A stretch of 50,141 nt of DNA, taken from Zoogloea sp. Its GTDB lineage: Bacteria > Pseudomonadota > Gammaproteobacteria > Burkholderiales > Rhodocyclaceae. The stretch lies in assembly GCF_023150065.1 (NCBI RefSeq), contig NZ_JAKLLN010000003.1:1-50141 (forward strand), in the 5' to 3' direction. Of this stretch, positions 1 to 50,141 are shown piece after piece (positions within the stretch are counted from its first letter, which is position 1; each line of letters begins with the position of its first letter). Both the position numbers and the translations under genes were made by a program. A model generated the notes under the pieces. It worked only from the letters and a program-made list of their open reading frames with translations. It was not told the origin of the DNA and did not search any database.

Positions 1-72
1 CGGCTGCAAGACCTTGGGCAACACCGAGCGCATACGCTTACCTTGGCCGGCGGCCAGTACGATCACTTCCAT
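1..72 (-). CDS. glmU: GlmU N-terminus, partial (runs off the left edge)
   Basis: Only the first 24 codons are present. They read [16 protein letters not shown] and continue VLPKVLQP, which is the nucleotide-binding signature (LAAGxGxRM...LPKVL) of the N-acetylglucosamine-1-phosphate uridyltransferase half of GlmU. The full enzyme is bifunctional: it acetylates glucosamine-1-phosphate and then makes UDP-GlcNAc for peptidoglycan and LPS in the cytoplasm. The start is the ATG complementary to 70-72. It is divergent from the acetate genes. Other nucleotidyltransferases share this loop, but the spacing and the RMRS...LPKVL residues favour GlmU. Confidence 0.85.
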
Positions 73-108
73 AGGGGCCCTTGATAGGGTGAGATGACAT
101 TTCGACAA

Positions 109-117
109 ATTCTAGCA
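109..117 (-). promoter_or_regulatory. Candidate extended -10 of glmU
   Basis: On the minus strand the sequence TGCTAGAAT gives an extended -10 (TG-C-TAGAAT; hexamer at 114-109). This would start transcription about 25-30 bases before the glmU ATG. No good -35 is visible, as expected for an extended -10 promoter. The assignment is by eye only. Confidence 0.4.
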
Positions 118-185
118 TGGGGCATTTTTAAGCCTTTGCGGAGCAGTTCTCGGATTACATACAGGCACAAAATCTGCGCTGGTGA

Positions 186-262
186 TGCAATGCAGCACTC
201 ATTTGATCTAATACTAAAGTTCCCATGAGGCCTTTCCGTAGAATTGTTCATGCTGCATTGCA
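186..262. promoter_or_regulatory. 12-bp inverted repeat flanking the acetate-operon promoter
   Basis: TGCAATGCAGCA (186-197) and TGCTGCATTGCA (251-262) are perfect reverse complements, separated by 53 bases and ending 15 bases before the start codon of the MaoC-phosphotransacetylase gene. A possible -10 (TAATAC, 209-214) lies between them. GC-alternating TGC/GCA sites of this sort resemble those bound by PhaR-type regulators of polyhydroxybutyrate metabolism in betaproteobacteria. That link is inference from memory of the motif. Confidence 0.5.
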
Positions 263-277
263 ACTTCAGGACACTCC

Positions 278-1690
278 ATGACAACCGAAGCGCTTGATTT
301 CATCCAGAACCGGACATTTGACGAGATCGCCGTGGGCGACTCGGCGCTGCTGGTCCGCACCCTGCGCCCCGAGGACATCCACCTGTTCGCGGTGATGTCG
401 GGCGACGTGAACCCGACCCACGTGGACCCGGAGTTCGCCCGCTCCAGCCAGTTCCGCGAGGTGGTCGGCCATTCCATGTGGGGCAGCGTGCTGATCTCCT
501 CCATTCTAGGCACCGAGTTTCCCGGGCCGGGCACCGTCTACGTGGGCCAGACCCTCAAGTTCTGGCGCCCCGTCACCATTGGCGACACCCTCACCGTCAC
601 CATCACCTGCACCCAGCGTTTCGAGCATAACCACCATCTGTTGCTCGACTGCCAGTGCATGAACCAGGACGGGCTGAAGGTCATCGACGGCACTGCCGAA
701 GTGATGGCCCCCACCGAGAAGATCAAACGCCCGCGCATGGCCCTGCCGGAGATCACCATCTCCGACCGCCAGCAGCGCTATCTGCATGTGCTGGAGATGA
801 CCAAGGGCATGGAGCCCATCCCCATCGCCGTGGCCCACCCCTGTGATACCGAATCCCTGCGCGGCCCCATCCAGGCCCGTGATGCCGGGCTGGTCATACC
901 GGTGCTGGTGGGGCCGGAGAGCAAGATCCGCGAAGTGGCCGCCCGGGACGGCATCGACCTGCGCGGCGTGCGCATCATCGACGTACCCCACAGCCACGCC
1001 TCCGCCGAGACCGCCGTGCGCCTGGCCCGCAACGGCGAGGTGGAGGCCCTGATGAAGGGCTCCCTGCATACCGATGAGCTGATGAGCGAGGTGGTGGCCA
1101 AGGAGACCGGCCTGCGCACGGCACGACGCCTGTCCCACGTGTTCATGGCCGACGTGCCGACCTACCCCCATCCGCTGCTGATCACCGATGCGGCCATCAA
1201 CATCGAACCGACCCTGGCCGACAAGGTGCACATCATCCAGAACGCCATCGAACTGGCGATCATGATGGGCGTACCCGAGCCCAAGGTGGCCATCCTGTCG
1301 GCGGTGGAAACGGTCAATGAGAAGATCCGCTCGACCCTCGACGCCGCCGCCCTGTGCAAGATGGCCGACCGCGGCCAGATCAAGGGTGGCCTGCTGGATG
1401 GCCCCCTGGCCTTCGACAACGCCGTGTCCCTGGTGGCCGCCAAGACCAAGGGCATCCGCTCGGCGGTGGCCGGCCAGGCCGACATCCTGGTGGTGCCCGA
1501 CCTCGAGTCCGGCAACATGGTGGCCAAGCAACTCGAATACCTCGCCGACGCCCTGATGGCCGGCGTGGTGCTGGGGGCCCGCGTCCCCATCGTGCTCACC
1601 AGCCGTGCCGATACCGCCGAAACCCGAACCGCCTCCTGTGCCATCGCACAGCTCATGGCCCACAAACGTCGCCTTGGAGTCCGTCTATGA
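278..1690 (+). CDS. Bifunctional MaoC-like enoyl-CoA hydratase / phosphate acetyltransferase
   Basis: This 470-residue protein has two parts. Residues about 10-150 form a MaoC hot-dog hydratase domain with the SGDVNPTHVD signature; D43 and H48 are the expected catalytic pair of R-specific hydratases. Residues about 160-470 are a phosphate acetyl/butyryltransferase domain. The second domain interconverts acetyl-CoA and acetyl phosphate; the first may hydrate short enoyl-CoA. The fusion is an established family, usually annotated as bifunctional enoyl-CoA hydratase/phosphate acetyltransferase. The stop overlaps the ackA start (ATGA), so the two are translationally coupled and would form the acetyl-CoA to acetate route in the cytoplasm. 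An inverted repeat upstream suggests regulation tied to acyl-CoA or PHB metabolism. The physiological substrate of the hydratase half cannot be read from sequence. Confidence 0.92.
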   Translation: MTTEALDFIQNRTFDEIAVGDSALLVRTLRPEDIHLFAVMSGDVNPTHVDPEFARSSQFREVVGHSMWGSVLISSILGTEFPGPGTVYVGQTLKFWRPVTIGDTLTVTITCTQRFEHNHHLLLDCQCMNQDGLKVIDGTAEVMAPTEKIKRPRMALPEITISDRQQRYLHVLEMTKGMEPIPIAVAHPCDTESLRGPIQARDAGLVIPVLVGPESKIREVAARDGIDLRGVRIIDVPHSHASAETAVRLARNGEVEALMKGSLHTDELMSEVVAKETGLRTARRLSHVFMADVPTYPHPLLITDAAINIEPTLADKVHIIQNAIELAIMMGVPEPKVAILSAVETVNEKIRSTLDAAALCKMADRGQIKGGLLDGPLAFDNAVSLVAAKTKGIRSAVAGQADILVVPDLESGNMVAKQLEYLADALMAGVVLGARVPIVLTSRADTAETRTASCAIAQLMAHKRRLGVRL

Positions 1691-2883
1691 AAGCCGTCCT
1701 GATCCTCAACGCAGGATCTTCGAGCCTGAAGTTTGCCCTCTTCCCCATGACCCCGCGCCTGGCCGATACGCCCCGCCTGTCGGGTCAGGTGGAAGGCATC
1801 GGCGCCGAGCCGCTGATGCACGCCAAGGACACCCACACCGGCGAGCGCTTCACCGAGGCCCTCAGCGTGCCGGAGGGCACCGACCAGAACGGCCAGCACC
1901 GCCTGGCCCTGGAGTTCATCTTTGGCTGGATCAACCGCCACAGCCCGGGCGTGGACATCGTCGCCGCCGGCCATCGAATCGTGCATGGGGGCGATCACTA
2001 TGGCGCACCGGTGGTCCTCACGCCGGAGGTGGTGACGGAACTTGAAGCGCTGATTCCGCTGGCGCCCCTGCACCAGCCCCACAACCTGCGCGCCATCAAG
2101 CTGCTCTTCGGGTTGATGCCCAACGTGCGTCAGGTGGGCTGCTTCGACACCGCCTTCCACCGCACCCGCCTGCCGGTGGCGAGCCGCTTCCCCATCCCCC
2201 GCGCGCTGACCAACGAGGGCATCAAGCGCTACGGCTTCCACGGCCTGTCCTATGAGTTCGTGTCGCGCCAGCTGCCCGACCTGCTGGGCGAAGAGAAAGC
2301 CCGCAGCGGCATCGTCATCGCCCACCTGGGCAACGGCGCCAGCATGTGCGCCCTGCGGGACGGCCAGTCACGGGACACCAGCATGGGCTTCACCGCGGTG
2401 GACGGGCTGATGATGGGCACCCGCACGGGCAGCCTGGACCCGGGTGTGATCCTGCACCTGGTGGAGCAGAAGGGGATGGACGCCAAGTCCCTGAGCAATC
2501 TGCTCTACAAGCAGTCAGGGCTGCTCGGCGTATCCGGCATCAGCCAGGACATGCGGGCCCTGCTGGAGTCCGACGAGGAGTCGGCCAAGGAAGCCATCGA
2601 GCTGTTCTGCTACCGCGCCGCCTGCATGATCGGCCAGCTCAGCATGGCTGCCGGTGGCCTCGACGCTCTCGTGTTCACCGGCGGCATCGGTGAGCACGCG
2701 GCGCCGATACGGGCGCGCATCGCCGAATGGCTGGCATGGACCGGGCTGGCCCTCTACCCCGCCGCCAACGAACGCCACGCCACCCGCATCCACGCCCGCG
2801 ACAGCAAGATCGAAGTGCTGGTGGTGCCCACCAACGAGGAGTGGATGATCGGCCACCACGCGGTGAATCTGCTGGGCCTGTAA
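1687..2883 (+). CDS. ackA: Acetate kinase
   Basis: The 398-residue product begins MKAVLILNAGSSSLKF, the signature of the acetate/propionate kinase family (ASKHA fold). It also carries the second signature around GFHGLSYEFV and the phosphate-binding HLGNGASMCA. It converts acetyl phosphate and ADP to acetate and ATP, the partner reaction of the phosphotransacetylase encoded just upstream. The start at 1687 was chosen because it overlaps the previous stop by ATGA and begins exactly at the family's N-terminus; the longer open frame upstream is out of register with any homologous sequence. A strong bidirectional terminator follows 15 bases after the stop. Confidence 0.95.
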   Translation: MKAVLILNAGSSSLKFALFPMTPRLADTPRLSGQVEGIGAEPLMHAKDTHTGERFTEALSVPEGTDQNGQHRLALEFIFGWINRHSPGVDIVAAGHRIVHGGDHYGAPVVLTPEVVTELEALIPLAPLHQPHNLRAIKLLFGLMPNVRQVGCFDTAFHRTRLPVASRFPIPRALTNEGIKRYGFHGLSYEFVSRQLPDLLGEEKARSGIVIAHLGNGASMCALRDGQSRDTSMGFTAVDGLMMGTRTGSLDPGVILHLVEQKGMDAKSLSNLLYKQSGLLGVSGISQDMRALLESDEESAKEAIELFCYRAACMIGQLSMAAGGLDALVFTGGIGEHAAPIRARIAEWLAWTGLALYPAANERHATRIHARDSKIEVLVVPTNEEWMIGHHAVNLLGL

Positions 2884-2897
2884 GCGGTCCTGAACGT

Positions 2898-2926
2898 AAA
2901 AAAGCCCGGAAAACCCGGGCTTTTTT
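2898..2926. terminator. Bidirectional intrinsic terminator between ackA and gltD
   Basis: A run of six A, the stem GCCCGG, a short loop, CCGGGC and a run of six T (2898-2926) form a hairpin flanked by A and T tracts. It can terminate both ackA (plus) and gltD (minus), which converge here. Confidence 0.9.
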
Positions 2927-2944
2927 ATTGCGGCAGAACGGATA

Positions 2945-4408
<1,464 letters not shown>

Positions 4409-4409
4409 G

Positions 4410-9086
<4,677 letters not shown>

Positions 9087-9177
9087 CTTGTTTTTCCTCG
9101 ACACAACACACACCGGCGCCCGCATTCCTGCGACGCCGGACATTCAAACTGCGGAAAGTCGCCCCGTCCGAACCGTG

Positions 9178-9207
9178 AAAAAGCCGGCGGATGCTGGCCA
9201 GCCGGCT
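9178..9207 (-). terminator. Hairpin with U tract in the gltBD leader (terminator or attenuator)
   Basis: On the minus strand AGCCGGC (9207-9201), a 12-base loop, GCCGGCT (9188-9182) and a T run form a typical intrinsic terminator. It lies 113 bases beyond the dgt stop but downstream of the best gltB promoter, so it either ends dgt transcription or attenuates gltBD. Confidence 0.65.
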
Positions 9208-9256
9208 ACGCTCGATCCCGGCGAGGAGACCGTTCAAACACATTGGGCGAGGGTCG

Positions 9257-9286
9257 AATATACCGCCGCAGGTGCCCGTTCTTCAA
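9257..9286 (-). promoter_or_regulatory. Candidate sigma-70 promoter of gltBD
   Basis: The minus strand reads TTGAAG (9286-9281), an 18-base spacer, then TATATT (9262-9257). Both hexamers are close to consensus. The start site would fall near 9250, giving a leader of about 165 bases before gltB that contains the 9207-9178 hairpin. Confidence 0.55.
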
Positions 9287-9319
9287 GGAATTTTTGCGCT
9301 GCCGCATGGCAGCCGCGGT

Positions 9320-10444
9320 TCAATGGATCTCGCCGACGGCAAACAGGCGCCGATGCTCGCGCATCGCATAGCGATCGGTCATTCCGGCGATGTAGTCCGC
9401 GATGGCGCGGGGCTTGTCGATGCGGGCCATCAGCTGGTACTGGGGCGGCAGCAGGCGGGGATCGCTCATGAACGCCCCGAAGAGATCCTGGATGATGCGC
9501 CGGGCCTTGTCGGTCATGCGCAAGACCTGATAGTGGTGATAGAGATTGTCGCGCAGAAAGGTCTTGAGGACGCGCAGCGCAGGCAGGAGATCCGGGCTGT
9601 AGGCCACAAGCCGTGGCGCAGCCCTAACATCATCAAGAGAGCCGACGTCGGCAGCGGCAATATTGCTGCGAGTCTGTTCGATCAGGTCCACCGCCATCAT
9701 GTTGATCATGCGCCGGATGGTTTCATGAATCAGCCTCCGGCCACCAATGCCGGGGTAGGCCTCCTCGACGACCTGACGCTTGTGCGCGAAGATCGGCACC
9801 GCTTCGAGCTGCTCGAGGCTTATCAGACCGGAACGCAGGCCGTCATCGACGTCGTGGTTATTGTAGGCAATCTCGTCGGCCAGATTGGCCAGCTGAGCCT
9901 CGAGGGAAGGCTGACGCCCTTCGAGAAAACGCCGGCCGATGTCACCGAGCTGCTCTGCATTCTTGGGCGAGCAATGTTTGAGAATCCCCTCCCGGGTTTC
10001 ATGCATGAGATTGAGGCCGTTGAATTCGGCGTAGCTTTCCTCAAGCAGATCAACCGTGCGAAGGGACTGAAGATTGTGCTCAAAGCCGCCGAAATCCTTC
10101 ATGCAGGCATTGAGGGCATCCTGACCCGCATGGCCGAAGGGGGTGTGACCAAGGTCGTGCGAGAGGGCGACCGCCTCGGCCAGATCCTCATTCAGCTGCA
10201 GGGCGCGGGCAATGGAGCGGGTGATCTGGGCGACTTCGATGCTGTGGGTCAGACGGGTGCGGAACAGATCCCCTTCATGATTCACAAACACCTGGGTCTT
10301 GTACTCAAGCCGTCGAAACGCGGTGCAGTGGACGATCCGGTCCCGATCGCGCTGAAACTCGCCCCGGGCCGTCGGAGGGGCCTCAGCAATCTGACGCCCC
10401 CGACTGTTGGTTTCAGTGACTGCGTAGGGCGCCAGTTGGGTCAT
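9320..10444 (-). CDS. dgt: dGTP triphosphohydrolase-like HD protein
   Basis: This 374-residue HD-superfamily enzyme has the metal-binding pattern [10 protein letters not shown] and [13 protein letters not shown] of deoxyguanosinetriphosphate triphosphohydrolase-like proteins, which cleave dNTPs to deoxynucleoside and tripolyphosphate in the cytoplasm. The arginine-rich opening RLEYKTQVF is also typical. It is 18 bases downstream of aroB on the same strand, so it is probably the last gene of a pil-aro-dgt transcript. The length matches the short dgtP-like (type 2) family rather than the 500-residue E. coli Dgt. Confidence 0.93.
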
Positions 10445-10462
10445 AGCGTGCTCGATCAGGCC

Positions 10463-11545
10463 TTAGGCGCAGCACGCCTCGATGCTGGCCCGCATCTGTG
10501 CCGGCGTCGCCTCGGCGCTGATCACCGCGCGACCCAGCCCCTTCAGCAGCACGAGCCGCAGCGTGCCGTCCGACACCTTCTTGTCGTGGGACATGAGCTC
10601 CAGATAGCGCTCGGCGCCGAGCGTCGGCCCGACCACCGGCAAGCCTGCACGCTCGTGGATGAGCCGGATGCGGGCCACATCGGCGTCACCGAGCCAGCCC
10701 ATGCGCCGGGACAGATCGGCTGCCATGATCGTGCCGGCAGCCACGGCTTCGCCATGCAGCCACTCGCCATAGCCCATCCCGGTCTCAATGGCGTGGCCAA
10801 ATGTGTGGCCGAGATTGAGGGTCGCCCGCTCACCCTGCTCCGTTTCATCGGCAGCAACGACCTCGGCCTTGTTGCGGCAGGAGCGCTCAACCGCCTCTGC
10901 AAGGGCCTCGGGCTCCCGCGCGAGGAGACGGTCCAGGTGAGACTCGATCCATTCCAGAAAGGGCAGATCACGGATCAGACCGTACTTGATGACCTCCGCC
11001 AGTCCCGCCCTGAGCTCCCGATCCGGCAGGGTATTGAGCACGCGGGTATCGGCCAGCACCAGCCGAGGCTGGTAGAAGGCGCCGATCATGTTCTTGCCGA
11101 GGGGATGATTGATGGCGGTCTTCCCCCCCACCGATGAATCCACCTGGGACAGCAGCGTTGTCGGCACCTGGATGAAGGGTACGCCCCGCTGATAGGTCGC
11201 AGCGGCAAAGCCGACCATGTCACCGACCACCCCCCCGCCCAGAGCGATCAGCGTGGTACTGCGATCACAGCGTGCGGCCAGCAGGCCGTCGAAGATGAGG
11301 TTGAGAGTCGGCCAGTCCTTGTTCGCCTCGCCATCCGGCAGGACAATCTCCGTTACCTGCAACCCCTGAGCCTGCAGGCCCGCCACAAAAGGCGCAAGAT
11401 AAAGCGGCCCCACCACATCGTTGGTGATCACCGCAACACGCTTCGTTTTCAGATACGGCAGGATAAGGGCAGGATCACCGACAAGCCCGGCACCGATGCG
11501 AATCGGATAGCTACGCTCGGCAAGCTCTACATTCAGTGTGCGCAT
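10463..11545 (-). CDS. aroB: 3-dehydroquinate synthase
   Basis: The 360-residue product has the NAD-binding [11 protein letters not shown] motif, the [19 protein letters not shown] active-site segment and the [12 protein letters not shown] metal ligands of AroB. It converts DAHP to 3-dehydroquinate in the shikimate pathway. The start overlaps the end of aroK by 13 bases, so aroK-aroB are co-translated. Length is normal. Confidence 0.97.
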
Positions 11546-12060
11546 AAGATCTGCAGTTCTTTCTCGATCATCCGGACCATGGCATGGGGTGTTCCCCGCC
11601 CGCCTTCGACAATGATGTGTGCGGCTTCGCGATAAAGAGGATCGCGGGCGACATAGAGTTGCTGGAGCCGTCCCCGCGGATCGGGGACCTGCAACAGCGG
11701 ACGGCTACGGTCGTGACGGGTGCGCTCCCACAGGATGTGCGGAGGCACATTGAGGTAGATGACGACACCACGCCCGGACAGCAACTCACGGTTAACGGGG
11801 CTAATCACCGCACCACCACCGGTGGCCAACACCAGACCGGCCTCCTGGGTAAGCGCATCGAGGGTACATGTTTCGCGTTTGCGAAAGCCCTCTTCGCCCT
11901 CGATCTCGAAAATCGTCGGAATCTTGACGCCGGTGCGCAACTCGATCTCGTGATCGCTATCAACAAACCGAAGGCCGAGACGCTTGGCAAGCTCTCGGCC
12001 CACGGTTGTCTTGCCGGAACCGGGCATTCCGACAAGAACAATACATTTCGGATGATTCAT
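11533..12060 (-). CDS. aroK: Shikimate kinase
   Basis: The 175-residue P-loop kinase has Walker [10 protein letters not shown], the shikimate-binding DSD...R region and the GGG motif (LATGGGAV). It phosphorylates shikimate with ATP. I start it at the ATG complementary to 12058-12060 (MNHPKCIV), which is preceded by a G-rich stretch; an in-frame ATG four codons upstream is possible. It is followed directly by aroB and preceded by the Ig-like lipoprotein gene, which separates it from pilQ. Confidence 0.95.
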
Positions 12061-12109
12061 GCCCCGCCCCATGGGACCGGGGCTCGGCTAGGAATCCCCG
12101 GAACAGTCA

Positions 12110-14233
12110 TCAGTTGATCGTAATGGTCTTGCCGCTCGAGTCCCCACTCGGAGATGTCACGGTGATGCCGATGCTGCCGGTCATGTCCGTTGCGCACTTG
12201 GAGCCTTCAACCAGCAAAGTGTGAAACGTGCCACCAGGAGCATCGGTGTTGGACACAGTATCGGACCCCGGCGGGAAGGACACGGTCGCCTTCACCGTAT
12301 CACCCGTATCGTTCTTGTAAGTCACCCCTGAGATAGCCGTGAGTGCAGCACCGGCAGGCAACGGATTATTGTTGATGTCAGACATCCGGAACGTGAAGGA
12401 AGCGGAACAAACCGGAGCTACCGGCGGCACTGCCGTCGCATTAGCCTTGGGTAGTATGGTGAAGGTCGACGGGGCCACAGTACCGATGACATGGCTGGAC
12501 AGAACCATCACGATGTTACGACGCACATGGGCGTTGCCCCACACGCCATCGCAGGTTCCCACCTTGTAGGGCGCATTTGAATATCGCCCATCAGACGGAT
12601 AAGCCGGGCACGCGGAGGTGTTCAGCGCACTGAACTGGATTTCCCGCTCACCCGAAGTCCAGACTCTGTCCTCCGTGTTATCAACGAAGGCATCACCCAG
12701 ATCACGGAACACCTCACCCGCATCATAGATGTTGTTCTGGTTCAGGTCGTCAAAGCTCTCCTCGCCCTGGGCATAGGCAAGAATGGTGACCCGACCAGCC
12801 TTGACCGCAAAAGTGGAGGGTTCGCTATCGACCCGCGGACGGAACTCGCCACTGGTAACGGTAACGCTGCACGAACCCGCCGCGGTTACGCAGGACGGCT
12901 GAATGCCAGCACCTTCACTGATGAAATTGATCACCGTGCCATCGGCCACCGGGTTACCCAGCCGGTCAAACGCGTACACGTTGGCTCTCGTCGTCGTACC
13001 GTCCCGACTCCAGCCCTCAATGTTGAAGGTGCCGATGGATAGGGAGAAACGATCCTGCGTCGGACGCCCCGTGGAGATCGTGAGATTGGTGGATTGCGTC
13101 ACGATGGTCGGATCATCCACAAGGGTAGCCGTAACCCAGACGGGGGTCGGAACAGAACCGGCGGACACCGTCACACTGACCAGACCGGCGCCATCGGAAG
13201 TGGCCTGCACCGGGCCGGAAAGCTGGTTATTGAGCTTGATGCCGCCCACACGCGTGGAAAGATCAAAACTCACCGCCTTGGAGGCGACCGGGTTGTTGGT
13301 GCTATCCACCACCTTGAAGGTCACGACGGAACTGGAAGACAGCCCCGCCCCGCCCGTACCGGCAAGGGCCATCGACGAGGGGCTCGCGGAAACGTAACCG
13401 ATATTCGACGCCCTCGGCGCAGCAACCGCAATCGTGGTCTGGGCGGATGTTCCCTGCAGGGAAGCCGTGATGATGTCCGAGCCGGCACAACCCTTGTCAG
13501 TGTAGGTAGCCGTCGCAACACCGTTGATGGTTGCAACACTCTTGGTGATGCTGGCCTTGCCGTTACTGTCACAGCCTGACGAGAAGTTGACGGTGAGCGG
13601 CGTCGTCGTCAGCACGCCATTGAAGTACACCTGCACAGAAATGGAAGTGCTGCCATAGGCGCTCAGGGAGGTCGAATTCGCCGTCAGATTCGACAGCGTC
13701 ACCGAACCCGGGCTGACGGCGTAGGCAATCTTCTGGGTGACCGAAGCACCATCCACATCCACCGTGGCAGTGACTTGAGCCGCACCGCTCGAAGCGAGAT
13801 CCGCAGCCAGCAGATTGATCGTGGCAAGGCCATTGGCGTCAGTCAGGCGGGTACCCGAAGTCGGATCGAAAACTGCAAGCGAACCATCGGTGGTAAAGGT
13901 GACCACCCGATTCGCCAATGGCACCCCCGTGGGAGAAACAAGCAGCGCACGAACCGTCAGCGGCTTGCCCGAGGTCAGGTTGTTGGTTGCCGCCCCCGTC
14001 CCCGCATCCACCAGGGTCAGGGTGACCTTTGGCGTCTGGGTGGTGGTACCACCGTCGGTTCCCGACCCGGTACAGGTCAAAAAGCCCCCCGGGCAGCTGG
14101 TGGAGCCACTGCCGCCACCGCCGCCACCACAACTGACCAGTGCCAGCGCAATCAGTGAAGGGGCGATGAGTCGGGCATGGGAGCGGAAAGCCGCTGAGAA
14201 AGAATCACGCATTGAAAAATCCATTCTGGCCAT
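12110..14233 (-). CDS. Ig-like (Big_1-type) repeat lipoprotein
   Basis: Up to 707 residues. The N-terminus has basic residues, a hydrophobic stretch and a lipobox-like ALVSC followed by a poly-glycine run, so it is predicted to be a lipoprotein exported by Sec. The mature part shows repeated beta-rich segments with TVRALLVSPTGVPLANRVVTF and DANGLATINL-like sequences, as in bacterial Ig-like group 1 (invasin/intimin) domains, at least three copies in the first 400 residues. The C-terminal part has many cysteines and no domain that I recognise. The first ATG lies three bases after the pilQ stop; ATGs 3 and 7 codons later are alternative starts. Its place between pilQ and aroK suggests a role near the pilus secretin or on the cell surface, but this is inference. 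Confidence 0.8.
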   Translation of the reverse strand: MARMDFSMRDSFSAAFRSHARLIAPSLIALALVSCGGGGGGSGSTSCPGGFLTCTGSGTDGGTTTQTPKVTLTLVDAGTGAATNNLTSGKPLTVRALLVSPTGVPLANRVVTFTTDGSLAVFDPTSGTRLTDANGLATINLLAADLASSGAAQVTATVDVDGASVTQKIAYAVSPGSVTLSNLTANSTSLSAYGSTSISVQVYFNGVLTTTPLTVNFSSGCDSNGKASITKSVATINGVATATYTDKGCAGSDIITASLQGTSAQTTIAVAAPRASNIGYVSASPSSMALAGTGGAGLSSSSVVTFKVVDSTNNPVASKAVSFDLSTRVGGIKLNNQLSGPVQATSDGAGLVSVTVSAGSVPTPVWVTATLVDDPTIVTQSTNLTISTGRPTQDRFSLSIGTFNIEGWSRDGTTTRANVYAFDRLGNPVADGTVINFISEGAGIQPSCVTAAGSCSVTVTSGEFRPRVDSEPSTFAVKAGRVTILAYAQGEESFDDLNQNNIYDAGEVFRDLGDAFVDNTEDRVWTSGEREIQFSALNTSACPAYPSDGRYSNAPYKVGTCDGVWGNAHVRRNIVMVLSSHVIGTVAPSTFTILPKANATAVPPVAPVCSASFTFRMSDINNNPLPAGAALTAISGVTYKNDTGDTVKATVSFPPGSDTVSNTDAPGGTFHTLLVEGSKCATDMTGSIGITVTSPSGDSSGKTITIN

Positions 14234-14236
14234 TGG

Positions 14237-16414
14237 TCAGCGCAAACCCAGCTGATCGTTGATGATGCGGGGCGTAATGAAGATGAGCAACTCGGTCTTG
14301 TTGTCGGTCCGCTCGTTGCTGCGGAACAGATAACCAAGCACCGGAAGATCGCCCAGGAGCGGAATTTTAACCGTATTGTTGGACACGTCCTGCGTGTAGA
14401 TGCCGCCGATTACGATGGTGCCACCATTTTCGACCACGACCTCGGTCTTGACGTGCTTCGTATCGATGGGCACGTTGCCGTTGGCCACCGGACGGTCATA
14501 ACGCGGTTGATCCTTGTTGACCTCGATGCTCATCATCACCTTGCCATCGGGCGTGATCTGCGGCTTCACCTTGAGGGCCAGGTTGGCCTTCTTGAACGAC
14601 ACCGTGGGTGCCGTCGTTCCACCGCCCTGAGTCTGGAAGGGCACTTCGGTACCCTGCTCGATGAGGGCCTCAACCTTGTCTGCCGTCATCACGCGCGGCC
14701 TCGACACCACCTTCCCCCGGCCATCTGCCTCCAGTGCCGAAACCTCCATATCGATGAAACGGGTGGCTGCGCTGTTCCACAAGGCCAAGGAGAAGGCGCC
14801 AGCCTGCTTGCCGTTGATGGTGGAGGCCGGCAGATTAACCGCCAGGGAATCGGTGAAGTTGGGCACAGTGGAGATCTGCCCCGCCTGATAACCCGTGGAA
14901 GTCAGGGATCCGGAACCAAAAGTGTTCCGGTACACAGAAACGCCACCGTCGGTCTTGCCGAGCAGCCCACCCGTCTTGCCGCCAAAACCGAGACGCACAC
15001 CGAGGTTGCGGGTGAAAGTGTCCGTCGCCTCGACAATCTGTGCTTCGATCAGTACCTGACGCACCTCCACGTCGATTTCGGCAATCAGGCGACGCAGCTC
15101 TTCCAGTCGCGACGCCACATCATTGACGAAGATCTTGTTGCTGCGCTCGTCCGGCACCACGCTGCCACGCTTGGAGAGCACGCTCTGGTCCTTGCTCTTG
15201 AGGAACTCGGCAACGTTCTTGGCCTTGTGATAGTTGATCTGGAAACTCTCCGTGCGCAGGGGCTCCAGATCACCAATCTGCGCCTTGGATTCGAGATCAA
15301 GTTTCTCGCGGGCAGCAAGCTCGTCCCGCGGCGCAATCCAGATCACGTTGCCGTTCTTGCGCAGATCAAGACCGCGGGCCTGCAGGATGATGTCCAGAGC
15401 CTGATCCCACGGAACATCCTTGAGGCGCAAGGTAAGGTTGCCCTGGACGGAGTCGCTGGTGATGATGTTGAAGTTGGTGAAGTCGGCAATGACCTGAAGC
15501 ACCGAACGTACGTCGATATTCTGGAAATTGAGGGAGAGCTTCTCGCCACCGAAACGCGCCTTGCCTGCACCCTGAGTCAGCTTGTTCGGGTCTTCCTTGA
15601 CCGGCTTCACCTCAAGCACGAATTGATTGTCGCTCTGGTACGCGTTGTGCTCCCACAGCCCACGAGGCGTCACCGTCATGCGCACATTGCCGCCCTGGGC
15701 CTGGGTAAGCACGGACGAAACCGGCGTTCCAAAATCCACCACATCGAGCTTGCGACGAAGCTGCTCGGGAACATCGGTCTTCAGGAAATCAACGATCAGA
15801 CTGGTGCCCTGCTGGCGGATATCGATGCCCGCATTGGGATCGGACAGATCGACCACCAGACGTCCCTCGCCGTCCTTTCCGCGCCGGAAATTGACGTCGC
15901 GAATGGCATGCTTCTCGTTTTGCCCGACTGCCGCCGGTGCAAACTGGGTGGACTGGGGAGCTGCCCCCGAGGCTTCCTTGAAAGATCCCGAGGCCAAGGT
16001 GATGTAGATATCCCGGTCTTCGATCCGCGTCTCGTAGGGATAAACACGGGAGAGGTTCAGCACCAGCCGGGTACGATCTCCGACCTGCACGATATTCACG
16101 CTGCGCAGATCGCCGGTATTCAGGACCTGGCTGTTCCGGCCAAGGCCATTGGCCGTGTCCGGGAAGTCAAAGGCAATCCTGGCAGGATTGGCCACGCTGA
16201 AACTGCCAGGCGCCACCGCCAGCGGCTGCGCCATGGTCAGCTTGAGGATGATGCTGCCCCCCTGCTCCGCGGCAACCATCTTCTCGATCCGATTGCCCGC
16301 CGGCACGGCAGCCTGGGTGGTCTGGGCGAGCGCAGGCGCCGCCGGGGCCATGCATCCCAGCACTGCCACTACGGCCAATGCACCCAACCTGAAGCTACGA
16401 CGTCCCATTTTCAT
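14237..16414 (-). CDS. pilQ: Type IV pilus secretin PilQ
   Basis: The 725-residue protein starts with a signal peptide (hydrophobic stretch ending APALAQ), then AMIN domain(s) (about residues 45-270) that bind peptidoglycan, an STN/N0 domain (SLNFQNIDVRSVLQVIADF), N1, and the C-terminal secretin domain ending in the conserved TELLIFITPRII. It forms the outer-membrane channel for the pilus fibre. The start complementary to 16412-16414 was chosen because ATGA overlaps the pilP stop and gives a proper signal peptide; the open frame continues upstream inside pilP. Confidence 0.96.
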   Translation of the reverse strand: MKMGRRSFRLGALAVVAVLGCMAPAAPALAQTTQAAVPAGNRIEKMVAAEQGGSIILKLTMAQPLAVAPGSFSVANPARIAFDFPDTANGLGRNSQVLNTGDLRSVNIVQVGDRTRLVLNLSRVYPYETRIEDRDIYITLASGSFKEASGAAPQSTQFAPAAVGQNEKHAIRDVNFRRGKDGEGRLVVDLSDPNAGIDIRQQGTSLIVDFLKTDVPEQLRRKLDVVDFGTPVSSVLTQAQGGNVRMTVTPRGLWEHNAYQSDNQFVLEVKPVKEDPNKLTQGAGKARFGGEKLSLNFQNIDVRSVLQVIADFTNFNIITSDSVQGNLTLRLKDVPWDQALDIILQARGLDLRKNGNVIWIAPRDELAAREKLDLESKAQIGDLEPLRTESFQINYHKAKNVAEFLKSKDQSVLSKRGSVVPDERSNKIFVNDVASRLEELRRLIAEIDVEVRQVLIEAQIVEATDTFTRNLGVRLGFGGKTGGLLGKTDGGVSVYRNTFGSGSLTSTGYQAGQISTVPNFTDSLAVNLPASTINGKQAGAFSLALWNSAATRFIDMEVSALEADGRGKVVSRPRVMTADKVEALIEQGTEVPFQTQGGGTTAPTVSFKKANLALKVKPQITPDGKVMMSIEVNKDQPRYDRPVANGNVPIDTKHVKTEVVVENGGTIVIGGIYTQDVSNNTVKIPLLGDLPVLGYLFRSNERTDNKTELLIFITPRIINDQLGLR

Positions 16415-16944
16415 TTCTTCGCCTCCTGAGGCGCCTGCTCCTGCAGTTGCAGCGTGCTGATACGCTCGGTCCATTCGCCACCGGCGTCCTCGACGAGCTC
16501 TTTCAATGTGATTTCGGACTCGGATATGGCCGTGATATGGCCGTAGTTCTGCCCGAGATAGTTTCCAACCTTGACCTGATGCAAGGTCTTGTCTGCCACG
16601 ACAATGGCGTGGGACTGCCCCTTTTTGATCAAGACCCCCACCATCTTCAGGGATTCGAGGGGGAAAGACTCCAGCGGCTCCTTGCGGCGGTTGGCATCGG
16701 GCATGAACATCCCCGACTTCTTGTCCGGCTCTAGCTTCGCCGCCCGGAAGGGATCAATCCTTCCCGCCCCCTCGTAAACCACCTCCACTGCCTGCTGGAT
16801 CGGAGGCAGCGGTTTGAGATTGGGCTTGAGATCTTTCGAGGACTCGGTCATCCAGTGCCGAAGGTCATCCTGCTGATCCGAACAGCCTGGAAGAACCAGG
16901 AAGGCTGCCAGCGGCAGCATCAAAGTCAGTCGCATGATCCTCAC
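16411..16944 (-). CDS. pilP: Type IV pilus lipoprotein PilP
   Basis: The 177-residue protein has a lipoprotein signal (lipobox LPGC at about residues 18-21), a proline-rich linker and a beta-sandwich HR domain (YLGQNYGHITAI region). PilP is the inner-membrane-anchored lipoprotein that links PilN/PilO to the PilQ secretin. It overlaps pilO upstream (ATGA) and pilQ downstream (ATGA). Confidence 0.95.
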   Translation of the reverse strand: MRIMRLTLMLPLAAFLVLPGCSDQQDDLRHWMTESSKDLKPNLKPLPPIQQAVEVVYEGAGRIDPFRAAKLEPDKKSGMFMPDANRRKEPLESFPLESLKMVGVLIKKGQSHAIVVADKTLHQVKVGNYLGQNYGHITAISESEITLKELVEDAGGEWTERISTLQLQEQAPQEAKK

Positions 16945-17615
16945 TTGGCCGCCTTTTCCTTGGCTTTTTCCCTGCGCAGCCGGGCAACTTCCTCGTCGTC
17001 CAGATAGCGGTAGGTGACGGCAGTGGCGTCGAACTTCAGGTTGCCCTCCTTCATGGCCTCGATCGCAATGTCATTGAGGGTCACGATACGGGGCATCTGG
17101 GCCACGTCACTGACAAACTCGCCGAGATCGTGATAGCTGCCGGTGACACGCACGGCAATCGGCAATTCGGCGTAGAAATCCTTCGACCCCTCGGCACCTG
17201 GCTTGAACAACTCGAACTGAAGGCCACGCCCCAGACCGGCCTGGTTGATGTCGGCAAGAAGGGATTCGATCTCCGAACGATTCGGCAGCTGCTTAAGCAA
17301 GGCGCCAAACTGCCGGTCAATTTCGCTGAGTTGCCGACGGTACTCCACCAGATTCACGGCCTGCCGCTTTTTGCTCAGCCAGTCCTCCTTGAGGGTCAGC
17401 TCCTCGCGCTCACGGACCTCCAGCGTAGCGAACTGATCACTCCAGTCGAACCACCACCCACCCGCAACGATGGCCGCAAACAGGGCCAGCAGAGTCGCCA
17501 CCCGCGGCAGCAGGGGCCATTGCCCCGGATCATTCGGATCAAGCCCTCTGAAATCCCGCTGCAGGGTCTGCAGGTCGAGATTGCGCAGGCTCTCGAGCGA
17601 TTCTTTGAGGCCCAT
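16941..17615 (-). CDS. pilO: Type IV pilus inner-membrane protein PilO
   Basis: The 224-residue protein has one membrane segment (LLALFAAIVAGGWWF, about residues 40-56), a coiled-coil region and a periplasmic ferredoxin-like domain (LQFELFKPG to IAIEAMKEG). It pairs with PilN to form the alignment complex. The start shares one base with the pilN stop (TAATG). Confidence 0.95.
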   Translation of the reverse strand: MGLKESLESLRNLDLQTLQRDFRGLDPNDPGQWPLLPRVATLLALFAAIVAGGWWFDWSDQFATLEVREREELTLKEDWLSKKRQAVNLVEYRRQLSEIDRQFGALLKQLPNRSEIESLLADINQAGLGRGLQFELFKPGAEGSKDFYAELPIAVRVTGSYHDLGEFVSDVAQMPRIVTLNDIAIEAMKEGNLKFDATAVTYRYLDDEEVARLRREKAKEKAAK

Positions 17616-18223
17616 TATGGTTTCCCCTTCGGGGCCGCTGCCGACGCACCCTTTTCCTTGACCAGATCGGCATCCGCCGCCTTGGCGCGTTCGATATTCA
17701 CGTTGAGGCTGAATTCACTCACGCGGCGGGTATTCAATACGGCGGCCTTGACCTCGACGAGATCTGCGCGCTCAAGATGAGGCGAGGCCTCAAGATTGCG
17801 CATCAGATTGGAGACTCTTGCGTTGGACTGGGCATAACCGATCAGATTGATCTTTGAACCCGTCTGCTTGAGCGACTTGAGATAGACGCCTTCAGGCATC
17901 TGCCGGGCGAGCTCGTTGAAGATCTGCACGGTCTCGGTCCGGTTGGTCTGCAGGGACTCGATGACCTGCTTGCGCGACAGGAGCGCCTCGGCCTGCTCGC
18001 GCAGCCCCTTGATCTCGGAGATCTCCGTATCGAGGGCTGCGATTTCCCGCTTGAGGAAAGCATTCTTGGCTTCCTGCCCCTCGACATAGCCCGCGATGAT
18101 GGAATGCCCGACGAACCATACCGCCAGGCCCGCCAATGCTGTCAGTGCTGCCAGCAGGACGAACTGCTGACGACGGGCCTTGCGCTTTTCCTCCCGGTGG
18201 GGGAGCAGGTTGATACGGATCAC
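17615..18223 (-). CDS. pilN: Type IV pilus protein PilN
   Basis: The 202-residue protein begins MIRINLLPHREEKRK. The INLLP motif is the PilN cytoplasmic tail that inserts in the groove of PilM. One membrane helix (about residues 23-45), a coiled coil with many E/A/L residues, and a small periplasmic domain follow. The start overlaps the pilM stop (ATGA). Confidence 0.96.
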   Translation of the reverse strand: MIRINLLPHREEKRKARRQQFVLLAALTALAGLAVWFVGHSIIAGYVEGQEAKNAFLKREIAALDTEISEIKGLREQAEALLSRKQVIESLQTNRTETVQIFNELARQMPEGVYLKSLKQTGSKINLIGYAQSNARVSNLMRNLEASPHLERADLVEVKAAVLNTRRVSEFSLNVNIERAKAADADLVKEKGASAAAPKGKP

Positions 18224-19296
18224 GAATCAAACCTCCGCAGGGCGAGGCCACAGGCCACGAGCAGCGCCGGTGCATCCGCCGACAGATTCTTGGGGCGGAC
18301 CTTGGAGCTCAAGCTCATTCCCGCAAAGGGATTGGCAATGTGAGTATCAACCTGGGTCCGGCCGGCGACCGTATCGGCAAGGCCAGGAATCACCGCACAC
18401 CCCCCCGCCAGGACGATGTGATCCACCTGATTGAACTGGGTCGAAGTGAAGAAGAACTGCAGGGCACGGGACACTTCCAGGGCCAGGGCGTCCATGAACG
18501 GCCTCAGCAGATCCGCCTCGTAACTCTCGGGGAGGGCCCCCGTGCGCTTGCTGCTCTCAGCCTCCTCCAGCGACATGCCGAAATGCCGCATGATGTCCTG
18601 GGTCAGCAGGAAGCCGCCAAAAGCCTGCTCCCGGGCATAGACCTGCACACCATTGCGCAGGACCGACACGTTCATGACGTTGGCCCCCGCATCTACGAGG
18701 GCGATGATCTTGTCGTGCCCGGCGTCGGGGAGATCAGCCTGCACGAGATCGAAGGCCGAAAGCGCAGCGTAAGACTCGACATCCATCACGAGGGCCTTCA
18801 GGCCCGCCGCCTCAGCCGCAGCAACCCGATCTTCCACCTTCTCCTTGCGCGATGCGGCAATCAGCACCTCATCCTCGTCGGCACCCGATGCGGCCGGCCC
18901 GACCACCTGGAAGTCGAGATTGACCTCGTCGAGGGCAAAGGGAATGTACTGGTTGGCCTCCGACTCGACCTGAACTTCCAGTTCCTGGTCACGCAAGCCT
19001 GCGGGAAGGATGATCTTTTTGGTGATGACTGCCGATGCCGGCAGGGCCAGGGCAACGAACTTGGTATTGGTGCCCAGCCGGCGCCACCCCCGCCGGATCG
19101 CCTCGGAAACCGCTTCCAGATTGGCGATGTTGCCATCGGAAACAGCATCTCTGGGCAGTGCCTCGATCGCATAGCGCTCTACCCGGAATCCTCCCCCGGA
19201 AGCGGCGGCCAACTCGACCATCTTGACCGACGACGACGAGATGTCGACACCGATCAGGGGGCGCGCCCCGGGGCTGAGAAAGGATAGGTCGATCAC
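18220..19296 (-). CDS. pilM: Type IV pilus actin-like protein PilM
   Basis: The 358-residue cytoplasmic protein of the actin/FtsA fold has the phosphate loops IGVDISSSSVKMVEL (N-terminus), ALVDAGANVMNVSV (middle) and VLAGGCAVIPGL (C-terminal third). It binds nucleotide and the PilN tail. It is the first gene of pilMNOPQ and is transcribed away from the PBP1A gene; a promoter must lie in 19297-19430, where an AT-rich stretch is present (minus-strand TTGTTA, 18 bases, TGTAAT is a weak candidate). Confidence 0.96.
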   Translation of the reverse strand: MIDLSFLSPGARPLIGVDISSSSVKMVELAAASGGGFRVERYAIEALPRDAVSDGNIANLEAVSEAIRRGWRRLGTNTKFVALALPASAVITKKIILPAGLRDQELEVQVESEANQYIPFALDEVNLDFQVVGPAASGADEDEVLIAASRKEKVEDRVAAAEAAGLKALVMDVESYAALSAFDLVQADLPDAGHDKIIALVDAGANVMNVSVLRNGVQVYAREQAFGGFLLTQDIMRHFGMSLEEAESSKRTGALPESYEADLLRPFMDALALEVSRALQFFFTSTQFNQVDHIVLAGGCAVIPGLADTVAGRTQVDTHIANPFAGMSLSSKVRPKNLSADAPALLVACGLALRRFDS

Positions 19297-19410
19297 AAAA
19301 AGTCCTGAAAATTCTTTACGTTAGGCGCAATTACAACAATCTACTTGAAATCCTAACAACAACCATGACAGGTGTAAAGCCAGTGCCGGTAAAACACCGA
19401 TTCATGCAAC

Positions 19411-19439
19411 GGGCGTCAAGACGCCCTGCCTCGTATAAT
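19411..19439 (+). promoter_or_regulatory. mrcA promoter -10 with a palindrome at the -35 position
   Basis: TATAAT at 19434-19439 is a perfect -10 hexamer. Where the -35 should be there is no TTGACA-like hexamer but a perfect inverted repeat, GGGCGTC-AA-GACGCCC (19411-19426). This suggests a promoter that depends on an activator, or is controlled by a protein that binds the repeat. The ATG at 19438 lies inside the -10 and so cannot be the start codon. Confidence 0.55.
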
Positions 19440-19470
19440 GCAGGACTTTCATTTGCTTCCCGCCCCTGAC

Positions 19471-21765
19471 ATGCGCTGGGTACTCTACCCCTTCGTTGCC
19501 CTCCTAGGCCTGATCGCCATCGGCGTTGCAATCCTTGCCCTCGCCGTGGCCTTCGCCTGGCCGACCCTGCCCTCGCTGGAAGCCCTTACCGACTACCACC
19601 CCAAGATCCCTCTGCGGGTTTACACCGCGGACGGCGAGTTGATCGGCGAGTACGGCGAGGAACGCCGTGCCTTCATCCGCATCCAGGATGTGCCGCCCGT
19701 GCTCAAGCACGCCATCCTGGCTGCAGAGGACGACCGCTTCTACCAGCACCCCGGCGTGGATTTCGCCGGCATCCTGCGCGCAGCCGGCGCCAACCTGGCC
19801 ACCGGCAGCAAGCGCCAGGGTTCGTCGACCATCACCATGCAGGTGGCACGCAACTTCTTCCTGACCCGGGAAAAGACCTATTCGCGCAAGCTGTACGAGG
19901 TTCTCCTCGCCTTCAAGATCGAACAGAACCTCACCAAGGACCAGATCCTCGAGGTGTACATCAACCAGATCTTCCTCGGGCGACGGGCCTATGGCTTCGC
20001 GGTGGCCTCTCACACCTATTTCGGCAAATCCATCCGCGACCTGAACGTACCGGAGGCCGCCATGCTCGCCGGATTGCCAAAAGCACCGTCCGCCTACAAT
20101 CCGGTGGTCAATCCAAAGCGGGCGGCCCAGCGCCAGCAATATGTACTGCGCCGGATGGCCGAACTGGGTTTCATCAGCGACGCAGAACATCGCCAGGCCC
20201 TGGAAACCCCCCTCAAGGTGGCGAGCAGCGCCGCCGACCTGGGCGGCAGTGCCGACTACATCGCCGAAATGGCTAGGCAGATCGCCTACGAACAGTACAA
20301 GGACGAGACCTACACGAAGGGCATCAAGGTCATCACGACCATCCTCAAGGCCGAACAGGAAGCCGCCTACAAGGCACTTCGCCGGGGCATCCTCGACTAC
20401 GACCGGCGCCACGGCTATCGCGGCGCCGAGAGCTACGCCGACCCGGGTCGCCTGAACACCCAGCACACCGAATCGATGGACGAGATCCTTTCCGAGATCC
20501 CCGATTACGACGACATGCTGGCCGCCATCGTCACCCAGGCGGGTGGAGGCTCGGTCACGGTATACCGCTACGGAGAGTCGATCCGCATCAACGGCGAAGG
20601 TCTCCGCTTTGCGTCCAGCATGCTCGGCGACAAGGCCCCGCCCAACAAGCGCATCCGCCCCGGAGCGATCGTCCGCATCACCCGCGGTGAGAACCGCTGG
20701 GAGATCACCCAGCTTCCCGAGGTGGAAGGCGCGCTCGTAGCCGCCGACCCCCAGACCGGCGCGGTTCGCGCCCTGGCCGGCGGCTTCGACTTCAACCGCA
20801 ACAAGTTCAACCACGCCACCCAGGCCTGGCGACAACCAGGCTCGAGCTTCAAGCCGTTCATCTACTCGGCCGCCTTCGAAAAGGGCTATGGTCCGAACAG
20901 TGTGGTGGATGACTCCCCCCTGTCCTTCCCGGCCGGCGAGACCGGCAGTCAATCCTGGGAGCCCAAGAACTACGATGGCCGCTACGATGGCCCGATCTCG
21001 CTCCGTTCGGCCCTGGCACGCTCCAAGAACATGGTGTCGATCCGCCTGCTCAAGTCCATCGGCCCCCGCTACGCCCAGGACTACATTTCCAAGTTCGGCT
21101 TCGACCCCGAACGCCACCCACCCTACCTGACCATGGCCCTCGGCGCCGGCTCGGTAACCCCATGGCAGATGCTGCGCGGCTACTCGGTATTCGCCAACGG
21201 TGGCTATCGGGTGGAGCCCTTCCTGGTCAAGGAGATCCGTGACGAGGCGGGCAACGTCCTCGCCCGCGTAGACCCGCCCATCGCCGGCGAAACCGCCGAG
21301 CGGGTCATCGACGAACGCAACGCCTATCTCATGGACTCGATCATGAAGGACGTCGTGCGCCGGGGTACGGCAACCAAGGCCCTGGTGCTCAAGCGCGGCG
21401 ACCTTGCCGGCAAGACGGGCACCACCAATGAATACGTGGACGCCTGGTTCTGCGGCTACCAGCCCACCGTCGCCGCCGTCGCCTGGATCGGCTTCGACCA
21501 GCCGCGCAAGCTCGGCAATGGTGAAACAGGGGGCGCCGCAGCCCTGCCCATGTGGATCAACTACATGCGCAAGGCCCTGGACAACGTGCCGGAAAGCTAT
21601 CCCCAGGCGCCCAAGGGCCTGATCCGCATTCAACCTGCGGGCAGCCCGGGCGAAGAGATGATCTACCAGGAGAACCTGCCTGCCGCGCCCTCCGATGCGC
21701 CGCCAGAGCCATCCGGCACCCCCACGGAGGAAGCGCCGGCAAACCCTGGAGCGGGGACCAACTAA
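19471..21765 (+). CDS. mrcA: Penicillin-binding protein 1A
   Basis: This is a 764-residue bifunctional class A PBP: a cytoplasmic N-terminus with one membrane helix (about residues 5-30), a GT51 glycosyltransferase domain with the catalytic Glu in AAEDDRFYQHPGVD, an OB-like insert (about 300-410), and a transpeptidase domain with SxxK (SSFKPF), SxN (SKN) and KTGTTNEY. It polymerises and crosslinks peptidoglycan in the periplasm. The start at 19471 (MRWVLYP) was chosen because the earlier ATG falls in the -10 element. The C-terminal tail is proline- and alanine-rich. It is adjacent to and divergent from pilM, the usual betaproteobacterial arrangement. Confidence 0.95.
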   Translation: MRWVLYPFVALLGLIAIGVAILALAVAFAWPTLPSLEALTDYHPKIPLRVYTADGELIGEYGEERRAFIRIQDVPPVLKHAILAAEDDRFYQHPGVDFAGILRAAGANLATGSKRQGSSTITMQVARNFFLTREKTYSRKLYEVLLAFKIEQNLTKDQILEVYINQIFLGRRAYGFAVASHTYFGKSIRDLNVPEAAMLAGLPKAPSAYNPVVNPKRAAQRQQYVLRRMAELGFISDAEHRQALETPLKVASSAADLGGSADYIAEMARQIAYEQYKDETYTKGIKVITTILKAEQEAAYKALRRGILDYDRRHGYRGAESYADPGRLNTQHTESMDEILSEIPDYDDMLAAIVTQAGGGSVTVYRYGESIRINGEGLRFASSMLGDKAPPNKRIRPGAIVRITRGENRWEITQLPEVEGALVAADPQTGAVRALAGGFDFNRNKFNHATQAWRQPGSSFKPFIYSAAFEKGYGPNSVVDDSPLSFPAGETGSQSWEPKNYDGRYDGPISLRSALARSKNMVSIRLLKSIGPRYAQDYISKFGFDPERHPPYLTMALGAGSVTPWQMLRGYSVFANGGYRVEPFLVKEIRDEAGNVLARVDPPIAGETAERVIDERNAYLMDSIMKDVVRRGTATKALVLKRGDLAGKTGTTNEYVDAWFCGYQPTVAAVAWIGFDQPRKLGNGETGGAAALPMWINYMRKALDNVPESYPQAPKGLIRIQPAGSPGEEMIYQENLPAAPSDAPPEPSGTPTEEAPANPGAGTN

Positions 21766-21777
21766 TCGGAGAAGGGG

Positions 21778-22098
21778 TCAGTCCGCCAGGCTGATCCCCT
21801 CACCCGCCTGCTCCGACATGCAGCGGGACAGCACGGCATAAAGATCGGCGCCATCGCGGGTACCCACCCAGCGCCCATCGACGGGTCGGAAATGGAAACC
21901 GCCGGACTTGGCGGCCAGCCAGATTTCCCGGGCGGCAGAATGGCGGTTCACGATGATCTTGCTGCCGTTCTCGAACTCGATCTCGACGATCCCGCCAGGC
22001 TTGACCTCATAATCGATATCCGCCGTACAGTCATCGAGAAGATGCTCCAGGCGGTCCAGCTCGGCTTCCGCCAGGGCATTGAAGTCTGCTTCATCCAT
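21778..22098 (-). CDS. cyaY: Frataxin-like iron donor CyaY
   Basis: The 106-residue protein has the acidic first helix of frataxins (MDEADFNALAEAELDRLE, DDCTADIDYE) and the conserved beta-sheet core with EIEFENGSKIIVNRH and EIWLAAKSGGFHF. It binds iron and modulates Fe-S cluster assembly on IscS/IscU in the cytoplasm. The start complementary to 22096-22098 gives the family N-terminus; the open frame upstream has no homology. It is divergent from lptM with a 47-base gap. Confidence 0.95.
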   Translation of the reverse strand: MDEADFNALAEAELDRLEHLLDDCTADIDYEVKPGGIVEIEFENGSKIIVNRHSAAREIWLAAKSGGFHFRPVDGRWVGTRDGADLYAVLSRCMSEQAGEGISLAD

Positions 22099-22145
22099 CG
22101 TCTGATCCCTTGTTCTGTTAACATTCCCGTTTTTGCGCGGAACCC

Positions 22146-22343
22146 ATGCGAACACTCGCCATCGCCGCCGCGACCTGCGGCGCACTCCTGCTGAGCGCCT
22201 GCGGCATCAAGGGCCCGCTGCACTACCCGCAGATCCCCAAGCCAGCAGCCAAGGCCGCCACACCTGCCGACACCACGCCGGCGCCCAGCCGGGTGCCTGA
22301 CATGGATCATAACAAACCCGTCTCCCAGGACTCCGCTCAATGA
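22146..22343 (+). CDS. lptM: LPS assembly lipoprotein LptM (YifL-like)
   Basis: This 65-residue lipoprotein has a short signal peptide, lipobox LLSAC (Cys about residue 19) and the conserved GIKGPLHYP directly after it, the hallmark of LptM/YifL. In enterobacteria LptM helps LptD fold and form its disulfides at the outer membrane. It overlaps lysA by ATGA, the usual neighbour. Confidence 0.9.
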   Translation: MRTLAIAAATCGALLLSACGIKGPLHYPQIPKPAAKAATPADTTPAPSRVPDMDHNKPVSQDSAQ

Positions 22344-23602
22344 CGACTGCCCTGCCCGTGCCGACGCTCACTGCCGGCCCCGCCGGCCTGACCCTCGAAG
22401 GGGTCGCCCTCGCCGACATCGCCGAGCGCTTCGGCACGCCTACTTACGTTTACTCCCGCGCCGCGCTGACTGCCGCCTACGAGTCCTATCAGCAGGCCCT
22501 CGGCCAGCGCAAGGCGCTGGTGTGCTACGCGGTCAAGGCCAACTCCAGCCTGGGCATCCTGTCTGTGTTCGCCCGCCTCGGCGCCGGCTTCGATATCGTC
22601 TCGGGCGGTGAGCTTGCCCGGGTGCTGGCTGCAGGTGGCGACGCCGGCAAGGTGATCTTCTCCGGCGTCGGCAAGACCCGCGACGAAATGCGCTACGCCC
22701 TCGAGTCGGGCATCGGCTGCTTCAATGTCGAGTCAGCCGCCGAACTCGACCGCCTCAACGAAGTCGCCGCCAGCATGGGCAAGCGTGCGCCGATCGCCTT
22801 CCGCGTGAACCCGGACGTCAATCCCAACACCCACCCCTACATCTCCACCGGCCTGCGCAGCAACAAGTTCGGCGTGGCCTTCACCGAAGCCCTGGATCTC
22901 TATCGCAAGGCCGCCACGCTGCCCCACATCGAGATCAGCGGCATCGACTGCCACATCGGCTCCCAGCTCCTCGACCCGGCCCCCATGGCCGAGGCCACCG
23001 ACAAGATCCTCGGTCTGGTGGACCAGCTGGCCAGCGAAGGCATCAAGCTCGACCACATCGACTTGGGCGGCGGCCTCGGCATCCGCTATCGCGACGAAGA
23101 GCCTCCCACCCCCACCGAATACCTCAAGCCCCTGCTGGAGCGCTTCGCCGGACGCGACGAAGCCCTGTGCTTCGAGCCGGGCCGCTCCCTGGTGGGCAAC
23201 GCCGGCCTGCTGCTGACCCGCATCGAATACCTCAAGCCCGGTGTCGAGAAAAACTTCGCCATCATCGACGCGGCCATGAACGACCTGGCCCGCCCGGCGC
23301 TTTACGACGCCTACCACGAGATCGTCGCCGTTGCCCCGCGCGGTCTGCCCACGACCCGCTACGAAGTGGTCGGCCCGATCTGCGAGAGCGGCGACTTCCT
23401 CGGTCATGACCGGGATCTGGCGGTGGATACCGGCGACCTGCTGGCGATCCTGTCGGCGGGCGCCTACGGCATGACCATGAGCTCCAACTACAACACCCGC
23501 CCCCGGGCCGCCGAGGTGCTGGTGGACGGGGACACGGTGCATGTCATCCGCGAGCGGGAAACCCTCGAACACCTGCTCAAGGGCGAACGCCCGCTTCCCT
23601 GA
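22340..23602 (+). CDS. lysA: Diaminopimelate decarboxylase
   Basis: The 420-residue PLP enzyme of fold type III has the lysine motif CYAVKANSS (Schiff-base Lys), the glycine-rich HIDLGGGLGIRY phosphate-binding segment and the CESGDFLG motif with the catalytic Cys. It makes L-lysine from meso-diaminopimelate, the last step of lysine synthesis. It is coupled to lptM by ATGA overlap. The RND genes follow 26 bases later on the same strand. Confidence 0.96.
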   Translation: MTTALPVPTLTAGPAGLTLEGVALADIAERFGTPTYVYSRAALTAAYESYQQALGQRKALVCYAVKANSSLGILSVFARLGAGFDIVSGGELARVLAAGGDAGKVIFSGVGKTRDEMRYALESGIGCFNVESAAELDRLNEVAASMGKRAPIAFRVNPDVNPNTHPYISTGLRSNKFGVAFTEALDLYRKAATLPHIEISGIDCHIGSQLLDPAPMAEATDKILGLVDQLASEGIKLDHIDLGGGLGIRYRDEEPPTPTEYLKPLLERFAGRDEALCFEPGRSLVGNAGLLLTRIEYLKPGVEKNFAIIDAAMNDLARPALYDAYHEIVAVAPRGLPTTRYEVVGPICESGDFLGHDRDLAVDTGDLLAILSAGAYGMTMSSNYNTRPRAAEVLVDGDTVHVIRERETLEHLLKGERPLP

Positions 23603-23628
23603 CCCTACCGCCCCCTGCCGCCAGCCCG

Positions 23629-24735
23629 ATGGCCACGATCATGCGTTTCGCTCCCCGCGTCACCCTGCTCCTCGCCCTCGGGCTTGCCGGCTGTGGCAAC
23701 AAGCCCGAAGCGGCCCCGGACAAGCCTTCCGGCCCGCCCCCCACGCTGATCACCACCACCACTTCACGCAGCCTGGCCCTCGACATCACCGAGGACACCC
23801 TCGGTACCCTGGAGGCCCTGATCGACCCCAGCATCGGAGCCGAAGTGGCAGGCCGTGTCACCCGGGTGCTGGCCCATAGCGGTGACAAGGTCCGACGTGG
23901 GCAGCTGATCGCCGAACTGGACGCCACCGACTTCACCATCCAGACCCGGGTCGATGGTGCCGAGATTGCCCGCCTGGAAGCCCTGGTGGCCCAGGCCGAG
24001 CGCTTTGCCGAACGTCAGCAGGATCTGGTCGCCAAGGGCTTCATCTCCCGCAACGGCGCCGAGGACAGCCTGGCCCAGCGCGACGCCCTGCGCGCCCAGC
24101 TGGCCACCGCCCGGGCGCGGGAGAGCGCCACCCGCAATGATCTCGGGCGCACCCGGGTTGTGGCCCCGGTGGACGGCATCATCGAAACCCAGATCGTCTC
24201 CCCCGGTGACTACGTCAAGGTGGGCGATCCGCTCTTCCGCCTGATTTCCAACCGCATCCTGCGCGCCCACCTGCCCTACCCCGAGTCGGCGGCGGGTCGC
24301 ATCCGGGCCGGCCAGCCCGTGCGCCTGAGTCTGCCCCACCTGCCGGGCAAGGTGATCGAGGGTACGGTCGAGGACGTGAAGCCCACCATCAACGATAGCA
24401 GCCGGGCCCTGGACGTCCTCGTGCGGGTCAGCAACGACGGCAGCCTGCTGTCCGGCGGCACCGTCAATGCCTCCATCGTCACCGGGCACAAGGCCGCAGC
24501 GGTGATGGTTCCCGAGCAGAGCGTGGTGTTGCGGCCGGCCGGCAAGGTGGTCTATGTGATTGCCGGTGGCAAGGCCGTCCAGCGGATCGTAGAGATCGGC
24601 GCCAAACGCGACGGTCGCGTGGAGATCGTCAAGGGCCTGGCCGAGGGCGAGACCGTCGCCGAGGACGGCGCGGGCTTCCTGAGCGACGGCGCCGCCGTCA
24701 ATATCAAGGCATCCCCCACCCCCACCAAGCCATGA
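23629..24735 (+). CDS. RND efflux periplasmic adaptor lipoprotein
   Basis: The 368-residue protein has a lipoprotein signal (lipobox LAGC) preceding GNKPEAAP, a lipoyl/barrel-sandwich domain split by an alpha-hairpin (residues about 65-190, with ALIDPSIGAEVAGRV and TRVVAPVDGII), and a beta-barrel and membrane-proximal domain. It is a membrane fusion protein that links an RND pump to an outer-membrane channel. An ATG at 23641 is an alternative start that still leaves a complete signal. The stop overlaps the pump gene by ATGA. No outer-membrane channel gene is present nearby, so a shared TolC-like protein is likely. The substrate is unknown. Confidence 0.9.
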   Translation: MATIMRFAPRVTLLLALGLAGCGNKPEAAPDKPSGPPPTLITTTTSRSLALDITEDTLGTLEALIDPSIGAEVAGRVTRVLAHSGDKVRRGQLIAELDATDFTIQTRVDGAEIARLEALVAQAERFAERQQDLVAKGFISRNGAEDSLAQRDALRAQLATARARESATRNDLGRTRVVAPVDGIIETQIVSPGDYVKVGDPLFRLISNRILRAHLPYPESAAGRIRAGQPVRLSLPHLPGKVIEGTVEDVKPTINDSSRALDVLVRVSNDGSLLSGGTVNASIVTGHKAAAVMVPEQSVVLRPAGKVVYVIAGGKAVQRIVEIGAKRDGRVEIVKGLAEGETVAEDGAGFLSDGAAVNIKASPTPTKP

Positions 24736-27700
24736 CCCTGCCCGAGCTTTCCATCAAGCGCCACGTGCTGGCGTGGATGATGAGCGCCGTGCTGGTGCTG
24801 GTGGGCGTGATCGGCTACCAGCGGATCGGCATGGACCGCTTTCCCTACATCGAATTTCCGGTCATCTCGATCACCACGGCGCTGAAGGGCGCCAACCCGG
24901 ACATCGTCGATTCGAGCATCACCAACGTCATCGAATCGGCCGTCAACAGTGTGCCGGGCATCGAGCACGTACAGTCCACCTCCTCGCCGGGGGTGTCGGT
25001 GGTCAACATCACCTTCGCCCTAGAGAAGAAGGTGGACGTGGCCTTCAACGAAGTCCAGTCGAAGGTCAATCAGGTGCTGCGCCGCCTGCCCAAGGACGTG
25101 GACCCGCCGGTCATCGCCAAGGTCGAGACCAATGCCCAGCCCATCATGTGGCTGGCCCTGCAGGGCGACCGCACCCAGCAGCAGCTCAACCAGTACGCCC
25201 TCAATGTGCTCAAGAAGCGCCTCGAGACCATCGACGGCGTGGGCGAGGTACGCCTCGGCGGGCGCCGAGACCGCACCATCCGGGTCAACCTGCTGCCCGA
25301 CCGCATGGCCGCCCATGCGGTCACGGCCCAGGACATCAGCGACGCCTTCAGCCGGGAGCATGTGCAGCTCGCTGGGGGCTTCGTGGTCGGCCAGAAAACC
25401 GAAAGCCTGCTCAAGCTCGATCTGGAGTTTCACCAGGCAGATACGCTCCAGGGCCTCATCGTCGCCTGGCGCAACAAGGCACCGATTCGCCTGGGGGACG
25501 TAGCGGAGATCGAAGACGGCCTCACCGACAACCGCCAGCTGGCCCGCTTCAACGGCCAGACCACCGTGGGCCTGGGCATGGTGAAGATCGCCAACGCCAA
25601 CACCGTGGCCATCACCGAACGCATCCTGGAGCGCGTGGAACGCGAGCTGCGCCCGGCCCTGCCGCCGGGCATGAGCCTGTCGGTGGTCTCCAACGACGCG
25701 GTCTTCATCCTCGAGATCGTGGACTCGCTCAAAGAGCACCTGATCGAGGGCACCCTGCTGGCCTCCCTGGTGGTGTGGTTCTTTCTGCGTTCAGTGCGCT
25801 CCACCCTGATCATCGCCCTGGCCATTCCGGTGTCCCTGATGGGGGCCATCGCCGTCATCTATTTTGCCGGCTTCACCCTCAACTCCCTCACCATGCTGGC
25901 CCTGCTGCTGCTCATCGGGGTGGTGGTGGACGACGCCATCGTGGTGCTGGAAAACATCTTCCGGCACCGGGAGGAGCTGGACCCCGACCCGGTCTCGGCC
26001 GCCATCAACGGCAGCAACGAGGTGGTCTTTGCCGTCATGGCCGCCACCCTGTCGCTGGTGTGCATCTTTGCACCGGTGGCCTTCATCTCCGGGATCATCG
26101 GCCAGTTCTTCCGCAGCTTTGCCCTGGTCGTCACCTTTGGCGTGCTGGTGTCGCTGTTCGTATCCCTCACCCTCACGCCCATGTTGTGTGCCCGCTACCT
26201 GCGGGTCGAGAAGCAGCATGGCCCCGTCTACCGGGCCTTCGACCGCCTGTTTGTAGCCCTGGACGCCCTCTATGTGCGCCTGCTGGAAGGCGCCCTCACC
26301 CATCGCCTGTGGGTGCTGCTGGCAACCCTGGCGGTGGTCGGCTCCAGCGCTTTCTTCTTTGCCCAGGTGGGCAAGGCCTTTACCCCGGAGCAGGACGAGG
26401 GGCGTTTCCTGGTGTCCTTGCGCACCCCGCTGGGCTCGAGCATCGACTATACGGACAGCAAGCTGCGCGAGGTGGAGGCCATTCTCGACCGGCACCCGGA
26501 GATCCGCTCCGAGTTCGCCCTGATCGGCCTCGGCACCGCCGGGCAGGTGAACCAGGGAACGGTGGTCGTGCGCATGGTTCCGCGGGAGGAGCGCAGCGTG
26601 AAGCAGCAGGACGTGATTCCACTGCTGCGCAAGGAGTTCAGTCAGATCGCCGGTGCCCGGGTGTTTGCTGCACCGTATCCGATGGTCCAGGGGCAGCGGG
26701 GCGAGCCGCTGCAGTTCGTGCTCACCGGCGAGAACCTGCAGGAGCTCGGCCGCCATGCGATGGCCCTGCAACGCAAGCTGGCCACCGTCCCCGGCATCGG
26801 CCGCATGGACACCGACCTGCAGCTCGACCTGCCCCAGCTGGCCTTCGCCCCCGACCGCCTGCGCATCGCCGACGCCGGCCTGAGCACCCAGGACGTGGCC
26901 CTGGCCATCAACATGCTCACCGGCGGGGTGGACATCGCCAAATACAGCGACGAGCCCGGCGACGGCCAGCGCTACGACATTCGGGTGAAGGCTCGGGAAG
27001 GCAGCTTCACCCAGCCCTCCGACCTGTCGAAGATCTTCCTGCGCAACAAATCGGGCCAGCTGGTGCGTCTCGACAGCGTGGCCAGCTTCCGGGAAACCCT
27101 GGGGCCGGCGGTTGTCGGGCGATTCGACCTGCAATACGCCGCCACTTTCTATGCCTCCCCGACCCTGCCCCTGGGCGAGGCGGTGGAGGTGGTCAAGCGC
27201 AGCGCGGCAGAGCTGCTGCCCACGGGCTATCAGGTCAAGCTGATCGGTCAGGCCGAGGAGTTCGGCAAGACGCAAAAGTACATGAGCTTCACCTTTGCCC
27301 TGGCCCTCACCCTGCTTTACATGGTGCTGGCCAGCCAGTTCAACAGCTTCGTACAGCCCTTCATCGTGATGCTGGCGCAGCCTCTGGCCATCGTCGGGGG
27401 CGTGGCGGCCCTGTGGGCCACGGGCCACACCCTGAACATCTACTCGATGATCGGCCTGGTGCTGCTGATCGGCCTGGTGGCCAAGAATTCGATCCTGCTG
27501 GTGGACCTCACCAACCAGCGGCGCGGCGAAGGCCTGCCGGTGGACGCCGCCCTGCGCAATGCCTGCCCGATCCGCATGCGTCCGGTGCTGATGACCTCGG
27601 CCACGGTGATCCTGGCCCTGGCGCCGGCAGCACTGGGCTTTGGCGCCGGCAACGAGACCAACCAGCCCCTGGCCATCGCTGTGATCGGCGGCATGATCAG

Positions 27701-27800
27701 TTCAACCCTGCTGACCCTGGTGGTGGTGCCGGCGGTGTATTCGCTGGTGGAGGGGTGGCGCGAGCGGCGCCACAAGGCTGCTGTGGTAGTGGGCGGCTGA
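24732..27800 (+). CDS. RND (HAE1-family) efflux pump, inner-membrane subunit
   Basis: The 1022-residue protein shows the twofold RND plan: an N-terminal helix, a large periplasmic loop, a helix bundle (residues about 335-540), a second periplasmic loop and a final bundle (about 850-1010). The proton-relay pair is in LIGVVVDDAIVVLENIF; the partner lysine is in LLIGLVAKNSILLVDL. Both favour hydrophobe/amphiphile efflux rather than heavy metals. It is co-translated with the adaptor. It converges on the exonuclease gene with 39 bases between. Confidence 0.93.
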   Translation: MTLPELSIKRHVLAWMMSAVLVLVGVIGYQRIGMDRFPYIEFPVISITTALKGANPDIVDSSITNVIESAVNSVPGIEHVQSTSSPGVSVVNITFALEKKVDVAFNEVQSKVNQVLRRLPKDVDPPVIAKVETNAQPIMWLALQGDRTQQQLNQYALNVLKKRLETIDGVGEVRLGGRRDRTIRVNLLPDRMAAHAVTAQDISDAFSREHVQLAGGFVVGQKTESLLKLDLEFHQADTLQGLIVAWRNKAPIRLGDVAEIEDGLTDNRQLARFNGQTTVGLGMVKIANANTVAITERILERVERELRPALPPGMSLSVVSNDAVFILEIVDSLKEHLIEGTLLASLVVWFFLRSVRSTLIIALAIPVSLMGAIAVIYFAGFTLNSLTMLALLLLIGVVVDDAIVVLENIFRHREELDPDPVSAAINGSNEVVFAVMAATLSLVCIFAPVAFISGIIGQFFRSFALVVTFGVLVSLFVSLTLTPMLCARYLRVEKQHGPVYRAFDRLFVALDALYVRLLEGALTHRLWVLLATLAVVGSSAFFFAQVGKAFTPEQDEGRFLVSLRTPLGSSIDYTDSKLREVEAILDRHPEIRSEFALIGLGTAGQVNQGTVVVRMVPREERSVKQQDVIPLLRKEFSQIAGARVFAAPYPMVQGQRGEPLQFVLTGENLQELGRHAMALQRKLATVPGIGRMDTDLQLDLPQLAFAPDRLRIADAGLSTQDVALAINMLTGGVDIAKYSDEPGDGQRYDIRVKAREGSFTQPSDLSKIFLRNKSGQLVRLDSVASFRETLGPAVVGRFDLQYAATFYASPTLPLGEAVEVVKRSAAELLPTGYQVKLIGQAEEFGKTQKYMSFTFALALTLLYMVLASQFNSFVQPFIVMLAQPLAIVGGVAALWATGHTLNIYSMIGLVLLIGLVAKNSILLVDLTNQRRGEGLPVDAALRNACPIRMRPVLMTSATVILALAPAALGFGAGNETNQPLAIAVIGGMISSTLLTLVVVPAVYSLVEGWRERRHKAAVVVGG

Positions 27801-27839
27801 ACTTGAGAGGCATGGGGCTGCCGGGGCTACCCCGCTGGA

Positions 27840-29264
27840 CTACGGCGTGGCGGCCGGCCCCCGGGGCAAGACGCTGACGGAAGCCTTCCCGGCAGGCGTA
27901 TCCAGCCAGCGCAGCAGGATGCGATAGGTATCCAGATCAAAGACGCGGGGCGGCTCTGCTGCGATGAGCGCGGCCAGCGCCGCTTCATCCTCCACGGTAC
28001 CCAGCACACACCAACCATCCAGCAGATGAAAAGCAAGGCGGCCGGATTCAGGATGTGCCTCGCGGACCGTCACCGGCCCGGCCCAGGGCCAGCGCTTCAG
28101 GCGCAGGCTTTCCAGCACCTTCAGCAGACGTTGGTCGTGTTCGGCCGGGCTTTCCTTGCCGGCGCACACGCCGGCGCAGCGTTTCGCCGAGTGTGCCAGG
28201 CAGGGGCCGTCATTCCAGGGCTCCGTACCCAGACGCCGGGGGCACAGACGGTAGAGGCTGGCGAATTCACGCAGGGCGGCATCTGCCTCCTTCTTGCTGC
28301 GAAACGCGCCGTAAAGCGCGGCCCCCGACATGGGGTCAAGCCCGTTCAGGCTCTCCCGCACCAGGACCGGTCCACGTTTCCGGGCCGCATCGTAGCGCAG
28401 TCCGAAAACCCCCTCGGAATCCTGCTGCTGGCGATTTTCTGCAGGCTTCAGTGCGCGAAGCAAGCGTGATTCGAGGAGCAGGGCGCCCAGTTCCCCTGCC
28501 GTCACCTGCCAATCCACCCGCCGCACGTTCTGGGCGATCTTGGCTTCCTTGCTGTTACGGTGCTCGGACGAGAAATGGCTCATCACCCGGGAGCGCAGGC
28601 TGACGCCACGCCCCACATACACGGGGCGGTCATCCTCTCCGTAAAAGACATACACCCCCGGGCCTTCGGGGACGCCCTCGAGCACCCCCTCCGGCAGCCC
28701 CGCCGGCCGGCTCGGCGCCTTCATGGCCTTGACGATGGCCATGTCGAGCACACTCCGCTCGAAGCTGGCTGCAACGATGCCGGCAAACTGGTGCAGGGCC
28801 TCGGTATCGCCCATGGCCCGGTGACGGGCCGAGCAGGTCAGACCATGACGCTCGATCAGTGCATCCAGCCCATGCTTGTGGTGCTGGGGGTATAGCGCCC
28901 GGGACAGCTTGACGGTGCACAGCACCGGCGCGTCAAAGCGCTCGCCGATGCGCTGGAATTCGTTCTTGATGAAGCCGTAGTCGAAACGGGCGTTGTGGGC
29001 GACAAAGATGCAGTCGGCGAACAACTGCCGTATCCGGATAGCCAGCTCGGCAAAAGCCGGAGCATCGGCCACCATCTCATCGGTGATGCCGACCAGGCTC
29101 TGGATGTTGTCGGGAATGGGAATGCCCGGATTGACCAGGCTGGACCAGCGTTCGACAAGCTCACCGTCTTCAACCCGCAGGACGGCGATCTCGGTAACCC
29201 GGTCGACCACCGGATTGGCTCCGGTGGTTTCGACGTCAATGAAGGCGAGTCGTGGCGCGAACAA
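27840..29264 (-). CDS. DEDDh 3'-5' exonuclease fused to a GIY-YIG (UvrC/Cho-like) domain
   Basis: In the 474-residue protein, residues 1-170 are a DnaQ-like exonuclease with FIDVETTG (Exo I), VAHNARFDYGF (Exo II) and HRAMGDTEAL (Exo III with the DEDDh histidine). Residues about 200-290 form a GIY-YIG nuclease domain (GPGVYVFYGED, VYVGRGVSLRSR). The C-terminal 180 residues resemble the cysteine-containing part of Cho-like proteins (CPRRLG, CLAHSAKRCAGVC). The family is known, commonly annotated as a DNA polymerase III epsilon-like/UvrC-like protein, and likely acts in DNA repair. The open frame starts with TTG, 8 bases after the DUF3460 stop, which suits coupled translation; no better start is visible. 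Confidence 0.88.
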   Translation of the reverse strand: MFAPRLAFIDVETTGANPVVDRVTEIAVLRVEDGELVERWSSLVNPGIPIPDNIQSLVGITDEMVADAPAFAELAIRIRQLFADCIFVAHNARFDYGFIKNEFQRIGERFDAPVLCTVKLSRALYPQHHKHGLDALIERHGLTCSARHRAMGDTEALHQFAGIVAASFERSVLDMAIVKAMKAPSRPAGLPEGVLEGVPEGPGVYVFYGEDDRPVYVGRGVSLRSRVMSHFSSEHRNSKEAKIAQNVRRVDWQVTAGELGALLLESRLLRALKPAENRQQQDSEGVFGLRYDAARKRGPVLVRESLNGLDPMSGAALYGAFRSKKEADAALREFASLYRLCPRRLGTEPWNDGPCLAHSAKRCAGVCAGKESPAEHDQRLLKVLESLRLKRWPWAGPVTVREAHPESGRLAFHLLDGWCVLGTVEDEAALAALIAAEPPRVFDLDTYRILLRWLDTPAGKASVSVLPRGPAATP

Positions 29265-29272
29265 TCCGCCGC

Positions 29273-29461
29273 TTAACCTTCAGTCGAGTAGGGATAGGCC
29301 TTGGCCGGCACCTTGCCCTCGGCGTACTGCCGGGTGGTCTCGGCATCCTGGGGCTTGTCCCACCACAGGGCACGGCCTTTTTTCTGTTCTTCACGCTCTT
29401 CCGGATGCTTCTCCATCCATTCGCGCATGAATTTTGTGTGCTCGGATTCGTAACCTGCCAT
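29273..29461 (-). CDS. DUF3460 family small protein
   Basis: This 62-residue hydrophilic protein opens with MAGYESEHTKFMREW and contains ALWWDKP, the features of the DUF3460 family that is common in betaproteobacteria and of unknown function. A good ribosome site (GGGAGA) lies 6 bases before the ATG complementary to 29459-29461. It is in the same transcription unit as spoT and the exonuclease gene. No signal or membrane segment. Confidence 0.88.
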   Translation of the reverse strand: MAGYESEHTKFMREWMEKHPEEREEQKKGRALWWDKPQDAETTRQYAEGKVPAKAYPYSTEG

Positions 29462-29499
29462 GTTTGATCTCCCTTTTAGCGGCGTGGATTCTAGCAGCC

Positions 29500-31710
29500 T
29501 CAGGCGCTTTTCTGGTCGCCCTTGAGACGGTTGATACGGACCACCTCGGGGATGTTGCGCACCCCGCGGATGACTTTGGCCAGATGCAGGCGGTGGGTGA
29601 CCTGCAGGGTAATGTAGATGGTGGAGTAGGCCCCCTGCTCCCCATCGGTGCTCACGTTCTGGATGTTGCAGTCCTGCTCGGAGATGGCGTTGGCGACCTT
29701 GGCCAGCACCCCGCGCACGTTCTGGGTAAGGAGCTTGAGGGTGACATCGAAGAGGCGATCGGACGAAGCCTCCCACTCCACGTCGATCCAGCGGTCCCGC
29801 TCGCTGCGCAGCTTGCGGGCCTGGGGGCAGTCGTGGAGGTGCACCTCGAGCCCCTGCCCCTTGCGGATGATGCCGACGATAGGGTCGCCCGGAATAGGCC
29901 GGCAACAGCGGGCCAGCTGCACCGCCACCCCTTCGGTGCCGCGGATCAGGATGGCGCCGGCGGGCTTGGGCTTGACCACATCGGCACGGCCCGACTCCAC
30001 GTCCTGGATCTCCGCCAAGCGCCGCGCCACGATGGCCGGCAGGCGACGCCCGAGACCGATATCGGTCATCAGCTCACGGCGGTTGGGCAGGGTGAATTCC
30101 TTCAGGAAGCGATCCCAGGCAAACATGCTCACCTGGCCGAGGGTCAGGCCATGGGGCCGCAGGGCCTGGTTGAGCAGGCGCTCGCCCAGGGTAGAGGCTT
30201 CTTCCTGCTGGGCGTTCTTGAGGAAATGCCGGATCTGGGCCCGCGCCTTGCCGGTGCGCACATAGCTCAGCCAGGCCGGGTTGGGGCTGGCGTGGGCCGC
30301 GGTGATGATCTCGATCTGGTCGCCGTTGTGCAGCTCGGTGCGCAGGGGCATCAGCTCGCCGTTGATGCGCCCGGCCACGCAGCGGTTGCCCACGTCGGTA
30401 TGCACGGCGTAGGCAAAATCCACCACCGTCGCCCCCCGCGGCAGGGCGAAGATCTTGCCCTTGGGGGTGAAGGCATAGACCTCGCCGGGAAACAGGTCGA
30501 CCTTGACGTGCTCCAGGAACTCGCTGGAGTCACCGGAGGTGGACTGGAGCTCGAGCAGGGACTGCAGCCAGCTGTGGGTCTTGTGCTGGAGCTCGGTGAG
30601 GGTCTTCTCGTCTTCCTTGTACAGCCAGTGGGAGGCCACGCCGCTCTCGGCGATGTGGTTCATCTGGTGAGTGCGGATCTGCACCTCGACCGGCGTGCCG
30701 AAGGGCCCGATGAGCGTGGTGTGCAGGGACTGGTAACCATTGCCCTTGGGAATGGCGATGTAGTCCTTGAACTTGCCGGGCACCGGCTTGTAGAGGGCAT
30801 GCAAGGCACCGAGAGCCCGGTAGCAGGTCTGGATGTCGGGGACGATGACGCGGAAACCGTAGATGTCGAGCACCTGGGAGAAGCTCAGGCGCTTCTCGGC
30901 CATCTTGCGGTAGATGCTGTAGAGGTGCTTCTCGCGGCCGCGCACCTCGGCCTGGATGTCCCACTGGGGGAGGCGCTCCTCGATGGCAACGAGGATCTTG
31001 CCGACCACCTCGCGCCGATTGCCCCGGGCCGCCAGGATGGCCTTGGACAGCACGCCGAAACGCATCGGGTAGCGGTGCTTGAAGGCCAGCTCCTGGAGCT
31101 CCCGGTACAGACTGTTGAGCCCCAGCCGGTTGGCGATGGGGGCGTGGATCTCCTGGGTTTCCCGGGCAATGCGGCGACGCTTGTCGGGGCGCATGTGGTC
31201 GAGGGTCCGCATGTTGTGCAGACGGTCGGCCAGCTTGATCAGGATGACCCGCAGGTCGCTGGCCATGGCCAGCAGCATCTTGCGGAAGTTCTCGGCCTGG
31301 GCCTCTTCCTGGGACTGAAACTCGATCTTGTCGAGCTTGGAGACCCCATCCACCAGCTCGGCCGTGGTGCGCCCGAAACGCTCGGAGATCTCGGCCTTGG
31401 TGATGTGGGTGTCCTCCATCACATCATGGAGGAGGGCCGCGCACAGCGCCTGTGCATCCAGATGCCAGCCGGCGAGGATCTCGGCGACAGCTACCGGGTG
31501 GGAGATGTAGGGCTCGCCGCTCTTGCGCACCTGCCCGCGGTGGGCATCGGCAGAAAAATGGTAGGCCGCTTCGATGCGGCCCACGTCCTCCGGGCGGAGG
31601 TAAGCCGCAACCTGTGCCCTCAGCCGCCCGAAATCAAGGGGCAGGACACAGGAGGGAGGAGGCTGGAAAACGCCGCTACCACTGACGGGGATCGGGGCGG
31701 CGGATTCCAT
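29500..31710 (-). CDS. spoT: Bifunctional (p)ppGpp synthetase/hydrolase SpoT
   Basis: In the 736-residue Rel/Spo homologue, the hydrolase domain at the N-terminus is intact (HDVMEDT; HRGQVRKSGEPYISHP). The synthetase follows (YKPVPGKFKDYIAIPKGNGYQSLHT), then TGS (FTPKGKIFALPRGATVVDFAY), a helical region, a zinc-finger-like segment (CCRPIPGDPIVG) and a C-terminal ACT domain. The working HD motif makes this SpoT, not RelA. It controls the stringent response. The gene order gmk-rpoZ-spoT is conserved across proteobacteria. Confidence 0.95.
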   Translation of the reverse strand: MESAAPIPVSGSGVFQPPPSCVLPLDFGRLRAQVAAYLRPEDVGRIEAAYHFSADAHRGQVRKSGEPYISHPVAVAEILAGWHLDAQALCAALLHDVMEDTHITKAEISERFGRTTAELVDGVSKLDKIEFQSQEEAQAENFRKMLLAMASDLRVILIKLADRLHNMRTLDHMRPDKRRRIARETQEIHAPIANRLGLNSLYRELQELAFKHRYPMRFGVLSKAILAARGNRREVVGKILVAIEERLPQWDIQAEVRGREKHLYSIYRKMAEKRLSFSQVLDIYGFRVIVPDIQTCYRALGALHALYKPVPGKFKDYIAIPKGNGYQSLHTTLIGPFGTPVEVQIRTHQMNHIAESGVASHWLYKEDEKTLTELQHKTHSWLQSLLELQSTSGDSSEFLEHVKVDLFPGEVYAFTPKGKIFALPRGATVVDFAYAVHTDVGNRCVAGRINGELMPLRTELHNGDQIEIITAAHASPNPAWLSYVRTGKARAQIRHFLKNAQQEEASTLGERLLNQALRPHGLTLGQVSMFAWDRFLKEFTLPNRRELMTDIGLGRRLPAIVARRLAEIQDVESGRADVVKPKPAGAILIRGTEGVAVQLARCCRPIPGDPIVGIIRKGQGLEVHLHDCPQARKLRSERDRWIDVEWEASSDRLFDVTLKLLTQNVRGVLAKVANAISEQDCNIQNVSTDGEQGAYSTIYITLQVTHRLHLAKVIRGVRNIPEVVRINRLKGDQKSA

Positions 31711-31735
31711 GACATTGCTCTCTCGGGAAAGGCGT

Positions 31736-31951
31736 TCAGGCCTGACCGCGATTGAGGACTTCCGCCCCGACCTTGCCGGCAGCGATTTCGCGCAGCGCGA
31801 TCACGGTGGGCTTGTCCTTGTCGTGACGGTCCAGGTCCACCTGGGGGGTGGCGCCGGCGGTCAGCTGACGGGCACGGTAGGTCGCAGCCAGGGTCAGCTG
31901 GAAGCGGTTGGGAATTCTTTTCAGACAGTCGTCGACGGTAACGCGGGCCAT
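31736..31951 (-). CDS. rpoZ: RNA polymerase omega subunit
   Basis: The 71-residue protein begins [19 protein letters not shown] with the conserved [10 protein letters not shown] and [12 protein letters not shown] helices of omega. It binds beta-prime and assists RNA polymerase assembly, and forms one ppGpp site. The start complementary to 31949-31951 comes one base after the gmk stop. Confidence 0.96.
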
Positions 31952-31952
31952 A

Positions 31953-32567
31953 TCAATCCTGTTCCAGGTAATGGAAAAACTCCGGCTTGCGTGCCTCCTG
32001 GTTGGCGTAGCGAAGCCGTGATGCTCGCACCACCGCAACCAGATCCTCGAGGGCGGCAGGCAAGTCTTCGTTGATTATAACGTAGTCGAACTCGGCCACA
32101 TGGCGCATCTCGTCCCGCGCGCCCAGCACCCGGCGGGCGATGACGTCCTCGGAATCCGTACCCCGACCTCGCAGGCGACGCTCCAGCTCCTCCACCGACG
32201 GGGGCAGGATGAACACGCCCACCGCCTTCGGAAAGACCTTGCGCACCTGCTGCGCGCCCTGCCAGTCGATCTCCAGCAGGATGTCGTTGCCGGCCGCGAT
32301 CTGCGTCTCCAGCCACGCGCGGGAGGTTCCGTAGTAATTGCTGTGGACCTCGGCCCACTCAAGGAATTCACCCTTGTCACGCAGGGCCCGGAAGGTGGGC
32401 ACATCGACAAAATGGTAGTGGGTGCCATCCACCTCGCCGGCGCGCGGGGCCCGGGTGGCGTAGGACACGGAGAGCTTCACCAGCGGATCGCGGGCCAGCA
32501 GGCCGCTGACCAAGGTGGTCTTGCCGGCACCGGAAGGTGCCGTGACGATGAACAGTGTGCCGGGCAT
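31953..32567 (-). CDS. gmk: Guanylate kinase
   Basis: The 204-residue kinase begins [19 protein letters not shown] (Walker A) and has the GMP-binding [19 protein letters not shown] segment. It phosphorylates GMP to GDP. The start was fixed by the family N-terminus and the AGGAAGAG ribosome site just upstream. That site is part of the yicC remnant junction, so the gene's expression signals lie close to the island boundary: any promoter from further upstream now belongs to the inserted element. Confidence 0.96.
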
Positions 32568-32577
32568 GGGGCTCTTC

Positions 32578-32598
32578 CTACTCGATGTTCTGCACCTG
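32578..32598 (-). pseudogene. yicC 3'-end remnant, probable attachment-site core
   Basis: On the minus strand the last seven codons read QVQNIE-stop, the conserved C-terminus of YicC, which is normally encoded directly upstream of gmk. The codons before it (about 32599-32620) no longer match YicC. This is what remains when an integrative element inserts at the 3' end of yicC and the displaced tail stays on one side. The match is short, but it is in exactly the expected place. Confidence 0.55.
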
Positions 32599-32658
32599 AA
32601 GCGTGAGATGCGCTCCAAGTGGTTGATTTTCATGGCCTATTGGGGTTGTAGGCCTGCA

Positions 32659-32681
32659 TTTCCCCCACGATTTACCCCACA
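32659..32681. repeat. Two tandem 12-bp-period repeats beside the island edge
   Basis: TTTCCCCCACG (32659-32669) and TTTACCCCACA (32671-32681) are near-identical copies exactly 12 bases apart (minus-strand core GTGGGG). Short GTGGGG-type direct repeats next to an integration junction are typical of tyrosine-integrase arm sites. This assignment is inference. Confidence 0.45.
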
Positions 32682-32855
32682 AGATACCTGGGCTGGTGTG
32701 AGACGGAGTGACACGGCTGACGGCTGGCGCGCACATGATCGGACGAAGTCTATCAGCCGGTTCCGCCCTATCAATAGATCCGTGCGAAGTGTTCCTGGGC
32801 GAACAGCGATCACACTCATGATGAGCTCAAGCGTGCCCCATGCTGTAGCAGATGC

Positions 32856-32894
32856 GGTTATCAATTTGATGTATGTGGTATCCTCATTAAGAGG
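32856..32894 (+). promoter_or_regulatory. Candidate promoter and operator of the defence operon
   Basis: An extended -10, TG-G-TATCCT (hexamer 32879-32884), is the best promoter candidate; the -35 is poor (GGTTAT, 32856-32861). Between them is a perfect inverted repeat ATCAA-T-TTGAT (32860-32870), and over the -10 a second, CCTC-ATTAA-GAGG (32882-32894). Regulators of the CapW/BrxR family repress their own operon by binding such repeats, so autoregulation is likely. Confidence 0.45.
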
Positions 32895-32953
32895 TGAATA
32901 GAGTTCGACTTCTGGGTGAATCGTCGGTTGACGACGAGACTTTGGGGAAACCG

Positions 32954-33838
32954 ATGGATGTGTCGCAAGCGCAGCGAGAACGGCTGGCATTTCTTGAACT
33001 GCACGCGTTTTTTACTGGCGAGTTGCGCAGGTCAGATGTCGAGGCTCGCTTTGGCATCAAACCAGCGGCGGCGTCGCGCGATCTGACGCTCTATCGGGAG
33101 ATGGCCCCCTCCAATCTTGAGTACGATTCAACGAAGCGGTGCTATCGCCCCTCCGGAACCTTTACTCCGATCTTCCCGTTCAACTCCGATCGCGTACTTG
33201 CATGGCTGTTGCAGGGCTTTGGTGACGGGCTGGATTTGAAGTTGAAGCCGGCTGCGCCTTGCGAGGGGCCGGGGCAGTTCACCAGGCCTGATTTGAAGGC
33301 GCTAGGAGCCATCACCCGCAGCATGTGTGCTCACCGTGCTGTGCGGATCAATTACTTGTCGCTGTCCTCGGGTTCGAGGCGTCGCGAAATCGTCCCAGTC
33401 GCCTTAGCCGACAACGGTTTGCGCTGGCATGTGCGAGCCTTCGATCGCGACCGTGCTCGTTTCGGTGACTTCGTGCTTACGCGTATCTCGAAAGTTCAAG
33501 AAATTGAGGGTGAAGCCGACGAGAGAGAGCTCTTGAGTTCCGACGAGCAATGGGCTCGCATCGTCGAGATGGAGGTGGTTCCTCATCCCGGTATTAGGCA
33601 TCCCAAGGCTATCGAGGCCGACTACAGTATGCAGGATGGGGTCTTGCGCATCAAGGCGCGAGCGGCCCTCGCTGGCTATGTGCTCAGGCGTTGGAATGTG
33701 GACGCGAGCTCGGACCATCGGCTCGATCCAGCAACTCATCACCTATGGCTGCGTAACACGCCTACTCTTTATGGTGTCGAGAGTGCAGCGTTAGCGCCAG
33801 GCGGTCCCGAACTGTCCGCCGACAAGGCGGTCGTATGA
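32954..33838 (+). CDS. WYL-domain transcriptional regulator (CapW/BrxR-like)
   Basis: The 294-residue protein has an N-terminal winged helix (residues about 5-65; RSDVEARFGIKPAAASRDLT), a WYL domain in the middle (residues about 110-190; VRINYLSLSSGSRRREIVP...LRWHVRAFD) and a C-terminal WCX-like part. This layout and length match BrxR/CapW, repressors that sit at the head of phage-defence operons and sense a ligand through WYL. I start at 32954 because GGGGA lies five bases before this ATG; the frame could start from GTG at 32894. The stop overlaps the TIR-APAZ start by ATGA, so the regulator is translated with SPARTA. Codon use is less GC-biased than in the core genes. Confidence 0.85.
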   Translation: MDVSQAQRERLAFLELHAFFTGELRRSDVEARFGIKPAAASRDLTLYREMAPSNLEYDSTKRCYRPSGTFTPIFPFNSDRVLAWLLQGFGDGLDLKLKPAAPCEGPGQFTRPDLKALGAITRSMCAHRAVRINYLSLSSGSRRREIVPVALADNGLRWHVRAFDRDRARFGDFVLTRISKVQEIEGEADERELLSSDEQWARIVEMEVVPHPGIRHPKAIEADYSMQDGVLRIKARAALAGYVLRRWNVDASSDHRLDPATHHLWLRNTPTLYGVESAALAPGGPELSADKAVV

Positions 33839-35223
33839 CGCGCGAAGCAATTTTTATCAGCCACGCCACCCCGGAGGACAATGACTTCGTCCGTTGGCTC
33901 GGTTCCAAGTTGGAACTGGCCGGCTACAAGGTCTGGCATGACCTTGCGCGCTTGAAAGGCGGCGACTACTTTTGGGACAAGATCGAAGCGGCGATCCGCA
34001 GCGACTCGTTCCGCTTCATCGCAGTCGTGTCCAAAGTGGCCGTTGGCAAGCAGGGCGTCAAGGACGAATGGGCAGTGGCCGGCACCATTGAGCGAAGCGT
34101 CCCGGGCTTCATCATTCCGGTTCGCATTGACAACATCCCGTTCAGCGATGTGCCGATCTCGCTGCACCGCAAGAACCTGATCGACTTCGCGTCCGGATGG
34201 CACAAGGGCTTCGCGTCCTTGGTCGATACGCTGGAAGAGGCCCAAGCGCCCAAGGCGTCGAGTCCTGATCCGTCCCTGGCCCGCCACTGGCTGCCCGAGC
34301 TCAAGGAAGGCGCCATCGTTCGGACCGATGCAAACGAGACGCTCGATTCGACTTGGCTTCGCATCCTCTCCCTTCCTCCGACGATCGAAACCGCGCGCAT
34401 CCTCGGCAAAGATCGCGAGATCAAGGTGACGGAGGAGAACCGCAAGCTGCCCTGGTTCGAGCACGAGGATCGCATCGTCGGATTCGCCAAGGGGGCGGAT
34501 CTCGTGTCGCTGATGGCCAAGTCCGTGATGCTCAAAGCGGCCAATGCCGCGGTGACGGACACCTTCATCGATGAGGGTTCGACGCTCGGCGACAAGGACG
34601 TGCCTTGGTGGGAGGCGCGCAAGCGCGTGGGCAATCTCGTCCGACAAGCCTGGGAACTGGCGATGGAGGCTAGGGGCTTCGCGAGCGTCTACCAAGCCAG
34701 CGGCCGAAGGGTCTTCTACGCCACGCCGGAGCTCACAGGCGGGCGCGGCAAGTTCGTTTCCTACGAGGACTTCGATGGCGCGAAGCGCCGCAAGGCGCTT
34801 ACAGGCAAAAGCGAGAAGCGCGGCGCTTGCTGGGCCTACGGCGTGGGCATGGTGACGTCGTTCGACGAGCCCTGGCGCGTCGAGCTTCGCCATGCGGTCA
34901 TCTTCACTGACGACGACGGCAAACCGCTCGAGGACGCATTGAAGGCGCATCGCCTGCGCCGGGGCTTCTGCAAAAGCTGGTGGAACGAGCAGTGGCGTAC
35001 GCTCATGCGGGCGTTTCTGTGGCTGGCCTCGGAAGGCAAGCCCGAGTTGCTCTTGCCAGTCGGCTCAGGCCGCAGCATTTCGCTGTCTTCGACCCCGATC
35101 CAGTTCGAGGCGCCGTGCGGCTTGTCCGACGTAGCGCACGCCGTCGATGATGACCCAGTCGATGAGATCGACGACGATGAAGCCGCCCAGGAGGCAGAGA
35201 GCGAAGAGGAGGGCGCGCAGTGA
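33835..35223 (+). CDS. TIR-APAZ subunit of a SPARTA system
   Basis: In the 462-residue protein, residues 1-140 are a TIR domain: AIFISHATPED at the first strand, YKVWHDLARLKGGDYFWDKI, and E78 in KDEWA at the position of the catalytic NADase glutamate. Residues about 150-435 match the expected APAZ region that replaces the N/L1/L2 parts of long Argonautes. The last 25 residues are strongly acidic (DEIDDDEAAQ, ESEEEG). In studied SPARTA complexes such an acidic tail blocks the nucleic-acid channel until a guide and target load. TIR-APAZ pairs with short Argonaute; guide-RNA-dependent recognition of plasmid or phage DNA makes the complex oligomerise and consume NAD(P), killing the cell. Overlaps the regulator (ATGA) and the Argonaute gene (GTGA). 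Confidence 0.9.
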   Translation: MTREAIFISHATPEDNDFVRWLGSKLELAGYKVWHDLARLKGGDYFWDKIEAAIRSDSFRFIAVVSKVAVGKQGVKDEWAVAGTIERSVPGFIIPVRIDNIPFSDVPISLHRKNLIDFASGWHKGFASLVDTLEEAQAPKASSPDPSLARHWLPELKEGAIVRTDANETLDSTWLRILSLPPTIETARILGKDREIKVTEENRKLPWFEHEDRIVGFAKGADLVSLMAKSVMLKAANAAVTDTFIDEGSTLGDKDVPWWEARKRVGNLVRQAWELAMEARGFASVYQASGRRVFYATPELTGGRGKFVSYEDFDGAKRRKALTGKSEKRGACWAYGVGMVTSFDEPWRVELRHAVIFTDDDGKPLEDALKAHRLRRGFCKSWWNEQWRTLMRAFLWLASEGKPELLLPVGSGRSISLSSTPIQFEAPCGLSDVAHAVDDDPVDEIDDDEAAQEAESEEEGAQ

Positions 35224-36761
35224 CGTTTGCCCCTCGCCTCATCGAAATCGCCGAGCCCGAGCTGCAATTCGCGTTCAGCCAGGCGATGGCACATCCGAAG
35301 GATGGGCTCTCGCTTTACGGTCCGCTGCGCGGTCAGCTCACGGGTGGGCGGCTTCGCATCGGCGTCGTGGCCACGGCGCGCGGCCACCAAATCTACGGCA
35401 AGTTCGCAGAGCGGCTCGGCAAGCCCATTGCGCCAGCCAAGGCCGACGACCCGAACCACACCTTGTTTCCTGGATTTCAGGCGATCTTTGGAGTGGAATG
35501 GCCGTTGGAGCCAGCCGCCTTCCTCGAGATCGATCCGGCTGACCTTGATGCCGCGATCAGCATCCCCGATCGGCATCAGGCGATCCACAAGGCCGTGTCG
35601 CTGTACTCGGATGCCATCGCTGAGTATCTGCGCGATGACGCCGAGGCGCACATCGATCTCTGGATGGCGATCGTGCCGGAGGATGTACACAAACACTGCC
35701 GCCCGCAATCGAAGTCCAAGAAGGGCGGACCGGAGCAGGCTGCGCCGGTCGCGCTCATGGACAAGAAGCAAGCGACCCGACTTTTGACCAATGAGCCGGG
35801 GCTGTTCGAAGAGGATGCCAAGTCTGCGGAGATCTATCTCTACGAGCTCGACTTCCACAACCAGCTCAAGGCGCGGCTCTTGGAACACAAGGCTGCGGTG
35901 CAGGTTCTGCGCGAGACGACGATGGCGCCGGAGGAATTCCTCAACAAGATCGGCAAGCCGTTGCGCGCCTTGCAGGATCCGGCGACGCTGGCGTGGAACC
36001 TGGCGACGACTTGCTATTTCAAGGCGGGCGGTAAGCCCTGGCAACTCGCCCATGTGCGCCCCGGCGTCTGCTATGTCGGCGTCGTGTTCAAGCAGGATGC
36101 TTCGAATCCGGAGCCAGGCATGGTCTGCTGCGGCGCTCAGATGTTCTTGGAGTCCGGCGATGGCGTCGTCTTCAAGGGCACGCCGGGTCAGTTCAAGTCC
36201 GAGAAGGAAGACGAGTTCCATCTGCCCAGGGACAAGGCCAAGGCGCTAATGTCGCTGGTGGTCGAGGCCTACCGCAGGAGCCATGGCGGCGAAGCGCCCA
36301 AGGAGCTCTTCATCCATGGCAAGACGCGCTTCTCCTACGAGGAGTGGGAAGGCTTCCGCGAAACGGTGCCGCCGGAGACGAATGTGGTCTGCGTGCGCAT
36401 CCGTGAGGATTCCGGCGTCAAGCTCTATCGCCATGGCCCTAGCGCGATCGCGCGTGGCCTGGCGTGGGTGAAGTCCGAGACTCGCGGCTACCTGTGGACC
36501 AAGGGCTATGTCACGCGGCTGCAGACCTATGCCGGCCGCGAAGTTCCGAGCCCGTTAACCATCGAAATCGCGCGTGGCAATGCGGACATCGAGCAGGTTA
36601 TGGCCGACGTGTTGGGCCTGACTAAGCTGAACTACAACGCATGCATCTACGGCGATGGGGTTCCCGTGACGCTGCGCTTCGCCGACACCGTCGGCGAGAT
36701 CTTGACCGCAGCGCCGCGCAGGGAAGACCTCCCTCCGCTGCCGTTCCGTTACTACATTTGA
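35220..36761 (+). CDS. Short prokaryotic Argonaute (MID-PIWI, catalytically inactive)
   Basis: This 513-residue protein lacks N and PAZ domains and has the size and ending (PLPFRYYI) of short pAgo. The PIWI core is visible as VCYVGVVFKQD (about residue 283), VVEAYRRSHGGEAPKELFIHGKTRF (in two halves near 345-370) and the C-terminal LTKLNYNACIYGDGVPVTLRFAD. The first catalytic Asp is absent from the YVGVVF strand and the Asp after FIH is replaced by Gly, so it should not slice. It binds the guide and recognises target DNA, passing the signal to TIR-APAZ. It starts with GTG, overlapping the upstream stop by four bases. Confidence 0.9.
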   Translation: MTFAPRLIEIAEPELQFAFSQAMAHPKDGLSLYGPLRGQLTGGRLRIGVVATARGHQIYGKFAERLGKPIAPAKADDPNHTLFPGFQAIFGVEWPLEPAAFLEIDPADLDAAISIPDRHQAIHKAVSLYSDAIAEYLRDDAEAHIDLWMAIVPEDVHKHCRPQSKSKKGGPEQAAPVALMDKKQATRLLTNEPGLFEEDAKSAEIYLYELDFHNQLKARLLEHKAAVQVLRETTMAPEEFLNKIGKPLRALQDPATLAWNLATTCYFKAGGKPWQLAHVRPGVCYVGVVFKQDASNPEPGMVCCGAQMFLESGDGVVFKGTPGQFKSEKEDEFHLPRDKAKALMSLVVEAYRRSHGGEAPKELFIHGKTRFSYEEWEGFRETVPPETNVVCVRIREDSGVKLYRHGPSAIARGLAWVKSETRGYLWTKGYVTRLQTYAGREVPSPLTIEIARGNADIEQVMADVLGLTKLNYNACIYGDGVPVTLRFADTVGEILTAAPRREDLPPLPFRYYI

Positions 36762-36797
36762 CTGGCTATACCGAGAAATAAGAAAGAAGGGCTCGAC

Positions 36798-36860
36798 ATG
36801 TCTCTACTGCTGCCTTGGGAAGAGTTCGGGGGAGAGCATCTCCGGGACTGGTGTGCATGA
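36798..36860 (+). CDS. 20-codon mini-ORF coupled to the methyltransferase gene
   Basis: ATG at 36798 opens a frame of 20 codons (MSLLLPWEEF, GGEHLRDWCA) whose TGA overlaps the methyltransferase ATG as ATGA. A strong ribosome site, AAGAAGG (36784-36790), sits seven bases before its ATG, whereas the methyltransferase ATG itself has no clear one. The simplest reading is that ribosomes load at the mini-ORF and re-initiate on the methyltransferase. The peptide resembles nothing I know. It could instead be the stub of a lost gene. Confidence 0.5.
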   Translation: MSLLLPWEEFGGEHLRDWCA

Positions 36861-39559
36861 ATATCGCTGAGATCGAATCCTCGCTCAAGGAGCTGGCCGA
36901 TAAGCCATTCAGCTCCTCGGATTTCCCCTTCGAGTTCCTGGCTGCGTATGACGCGCCCAAGGCGACCATCACAAAGCTTCGCCAAGCTTCCCAGCCTGAT
37001 CTGCTCGGCGAGCCCGGTCAGATCCACTGGAAGAAGAAGCTGCTGTATCGCTGCGCGCCCAAAGGAGGGGCCGGCGCGGCTATCGAAGCCATGGCCCAGC
37101 AGTTTGAAGGCAAGAAGGATACCCCGCGGATCTTGCTCTGCACCGATGGCCAGGAGCTTCTCGCCCGCGACACCAAGACTGGCGCTACGCTCGACGTGGA
37201 GCGCTCCCTGGTCAATGATTCCTTCGATTTTTTCTTGCCGCTCGCCGGCATCGAACGCTACGAAGGCGTGGCGGAGAGCCCGGCCGACATCAAAGCAACT
37301 GGACGGCTGGCCAAGCTCTATGACGCCATCCTGGAGGCCAACCCCGATTGGAGCGAGGCGAGCTCGCACAGCCTGAACCTGTTTATGACTCGACTGCTCT
37401 TCTGCTTCTTCGCGGAAGATACCTCGATCTTCGACTCGGGTCAGTTTACCCAGGCGGCGATGACCTTCTCCCGCGAGGACGGGACGGACATGGCCGCTAC
37501 GCTCTCGCTGATTTTCCGCGCGCTGGCCCTCGACGGCCCCGTTCGCGGGGAGTTACCCGACTTCGCCCGCAAGTTCCCCTACGTCAACGGCGGGCTCTTC
37601 AAAGAGGATGCGCCGATCCCGGCCTTCTCGCGCCGCGCCCGCCGGCTGCTCAAAGGCTGCGGCGAGCTCAAATGGTCGGCGATCAACCCTGACATCTTCG
37701 GCTCGATGATCCAAGCGGTCGTGGAGCCGGGTATGCGCGGCGACATGGGCATGCACTACACGTCTGTGCCCAACATCATGAAAGCTCTGCAGCCGCTCTT
37801 CCTGCTCTCGCTCGAAGAGGACTTCGACGCCTCGCGCGACAGCGAAGCCAAGCTCACTCGACTTTTGGCTCGACTCACGCGCATCCGCATCTTCGATCCG
37901 GCTTGCGGATCAGGCAACTTCCTGATCATCGCCTATCGGGAGCTGCGCAAGCTCGAGGCGCGCATCTTCGCCAGGCTGCGCGAGCTCGGCAGCTCCGCGA
38001 TCCCGATGACGGGCATCCACCTCAATCAGTTCTACGGCATCGAGCTGGCCGATTTCGCCGTCGAGACCGCGAAGCTCTCGCTGTGGATCGCCGAGTATCA
38101 GATGAACGAGCAAGTCAAGGAGCAGTTCGGCGTCGCTCCCCCGGCCCTGCCTCTGCGAGACAGCGGCAACATCGTCCACCGCAACGCCCTGCGCGTCGAT
38201 TGGCTGGCCGTTTGCCCGCCTCGAGAGGGAGCAGAGACTTACGTGGTCGGCAACCCGCCGTATCTGGGCAGCTCCAACCAAGATGAGTCCCAAAAGGCGG
38301 ACATGGATTTGATTTTCTCGGGCCAAACCGATAACTACCGCAACCTTGACTACGTGGCGGCTTGGTATATGAAGGCCGCGGACTATGCCCAGCCCACGGC
38401 CGCGCAGTGCGCGTTCGTGGCCACCAATTCGCTATGCCAGGGCGAAATGGTCTCCATGCTCTGGCCGCTTGTCTATCGACGCGGCATGGAGATCGGCTTC
38501 GCACACCAATCCTTCAAGTGGCGCAACAACGCATCGGCCGTCGCCGGCGTCACTTGCGTCATCGTCGGCATCCGCCCGCGCTCGAGCGCCAAGAAGGTTT
38601 TGTATTCAGCCGAACTCTCGCGGGTGGTCCGAAACATCAGCCCCTACCTGATCGAGATGGACGACACCATCGTCGAAAAGGAGTCGCGCCCCATCAACGG
38701 CCTGCCGAAGATGGACAAGGGCAACATGCCAACAGACGACGGCAACCTGATCCTCTCACCCGATGAGAAGGCCGACCTGCTGGCGCGCTTCCCGGCCGCT
38801 GCGAAGTTCGTCCGCCGTTACTACGGCACGCAGGAGTTCATCAAGGGCATCGAGCGATATTGCCTGTGGATCCTTGACGAAGATGCCCAAGAGGCCGCGA
38901 GCATTCCGCCGATCAAAGCGCGCCTCGATGCCGTGGCCGCCTTCCGCCTGGCCAGCCCCGCGCCGACCACGCAGGAATACGCCGCCTGGCCCCATCGCTT
39001 CCGTCAGATCCAAGACTTCGGCTCGGACGCTGTGCTGGTGCCGATTCACTTCTCCGAAGACCGCGAATACTTCACCATCGGCTTCGCGTCCGGTGAGGAC
39101 TCGATCCTGAGCAACGCCACCTTCGCGATCTACAACGCCTCGCCCTATGTGATGGCGCTGCTGTCGACGCGGCTGCATGCCGTTTGGGTCTCGACCGTGT
39201 GCGGCGGCCTGGAGACGCGTATCCGCTACTCCAACACGATGGGCTACCACACCTTCCCCATCCCCAACCTTTCCGATGAGCAAAAGCAGGAGCTCGAGGA
39301 CCACGCATGGGCAATCATCGCCGCACGCGAGGAGCATCCAGGAATGACCATCGGCGAGCTCTACGACCCCGAGGCCATGCCCGAAGGGCTGCTGGCAGCC
39401 CATCGCGCTCTTGATGACACCTTGGAGCGCATCTGCATCGGTCGACCGTTCCGCAACGACACCGAGCGGCTGGAATACCTTTTCAAGCAATATGTCGCTT
39501 TGAAGCGCAAAGACAGGTCCGGCTCCAACCGCGAGCTGGCCTTGAGGAGAGCCCGATGA
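36857..39559 (+). CDS. MmeI-like DNA N6-adenine methyltransferase lacking the nuclease motif
   Basis: This 900-residue protein matches the MmeI (type IIG/IIL) plan along its length: N-terminal domain, helical spacer (RLLFCFFAEDTSIFD), methyltransferase with motif I DPACGSGNF (about residue 346) and motif IV NPPY (about 466), a target-recognition domain (GIERYCLWI, about 664) and the C-terminal helical part (LYDPEAMPEGLLAAH). In MmeI the N-terminal domain carries a D...ExK nuclease; here the aligned segment reads HWKKKLLYRCAPKGG with no such residues, so cleavage must come from other subunits. It should methylate adenine in one strand of its site. Start at 36857 by ATGA overlap with the mini-ORF; a TTG at 36815 is a weaker option. 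Overlaps the helicase gene by ATGA. Confidence 0.87.
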   Translation: MNIAEIESSLKELADKPFSSSDFPFEFLAAYDAPKATITKLRQASQPDLLGEPGQIHWKKKLLYRCAPKGGAGAAIEAMAQQFEGKKDTPRILLCTDGQELLARDTKTGATLDVERSLVNDSFDFFLPLAGIERYEGVAESPADIKATGRLAKLYDAILEANPDWSEASSHSLNLFMTRLLFCFFAEDTSIFDSGQFTQAAMTFSREDGTDMAATLSLIFRALALDGPVRGELPDFARKFPYVNGGLFKEDAPIPAFSRRARRLLKGCGELKWSAINPDIFGSMIQAVVEPGMRGDMGMHYTSVPNIMKALQPLFLLSLEEDFDASRDSEAKLTRLLARLTRIRIFDPACGSGNFLIIAYRELRKLEARIFARLRELGSSAIPMTGIHLNQFYGIELADFAVETAKLSLWIAEYQMNEQVKEQFGVAPPALPLRDSGNIVHRNALRVDWLAVCPPREGAETYVVGNPPYLGSSNQDESQKADMDLIFSGQTDNYRNLDYVAAWYMKAADYAQPTAAQCAFVATNSLCQGEMVSMLWPLVYRRGMEIGFAHQSFKWRNNASAVAGVTCVIVGIRPRSSAKKVLYSAELSRVVRNISPYLIEMDDTIVEKESRPINGLPKMDKGNMPTDDGNLILSPDEKADLLARFPAAAKFVRRYYGTQEFIKGIERYCLWILDEDAQEAASIPPIKARLDAVAAFRLASPAPTTQEYAAWPHRFRQIQDFGSDAVLVPIHFSEDREYFTIGFASGEDSILSNATFAIYNASPYVMALLSTRLHAVWVSTVCGGLETRIRYSNTMGYHTFPIPNLSDEQKQELEDHAWAIIAAREEHPGMTIGELYDPEAMPEGLLAAHRALDDTLERICIGRPFRNDTERLEYLFKQYVALKRKDRSGSNRELALRRAR

Positions 39560-41556
39560 CCGATTTCGTCCAGATCACCTACGCCCAGACCGGGGCCAGC
39601 CAGTCCGTCGATCAGATGGGCATGCGCGCCATGCAAGCGCGCGCCTTCGACGAGCGCGGCTCGCAATACCTGCTGGTCAAGGCACCGCCGGCTTCCGGCA
39701 AGTCTCGCGCACTTATGTTCATCGCCTTGGATAAGCTGCATCGCCAGGGCGTTCGCAAGGCGATCGTCGCGGTGCCGGAGCGCTCGATCGGTTCCTCGTT
39801 CAAATCCACCCCGCTCTCCAAGGACGGCTTCTTTGCCGACTGGGAGGTCGCCCCGGAGTGGAACCTGACCTCCGCCGGTGGCGCGCAGAAGACCAAGGCC
39901 TTCGCCGAGTTCATGCAAAGCGGAGCCCAGGCCCTGGTCTGCACGCACGCGACCCTGCGCTTTGCCTTCGAGCAGCTCGGCGCGCAGGCTTTCGACAACT
40001 GCCTGCTGGCCATCGACGAGTTCCACCACGCCTCGGCCGACGACGAAAGCCGCTTGGGTGAACTGGTGCGCATCCTGGTCGATCGCGACAAGGCGCACAT
40101 CGTCGCGATGACCGGCAGCTACTTCCGCGGGGACGCCGCGCCGGTGCTGCGGCCCGAGGACGAGGCGCGCTTCAACCGAGTCACATACACCTACTACGAG
40201 CAGCTCAACGGCTACAAGGATCTGAAGACTCTGGGCATCGGCTACCACTTCTACCGCGGTCGCTACATCGATGCGATTAACGAGGTGCTCGACCCCTCCA
40301 AAAAGACCATCGTCCACATCCCCAGCGTGCGCTCGGCCGAAGCCACCGGCGAGGGCAAGTATGGCGAGGTCGATCGGATCCTCGATCACCTGGGCCGGGT
40401 GCTCGGGCGCGACGCGGCCACCGGCTTCTATAGCGTCGAGCGTCCCGACGGCTCGAAGCTCATCGTCGCCGATCTCGTCGACGACGGCCCCGAGCGCGAG
40501 CGCGTGATGGGGTCGCTGCGTGAGATCAAGGGCCGTGACGACGTGGACATCATCATCGCGCTGGGCATGGCCAAGGAAGGCTTCGACTGGATCTGGTGCG
40601 AGCACGCGCTGACTGTCGGCTACCGTGGCTCGCTCACCGAGATCATCCAGATCATCGGCCGCGCGACCCGCGACGCTCCCGGTAAGCCCCACGCCCAGTT
40701 CACCAACCTCATCGCCGAGCCCGATGCCTCCGAGGAGCGGGTGGTGGAGGCCGTGAACAACATGCTCAAGGCTATCGCCTGCTCGCTGCTCATGGAGCAG
40801 GTCTTGGCGCCCAACTTCAAGTTCCGAGCCAAGGATGGGAGCGACGAGATCGACGGTTCGCGCCGCGAGACCGACATCGTGTTCGACAAGGATGGCGCCA
40901 CCTCGATTGCGATCAACGGATTCAAGGAGCCGTCGACTGAGCGCAGCCGCCAGATCATCGAGACAGACTTGGCGGATTTGACCGCCGCGATCTTCCAAGA
41001 CGACTCAATCCTGCGCGCGTCGCTGAACCCCGATGAATACGCGCCGGAGGTGGTCAATCAGGTCTACATCCCCCGGGTGATCCAGACCAAGTATCCCGAC
41101 CTCACCGACGACGAGATCGAGGAGATCCGCCAAGCAGTGGTGGCCAACGGCGCTTTCAAGAGCCCGCAGATCGAGATTGATCCCGCCCTTGGCGACGTGG
41201 ATCCCGACGCCAAGGGCGGCTCGAAATTCATCCGGCTGGCCGAGAAGCTGATCAACATCGACGAGCTGAGCATCGACCTCATCGACAGCATCAACCCCTT
41301 CCAACGTGCCTACGAGATCCTCTCCAAGTCCGTCACCGCCGACGTGCTCCGCACCATCCATGGCGCGATCTCGGCGACGAGGGTCGCGATGACCGAGGAA
41401 GAGGCCGTGGCGCTGTTCCCGCGCATCAAGGCCTTCACCGCCGAGCGTAGACACGAGCCGAACCTGAACTCGGCCAGCCCGATGGAGCGTCGGATGGCGG
41501 AAGCCCTGGCCTGGATCCGCGAGGCCAAGCGCAAGCGCATGGCCGCCGGAGGCTGA
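39556..41556 (+). CDS. SF2 DEAD/DEAH-type helicase
   Basis: In the 666-residue protein, residues 40-230 hold the first RecA domain with Walker A APPASGKS (43-50), DEFHH (about 153-157, motif II) and MTGSYF (motif III). The second RecA domain ends with motif VI QIIGRATRD (about 364). The C-terminal 250 residues are unassigned and rich in D/E/R. Helicases of this type move DNA for type I/III-like restriction systems. Its start overlaps the methyltransferase stop, and the GIY-YIG gene begins four bases after its stop, so it is a core member of the five-gene set. Confidence 0.87.
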   Translation: MTDFVQITYAQTGASQSVDQMGMRAMQARAFDERGSQYLLVKAPPASGKSRALMFIALDKLHRQGVRKAIVAVPERSIGSSFKSTPLSKDGFFADWEVAPEWNLTSAGGAQKTKAFAEFMQSGAQALVCTHATLRFAFEQLGAQAFDNCLLAIDEFHHASADDESRLGELVRILVDRDKAHIVAMTGSYFRGDAAPVLRPEDEARFNRVTYTYYEQLNGYKDLKTLGIGYHFYRGRYIDAINEVLDPSKKTIVHIPSVRSAEATGEGKYGEVDRILDHLGRVLGRDAATGFYSVERPDGSKLIVADLVDDGPERERVMGSLREIKGRDDVDIIIALGMAKEGFDWIWCEHALTVGYRGSLTEIIQIIGRATRDAPGKPHAQFTNLIAEPDASEERVVEAVNNMLKAIACSLLMEQVLAPNFKFRAKDGSDEIDGSRRETDIVFDKDGATSIAINGFKEPSTERSRQIIETDLADLTAAIFQDDSILRASLNPDEYAPEVVNQVYIPRVIQTKYPDLTDDEIEEIRQAVVANGAFKSPQIEIDPALGDVDPDAKGGSKFIRLAEKLINIDELSIDLIDSINPFQRAYEILSKSVTADVLRTIHGAISATRVAMTEEEAVALFPRIKAFTAERRHEPNLNSASPMERRMAEALAWIREAKRKRMAAGG

Positions 41557-41560
41557 CAGC

Positions 41561-42772
41561 ATGGCCGCCAAGAAGACGCTCGATGAGCTGCTCTCCGAGG
41601 AGGCCGACTCGGAGCTGCTCAACGTCAAGCCCCGACAGGCCAAAGCGATCGACACGGCCGCGCGAGCTCGGGCGCAGTTCGAGGAGATCAACGCTTTCGT
41701 CGAGCGTAATGGCTTCGCGCCCGGGAAAGGCGGCGAGAGTCGAAAAGTCGGCGTGATGGAGCGCTCCCTGCAGGCGCGCCTGCGCGCTTACCAGGACAAC
41801 CCGGAACTCGCGGCCACCCTGGGCGAGATCGACCGGCATGGGCTGCTCTCCGCTGCGCCCAAGCCCGAGCCCAAGAGCCTCGACGAGTTGCTCGACAGCG
41901 ACGATCCGCTGCTCATCGATCCTAACGGCGGCCTCTTCGAGTTGCGCCACGCCAAGGGTTCGCCGGCGCGGCCCGACATGGTGTCGGAGCGTGAGCCCTG
42001 CGCGGACTTCGAAACGTTCAAGCCCCTATTCGACAAGGCCGCCGCGGAGCTCTCCTCAGGCGTTCGCAGGAGCGTGCAATTCGCCAATGAGCAGGAGATC
42101 GAGGCCGGCGGCTTCTTCATCCTCAATGGCGTAATGGTCTATGTCGCCGAGGTGCGCGATCCGCACATCCGCAACGGCAAGCGTAACGCCAGGCTGCGCC
42201 TGATCTTCGACAACGGGACCGAGGGCCAGAACCTGCTGCGCTCGCTGGCCACCCAGCTCTACAAGGATCCCAACGGGCGGCGCATCTCCGACCCAAACGC
42301 GGGGCCGCTCTTCGGCTCCGAGAAGTCTGTGGAGGTCCAGCCCGCCCAAGGCCAGGATCGCGTCACCGGCGTCATCTACGTGGTCAAGAGCCTCTCGAAG
42401 CTCCCCGAGATCGCCCGGCTCGACGGCAGCCTCTTCAAGATCGGCTTCACCACGGGGAACCTCGAGACGCGCTTGCGTGGGGTCGAGGACGATCCGACCT
42501 TCTTGATGGCGCCAGTCAAGCCGGTGATGAGCTACCAGGCGATCAACTTGAACGCCAATGCCTTCGAGCGTCTCGTTCACCACTTCTTCGGTGAGGCCAG
42601 GTTGGACATCGAAGTCAAGGACCGCTTCGGCAAGGCGATCAAGCCGCGCGAATGGTTCTTGCTGCCGCTGCCGATCATTGAGCAGGCGATCCCGCTGATC
42701 GTTGATGGCTCGATCCTGCGCTACCGCTATGACCATCGGGCGTGCGCGATTGTCGAGGCGAGCAAAGCCTAG
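41561..42772 (+). CDS. GIY-YIG/T5orf172-type nuclease domain protein
   Basis: In the 403-residue protein, the C-terminal third has the GIY-YIG variant layout of T5orf172/MUG113 proteins: GVIYVVKS (about residue 270), LFKIGFTTGN...R (about 292-303), an ERLVHHFF helix with a conserved Glu, and REWFLLPL at the end. The N-terminal 250 residues form a helical region (DELLSEEADSELL, DELLDSDDPLL) and a mixed domain that I cannot name. It may be a DNA nicking nuclease or DNA-binding module of the system. The LSEEADSE and LLDSDD repeats (residues about 7-18 and 108-117) are similar to each other. Confidence 0.8.
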   Translation: MAAKKTLDELLSEEADSELLNVKPRQAKAIDTAARARAQFEEINAFVERNGFAPGKGGESRKVGVMERSLQARLRAYQDNPELAATLGEIDRHGLLSAAPKPEPKSLDELLDSDDPLLIDPNGGLFELRHAKGSPARPDMVSEREPCADFETFKPLFDKAAAELSSGVRRSVQFANEQEIEAGGFFILNGVMVYVAEVRDPHIRNGKRNARLRLIFDNGTEGQNLLRSLATQLYKDPNGRRISDPNAGPLFGSEKSVEVQPAQGQDRVTGVIYVVKSLSKLPEIARLDGSLFKIGFTTGNLETRLRGVEDDPTFLMAPVKPVMSYQAINLNANAFERLVHHFFGEARLDIEVKDRFGKAIKPREWFLLPLPIIEQAIPLIVDGSILRYRYDHRACAIVEASKA

Positions 42773-42780
42773 CAGCCGAG

Positions 42781-43656
42781 ATGCCGAACATACGGTCCCT
42801 GGACATGAAGCTCGTCGACGACCTGTTCGACATGGGCAATGGCTACGTGCTCGATTTCTCGGACCGGACGATGTCATCCTTCTTCGTCGAGGAGCTCAAC
42901 GTCGACATTGACGATCCGGCCTATCGGGATCTAGGCACCTCGAAGGCCAAACGCCTGCGCTGCTACTTGAACAAGGTGGACCTGGCCACGTCGATCAAGA
43001 CGCTCAAAGCCCTTTGGGATTACCGCGAGGCCACTCGCAAGGACAGCCGGCGCGAGGAGTGGGTCGACAACGCCGAAGGGCGTTTCCTCTCGCTGCTTAA
43101 CCGCATGCAGGGCAAGCCCGACCAGGCGTCGGCCCCGCAGGGAGAGCCGCCCAAGCCCGCGTTCGATCGGCCGAAGATCATCCTTTTGAAGCAGAAGCTC
43201 ATCGAGCTGTCGGCCTTGGAGCCGCAGCCGCGGGGCTATGCGTTCGAGGCCTGGCTCACAAACACCTTCAACGTGTTCGGCTTGCAAGCCCGCGAGCCGT
43301 TCCGCCTGCGCGGCGAGCAGATCGATGGGAGCTTCCAGTTGCAAGGCGAGACCTACTTGGTCGAGGCCAAGTGGCACTCGGCGCAGACCCCTGCGGCCGA
43401 CCTGCATGCTTTCCACGGCAAGGTCGAGCAGAAGGCGGCATGGGCCCGCGGGCTCTTCATCAGCAACAGCGGTTTCACGCCCGATGGCCTGATCGCCTTT
43501 GGCAAAGGGAAGCGCGTGATCTGCATGGACGGCTTCGACCTATTCGAGACGCTCGATCGCGAGCTGCCGCTCGACCAGGTGATCGCCCGCAAGGCGCGCC
43601 GGGCCGCGGAGACGGGCCTGCCGTTCGAGCGTGTGCGAGACATCTTCGGCCACTGA
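42781..43656 (+). CDS. Mrr-like PD-(D/E)XK restriction endonuclease
   Basis: In the 291-residue protein, residues about 150-260 are a restriction-endonuclease-like fold of the Mrr type: GYAFEAWL helix with conserved Glu, REPFRLRGEQIDGSF with the catalytic Asp in QIDG (about 182), YLVEAKW with the ExK motif (about 194-196), and HGKVEQK. The N-terminal 140 residues are helical and unassigned. All catalytic positions are present. The start at 42781 follows the GIY-YIG stop by 8 bases; ribosome binding is weak there, so coupling is likely. It is the best candidate for the cutting subunit that the MmeI-like protein lacks. Confidence 0.85.
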   Translation: MPNIRSLDMKLVDDLFDMGNGYVLDFSDRTMSSFFVEELNVDIDDPAYRDLGTSKAKRLRCYLNKVDLATSIKTLKALWDYREATRKDSRREEWVDNAEGRFLSLLNRMQGKPDQASAPQGEPPKPAFDRPKIILLKQKLIELSALEPQPRGYAFEAWLTNTFNVFGLQAREPFRLRGEQIDGSFQLQGETYLVEAKWHSAQTPAADLHAFHGKVEQKAAWARGLFISNSGFTPDGLIAFGKGKRVICMDGFDLFETLDRELPLDQVIARKARRAAETGLPFERVRDIFGH

Positions 43657-43686
43657 GGCCGAGGTCCAGACAAGAAAGGGGAGACG

Positions 43687-45663
43687 ATGACCAAACCAAA
43701 GGCAAAGCAGAAGGCCGACGATTCGACTGGATCGCTGTTCGAGGAGAACTACCTCGTCCGCACGCTCGGGCGCATCGCCCAAGATCCCGAGGTGGCGCTC
43801 ACCGAGCTCGTGGCCAACGCCTGGGATGCCGGCGCGTCCCTCGTGGACCTAACCATCCCTCCCACCAATGAGCTGGCTTTGACAGTCGAGGACGATGGCC
43901 ATGGCATGAACGCCGGCCAGTTCAAGGGCCGCTGGATGAAGCTGGGCTACAACCGCCTCAAGCATCAAAGCGCGTTGGTCGAGTTCCCGCCGGAGCGCCA
44001 AGGCTGGCGCCGCAAGGCCTATGGGCGCAACGGCGTCGGCCGGCACGGGCTGCTGTGCTTTGCCGACCAGTATTCGGTGGAGACCTGGCGCGAGGACAAG
44101 GGCGCGAGCTTCGACATCGGCACCCAGAGCGAAGAGAACCCTTTCAAGATCGAGAAGGAGGGATCCTTCCTGAGGAAGGGCCACGGGACCAAGCTCTCCG
44201 TGATCGTCCAGCGGCACTTGCCCGACGCCGATGCCATCCGCGAGATCCTGGCGGGGCGCTTCGTCCACGACCCCCAGTTCGTCGTCCGGGTCAACGGGGT
44301 GTCGGTCGCGTTGGCCGAACAAATAGGCTTGATCGAGAAGCAGGACTTGCAGATCCCCGGCTGCCCGCCGGCCGAGGCCTTCGTCGTCGACACGACGCGG
44401 ACGGCCAAATACACCCTCTACCAAGGCATCGCCTTCTGGGTGAATGGGCGCCTGGTCGGCGTCCCGAGCTGGGTGGTTGGCTCGGAGGCCGTGATCGATG
44501 GCCGAGCGCGCTTCGCCAAGCGCTTCTCGATCGTCATCAAGGCCGACGACGGCTGGCTGCCGGAGGTCGAGCAGGACTGGGTGCGATTCAAGAGCGGCAA
44601 GAAGGTCGATGCGCTCTTCGAGGCCGCCCGCGACTACGCCAAGAAGGTGTTCGCCCAGCTTTCGGCGACGCTGGTGGAGGAGAGCTCCGAAGAGGCCCTG
44701 GTCAAGAACCGCGAGGACTTCAAGGAGCTTTCGCCCCTGGGCCGGGCCGAGGTCGCCAGCTTTGCCCGCGACCTGGTGAAGGCCACGCCCACCGTCTCGC
44801 AGGACGTGCTCTCGGCGGCAGTGCAGGCCGTCATCAACTTGGAGAAGGCCCGCGGTGGGGCTGCGTTACTTGAAAAACTCACCAAGCTCGACGAGTCCGA
44901 CATCGACGGCCTCGACCGACTGCTAAGCCAATGGACCGTGCGCGACGCGTTGTCGGTGCTCGACGAGATTGACCAACGCCTGGCGGTGATTGTGGCCATC
45001 GAGAAGCTTTCCGGCGACGATTCAACCGACGAACTGCACACCCTCCATCCACTGGTTACGCAGGCCCGATGGCTATTCGGCCCCGAGTTCGACAGCAGCG
45101 AATACGCATCCAACGTGAGTCTCAAGACGGCCGCCGAAAAGGTCTTTCAGAAGCGCCTCTCCAAGGATGCCTTCGTCAACGCCAAGCAGCGCCCAGACAT
45201 CATGGCGCTAGCCAATGCGACGTGCTCGATCGTTGGTACAGAGGGATTCGATCCAACGGATCCCACGCTCACGCGCATCCAAAACGTCCTGATCATCGAG
45301 TTGAAGAAAGGTCGCTCCGCGATCGGCCGCGACGAGATGAACCAAGCCGACGGCTATGTGCAGGACTTCCTCGAAAGCGGTGCGCTCGACGGAACGCCGA
45401 TGTTCCGCGCCTTCGTCGTTGGCTACGAGATCGCGCCCAAAACCGTGCGTGAGAAGGATCTGATGGAGGAGAAAGTTTTGCGGGGCAGAGTGCAGGCCGT
45501 CACCTACGGCCAGCTTACGCGTTCGGCCCATCAGCGACTGTTTCGTCTGAAAGAACGCATCCCGGCGCGCTACGAGGACGTGTCCGGAGCGGATCTGTCG
45601 GCGAAAGTGATGCAGATCGCTTCGCAGACTACGCTTGGGCTGGAGATGCCAGCCAAACGTTGA
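43687..45663 (+). CDS. GHKL ATPase with C-terminal PD-(D/E)XK-like motif
   Basis: In the 658-residue protein, the N-terminal GHKL ATP site is complete: TELVANAWDAGA (N box, about 38-49), VEDDGHGM (G1, about 67-74) and GRNGVGRHG (about 113-121). This is the MutL/Hsp90/MORC-like ATPase fold. Residues about 320-480 are helical. Near 500-560 the pattern RPDI...VLIIELKKG...QADGYVQDF has the Asp, ExK and Q..Y arrangement of PD-(D/E)XK nucleases, so this may be an ATP-gated clamp with a second nuclease. A strong ribosome site (AAAGGGGAG) precedes the start. It is the last gene of the operon; MORC-type ATPases occur in several defence systems. Confidence 0.8.
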   Translation: MTKPKAKQKADDSTGSLFEENYLVRTLGRIAQDPEVALTELVANAWDAGASLVDLTIPPTNELALTVEDDGHGMNAGQFKGRWMKLGYNRLKHQSALVEFPPERQGWRRKAYGRNGVGRHGLLCFADQYSVETWREDKGASFDIGTQSEENPFKIEKEGSFLRKGHGTKLSVIVQRHLPDADAIREILAGRFVHDPQFVVRVNGVSVALAEQIGLIEKQDLQIPGCPPAEAFVVDTTRTAKYTLYQGIAFWVNGRLVGVPSWVVGSEAVIDGRARFAKRFSIVIKADDGWLPEVEQDWVRFKSGKKVDALFEAARDYAKKVFAQLSATLVEESSEEALVKNREDFKELSPLGRAEVASFARDLVKATPTVSQDVLSAAVQAVINLEKARGGAALLEKLTKLDESDIDGLDRLLSQWTVRDALSVLDEIDQRLAVIVAIEKLSGDDSTDELHTLHPLVTQARWLFGPEFDSSEYASNVSLKTAAEKVFQKRLSKDAFVNAKQRPDIMALANATCSIVGTEGFDPTDPTLTRIQNVLIIELKKGRSAIGRDEMNQADGYVQDFLESGALDGTPMFRAFVVGYEIAPKTVREKDLMEEKVLRGRVQAVTYGQLTRSAHQRLFRLKERIPARYEDVSGADLSAKVMQIASQTTLGLEMPAKR

Positions 45664-45680
45664 GCGCCTCACGTAATACT

Positions 45681-45712
45681 CTGCGGAGATTTCGATTACT
45701 CGAACCCCGCAG
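45681..45712. repeat. Inverted repeat after the defence operon
   Basis: CTGCGG (45681-45686) and CCGCAG (45707-45712) enclose a smaller TTCGA-TTAC-TCGAA repeat. It could fold into a hairpin at the operon end. There is no T tract, so it is not a normal intrinsic terminator. Confidence 0.35.
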
Positions 45713-45806
45713 CTACGGCAATTTGGCGGATACCGCAGTCAGCGCCGTGTCCAAACTCCGTCCAACTGCTCCGCCCGGCTGGATTCGCCTCAGCAACCCG
45801 TCAAGC
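45713..45806 (-). pseudogene. Detached C-terminal tail of a paralogue of the 47384-47911 gene
   Basis: The minus strand encodes LDTALTAVSAKLP-stop, close to LEKALTAVSAEPP in the intact gene at 47384. The DNA is similar too: the 12-mer GGCGGATACCGC is shared and roughly 70 percent of the flanking 50 bases match by eye. It is a leftover copy of the gene's end without its beginning. Confidence 0.55.
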
Positions 45807-45827
45807 GCACTATAGGGGCGCACAGTG

Positions 45828-46000
45828 GGCGTTCTCGATCTGCCCACGTGGGCGTCATTGTCCAAGCCGAGGAAATCAAATAGATACGAGTCCTTGAGCG
45901 TTTCGTGCGTCAGTTGTGACGGCGGCGCGGGCAGACGCTGGTCGAAGTTGGTGATGGCCTGACCCTCCCTACCGTTCGTGCGGGCGATTGCGGCTGTGGA
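45828..46000 (-). pseudogene. DUF1016 (YhcG-type nuclease) gene fragment
   Basis: The minus strand reads REGQAITNFDQRLP, then ETLKDSYLFDFLGL, then DNDAH. These are hallmark strings of DUF1016, a PD-(D/E)XK nuclease family. After DNDAH the match continues only in another frame (QIENA, 45828-45841), so there is a frameshift, and a stop follows shortly. Neither the N- nor the C-terminal domain is intact. Confidence 0.6.
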
Positions 46001-46157
46001 ATTGCAGTGTCGCCCGTCCCCTCAGCCATACTCCACGGCTTGGGCTAGATGCCGGACTCGTTTATCGCGGCTTGTTCTGCACGGTTCAGAGTTGGAATCA
46101 AGGCAATTGTGTAGTGATCTGCTGCACAAATTCAGCCCAGCATTTTCTCGATCGTCG

Positions 46158-47276
46158 TCATGGATGCACCAATTCATAGCCCGTACTGCGTCCACCCCCA
46201 GGCGCTTTCCGCAGCACCCCCACCCCCAGCAGCTGCGTGATGTCCCGCAGCGCCGTATCCGGCGAGCACTTGCCGATGGTCGCCCACTTGCTGCTGGTGA
46301 GCTTGCCGTCGAAGCCATCGAGCAGGCGATTGAGGAGCTTGATCTGGCGCTCGTTCATCGGCGTGCCGGCCCAGCGTTGCCAGAACCGAGCTTTGGCCAG
46401 CACGCTGTCGAGCGTGGTCTGGGCGCTGGCGATGGCTCGGCCCAGCGTGCCGAGGAACCAAGCCAGCCACTCGGTGACGTCCAGCGAGCCCTTCTGGGTG
46501 CGTTCGAGGATGTCGTAGTAGGCCTTGCGCTCGCGCTGGATCTGCGCCGACAGGCTGTAGAAGCGCTGCTCGGCGCCATCGGCACGCGCCAGGAACAGAT
46601 CGCCCACGGCGCGCGCGATGCGGCCATTGCCGTCGTCGAACGGGTGCAGGGTGACAAACCACAGGTGGGCCAGCCCGGCCTTGATAAGCGCAGGCTCGTC
46701 TGTTTCGTCGTTGGCCCATGTCAGGAATCGTGCCATCTCAGCCGGCAGCACGGCTGCGGGGGGCGCCTGGAAGTGAACCTTGCGACGGTTCACCGGGCCG
46801 GACACGACCTGCATCGGGCCGGCTGCGTCATCACGCCATTGGCCCACGGCGATCCTGGCAAGGCCCGAGTAGCCCGTCGGGAACAGGGCGGCATGCCAGC
46901 CGAACAGGCGCTTGGCCGTCAAAGGCTCGGTGCTGCGCGAGGTGGCGTCGAGCACCATCTCGACCACGCCCTCGACATGTCGATCAACTGGCGCCAGTGC
47001 GCCGATGTCCATGCCCAGGCGGCGGGCGATGGACGAGCGGACGGAGGCGACGTCCAGCAGTTCGCCTTCGATCTCGCTGGTCTTGACCACATCGTCCGTC
47101 AGTGCCGCCAGGCTGGCTTGGTCGCGCAACACCAGCCCGACGTCGGCCAGACGACCCAGCAGCATGCCCTGGGCGCGGCTGACCTCGGCCAGCGCTTGGG
47201 CCAATGCAGGCAGGTCGTAGTGCCACTGGGGCCAGTCGGCGGATTGCCAGATGTAGAGATTTTCTCCGCTATACAT
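46158..47276 (-). CDS. Fic-family AMPylase with N-terminal inhibitory motif
   Basis: In the 372-residue protein, the N-terminus (NLYIWQSADWPQWHYD) is the DUF4172 type found in Fic proteins. KTSEIEG (about residue 70) fits the S/TxxxE(G/N) inhibitory helix, so it is class II, autoinhibited. The active site HPFDDGNGRIAR is canonical and should transfer AMP from ATP to a target side chain. A winged-helix domain ends the protein (MNERQIKLLNRLLDG to STGYELVHP). The start complementary to 47274-47276 fits the family N-terminus; the open frame runs 189 codons further upstream without meaning. The target is unknown; such proteins act in toxin, stress or signalling roles. The gene lies among mobile-element remnants. 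Confidence 0.88.
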   Translation of the reverse strand: MYSGENLYIWQSADWPQWHYDLPALAQALAEVSRAQGMLLGRLADVGLVLRDQASLAALTDDVVKTSEIEGELLDVASVRSSIARRLGMDIGALAPVDRHVEGVVEMVLDATSRSTEPLTAKRLFGWHAALFPTGYSGLARIAVGQWRDDAAGPMQVVSGPVNRRKVHFQAPPAAVLPAEMARFLTWANDETDEPALIKAGLAHLWFVTLHPFDDGNGRIARAVGDLFLARADGAEQRFYSLSAQIQRERKAYYDILERTQKGSLDVTEWLAWFLGTLGRAIASAQTTLDSVLAKARFWQRWAGTPMNERQIKLLNRLLDGFDGKLTSSKWATIGKCSPDTALRDITQLLGVGVLRKAPGGGRSTGYELVHP

Positions 47277-47282
47277 GCGGAG
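47264..47282. repeat. Hairpin over the Fic start codon
   Basis: CTCCGC (47264-47269), a seven-base loop TATACAT and GCGGAG (47277-47282) form a perfect six-pair stem. The proposed fic ATG (complement of 47274-47276) sits in the loop, so the fold could modulate translation of the mRNA. Confidence 0.45.
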
Positions 47283-47295
47283 ATTAAACACCCAA

Positions 47296-47337
47296 TTCAC
47301 CGCATGGGCAAGTGATTGCCGCAATTCATGCGGTGAA
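47296..47337. repeat. 11-bp inverted repeat upstream of fic
   Basis: TTCACCGCATG (47296-47306) and CATGCGGTGAA (47327-47337) are perfect reverse complements 20 bases apart, 20 to 61 bases before the fic start. It may be an operator for fic or the 3' hairpin of the upstream gene. Confidence 0.5.
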
Positions 47338-47383
47338 AGAGGCCTGCAATCACCGCACGGGGCGGCGATTCCGCTGCGCTTCG

Positions 47384-47911
47384 CTACTTGATTCGTCGCA
47401 GCCGCGGTGGCTCGGCGGATACCGCTGTCAACGCCTTCTCCAGGCCACGATCCACGTGTCCGCGCAGCCAGGTTCGCGCGAGCAGGCGTCGGATCACCTG
47501 TACGGGCAGGTACAGCACCCCGAGGGGCGCGGCCCCCACCAGGACCAGTACATCCCAGCCGAGGGCCAGGGCGGCGCCCGAGGCGATGATGCCAACCGAC
47601 ACGAGCCCGTCGCAGCGGTGCAGCAGCAGCGGCGGATCGGCGCGGATGAAGTTGACCTGTCGGCCTGTGTTCAGGTTCACCAGGCCCACGACCAGCTCGC
47701 CGAGCAACAGCACGCAGACCTCGTGCCCACGCCGTGCCGGCATCGAGCGGCTGTGGACTATGAGCTTCACGTCCTGGTCGACGCCATCGGTTCGGGCCAG
47801 CCAGAACTCCCGCCGCTCGCGCGCGGGATACTGCTCGCACCACCGCATGGGGACATTGATGTAGCGCTGCACTTCGGTCAATTGGCCGGTGACATACCAG
47901 AACTTGCTCAT
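47384..47911 (-). CDS. Conserved hypothetical membrane protein
   Basis: This 175-residue protein has a hydrophilic N-terminal half (MSKFWYVTGQLTEVQRY, WCEQYPARERREFW) and, after residue about 110, one or two hydrophobic segments (GLVSVGIIASGAALALG; VLVLVGAAPLGVLYLP). A basic tail ends LTAVSAEPPRLRRIK. It is likely an inner-membrane protein of unknown role. A good GAGAGGAG ribosome site precedes the start complementary to 47909-47911; the open frame extends upstream without function. A degraded copy of its tail lies at 45713. It precedes fic by 107 bases on the same strand. Confidence 0.7.
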   Translation of the reverse strand: MSKFWYVTGQLTEVQRYINVPMRWCEQYPARERREFWLARTDGVDQDVKLIVHSRSMPARRGHEVCVLLLGELVVGLVNLNTGRQVNFIRADPPLLLHRCDGLVSVGIIASGAALALGWDVLVLVGAAPLGVLYLPVQVIRRLLARTWLRGHVDRGLEKALTAVSAEPPRLRRIK

Positions 47912-48046
47912 CTCGAACTCCTCTCGTCGTGATGAGGGCAAGTTCGCATGGATGAACGCATCGTCAACTGGTATTCCCAGCGCCTTGTGACACCACTCCA
48001 GTGACAGTGGATTGAAAAGGTGTTTCCGCTCTTGGGGCGTGCGCGA

Positions 48047-48078
48047 ATCTGCAGTGACACTCCAGCTGCACTGCAGAT
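48047..48078. repeat. 10-bp inverted repeat upstream of the membrane-protein gene
   Basis: ATCTGCAGTG (48047-48056) and CACTGCAGAT (48069-48078) are perfect reverse complements around a 12-base loop, about 140 bases before the 47384-47911 gene. This position would suit an operator. Confidence 0.55.
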
Positions 48079-48209
48079 GTTTCGCGGGCTGGGCGGCACG
48101 TGTCTGGAATGACGTGGTTTCTTGCCGGTCGAAACCAGAGGCCGTATCAATGGGAGTCAAGCCCTGATGCCGTCTCGGTGACATGCGCGTTCGAAGGATA
48201 TTTTCCCCC

Positions 48210-48242
48210 GTCGTTTCGGTTGCAAGCGCCACCCGAAACGAC
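48210..48242. repeat. 10-bp inverted repeat
   Basis: GTCGTTTCGG (48210-48219) and CCGAAACGAC (48233-48242) are perfect reverse complements with a 13-base loop. Confidence 0.55.
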
Positions 48243-48283
48243 CGCCATTTCGCGGGCATTGCACGGGTACGCGGCGAACAGCC

Positions 48284-48312
48284 GTTGACGTTCGTCCGCC
48301 GCCGGTGTCAAC
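48284..48312. repeat. 6-bp inverted repeat
   Basis: GTTGAC (48284-48289) and GTCAAC (48307-48312) are reverse complements, 17 bases apart. Weak alone, but it adds to the cluster. Confidence 0.35.
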
Positions 48313-48409
48313 TGCAGTTTCCCGAGGCCTCCTGGCCTGCTCCATCGTGGAGCGAAAGGCGTTGCGGTCGTTACCCGCCTTCCCATTGCCTGGCCTATGA
48401 GCCTGGCGC

Positions 48410-48450
48410 GGCATGGTCCTCCGAGGCCATGCCCGGCGTTGTTTACAACG
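48410..48450. repeat. Two adjacent inverted repeats
   Basis: GGCATGG (48410-48416) with CCATGCC (48427-48433), and CGTTGT (48437-48442) with ACAACG (48445-48450). The second has only a two-base centre and resembles an operator more than an RNA hairpin. Confidence 0.45.
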
Positions 48451-48788
48451 TAGAGCTGCACATGACTGGCCGGCGCTTTGCCGCCGGACGTTCCCCGAGG
48501 GCGTGTCATGCGCCTGACTGCTCGCTGACCGGCACCCGATGCCGTGCCACCGAGCCCGTCATTCTTTCGAGCACGCGCATTCGCGCAGCACACGGTTGTG
48601 CTTGCCCTCATGGGCTCCCCGTGTGCACCCGCTCGTAAACCTGGCACCGCCCTGGACTTTCGGTCAAGGGGCGGACCCCTGCAGGTGGATGACGCTGCGT
48701 TCCGAGAACCGATCCATTCAACCGCGCTGAAGGCCAGACCTTCGCGCCGGTGTCGTCCATGCCCTGCGAGGCAAGACGGCATCACAAC

Positions 48789-48819
48789 ACCCGGCAGACG
48801 CAGAAATGCGTCGCCGGGT
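48789..48819. repeat. 13-pair hairpin with one bulge and GAAA loop
   Basis: ACCCGGC, a bulged A, GACGCA, loop GAAA, TGCGTC and GCCGGGT fold into a near-perfect stem with a stable GNRA loop. A T-rich stretch follows at 48831-48841, too far for a classic terminator. It may be a terminator-like or structured RNA element ahead of the recombinase gene. Confidence 0.55.
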
Positions 48820-49050
48820 TGGATCACTCAGTTTCATTTTTAAGACCGACCGAGCCGGCTGCCGCGCAAGTGGCGTGATGCCAGCGAATACCTGGGTAGG
48901 CAAGGCACCGCCGTGGTCGGGCGCCTCGCCGAAATGACCTGACCACGCATGGATAGCGCAATGGAATCCGCGCTGCCCATGGACTCGATCGATTCCACCT
49001 CTTTCAACCGCAGCACGCCGCCGGGACGGCGCGCGGCTTCTTCACAGGAG

Positions 49051-50141
49051 ATGGCCATGGCCAACCTTTCTGCTCCGAACTTCAAGCGCCGCCGCCAGGG
49101 CGGCATCGACACAGCGCGCCACACCCGATATGAGCCACCCCAGCAGGTGCTCGATCGCTACCGCCCCGGCAAAGCCGACCCGATGCGTGTGCTCGAAGTG
49201 TTGATCGAGCTGTTCAACGCCCAGCACACCGCACTGAAAAAGACCGTGTCGCACAAGACGCGCCAGGAGCGTGCAGACTTCCTGCGGCGCTTCTTTCGCG
49301 ACTTGCGCCTCAAGGCCGGGTTCAAGACGCTGCCAGATCCGCGCAACCTCGGGCAGAAGCACATCCAAGCCATGGTCACCGTCTGGCAACGTGAACGACT
49401 CGCGCCCGCCACCATCCAGACCTACCTGAGCTTCCTGCGCGGACTGGCGCTATGGCTGGGCAAGCCCGGGTTCATCCGAAAGCCGGATCACTATGGTCTG
49501 ACGCTCGCAGAGTACCAACGCCATGAGTGCGCCCAGCACGACAAGAGCTGGAGTGCCGCGGGTGTCGACATCGACGGGGTGATAGGGCGCGTGTGTGCCT
49601 ATGACCCCTATGTCGGCGCATCGCTGCGGCTCATCCGGACGATGGGTTTGCGGCGCAAGGAAGCGGTGATGCTGAGGCCCCACGGCTGCGTCGTGGCGTT
49701 CGCGGCGACAGGACTGCCCGTCGAGCAGCGGCAAGCCGACGAATACGTCTGGATTCAACAGGGTGCCAAGGGTGGCCGGCCGCGCTTCGTGCCGCTGGAT
49801 TCGCTGCAGCGCATCGAAGCGCTGCAGTTCGCGCAAAGCGTCGCGCAGGGGCCGGACGCTCACATGGGTAACCCAGGCCGTGGTCTCGTGGAAAACCTGC
49901 GGCGCTTCGACTACGTGATGGCGCGCTTCGGCATCACGAGCAAAGAGCTGGGGGTGACGGCACATGGCCTACGCCACCAGGCTTTGATCGAGCACTACAT
50001 CGAACAGACCGGCGGGGTGGCGCCACCCGTGCGCGGTGGTGAAGCAGGGTTGGAGCTGGACGCCGTGGCGAGGCAATCGACAGCGCACCTGGCAGGGCAC
50101 CATCGCACTCGCGCCTCCGGGGCGTACCTTGGGGCCGTCCT
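49051..50141 (+). CDS. Tyrosine recombinase/integrase, partial (runs off the right edge)
   Basis: About 363 codons are present. An N-terminal SAM-like DNA-binding domain (DFLRRFFRDLRLKAGF, ERLAPATIQTYLSFLRGLALWL) is followed by the catalytic domain with Arg in TMGLRRKEAVML, Lys in QQGAKGGRPRFVPL, H-x-x-R in TAHGLRHQ, a GHH box and the likely Tyr in SGAYLG close to the window end. It looks like the integrase-domain proteins carried inside integrative conjugative elements, rather than a phage-P4 type. AGGAG (49046-49050) best serves the ATG at 49057; 49051 and 48949 are other in-frame starts. It supports the mobile nature of the right part. Confidence 0.85.
   Translation, partial: MAMANLSAPNFKRRRQGGIDTARHTRYEPPQQVLDRYRPGKADPMRVLEVLIELFNAQHTALKKTVSHKTRQERADFLRRFFRDLRLKAGFKTLPDPRNLGQKHIQAMVTVWQRERLAPATIQTYLSFLRGLALWLGKPGFIRKPDHYGLTLAEYQRHECAQHDKSWSAAGVDIDGVIGRVCAYDPYVGASLRLIRTMGLRRKEAVMLRPHGCVVAFAATGLPVEQRQADEYVWIQQGAKGGRPRFVPLDSLQRIEALQFAQSVAQGPDAHMGNPGRGLVENLRRFDYVMARFGITSKELGVTAHGLRHQALIEHYIEQTGGVAPPVRGGEAGLELDAVARQSTAHLAGHHRTRASGAYLGAV

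Follow-up and report, generated by a model that had tools for sequence, protein, structure and literature searches.

A run of five genes in a Zoogloea sp. genome raises the question of whether it encodes a single modification and restriction system that matches no named one, as an earlier note on this DNA had claimed. The genes lie in the window (the whole stretch of 50,141 nucleotides that was analysed), where they fill positions 36857-45663 and are all co-directional and tightly packed. Inspection of the ORFs confirmed this arrangement, with intergenic distances of -4, +4, +8 and +30 nt if the Mrr-like gene is taken to start at ATG 42781; its ORF opens at GTG 42742, and the ATG is the likely start. 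The domains that the note had assigned to all five proteins also hold in Pfam (Table 1). A WYL regulator gene and a TIR-APAZ/short-pAgo pair precede the five-gene set, which therefore sits in a defence island. The SPARTA-like pair ends 95 nt upstream of the methyltransferase gene, and it matches Aga_TIR-PNTD1-PNTD2 (7.8e-138) and pAgo_I (9e-199) in PADLOC and TIR_2 in Pfam. The earlier note had missed this pair, just upstream of the five genes. A promoter and terminator scan of 32600-46200 gave two promoter-like and three terminator-like matches, not above those in shuffles.

Table 1. The five-gene set and the neighbouring defence pair (columns: feature, positions in the window, strand, basis of the assignment).
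SPARTA-like pair of TIR-APAZ and short pAgo genes, a system of its own within the island	33835..36761	+	PADLOC, TIR_2
Adenine DNA methyltransferase, MmeI-like and type IIL-derived, lacking the N-terminal nuclease motif; subunit for modification and target recognition, DnmA/YeeA-like	36857..39559	+	Pfam, PADLOC, MmeI 5hr4, motifs
SF2 (DEAD-type) helicase/translocase, YeeB-like	39556..41556	+	Pfam DEAD 4.5e-08; motifs
GIY-YIG/T5orf172 nuclease subunit, YeeC-like, N-terminal region conserved	41561..42772	+	Pfam MUG113 2.2e-11, T5orf172 3.4e-10
Mrr-like PD-(D/E)XK nuclease, N-terminal 'SKAKRLR' domain; add-on gene	42781..43656	+	Pfam Mrr_cat 2e-08
GHKL ATPase + C-terminal PD-(D/E)XK nuclease fusion (paraMORC3 / VcSduA-like); add-on gene	43687..45663	+	HATPase_c_3 5.9e-15

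The methyltransferase has the MmeI_N, MmeI_hel, MmeI_Mtase, MmeI_TRD and MmeI_C domains, all above the Pfam cut-off, and contains both DPACGSGNF and NPPY. It matches the PADLOC model REase_MTase_IIG (PDLC03598) with E=2.1e-276 and shares the plan of MmeI (5hr4) over residues 77-881 (E=3.5e-176). The type IIL enzyme MmeI carries an active N-terminal PD-(D/E)XK nuclease in the same polypeptide, whereas the window protein, aligned with nuclease-bearing relatives, reads Q, R and A at the D-E-K columns and is accompanied by separate motor and nuclease genes. The helicase has the motifs PPASGKS, DEFHH, MTGSYFRGD and QIIGRATR, and the host assembly contains a single match to it. In the GIY protein the pattern G.IYV...K.G.T...R...E is conserved among relatives. 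No usable match among solved structures was found for either the helicase or the GIY protein.

A profile scan with the GIY protein found at least 532 relatives, and the best 80 loci of these at least 532 were kept and searched by tblastn with the five window proteins. Matches to the methyltransferase, helicase and GIY protein occur in this order in 71 of the best 80 loci, the window's own record included; among the 71, the methyltransferase match in L057 covers only 69 residues, that in L021 is in two pieces, and several are trimmed at a contig end. In the remaining nine the methyltransferase match is missing: seven match the helicase and the GIY protein, and two the GIY protein alone. Seven of these nine begin no more than 135 nt from a contig end, and no methyltransferase match lies upstream in L073 (1.1 kb) or L019 (7.8 kb). 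All five genes occur in one of the best 80 loci, which is the window's own record. A further record, L016 (Thauera sp. isolate MAG.443), is 100% identical to the window from methyltransferase residue 409 to the end of gene 5, and the two may come from the same data.

Besides the window/L016 sequence, an Mrr or GHKL gene directly behind the GIY gene was seen in no other locus examined; 78 of the 79 other loci from the GIY scan have a GIY ORF, and 69 of the 78 show at least 3 kb behind it. The closest relative found (L209, genome G680) has a helicase 75% identical to that of the window, with best methyltransferase and GIY segments at 55% and 64%, and it carries the trio only, without Mrr or GHKL. 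In the methyltransferase tree L209, L216 and L217 are nearest to the window, and all three have only the trio. Loci on plasmids from Bosea, Zymomonas, Klebsiella, Rhodococcus and Ligilactobacillus likewise carry the trio without Mrr or GHKL; strains with a close trio include Zymomonas mobilis NCIMB 11163 (plasmid pZA1001) and Bosea sp. RAC05. When 115 loci were searched again (trio, partial and solitary MmeI-type loci together, with two pairs identical), the catalytic half of the Mrr protein had no match, and the GHKL protein matched only the solitary MmeI-type locus L173 and, over 101 residues, a site about 9 kb behind the GIY gene in L020.

The conserved unit is the first three genes, and the five are not one conserved system. 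Co-conservation of all five was rejected because the set is absent from the other loci searched and the closest relative has the trio alone. The single unit proposed in the earlier note was found together in no other genome examined, and the part of it that is conserved together in other genomes is the trio. Of 399 genomes from the host's order, 30 have a helicase match, the host's own among them, and a few of the matches are partial. Relatives of the GIY protein were found neither in phages nor in viral contigs, where the search reached close relatives only. The trio is a widespread but little-studied bacterial DNA-guarding set.

The loss of the MmeI nuclease was followed in an alignment of 91 methyltransferase ORFs longer than 820 aa from the fetched loci together with that of the window, giving 92 rows of which 90 are distinct (L056 is identical to L165, and L087 to L214). 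ORFs of 820 aa or less fall outside it: L016 (partial), L177 (751 aa), L179 and L021 (in pieces), and others. The D-E-K residues are kept in 0 of the 83 distinct methyltransferases whose loci carry helicase and GIY ORFs. When the N-terminus was searched at any position for a looser expression (D, 8-12 residues, E/D, one residue, K), two of the 83 matched, without D-E-K at the columns. The aligned relatives without visible partners have D-E-K in five of five cases (L173, L174, L175, L176 and L178), an example being RIDLFWKGKLLAEHKS in L175. In four of these, over 8 kb of sequence follows the gene; the L175 sequence ends after 107 nt, so a helicase is possible there. The unaligned L177, which reads FIDLLWKGKLIVEHKS and VEHKS, ends 259 nt behind its gene. 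The control offered by the solitary relatives is slightly weakened because the L175 and L177 sequences end so close behind the gene. In L163 and L167 the motif is absent, and a helicase match lies near the edge of the fetched stretch.

Sampling through the methyltransferase family instead of the GIY protein yielded 21 strong MmeI_Mtase loci (20 with E<1e-80 and one two-piece gene in G208), of which 15 have the helicase, four lack it over more than 8 kb, and two (L175 and L177) end behind the gene. A tree built from the spacer and methyltransferase region only separates the five nuclease-bearing rows from the other 87 with support 1.0. In the simplest reading of these sequences, the MmeI nuclease was lost once, as the helicase and GIY genes were gained. 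The earlier note had described the nuclease motif of the window methyltransferase as gone, which the alignment confirms and extends across the family. Its suggestion that cutting had moved to a separate subunit, with an SF2 motor added, gains from the family-wide loss of the nuclease alongside the partner genes, and such a transfer of the cutting activity has very probably taken place. Two things are added here: how sharply the loss of the nuclease goes with the partner genes, and the accessory slots described below.

The trio resembles the dnmA-yeeB-yeeC cluster of B. subtilis, on which Nye 2020 (PMC7261158) reportedly also worked. At the level of family and synteny it is this published cluster (PMC9973331), which is described in that paper as an MmeI-related DnmA without nuclease motif, with an SF2 helicase and then a T5orf172/GIY-YIG protein behind it in conserved order. 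The same paper credits the absence of the DnmA nuclease motif to Morgan 2009, and reports m6A methylation by DnmA at GACGAG, an asymmetric site. Both clusters have a nuclease-less MmeI-like methyltransferase, with the SF2 helicase at +1 and the T5orf172/GIY-YIG protein at +2 on the same strand, and both are found in defence neighbourhoods. The window differs in having two more nuclease genes behind the trio and the SPARTA-like pair directly upstream. A plasmid relative, 51% identical, is annotated as 'DNA helicase restriction/modification system component YeeB', and the trio also occurs in L256, a Firmicutes relative whose methyltransferase is annotated in pieces. The B. subtilis control genome matches MmeI_Mtase and T5orf172 at family level, the T5orf172 genome search being insensitive enough to miss the window's own protein. 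The view that the set matches no named system is right as far as PADLOC-2023 goes, where no model fits the helicase (two marginal matches), the GIY protein or the Mrr protein (no matches), but not for the trio, which has already been described as dnmA-yeeB-yeeC. Neither a five-gene version nor a defence-system name for the trio was found among the papers listed in the literature searched, mostly outside subscription papers.

BREX, DISARM, Type I and Type III were rejected, as the earlier note had also held, since none of their partner proteins are among the ten proteins scanned around the set. PglZ, BrxC/PglY, BrxL and the other BREX partners had no match among the ten, and PglX shares only the methyltransferase domain. 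DrmA, DrmB and DrmC of DISARM were likewise unmatched in the ten, the similarity being only to the DrmMI-type methyltransferase. Type I enzymes have HsdS and an HsdR motor-nuclease fusion, whereas here the motor and GIY genes are separate and the TRD lies inside the methyltransferase.

It is likely that the trio is a DnmA-YeeB-YeeC-type (Type-I-like) split restriction-modification system, and that the Mrr-like and GHKL-PD-(D/E)XK proteins are captured, semi-independent mobile defence nucleases. Full-length relatives of gene 4 are 42-59% identical to it, and IDG...E-A-K-W is invariant in all eight aligned. These relatives adjoin AbiEii/DUF6088 and Hachiman hamA genes in L252 and L253, apparent AbiEii-type and Fic genes (judged by sequence alone) in L150 and L151, and other genes elsewhere. 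In ten places with gene 4 relatives the trio and gene 5 are absent (L150-L156 by tblastn, L252-L254 by annotation). Two Rhizobiales plasmids have, upstream of Hachiman hamA, an Mrr-type 'restriction endonuclease' that is 58-59% identical to gene 4; Hachiman is present beside these proteins and absent around gene 4 in the window. The N-terminal domain of gene 4 recurs between the methyltransferase and helicase genes in L015, L051, L062, L063 and L163, with a profile comparison to L051 of E=9.4e-15. Since these are five dnmA-type loci, a real tie between Mrr and the trio is possible, hinting at more than chance association of Mrr with such loci.

Seven relatives, 28-31% identical to gene 5, align with it over the full length. 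ELVANAWD, DxGxG, GRNGxGR and RPD...E-x-K...Q are conserved in the eight aligned, with D for E in L158. The C-terminal block RPD...ELKK...Q, which is kept in the relatives and which the earlier note had missed, is a PD-(D/E)XK nuclease. The ATP-gated clamp of that note keeps its GHKL part, but the protein is not merely a clamp, being a GHKL-nuclease fusion of the paraMORC3 type. The paraMORC3 plan, as given in Iyer 2008 (PMC2292703), is a GHKL N-terminus, a middle region and a C-terminal PD-(D/E)XK nuclease, and gene 5 shares this plan with paraMORC3 and VcSduA. VcSduA is the proposed Shedu type I-D, and its ATPase and nuclease residues are both required for phage defence in E. coli, according to PMC12137116. 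Judged by its motifs, gene 5 has the type I-D combination of a GHKL ATPase, its motifs intact, and a fused PD-(D/E)XK nuclease. A clear Shedu domain in the nuclease part was rejected, since the Shedu models (SduA_C/DUF4263) matched one of the eight members weakly (E=0.028 in Pfam, 0.049 in PADLOC) and gene 5 itself not at all, and a profile comparison with one Shedu protein was not significant. Gene 5 also matches the NCBIfam BbrUII/HgiDII restriction enzyme model at 7.4e-30, below the model cut-off. Gene 5 relatives were viewed in nine places, where they have RusA/HepT, AbiEii or Shedu genes as neighbours, stand alone or occur near MmeI-type enzymes; one adjoins an MmeI-type enzyme in L158, and in L248 the enzyme is about 3 kb off with transposase genes between. 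A conserved Mrr-GHKL pair was also considered and rejected, as none of the places viewed beyond the window has both.

The Mrr and GHKL genes look like mobile add-ons, because L209, L216 and L217 have the trio only and neither gene lies directly behind GIY in another locus. Their spacing of 8 and 30 nt is as in a functional operon, which counts against this view. A similar accessory slot appears to lie between the methyltransferase and helicase genes. In 87 distinct loci with methyltransferase and helicase ORFs on one strand, the gap between them is below 150 nt in 46 and at least 400 nt in 40; among the 40, L179 is an artefact of a methyltransferase in two ORFs, and L034 and L086 have no ORF of 110 aa. 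The gaps hold different ORFs in different loci; of ten run against Pfam, two match Schlafen AlbA_2 and one each RhuM, PDDEXK_4 and the DUF1016/YhcG nuclease, and the other five match nothing. The Mrr and GHKL genes of the window look like the same accessory habit at the other end of the operon.

It is unlikely that the five genes instead form one system in this lineage, in which the methyltransferase marks and recognises DNA, the helicase moves along it, and the GIY, Mrr and GHKL-nuclease proteins are joint effectors. The set is missing from the other 79 of the best 80 loci, both genes are missing in the closest relative, and the ten Mrr places have neither trio nor GHKL gene; these weigh against the co-directional packing, the recurrence of the Mrr N-terminal domain in five dnmA-type loci, the GHKL relatives beside or near MmeI-type enzymes in two of nine places, and L016, where the methyltransferase end and the other four genes stand in the same order, possibly from the same data. 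There is likewise only a small chance of a five-protein machine here, in which unmarked DNA would be handed by the methyltransferase-specificity subunit and the helicase to three nucleases, one of them an ATP-gated GHKL-PD-(D/E)XK ring; dnmA-type loci would then possibly be a platform with slots for exchangeable nucleases behind the methyltransferase and behind GIY.

The catalytic motifs bear on another proposal, made for B. subtilis, that restriction by the trio has decayed and the set persists because of its methyltransferase, an orphan epigenetic regulator. Among 92 distinct helicase ORFs longer than 600 aa, Walker A is kept in 91, DEFHH in 92, TGSYFRGD in 92 and QxIGRATR in 85. The strict GIY-YIG pattern is present in 70 of 100 distinct GIY ORFs, and a relaxed form (I/V exchanges, S for T, Q for H) in 99. 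The methyltransferase has NPP[YF] in 88 and DPA[CS]GxGNF in 89 of 90 distinct rows. The motor, GIY and methyltransferase motifs are thus kept nearly throughout, in the window as in its relatives, and the family is therefore unlike relics, which would not keep the helicase and GIY motifs. In PMC9973331, deletion of dnmA, yeeB or yeeC in B. subtilis had no effect on three phages, a transformation test was negative too, and the authors called the cluster a non-functional relic. The same paper cites Piel et al. for homologues in V. crassostreae that protect against some phages. Some relatives do look broken, with the short methyltransferase match in L057 and two-piece methyltransferases in L021 and L179. 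With the motifs intact and the locus in a defence island, decay is an improbable account of the trio.

Exclusion of phage without cleavage, in a BREX-like manner with methylation as the self mark, the helicase blocking replication of unmarked DNA and the GIY protein only binding DNA, would agree with the methyltransferase domains common to PglX and DrmMI and with DnmA sites being undepleted in phage genomes (PMC9973331), but it is the least likely of these alternatives, given the conserved GIY catalytic residues and the unmatched BREX and Drm partners noted above.

If the trio is a split restriction-modification system, its gene order, its conservation and the pattern of motif loss and retention suggest how it may work. 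The MmeI-derived subunit would recognise an asymmetric site and methylate one adenine, marking self, and would double as the specificity subunit. On unmodified DNA the bound complex may recruit or license the SF2 helicase, which would translocate along or remodel the DNA using ATP, and the GIY-YIG subunit would then cut, so that cleavage would be gated by methylation. Overall, such a complex would work as a Type I or Type III enzyme built from a type IIL methyltransferase, presumably with an anti-phage role in this host. The Mrr-like and GHKL-PD-(D/E)XK proteins are perhaps made from the trio's transcript and would not be obligate subunits.

The trio is common, with at least 532 GIY relatives, and yet only its methyltransferase has a strong PADLOC-2023 model, which is of type IIG despite the loss of the nuclease motif. 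Because nuclease loss and the presence of helicase and GIY genes correlate so sharply, the split-enzyme idea can be tested directly, and the 'relic' verdict from B. subtilis becomes questionable for the family as a whole. If the five-protein machine did exist, Shedu/paraMORC3-type and Mrr-type effectors would be plugged into a site-specific restriction-modification sensor.

The gap between the methyltransferase and helicase genes of dnmA-type relatives (loci with a nuclease-less MmeI-like methyltransferase, an SF2 helicase and a GIY gene) is a variable accessory slot. The gap measures at least 400 nt in 40 of 87 distinct loci, and its contents differ, including RhuM, PDDEXK_4, YhcG and Schlafen AlbA_2 as well as proteins with no Pfam match. 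In five loci (L051, L062, L063, L015 and L163) it encodes small proteins that share the N-terminal domain, with the motif SKAKRLR, of the window's Mrr protein, the fourth product of the five-gene set; neither of the two scanned proteins gave a Pfam hit for this domain. On two Rhizobiales plasmids (L252 and L253), the Mrr-like gene is flanked by AbiEii/DUF6088 and Hachiman hamA.

Immediately 5' of the five-gene set is a SPARTA-like system, in which a TIR-APAZ gene and a short pAgo gene lie behind a WYL regulator gene with 4-nt overlaps.

Features flanking the five-gene set and features of relatives (L-numbered loci have their own coordinates)
Feature	Location	Strand	Remark
WYL regulator gene, TIR-APAZ protein, short pAgo (in this order)	window 32894-36761		domain/PADLOC matches
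Fic protein with DUF4172 domain	window 46158-47843	-	3' of the five-gene set
Small SKAKRLR-domain protein	L051:7077-7907		
Example methyltransferase-helicase gap	L015:12411-14251		
Example methyltransferase-helicase gap	L056:6635-7945		
Example methyltransferase-helicase gap	L093:7004-7849		

The helicase-GIY pair of L019 has no methyltransferase match to the window proteins in the 7.8 kb upstream (of 7864); the methyltransferase has either been lost or is encoded elsewhere. Acinetobacter plasmids repeatedly carry a partial helicase, spanning residues 148-660 or 1-156 (e.g., the window-helicase matches H65 and H73). Parts of the dnmA-type system may move in Tn2006 and Tn2009, since PMC9258068 places genes named yeeA/yeeB/yeeC inside these transposons.

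The PADLOC model PDLC03598 (REase_MTase_IIG) aligns to almost the whole length of the window's nuclease-less methyltransferase, and therefore tallies of type IIG restriction enzymes may include dnmA-type loci.
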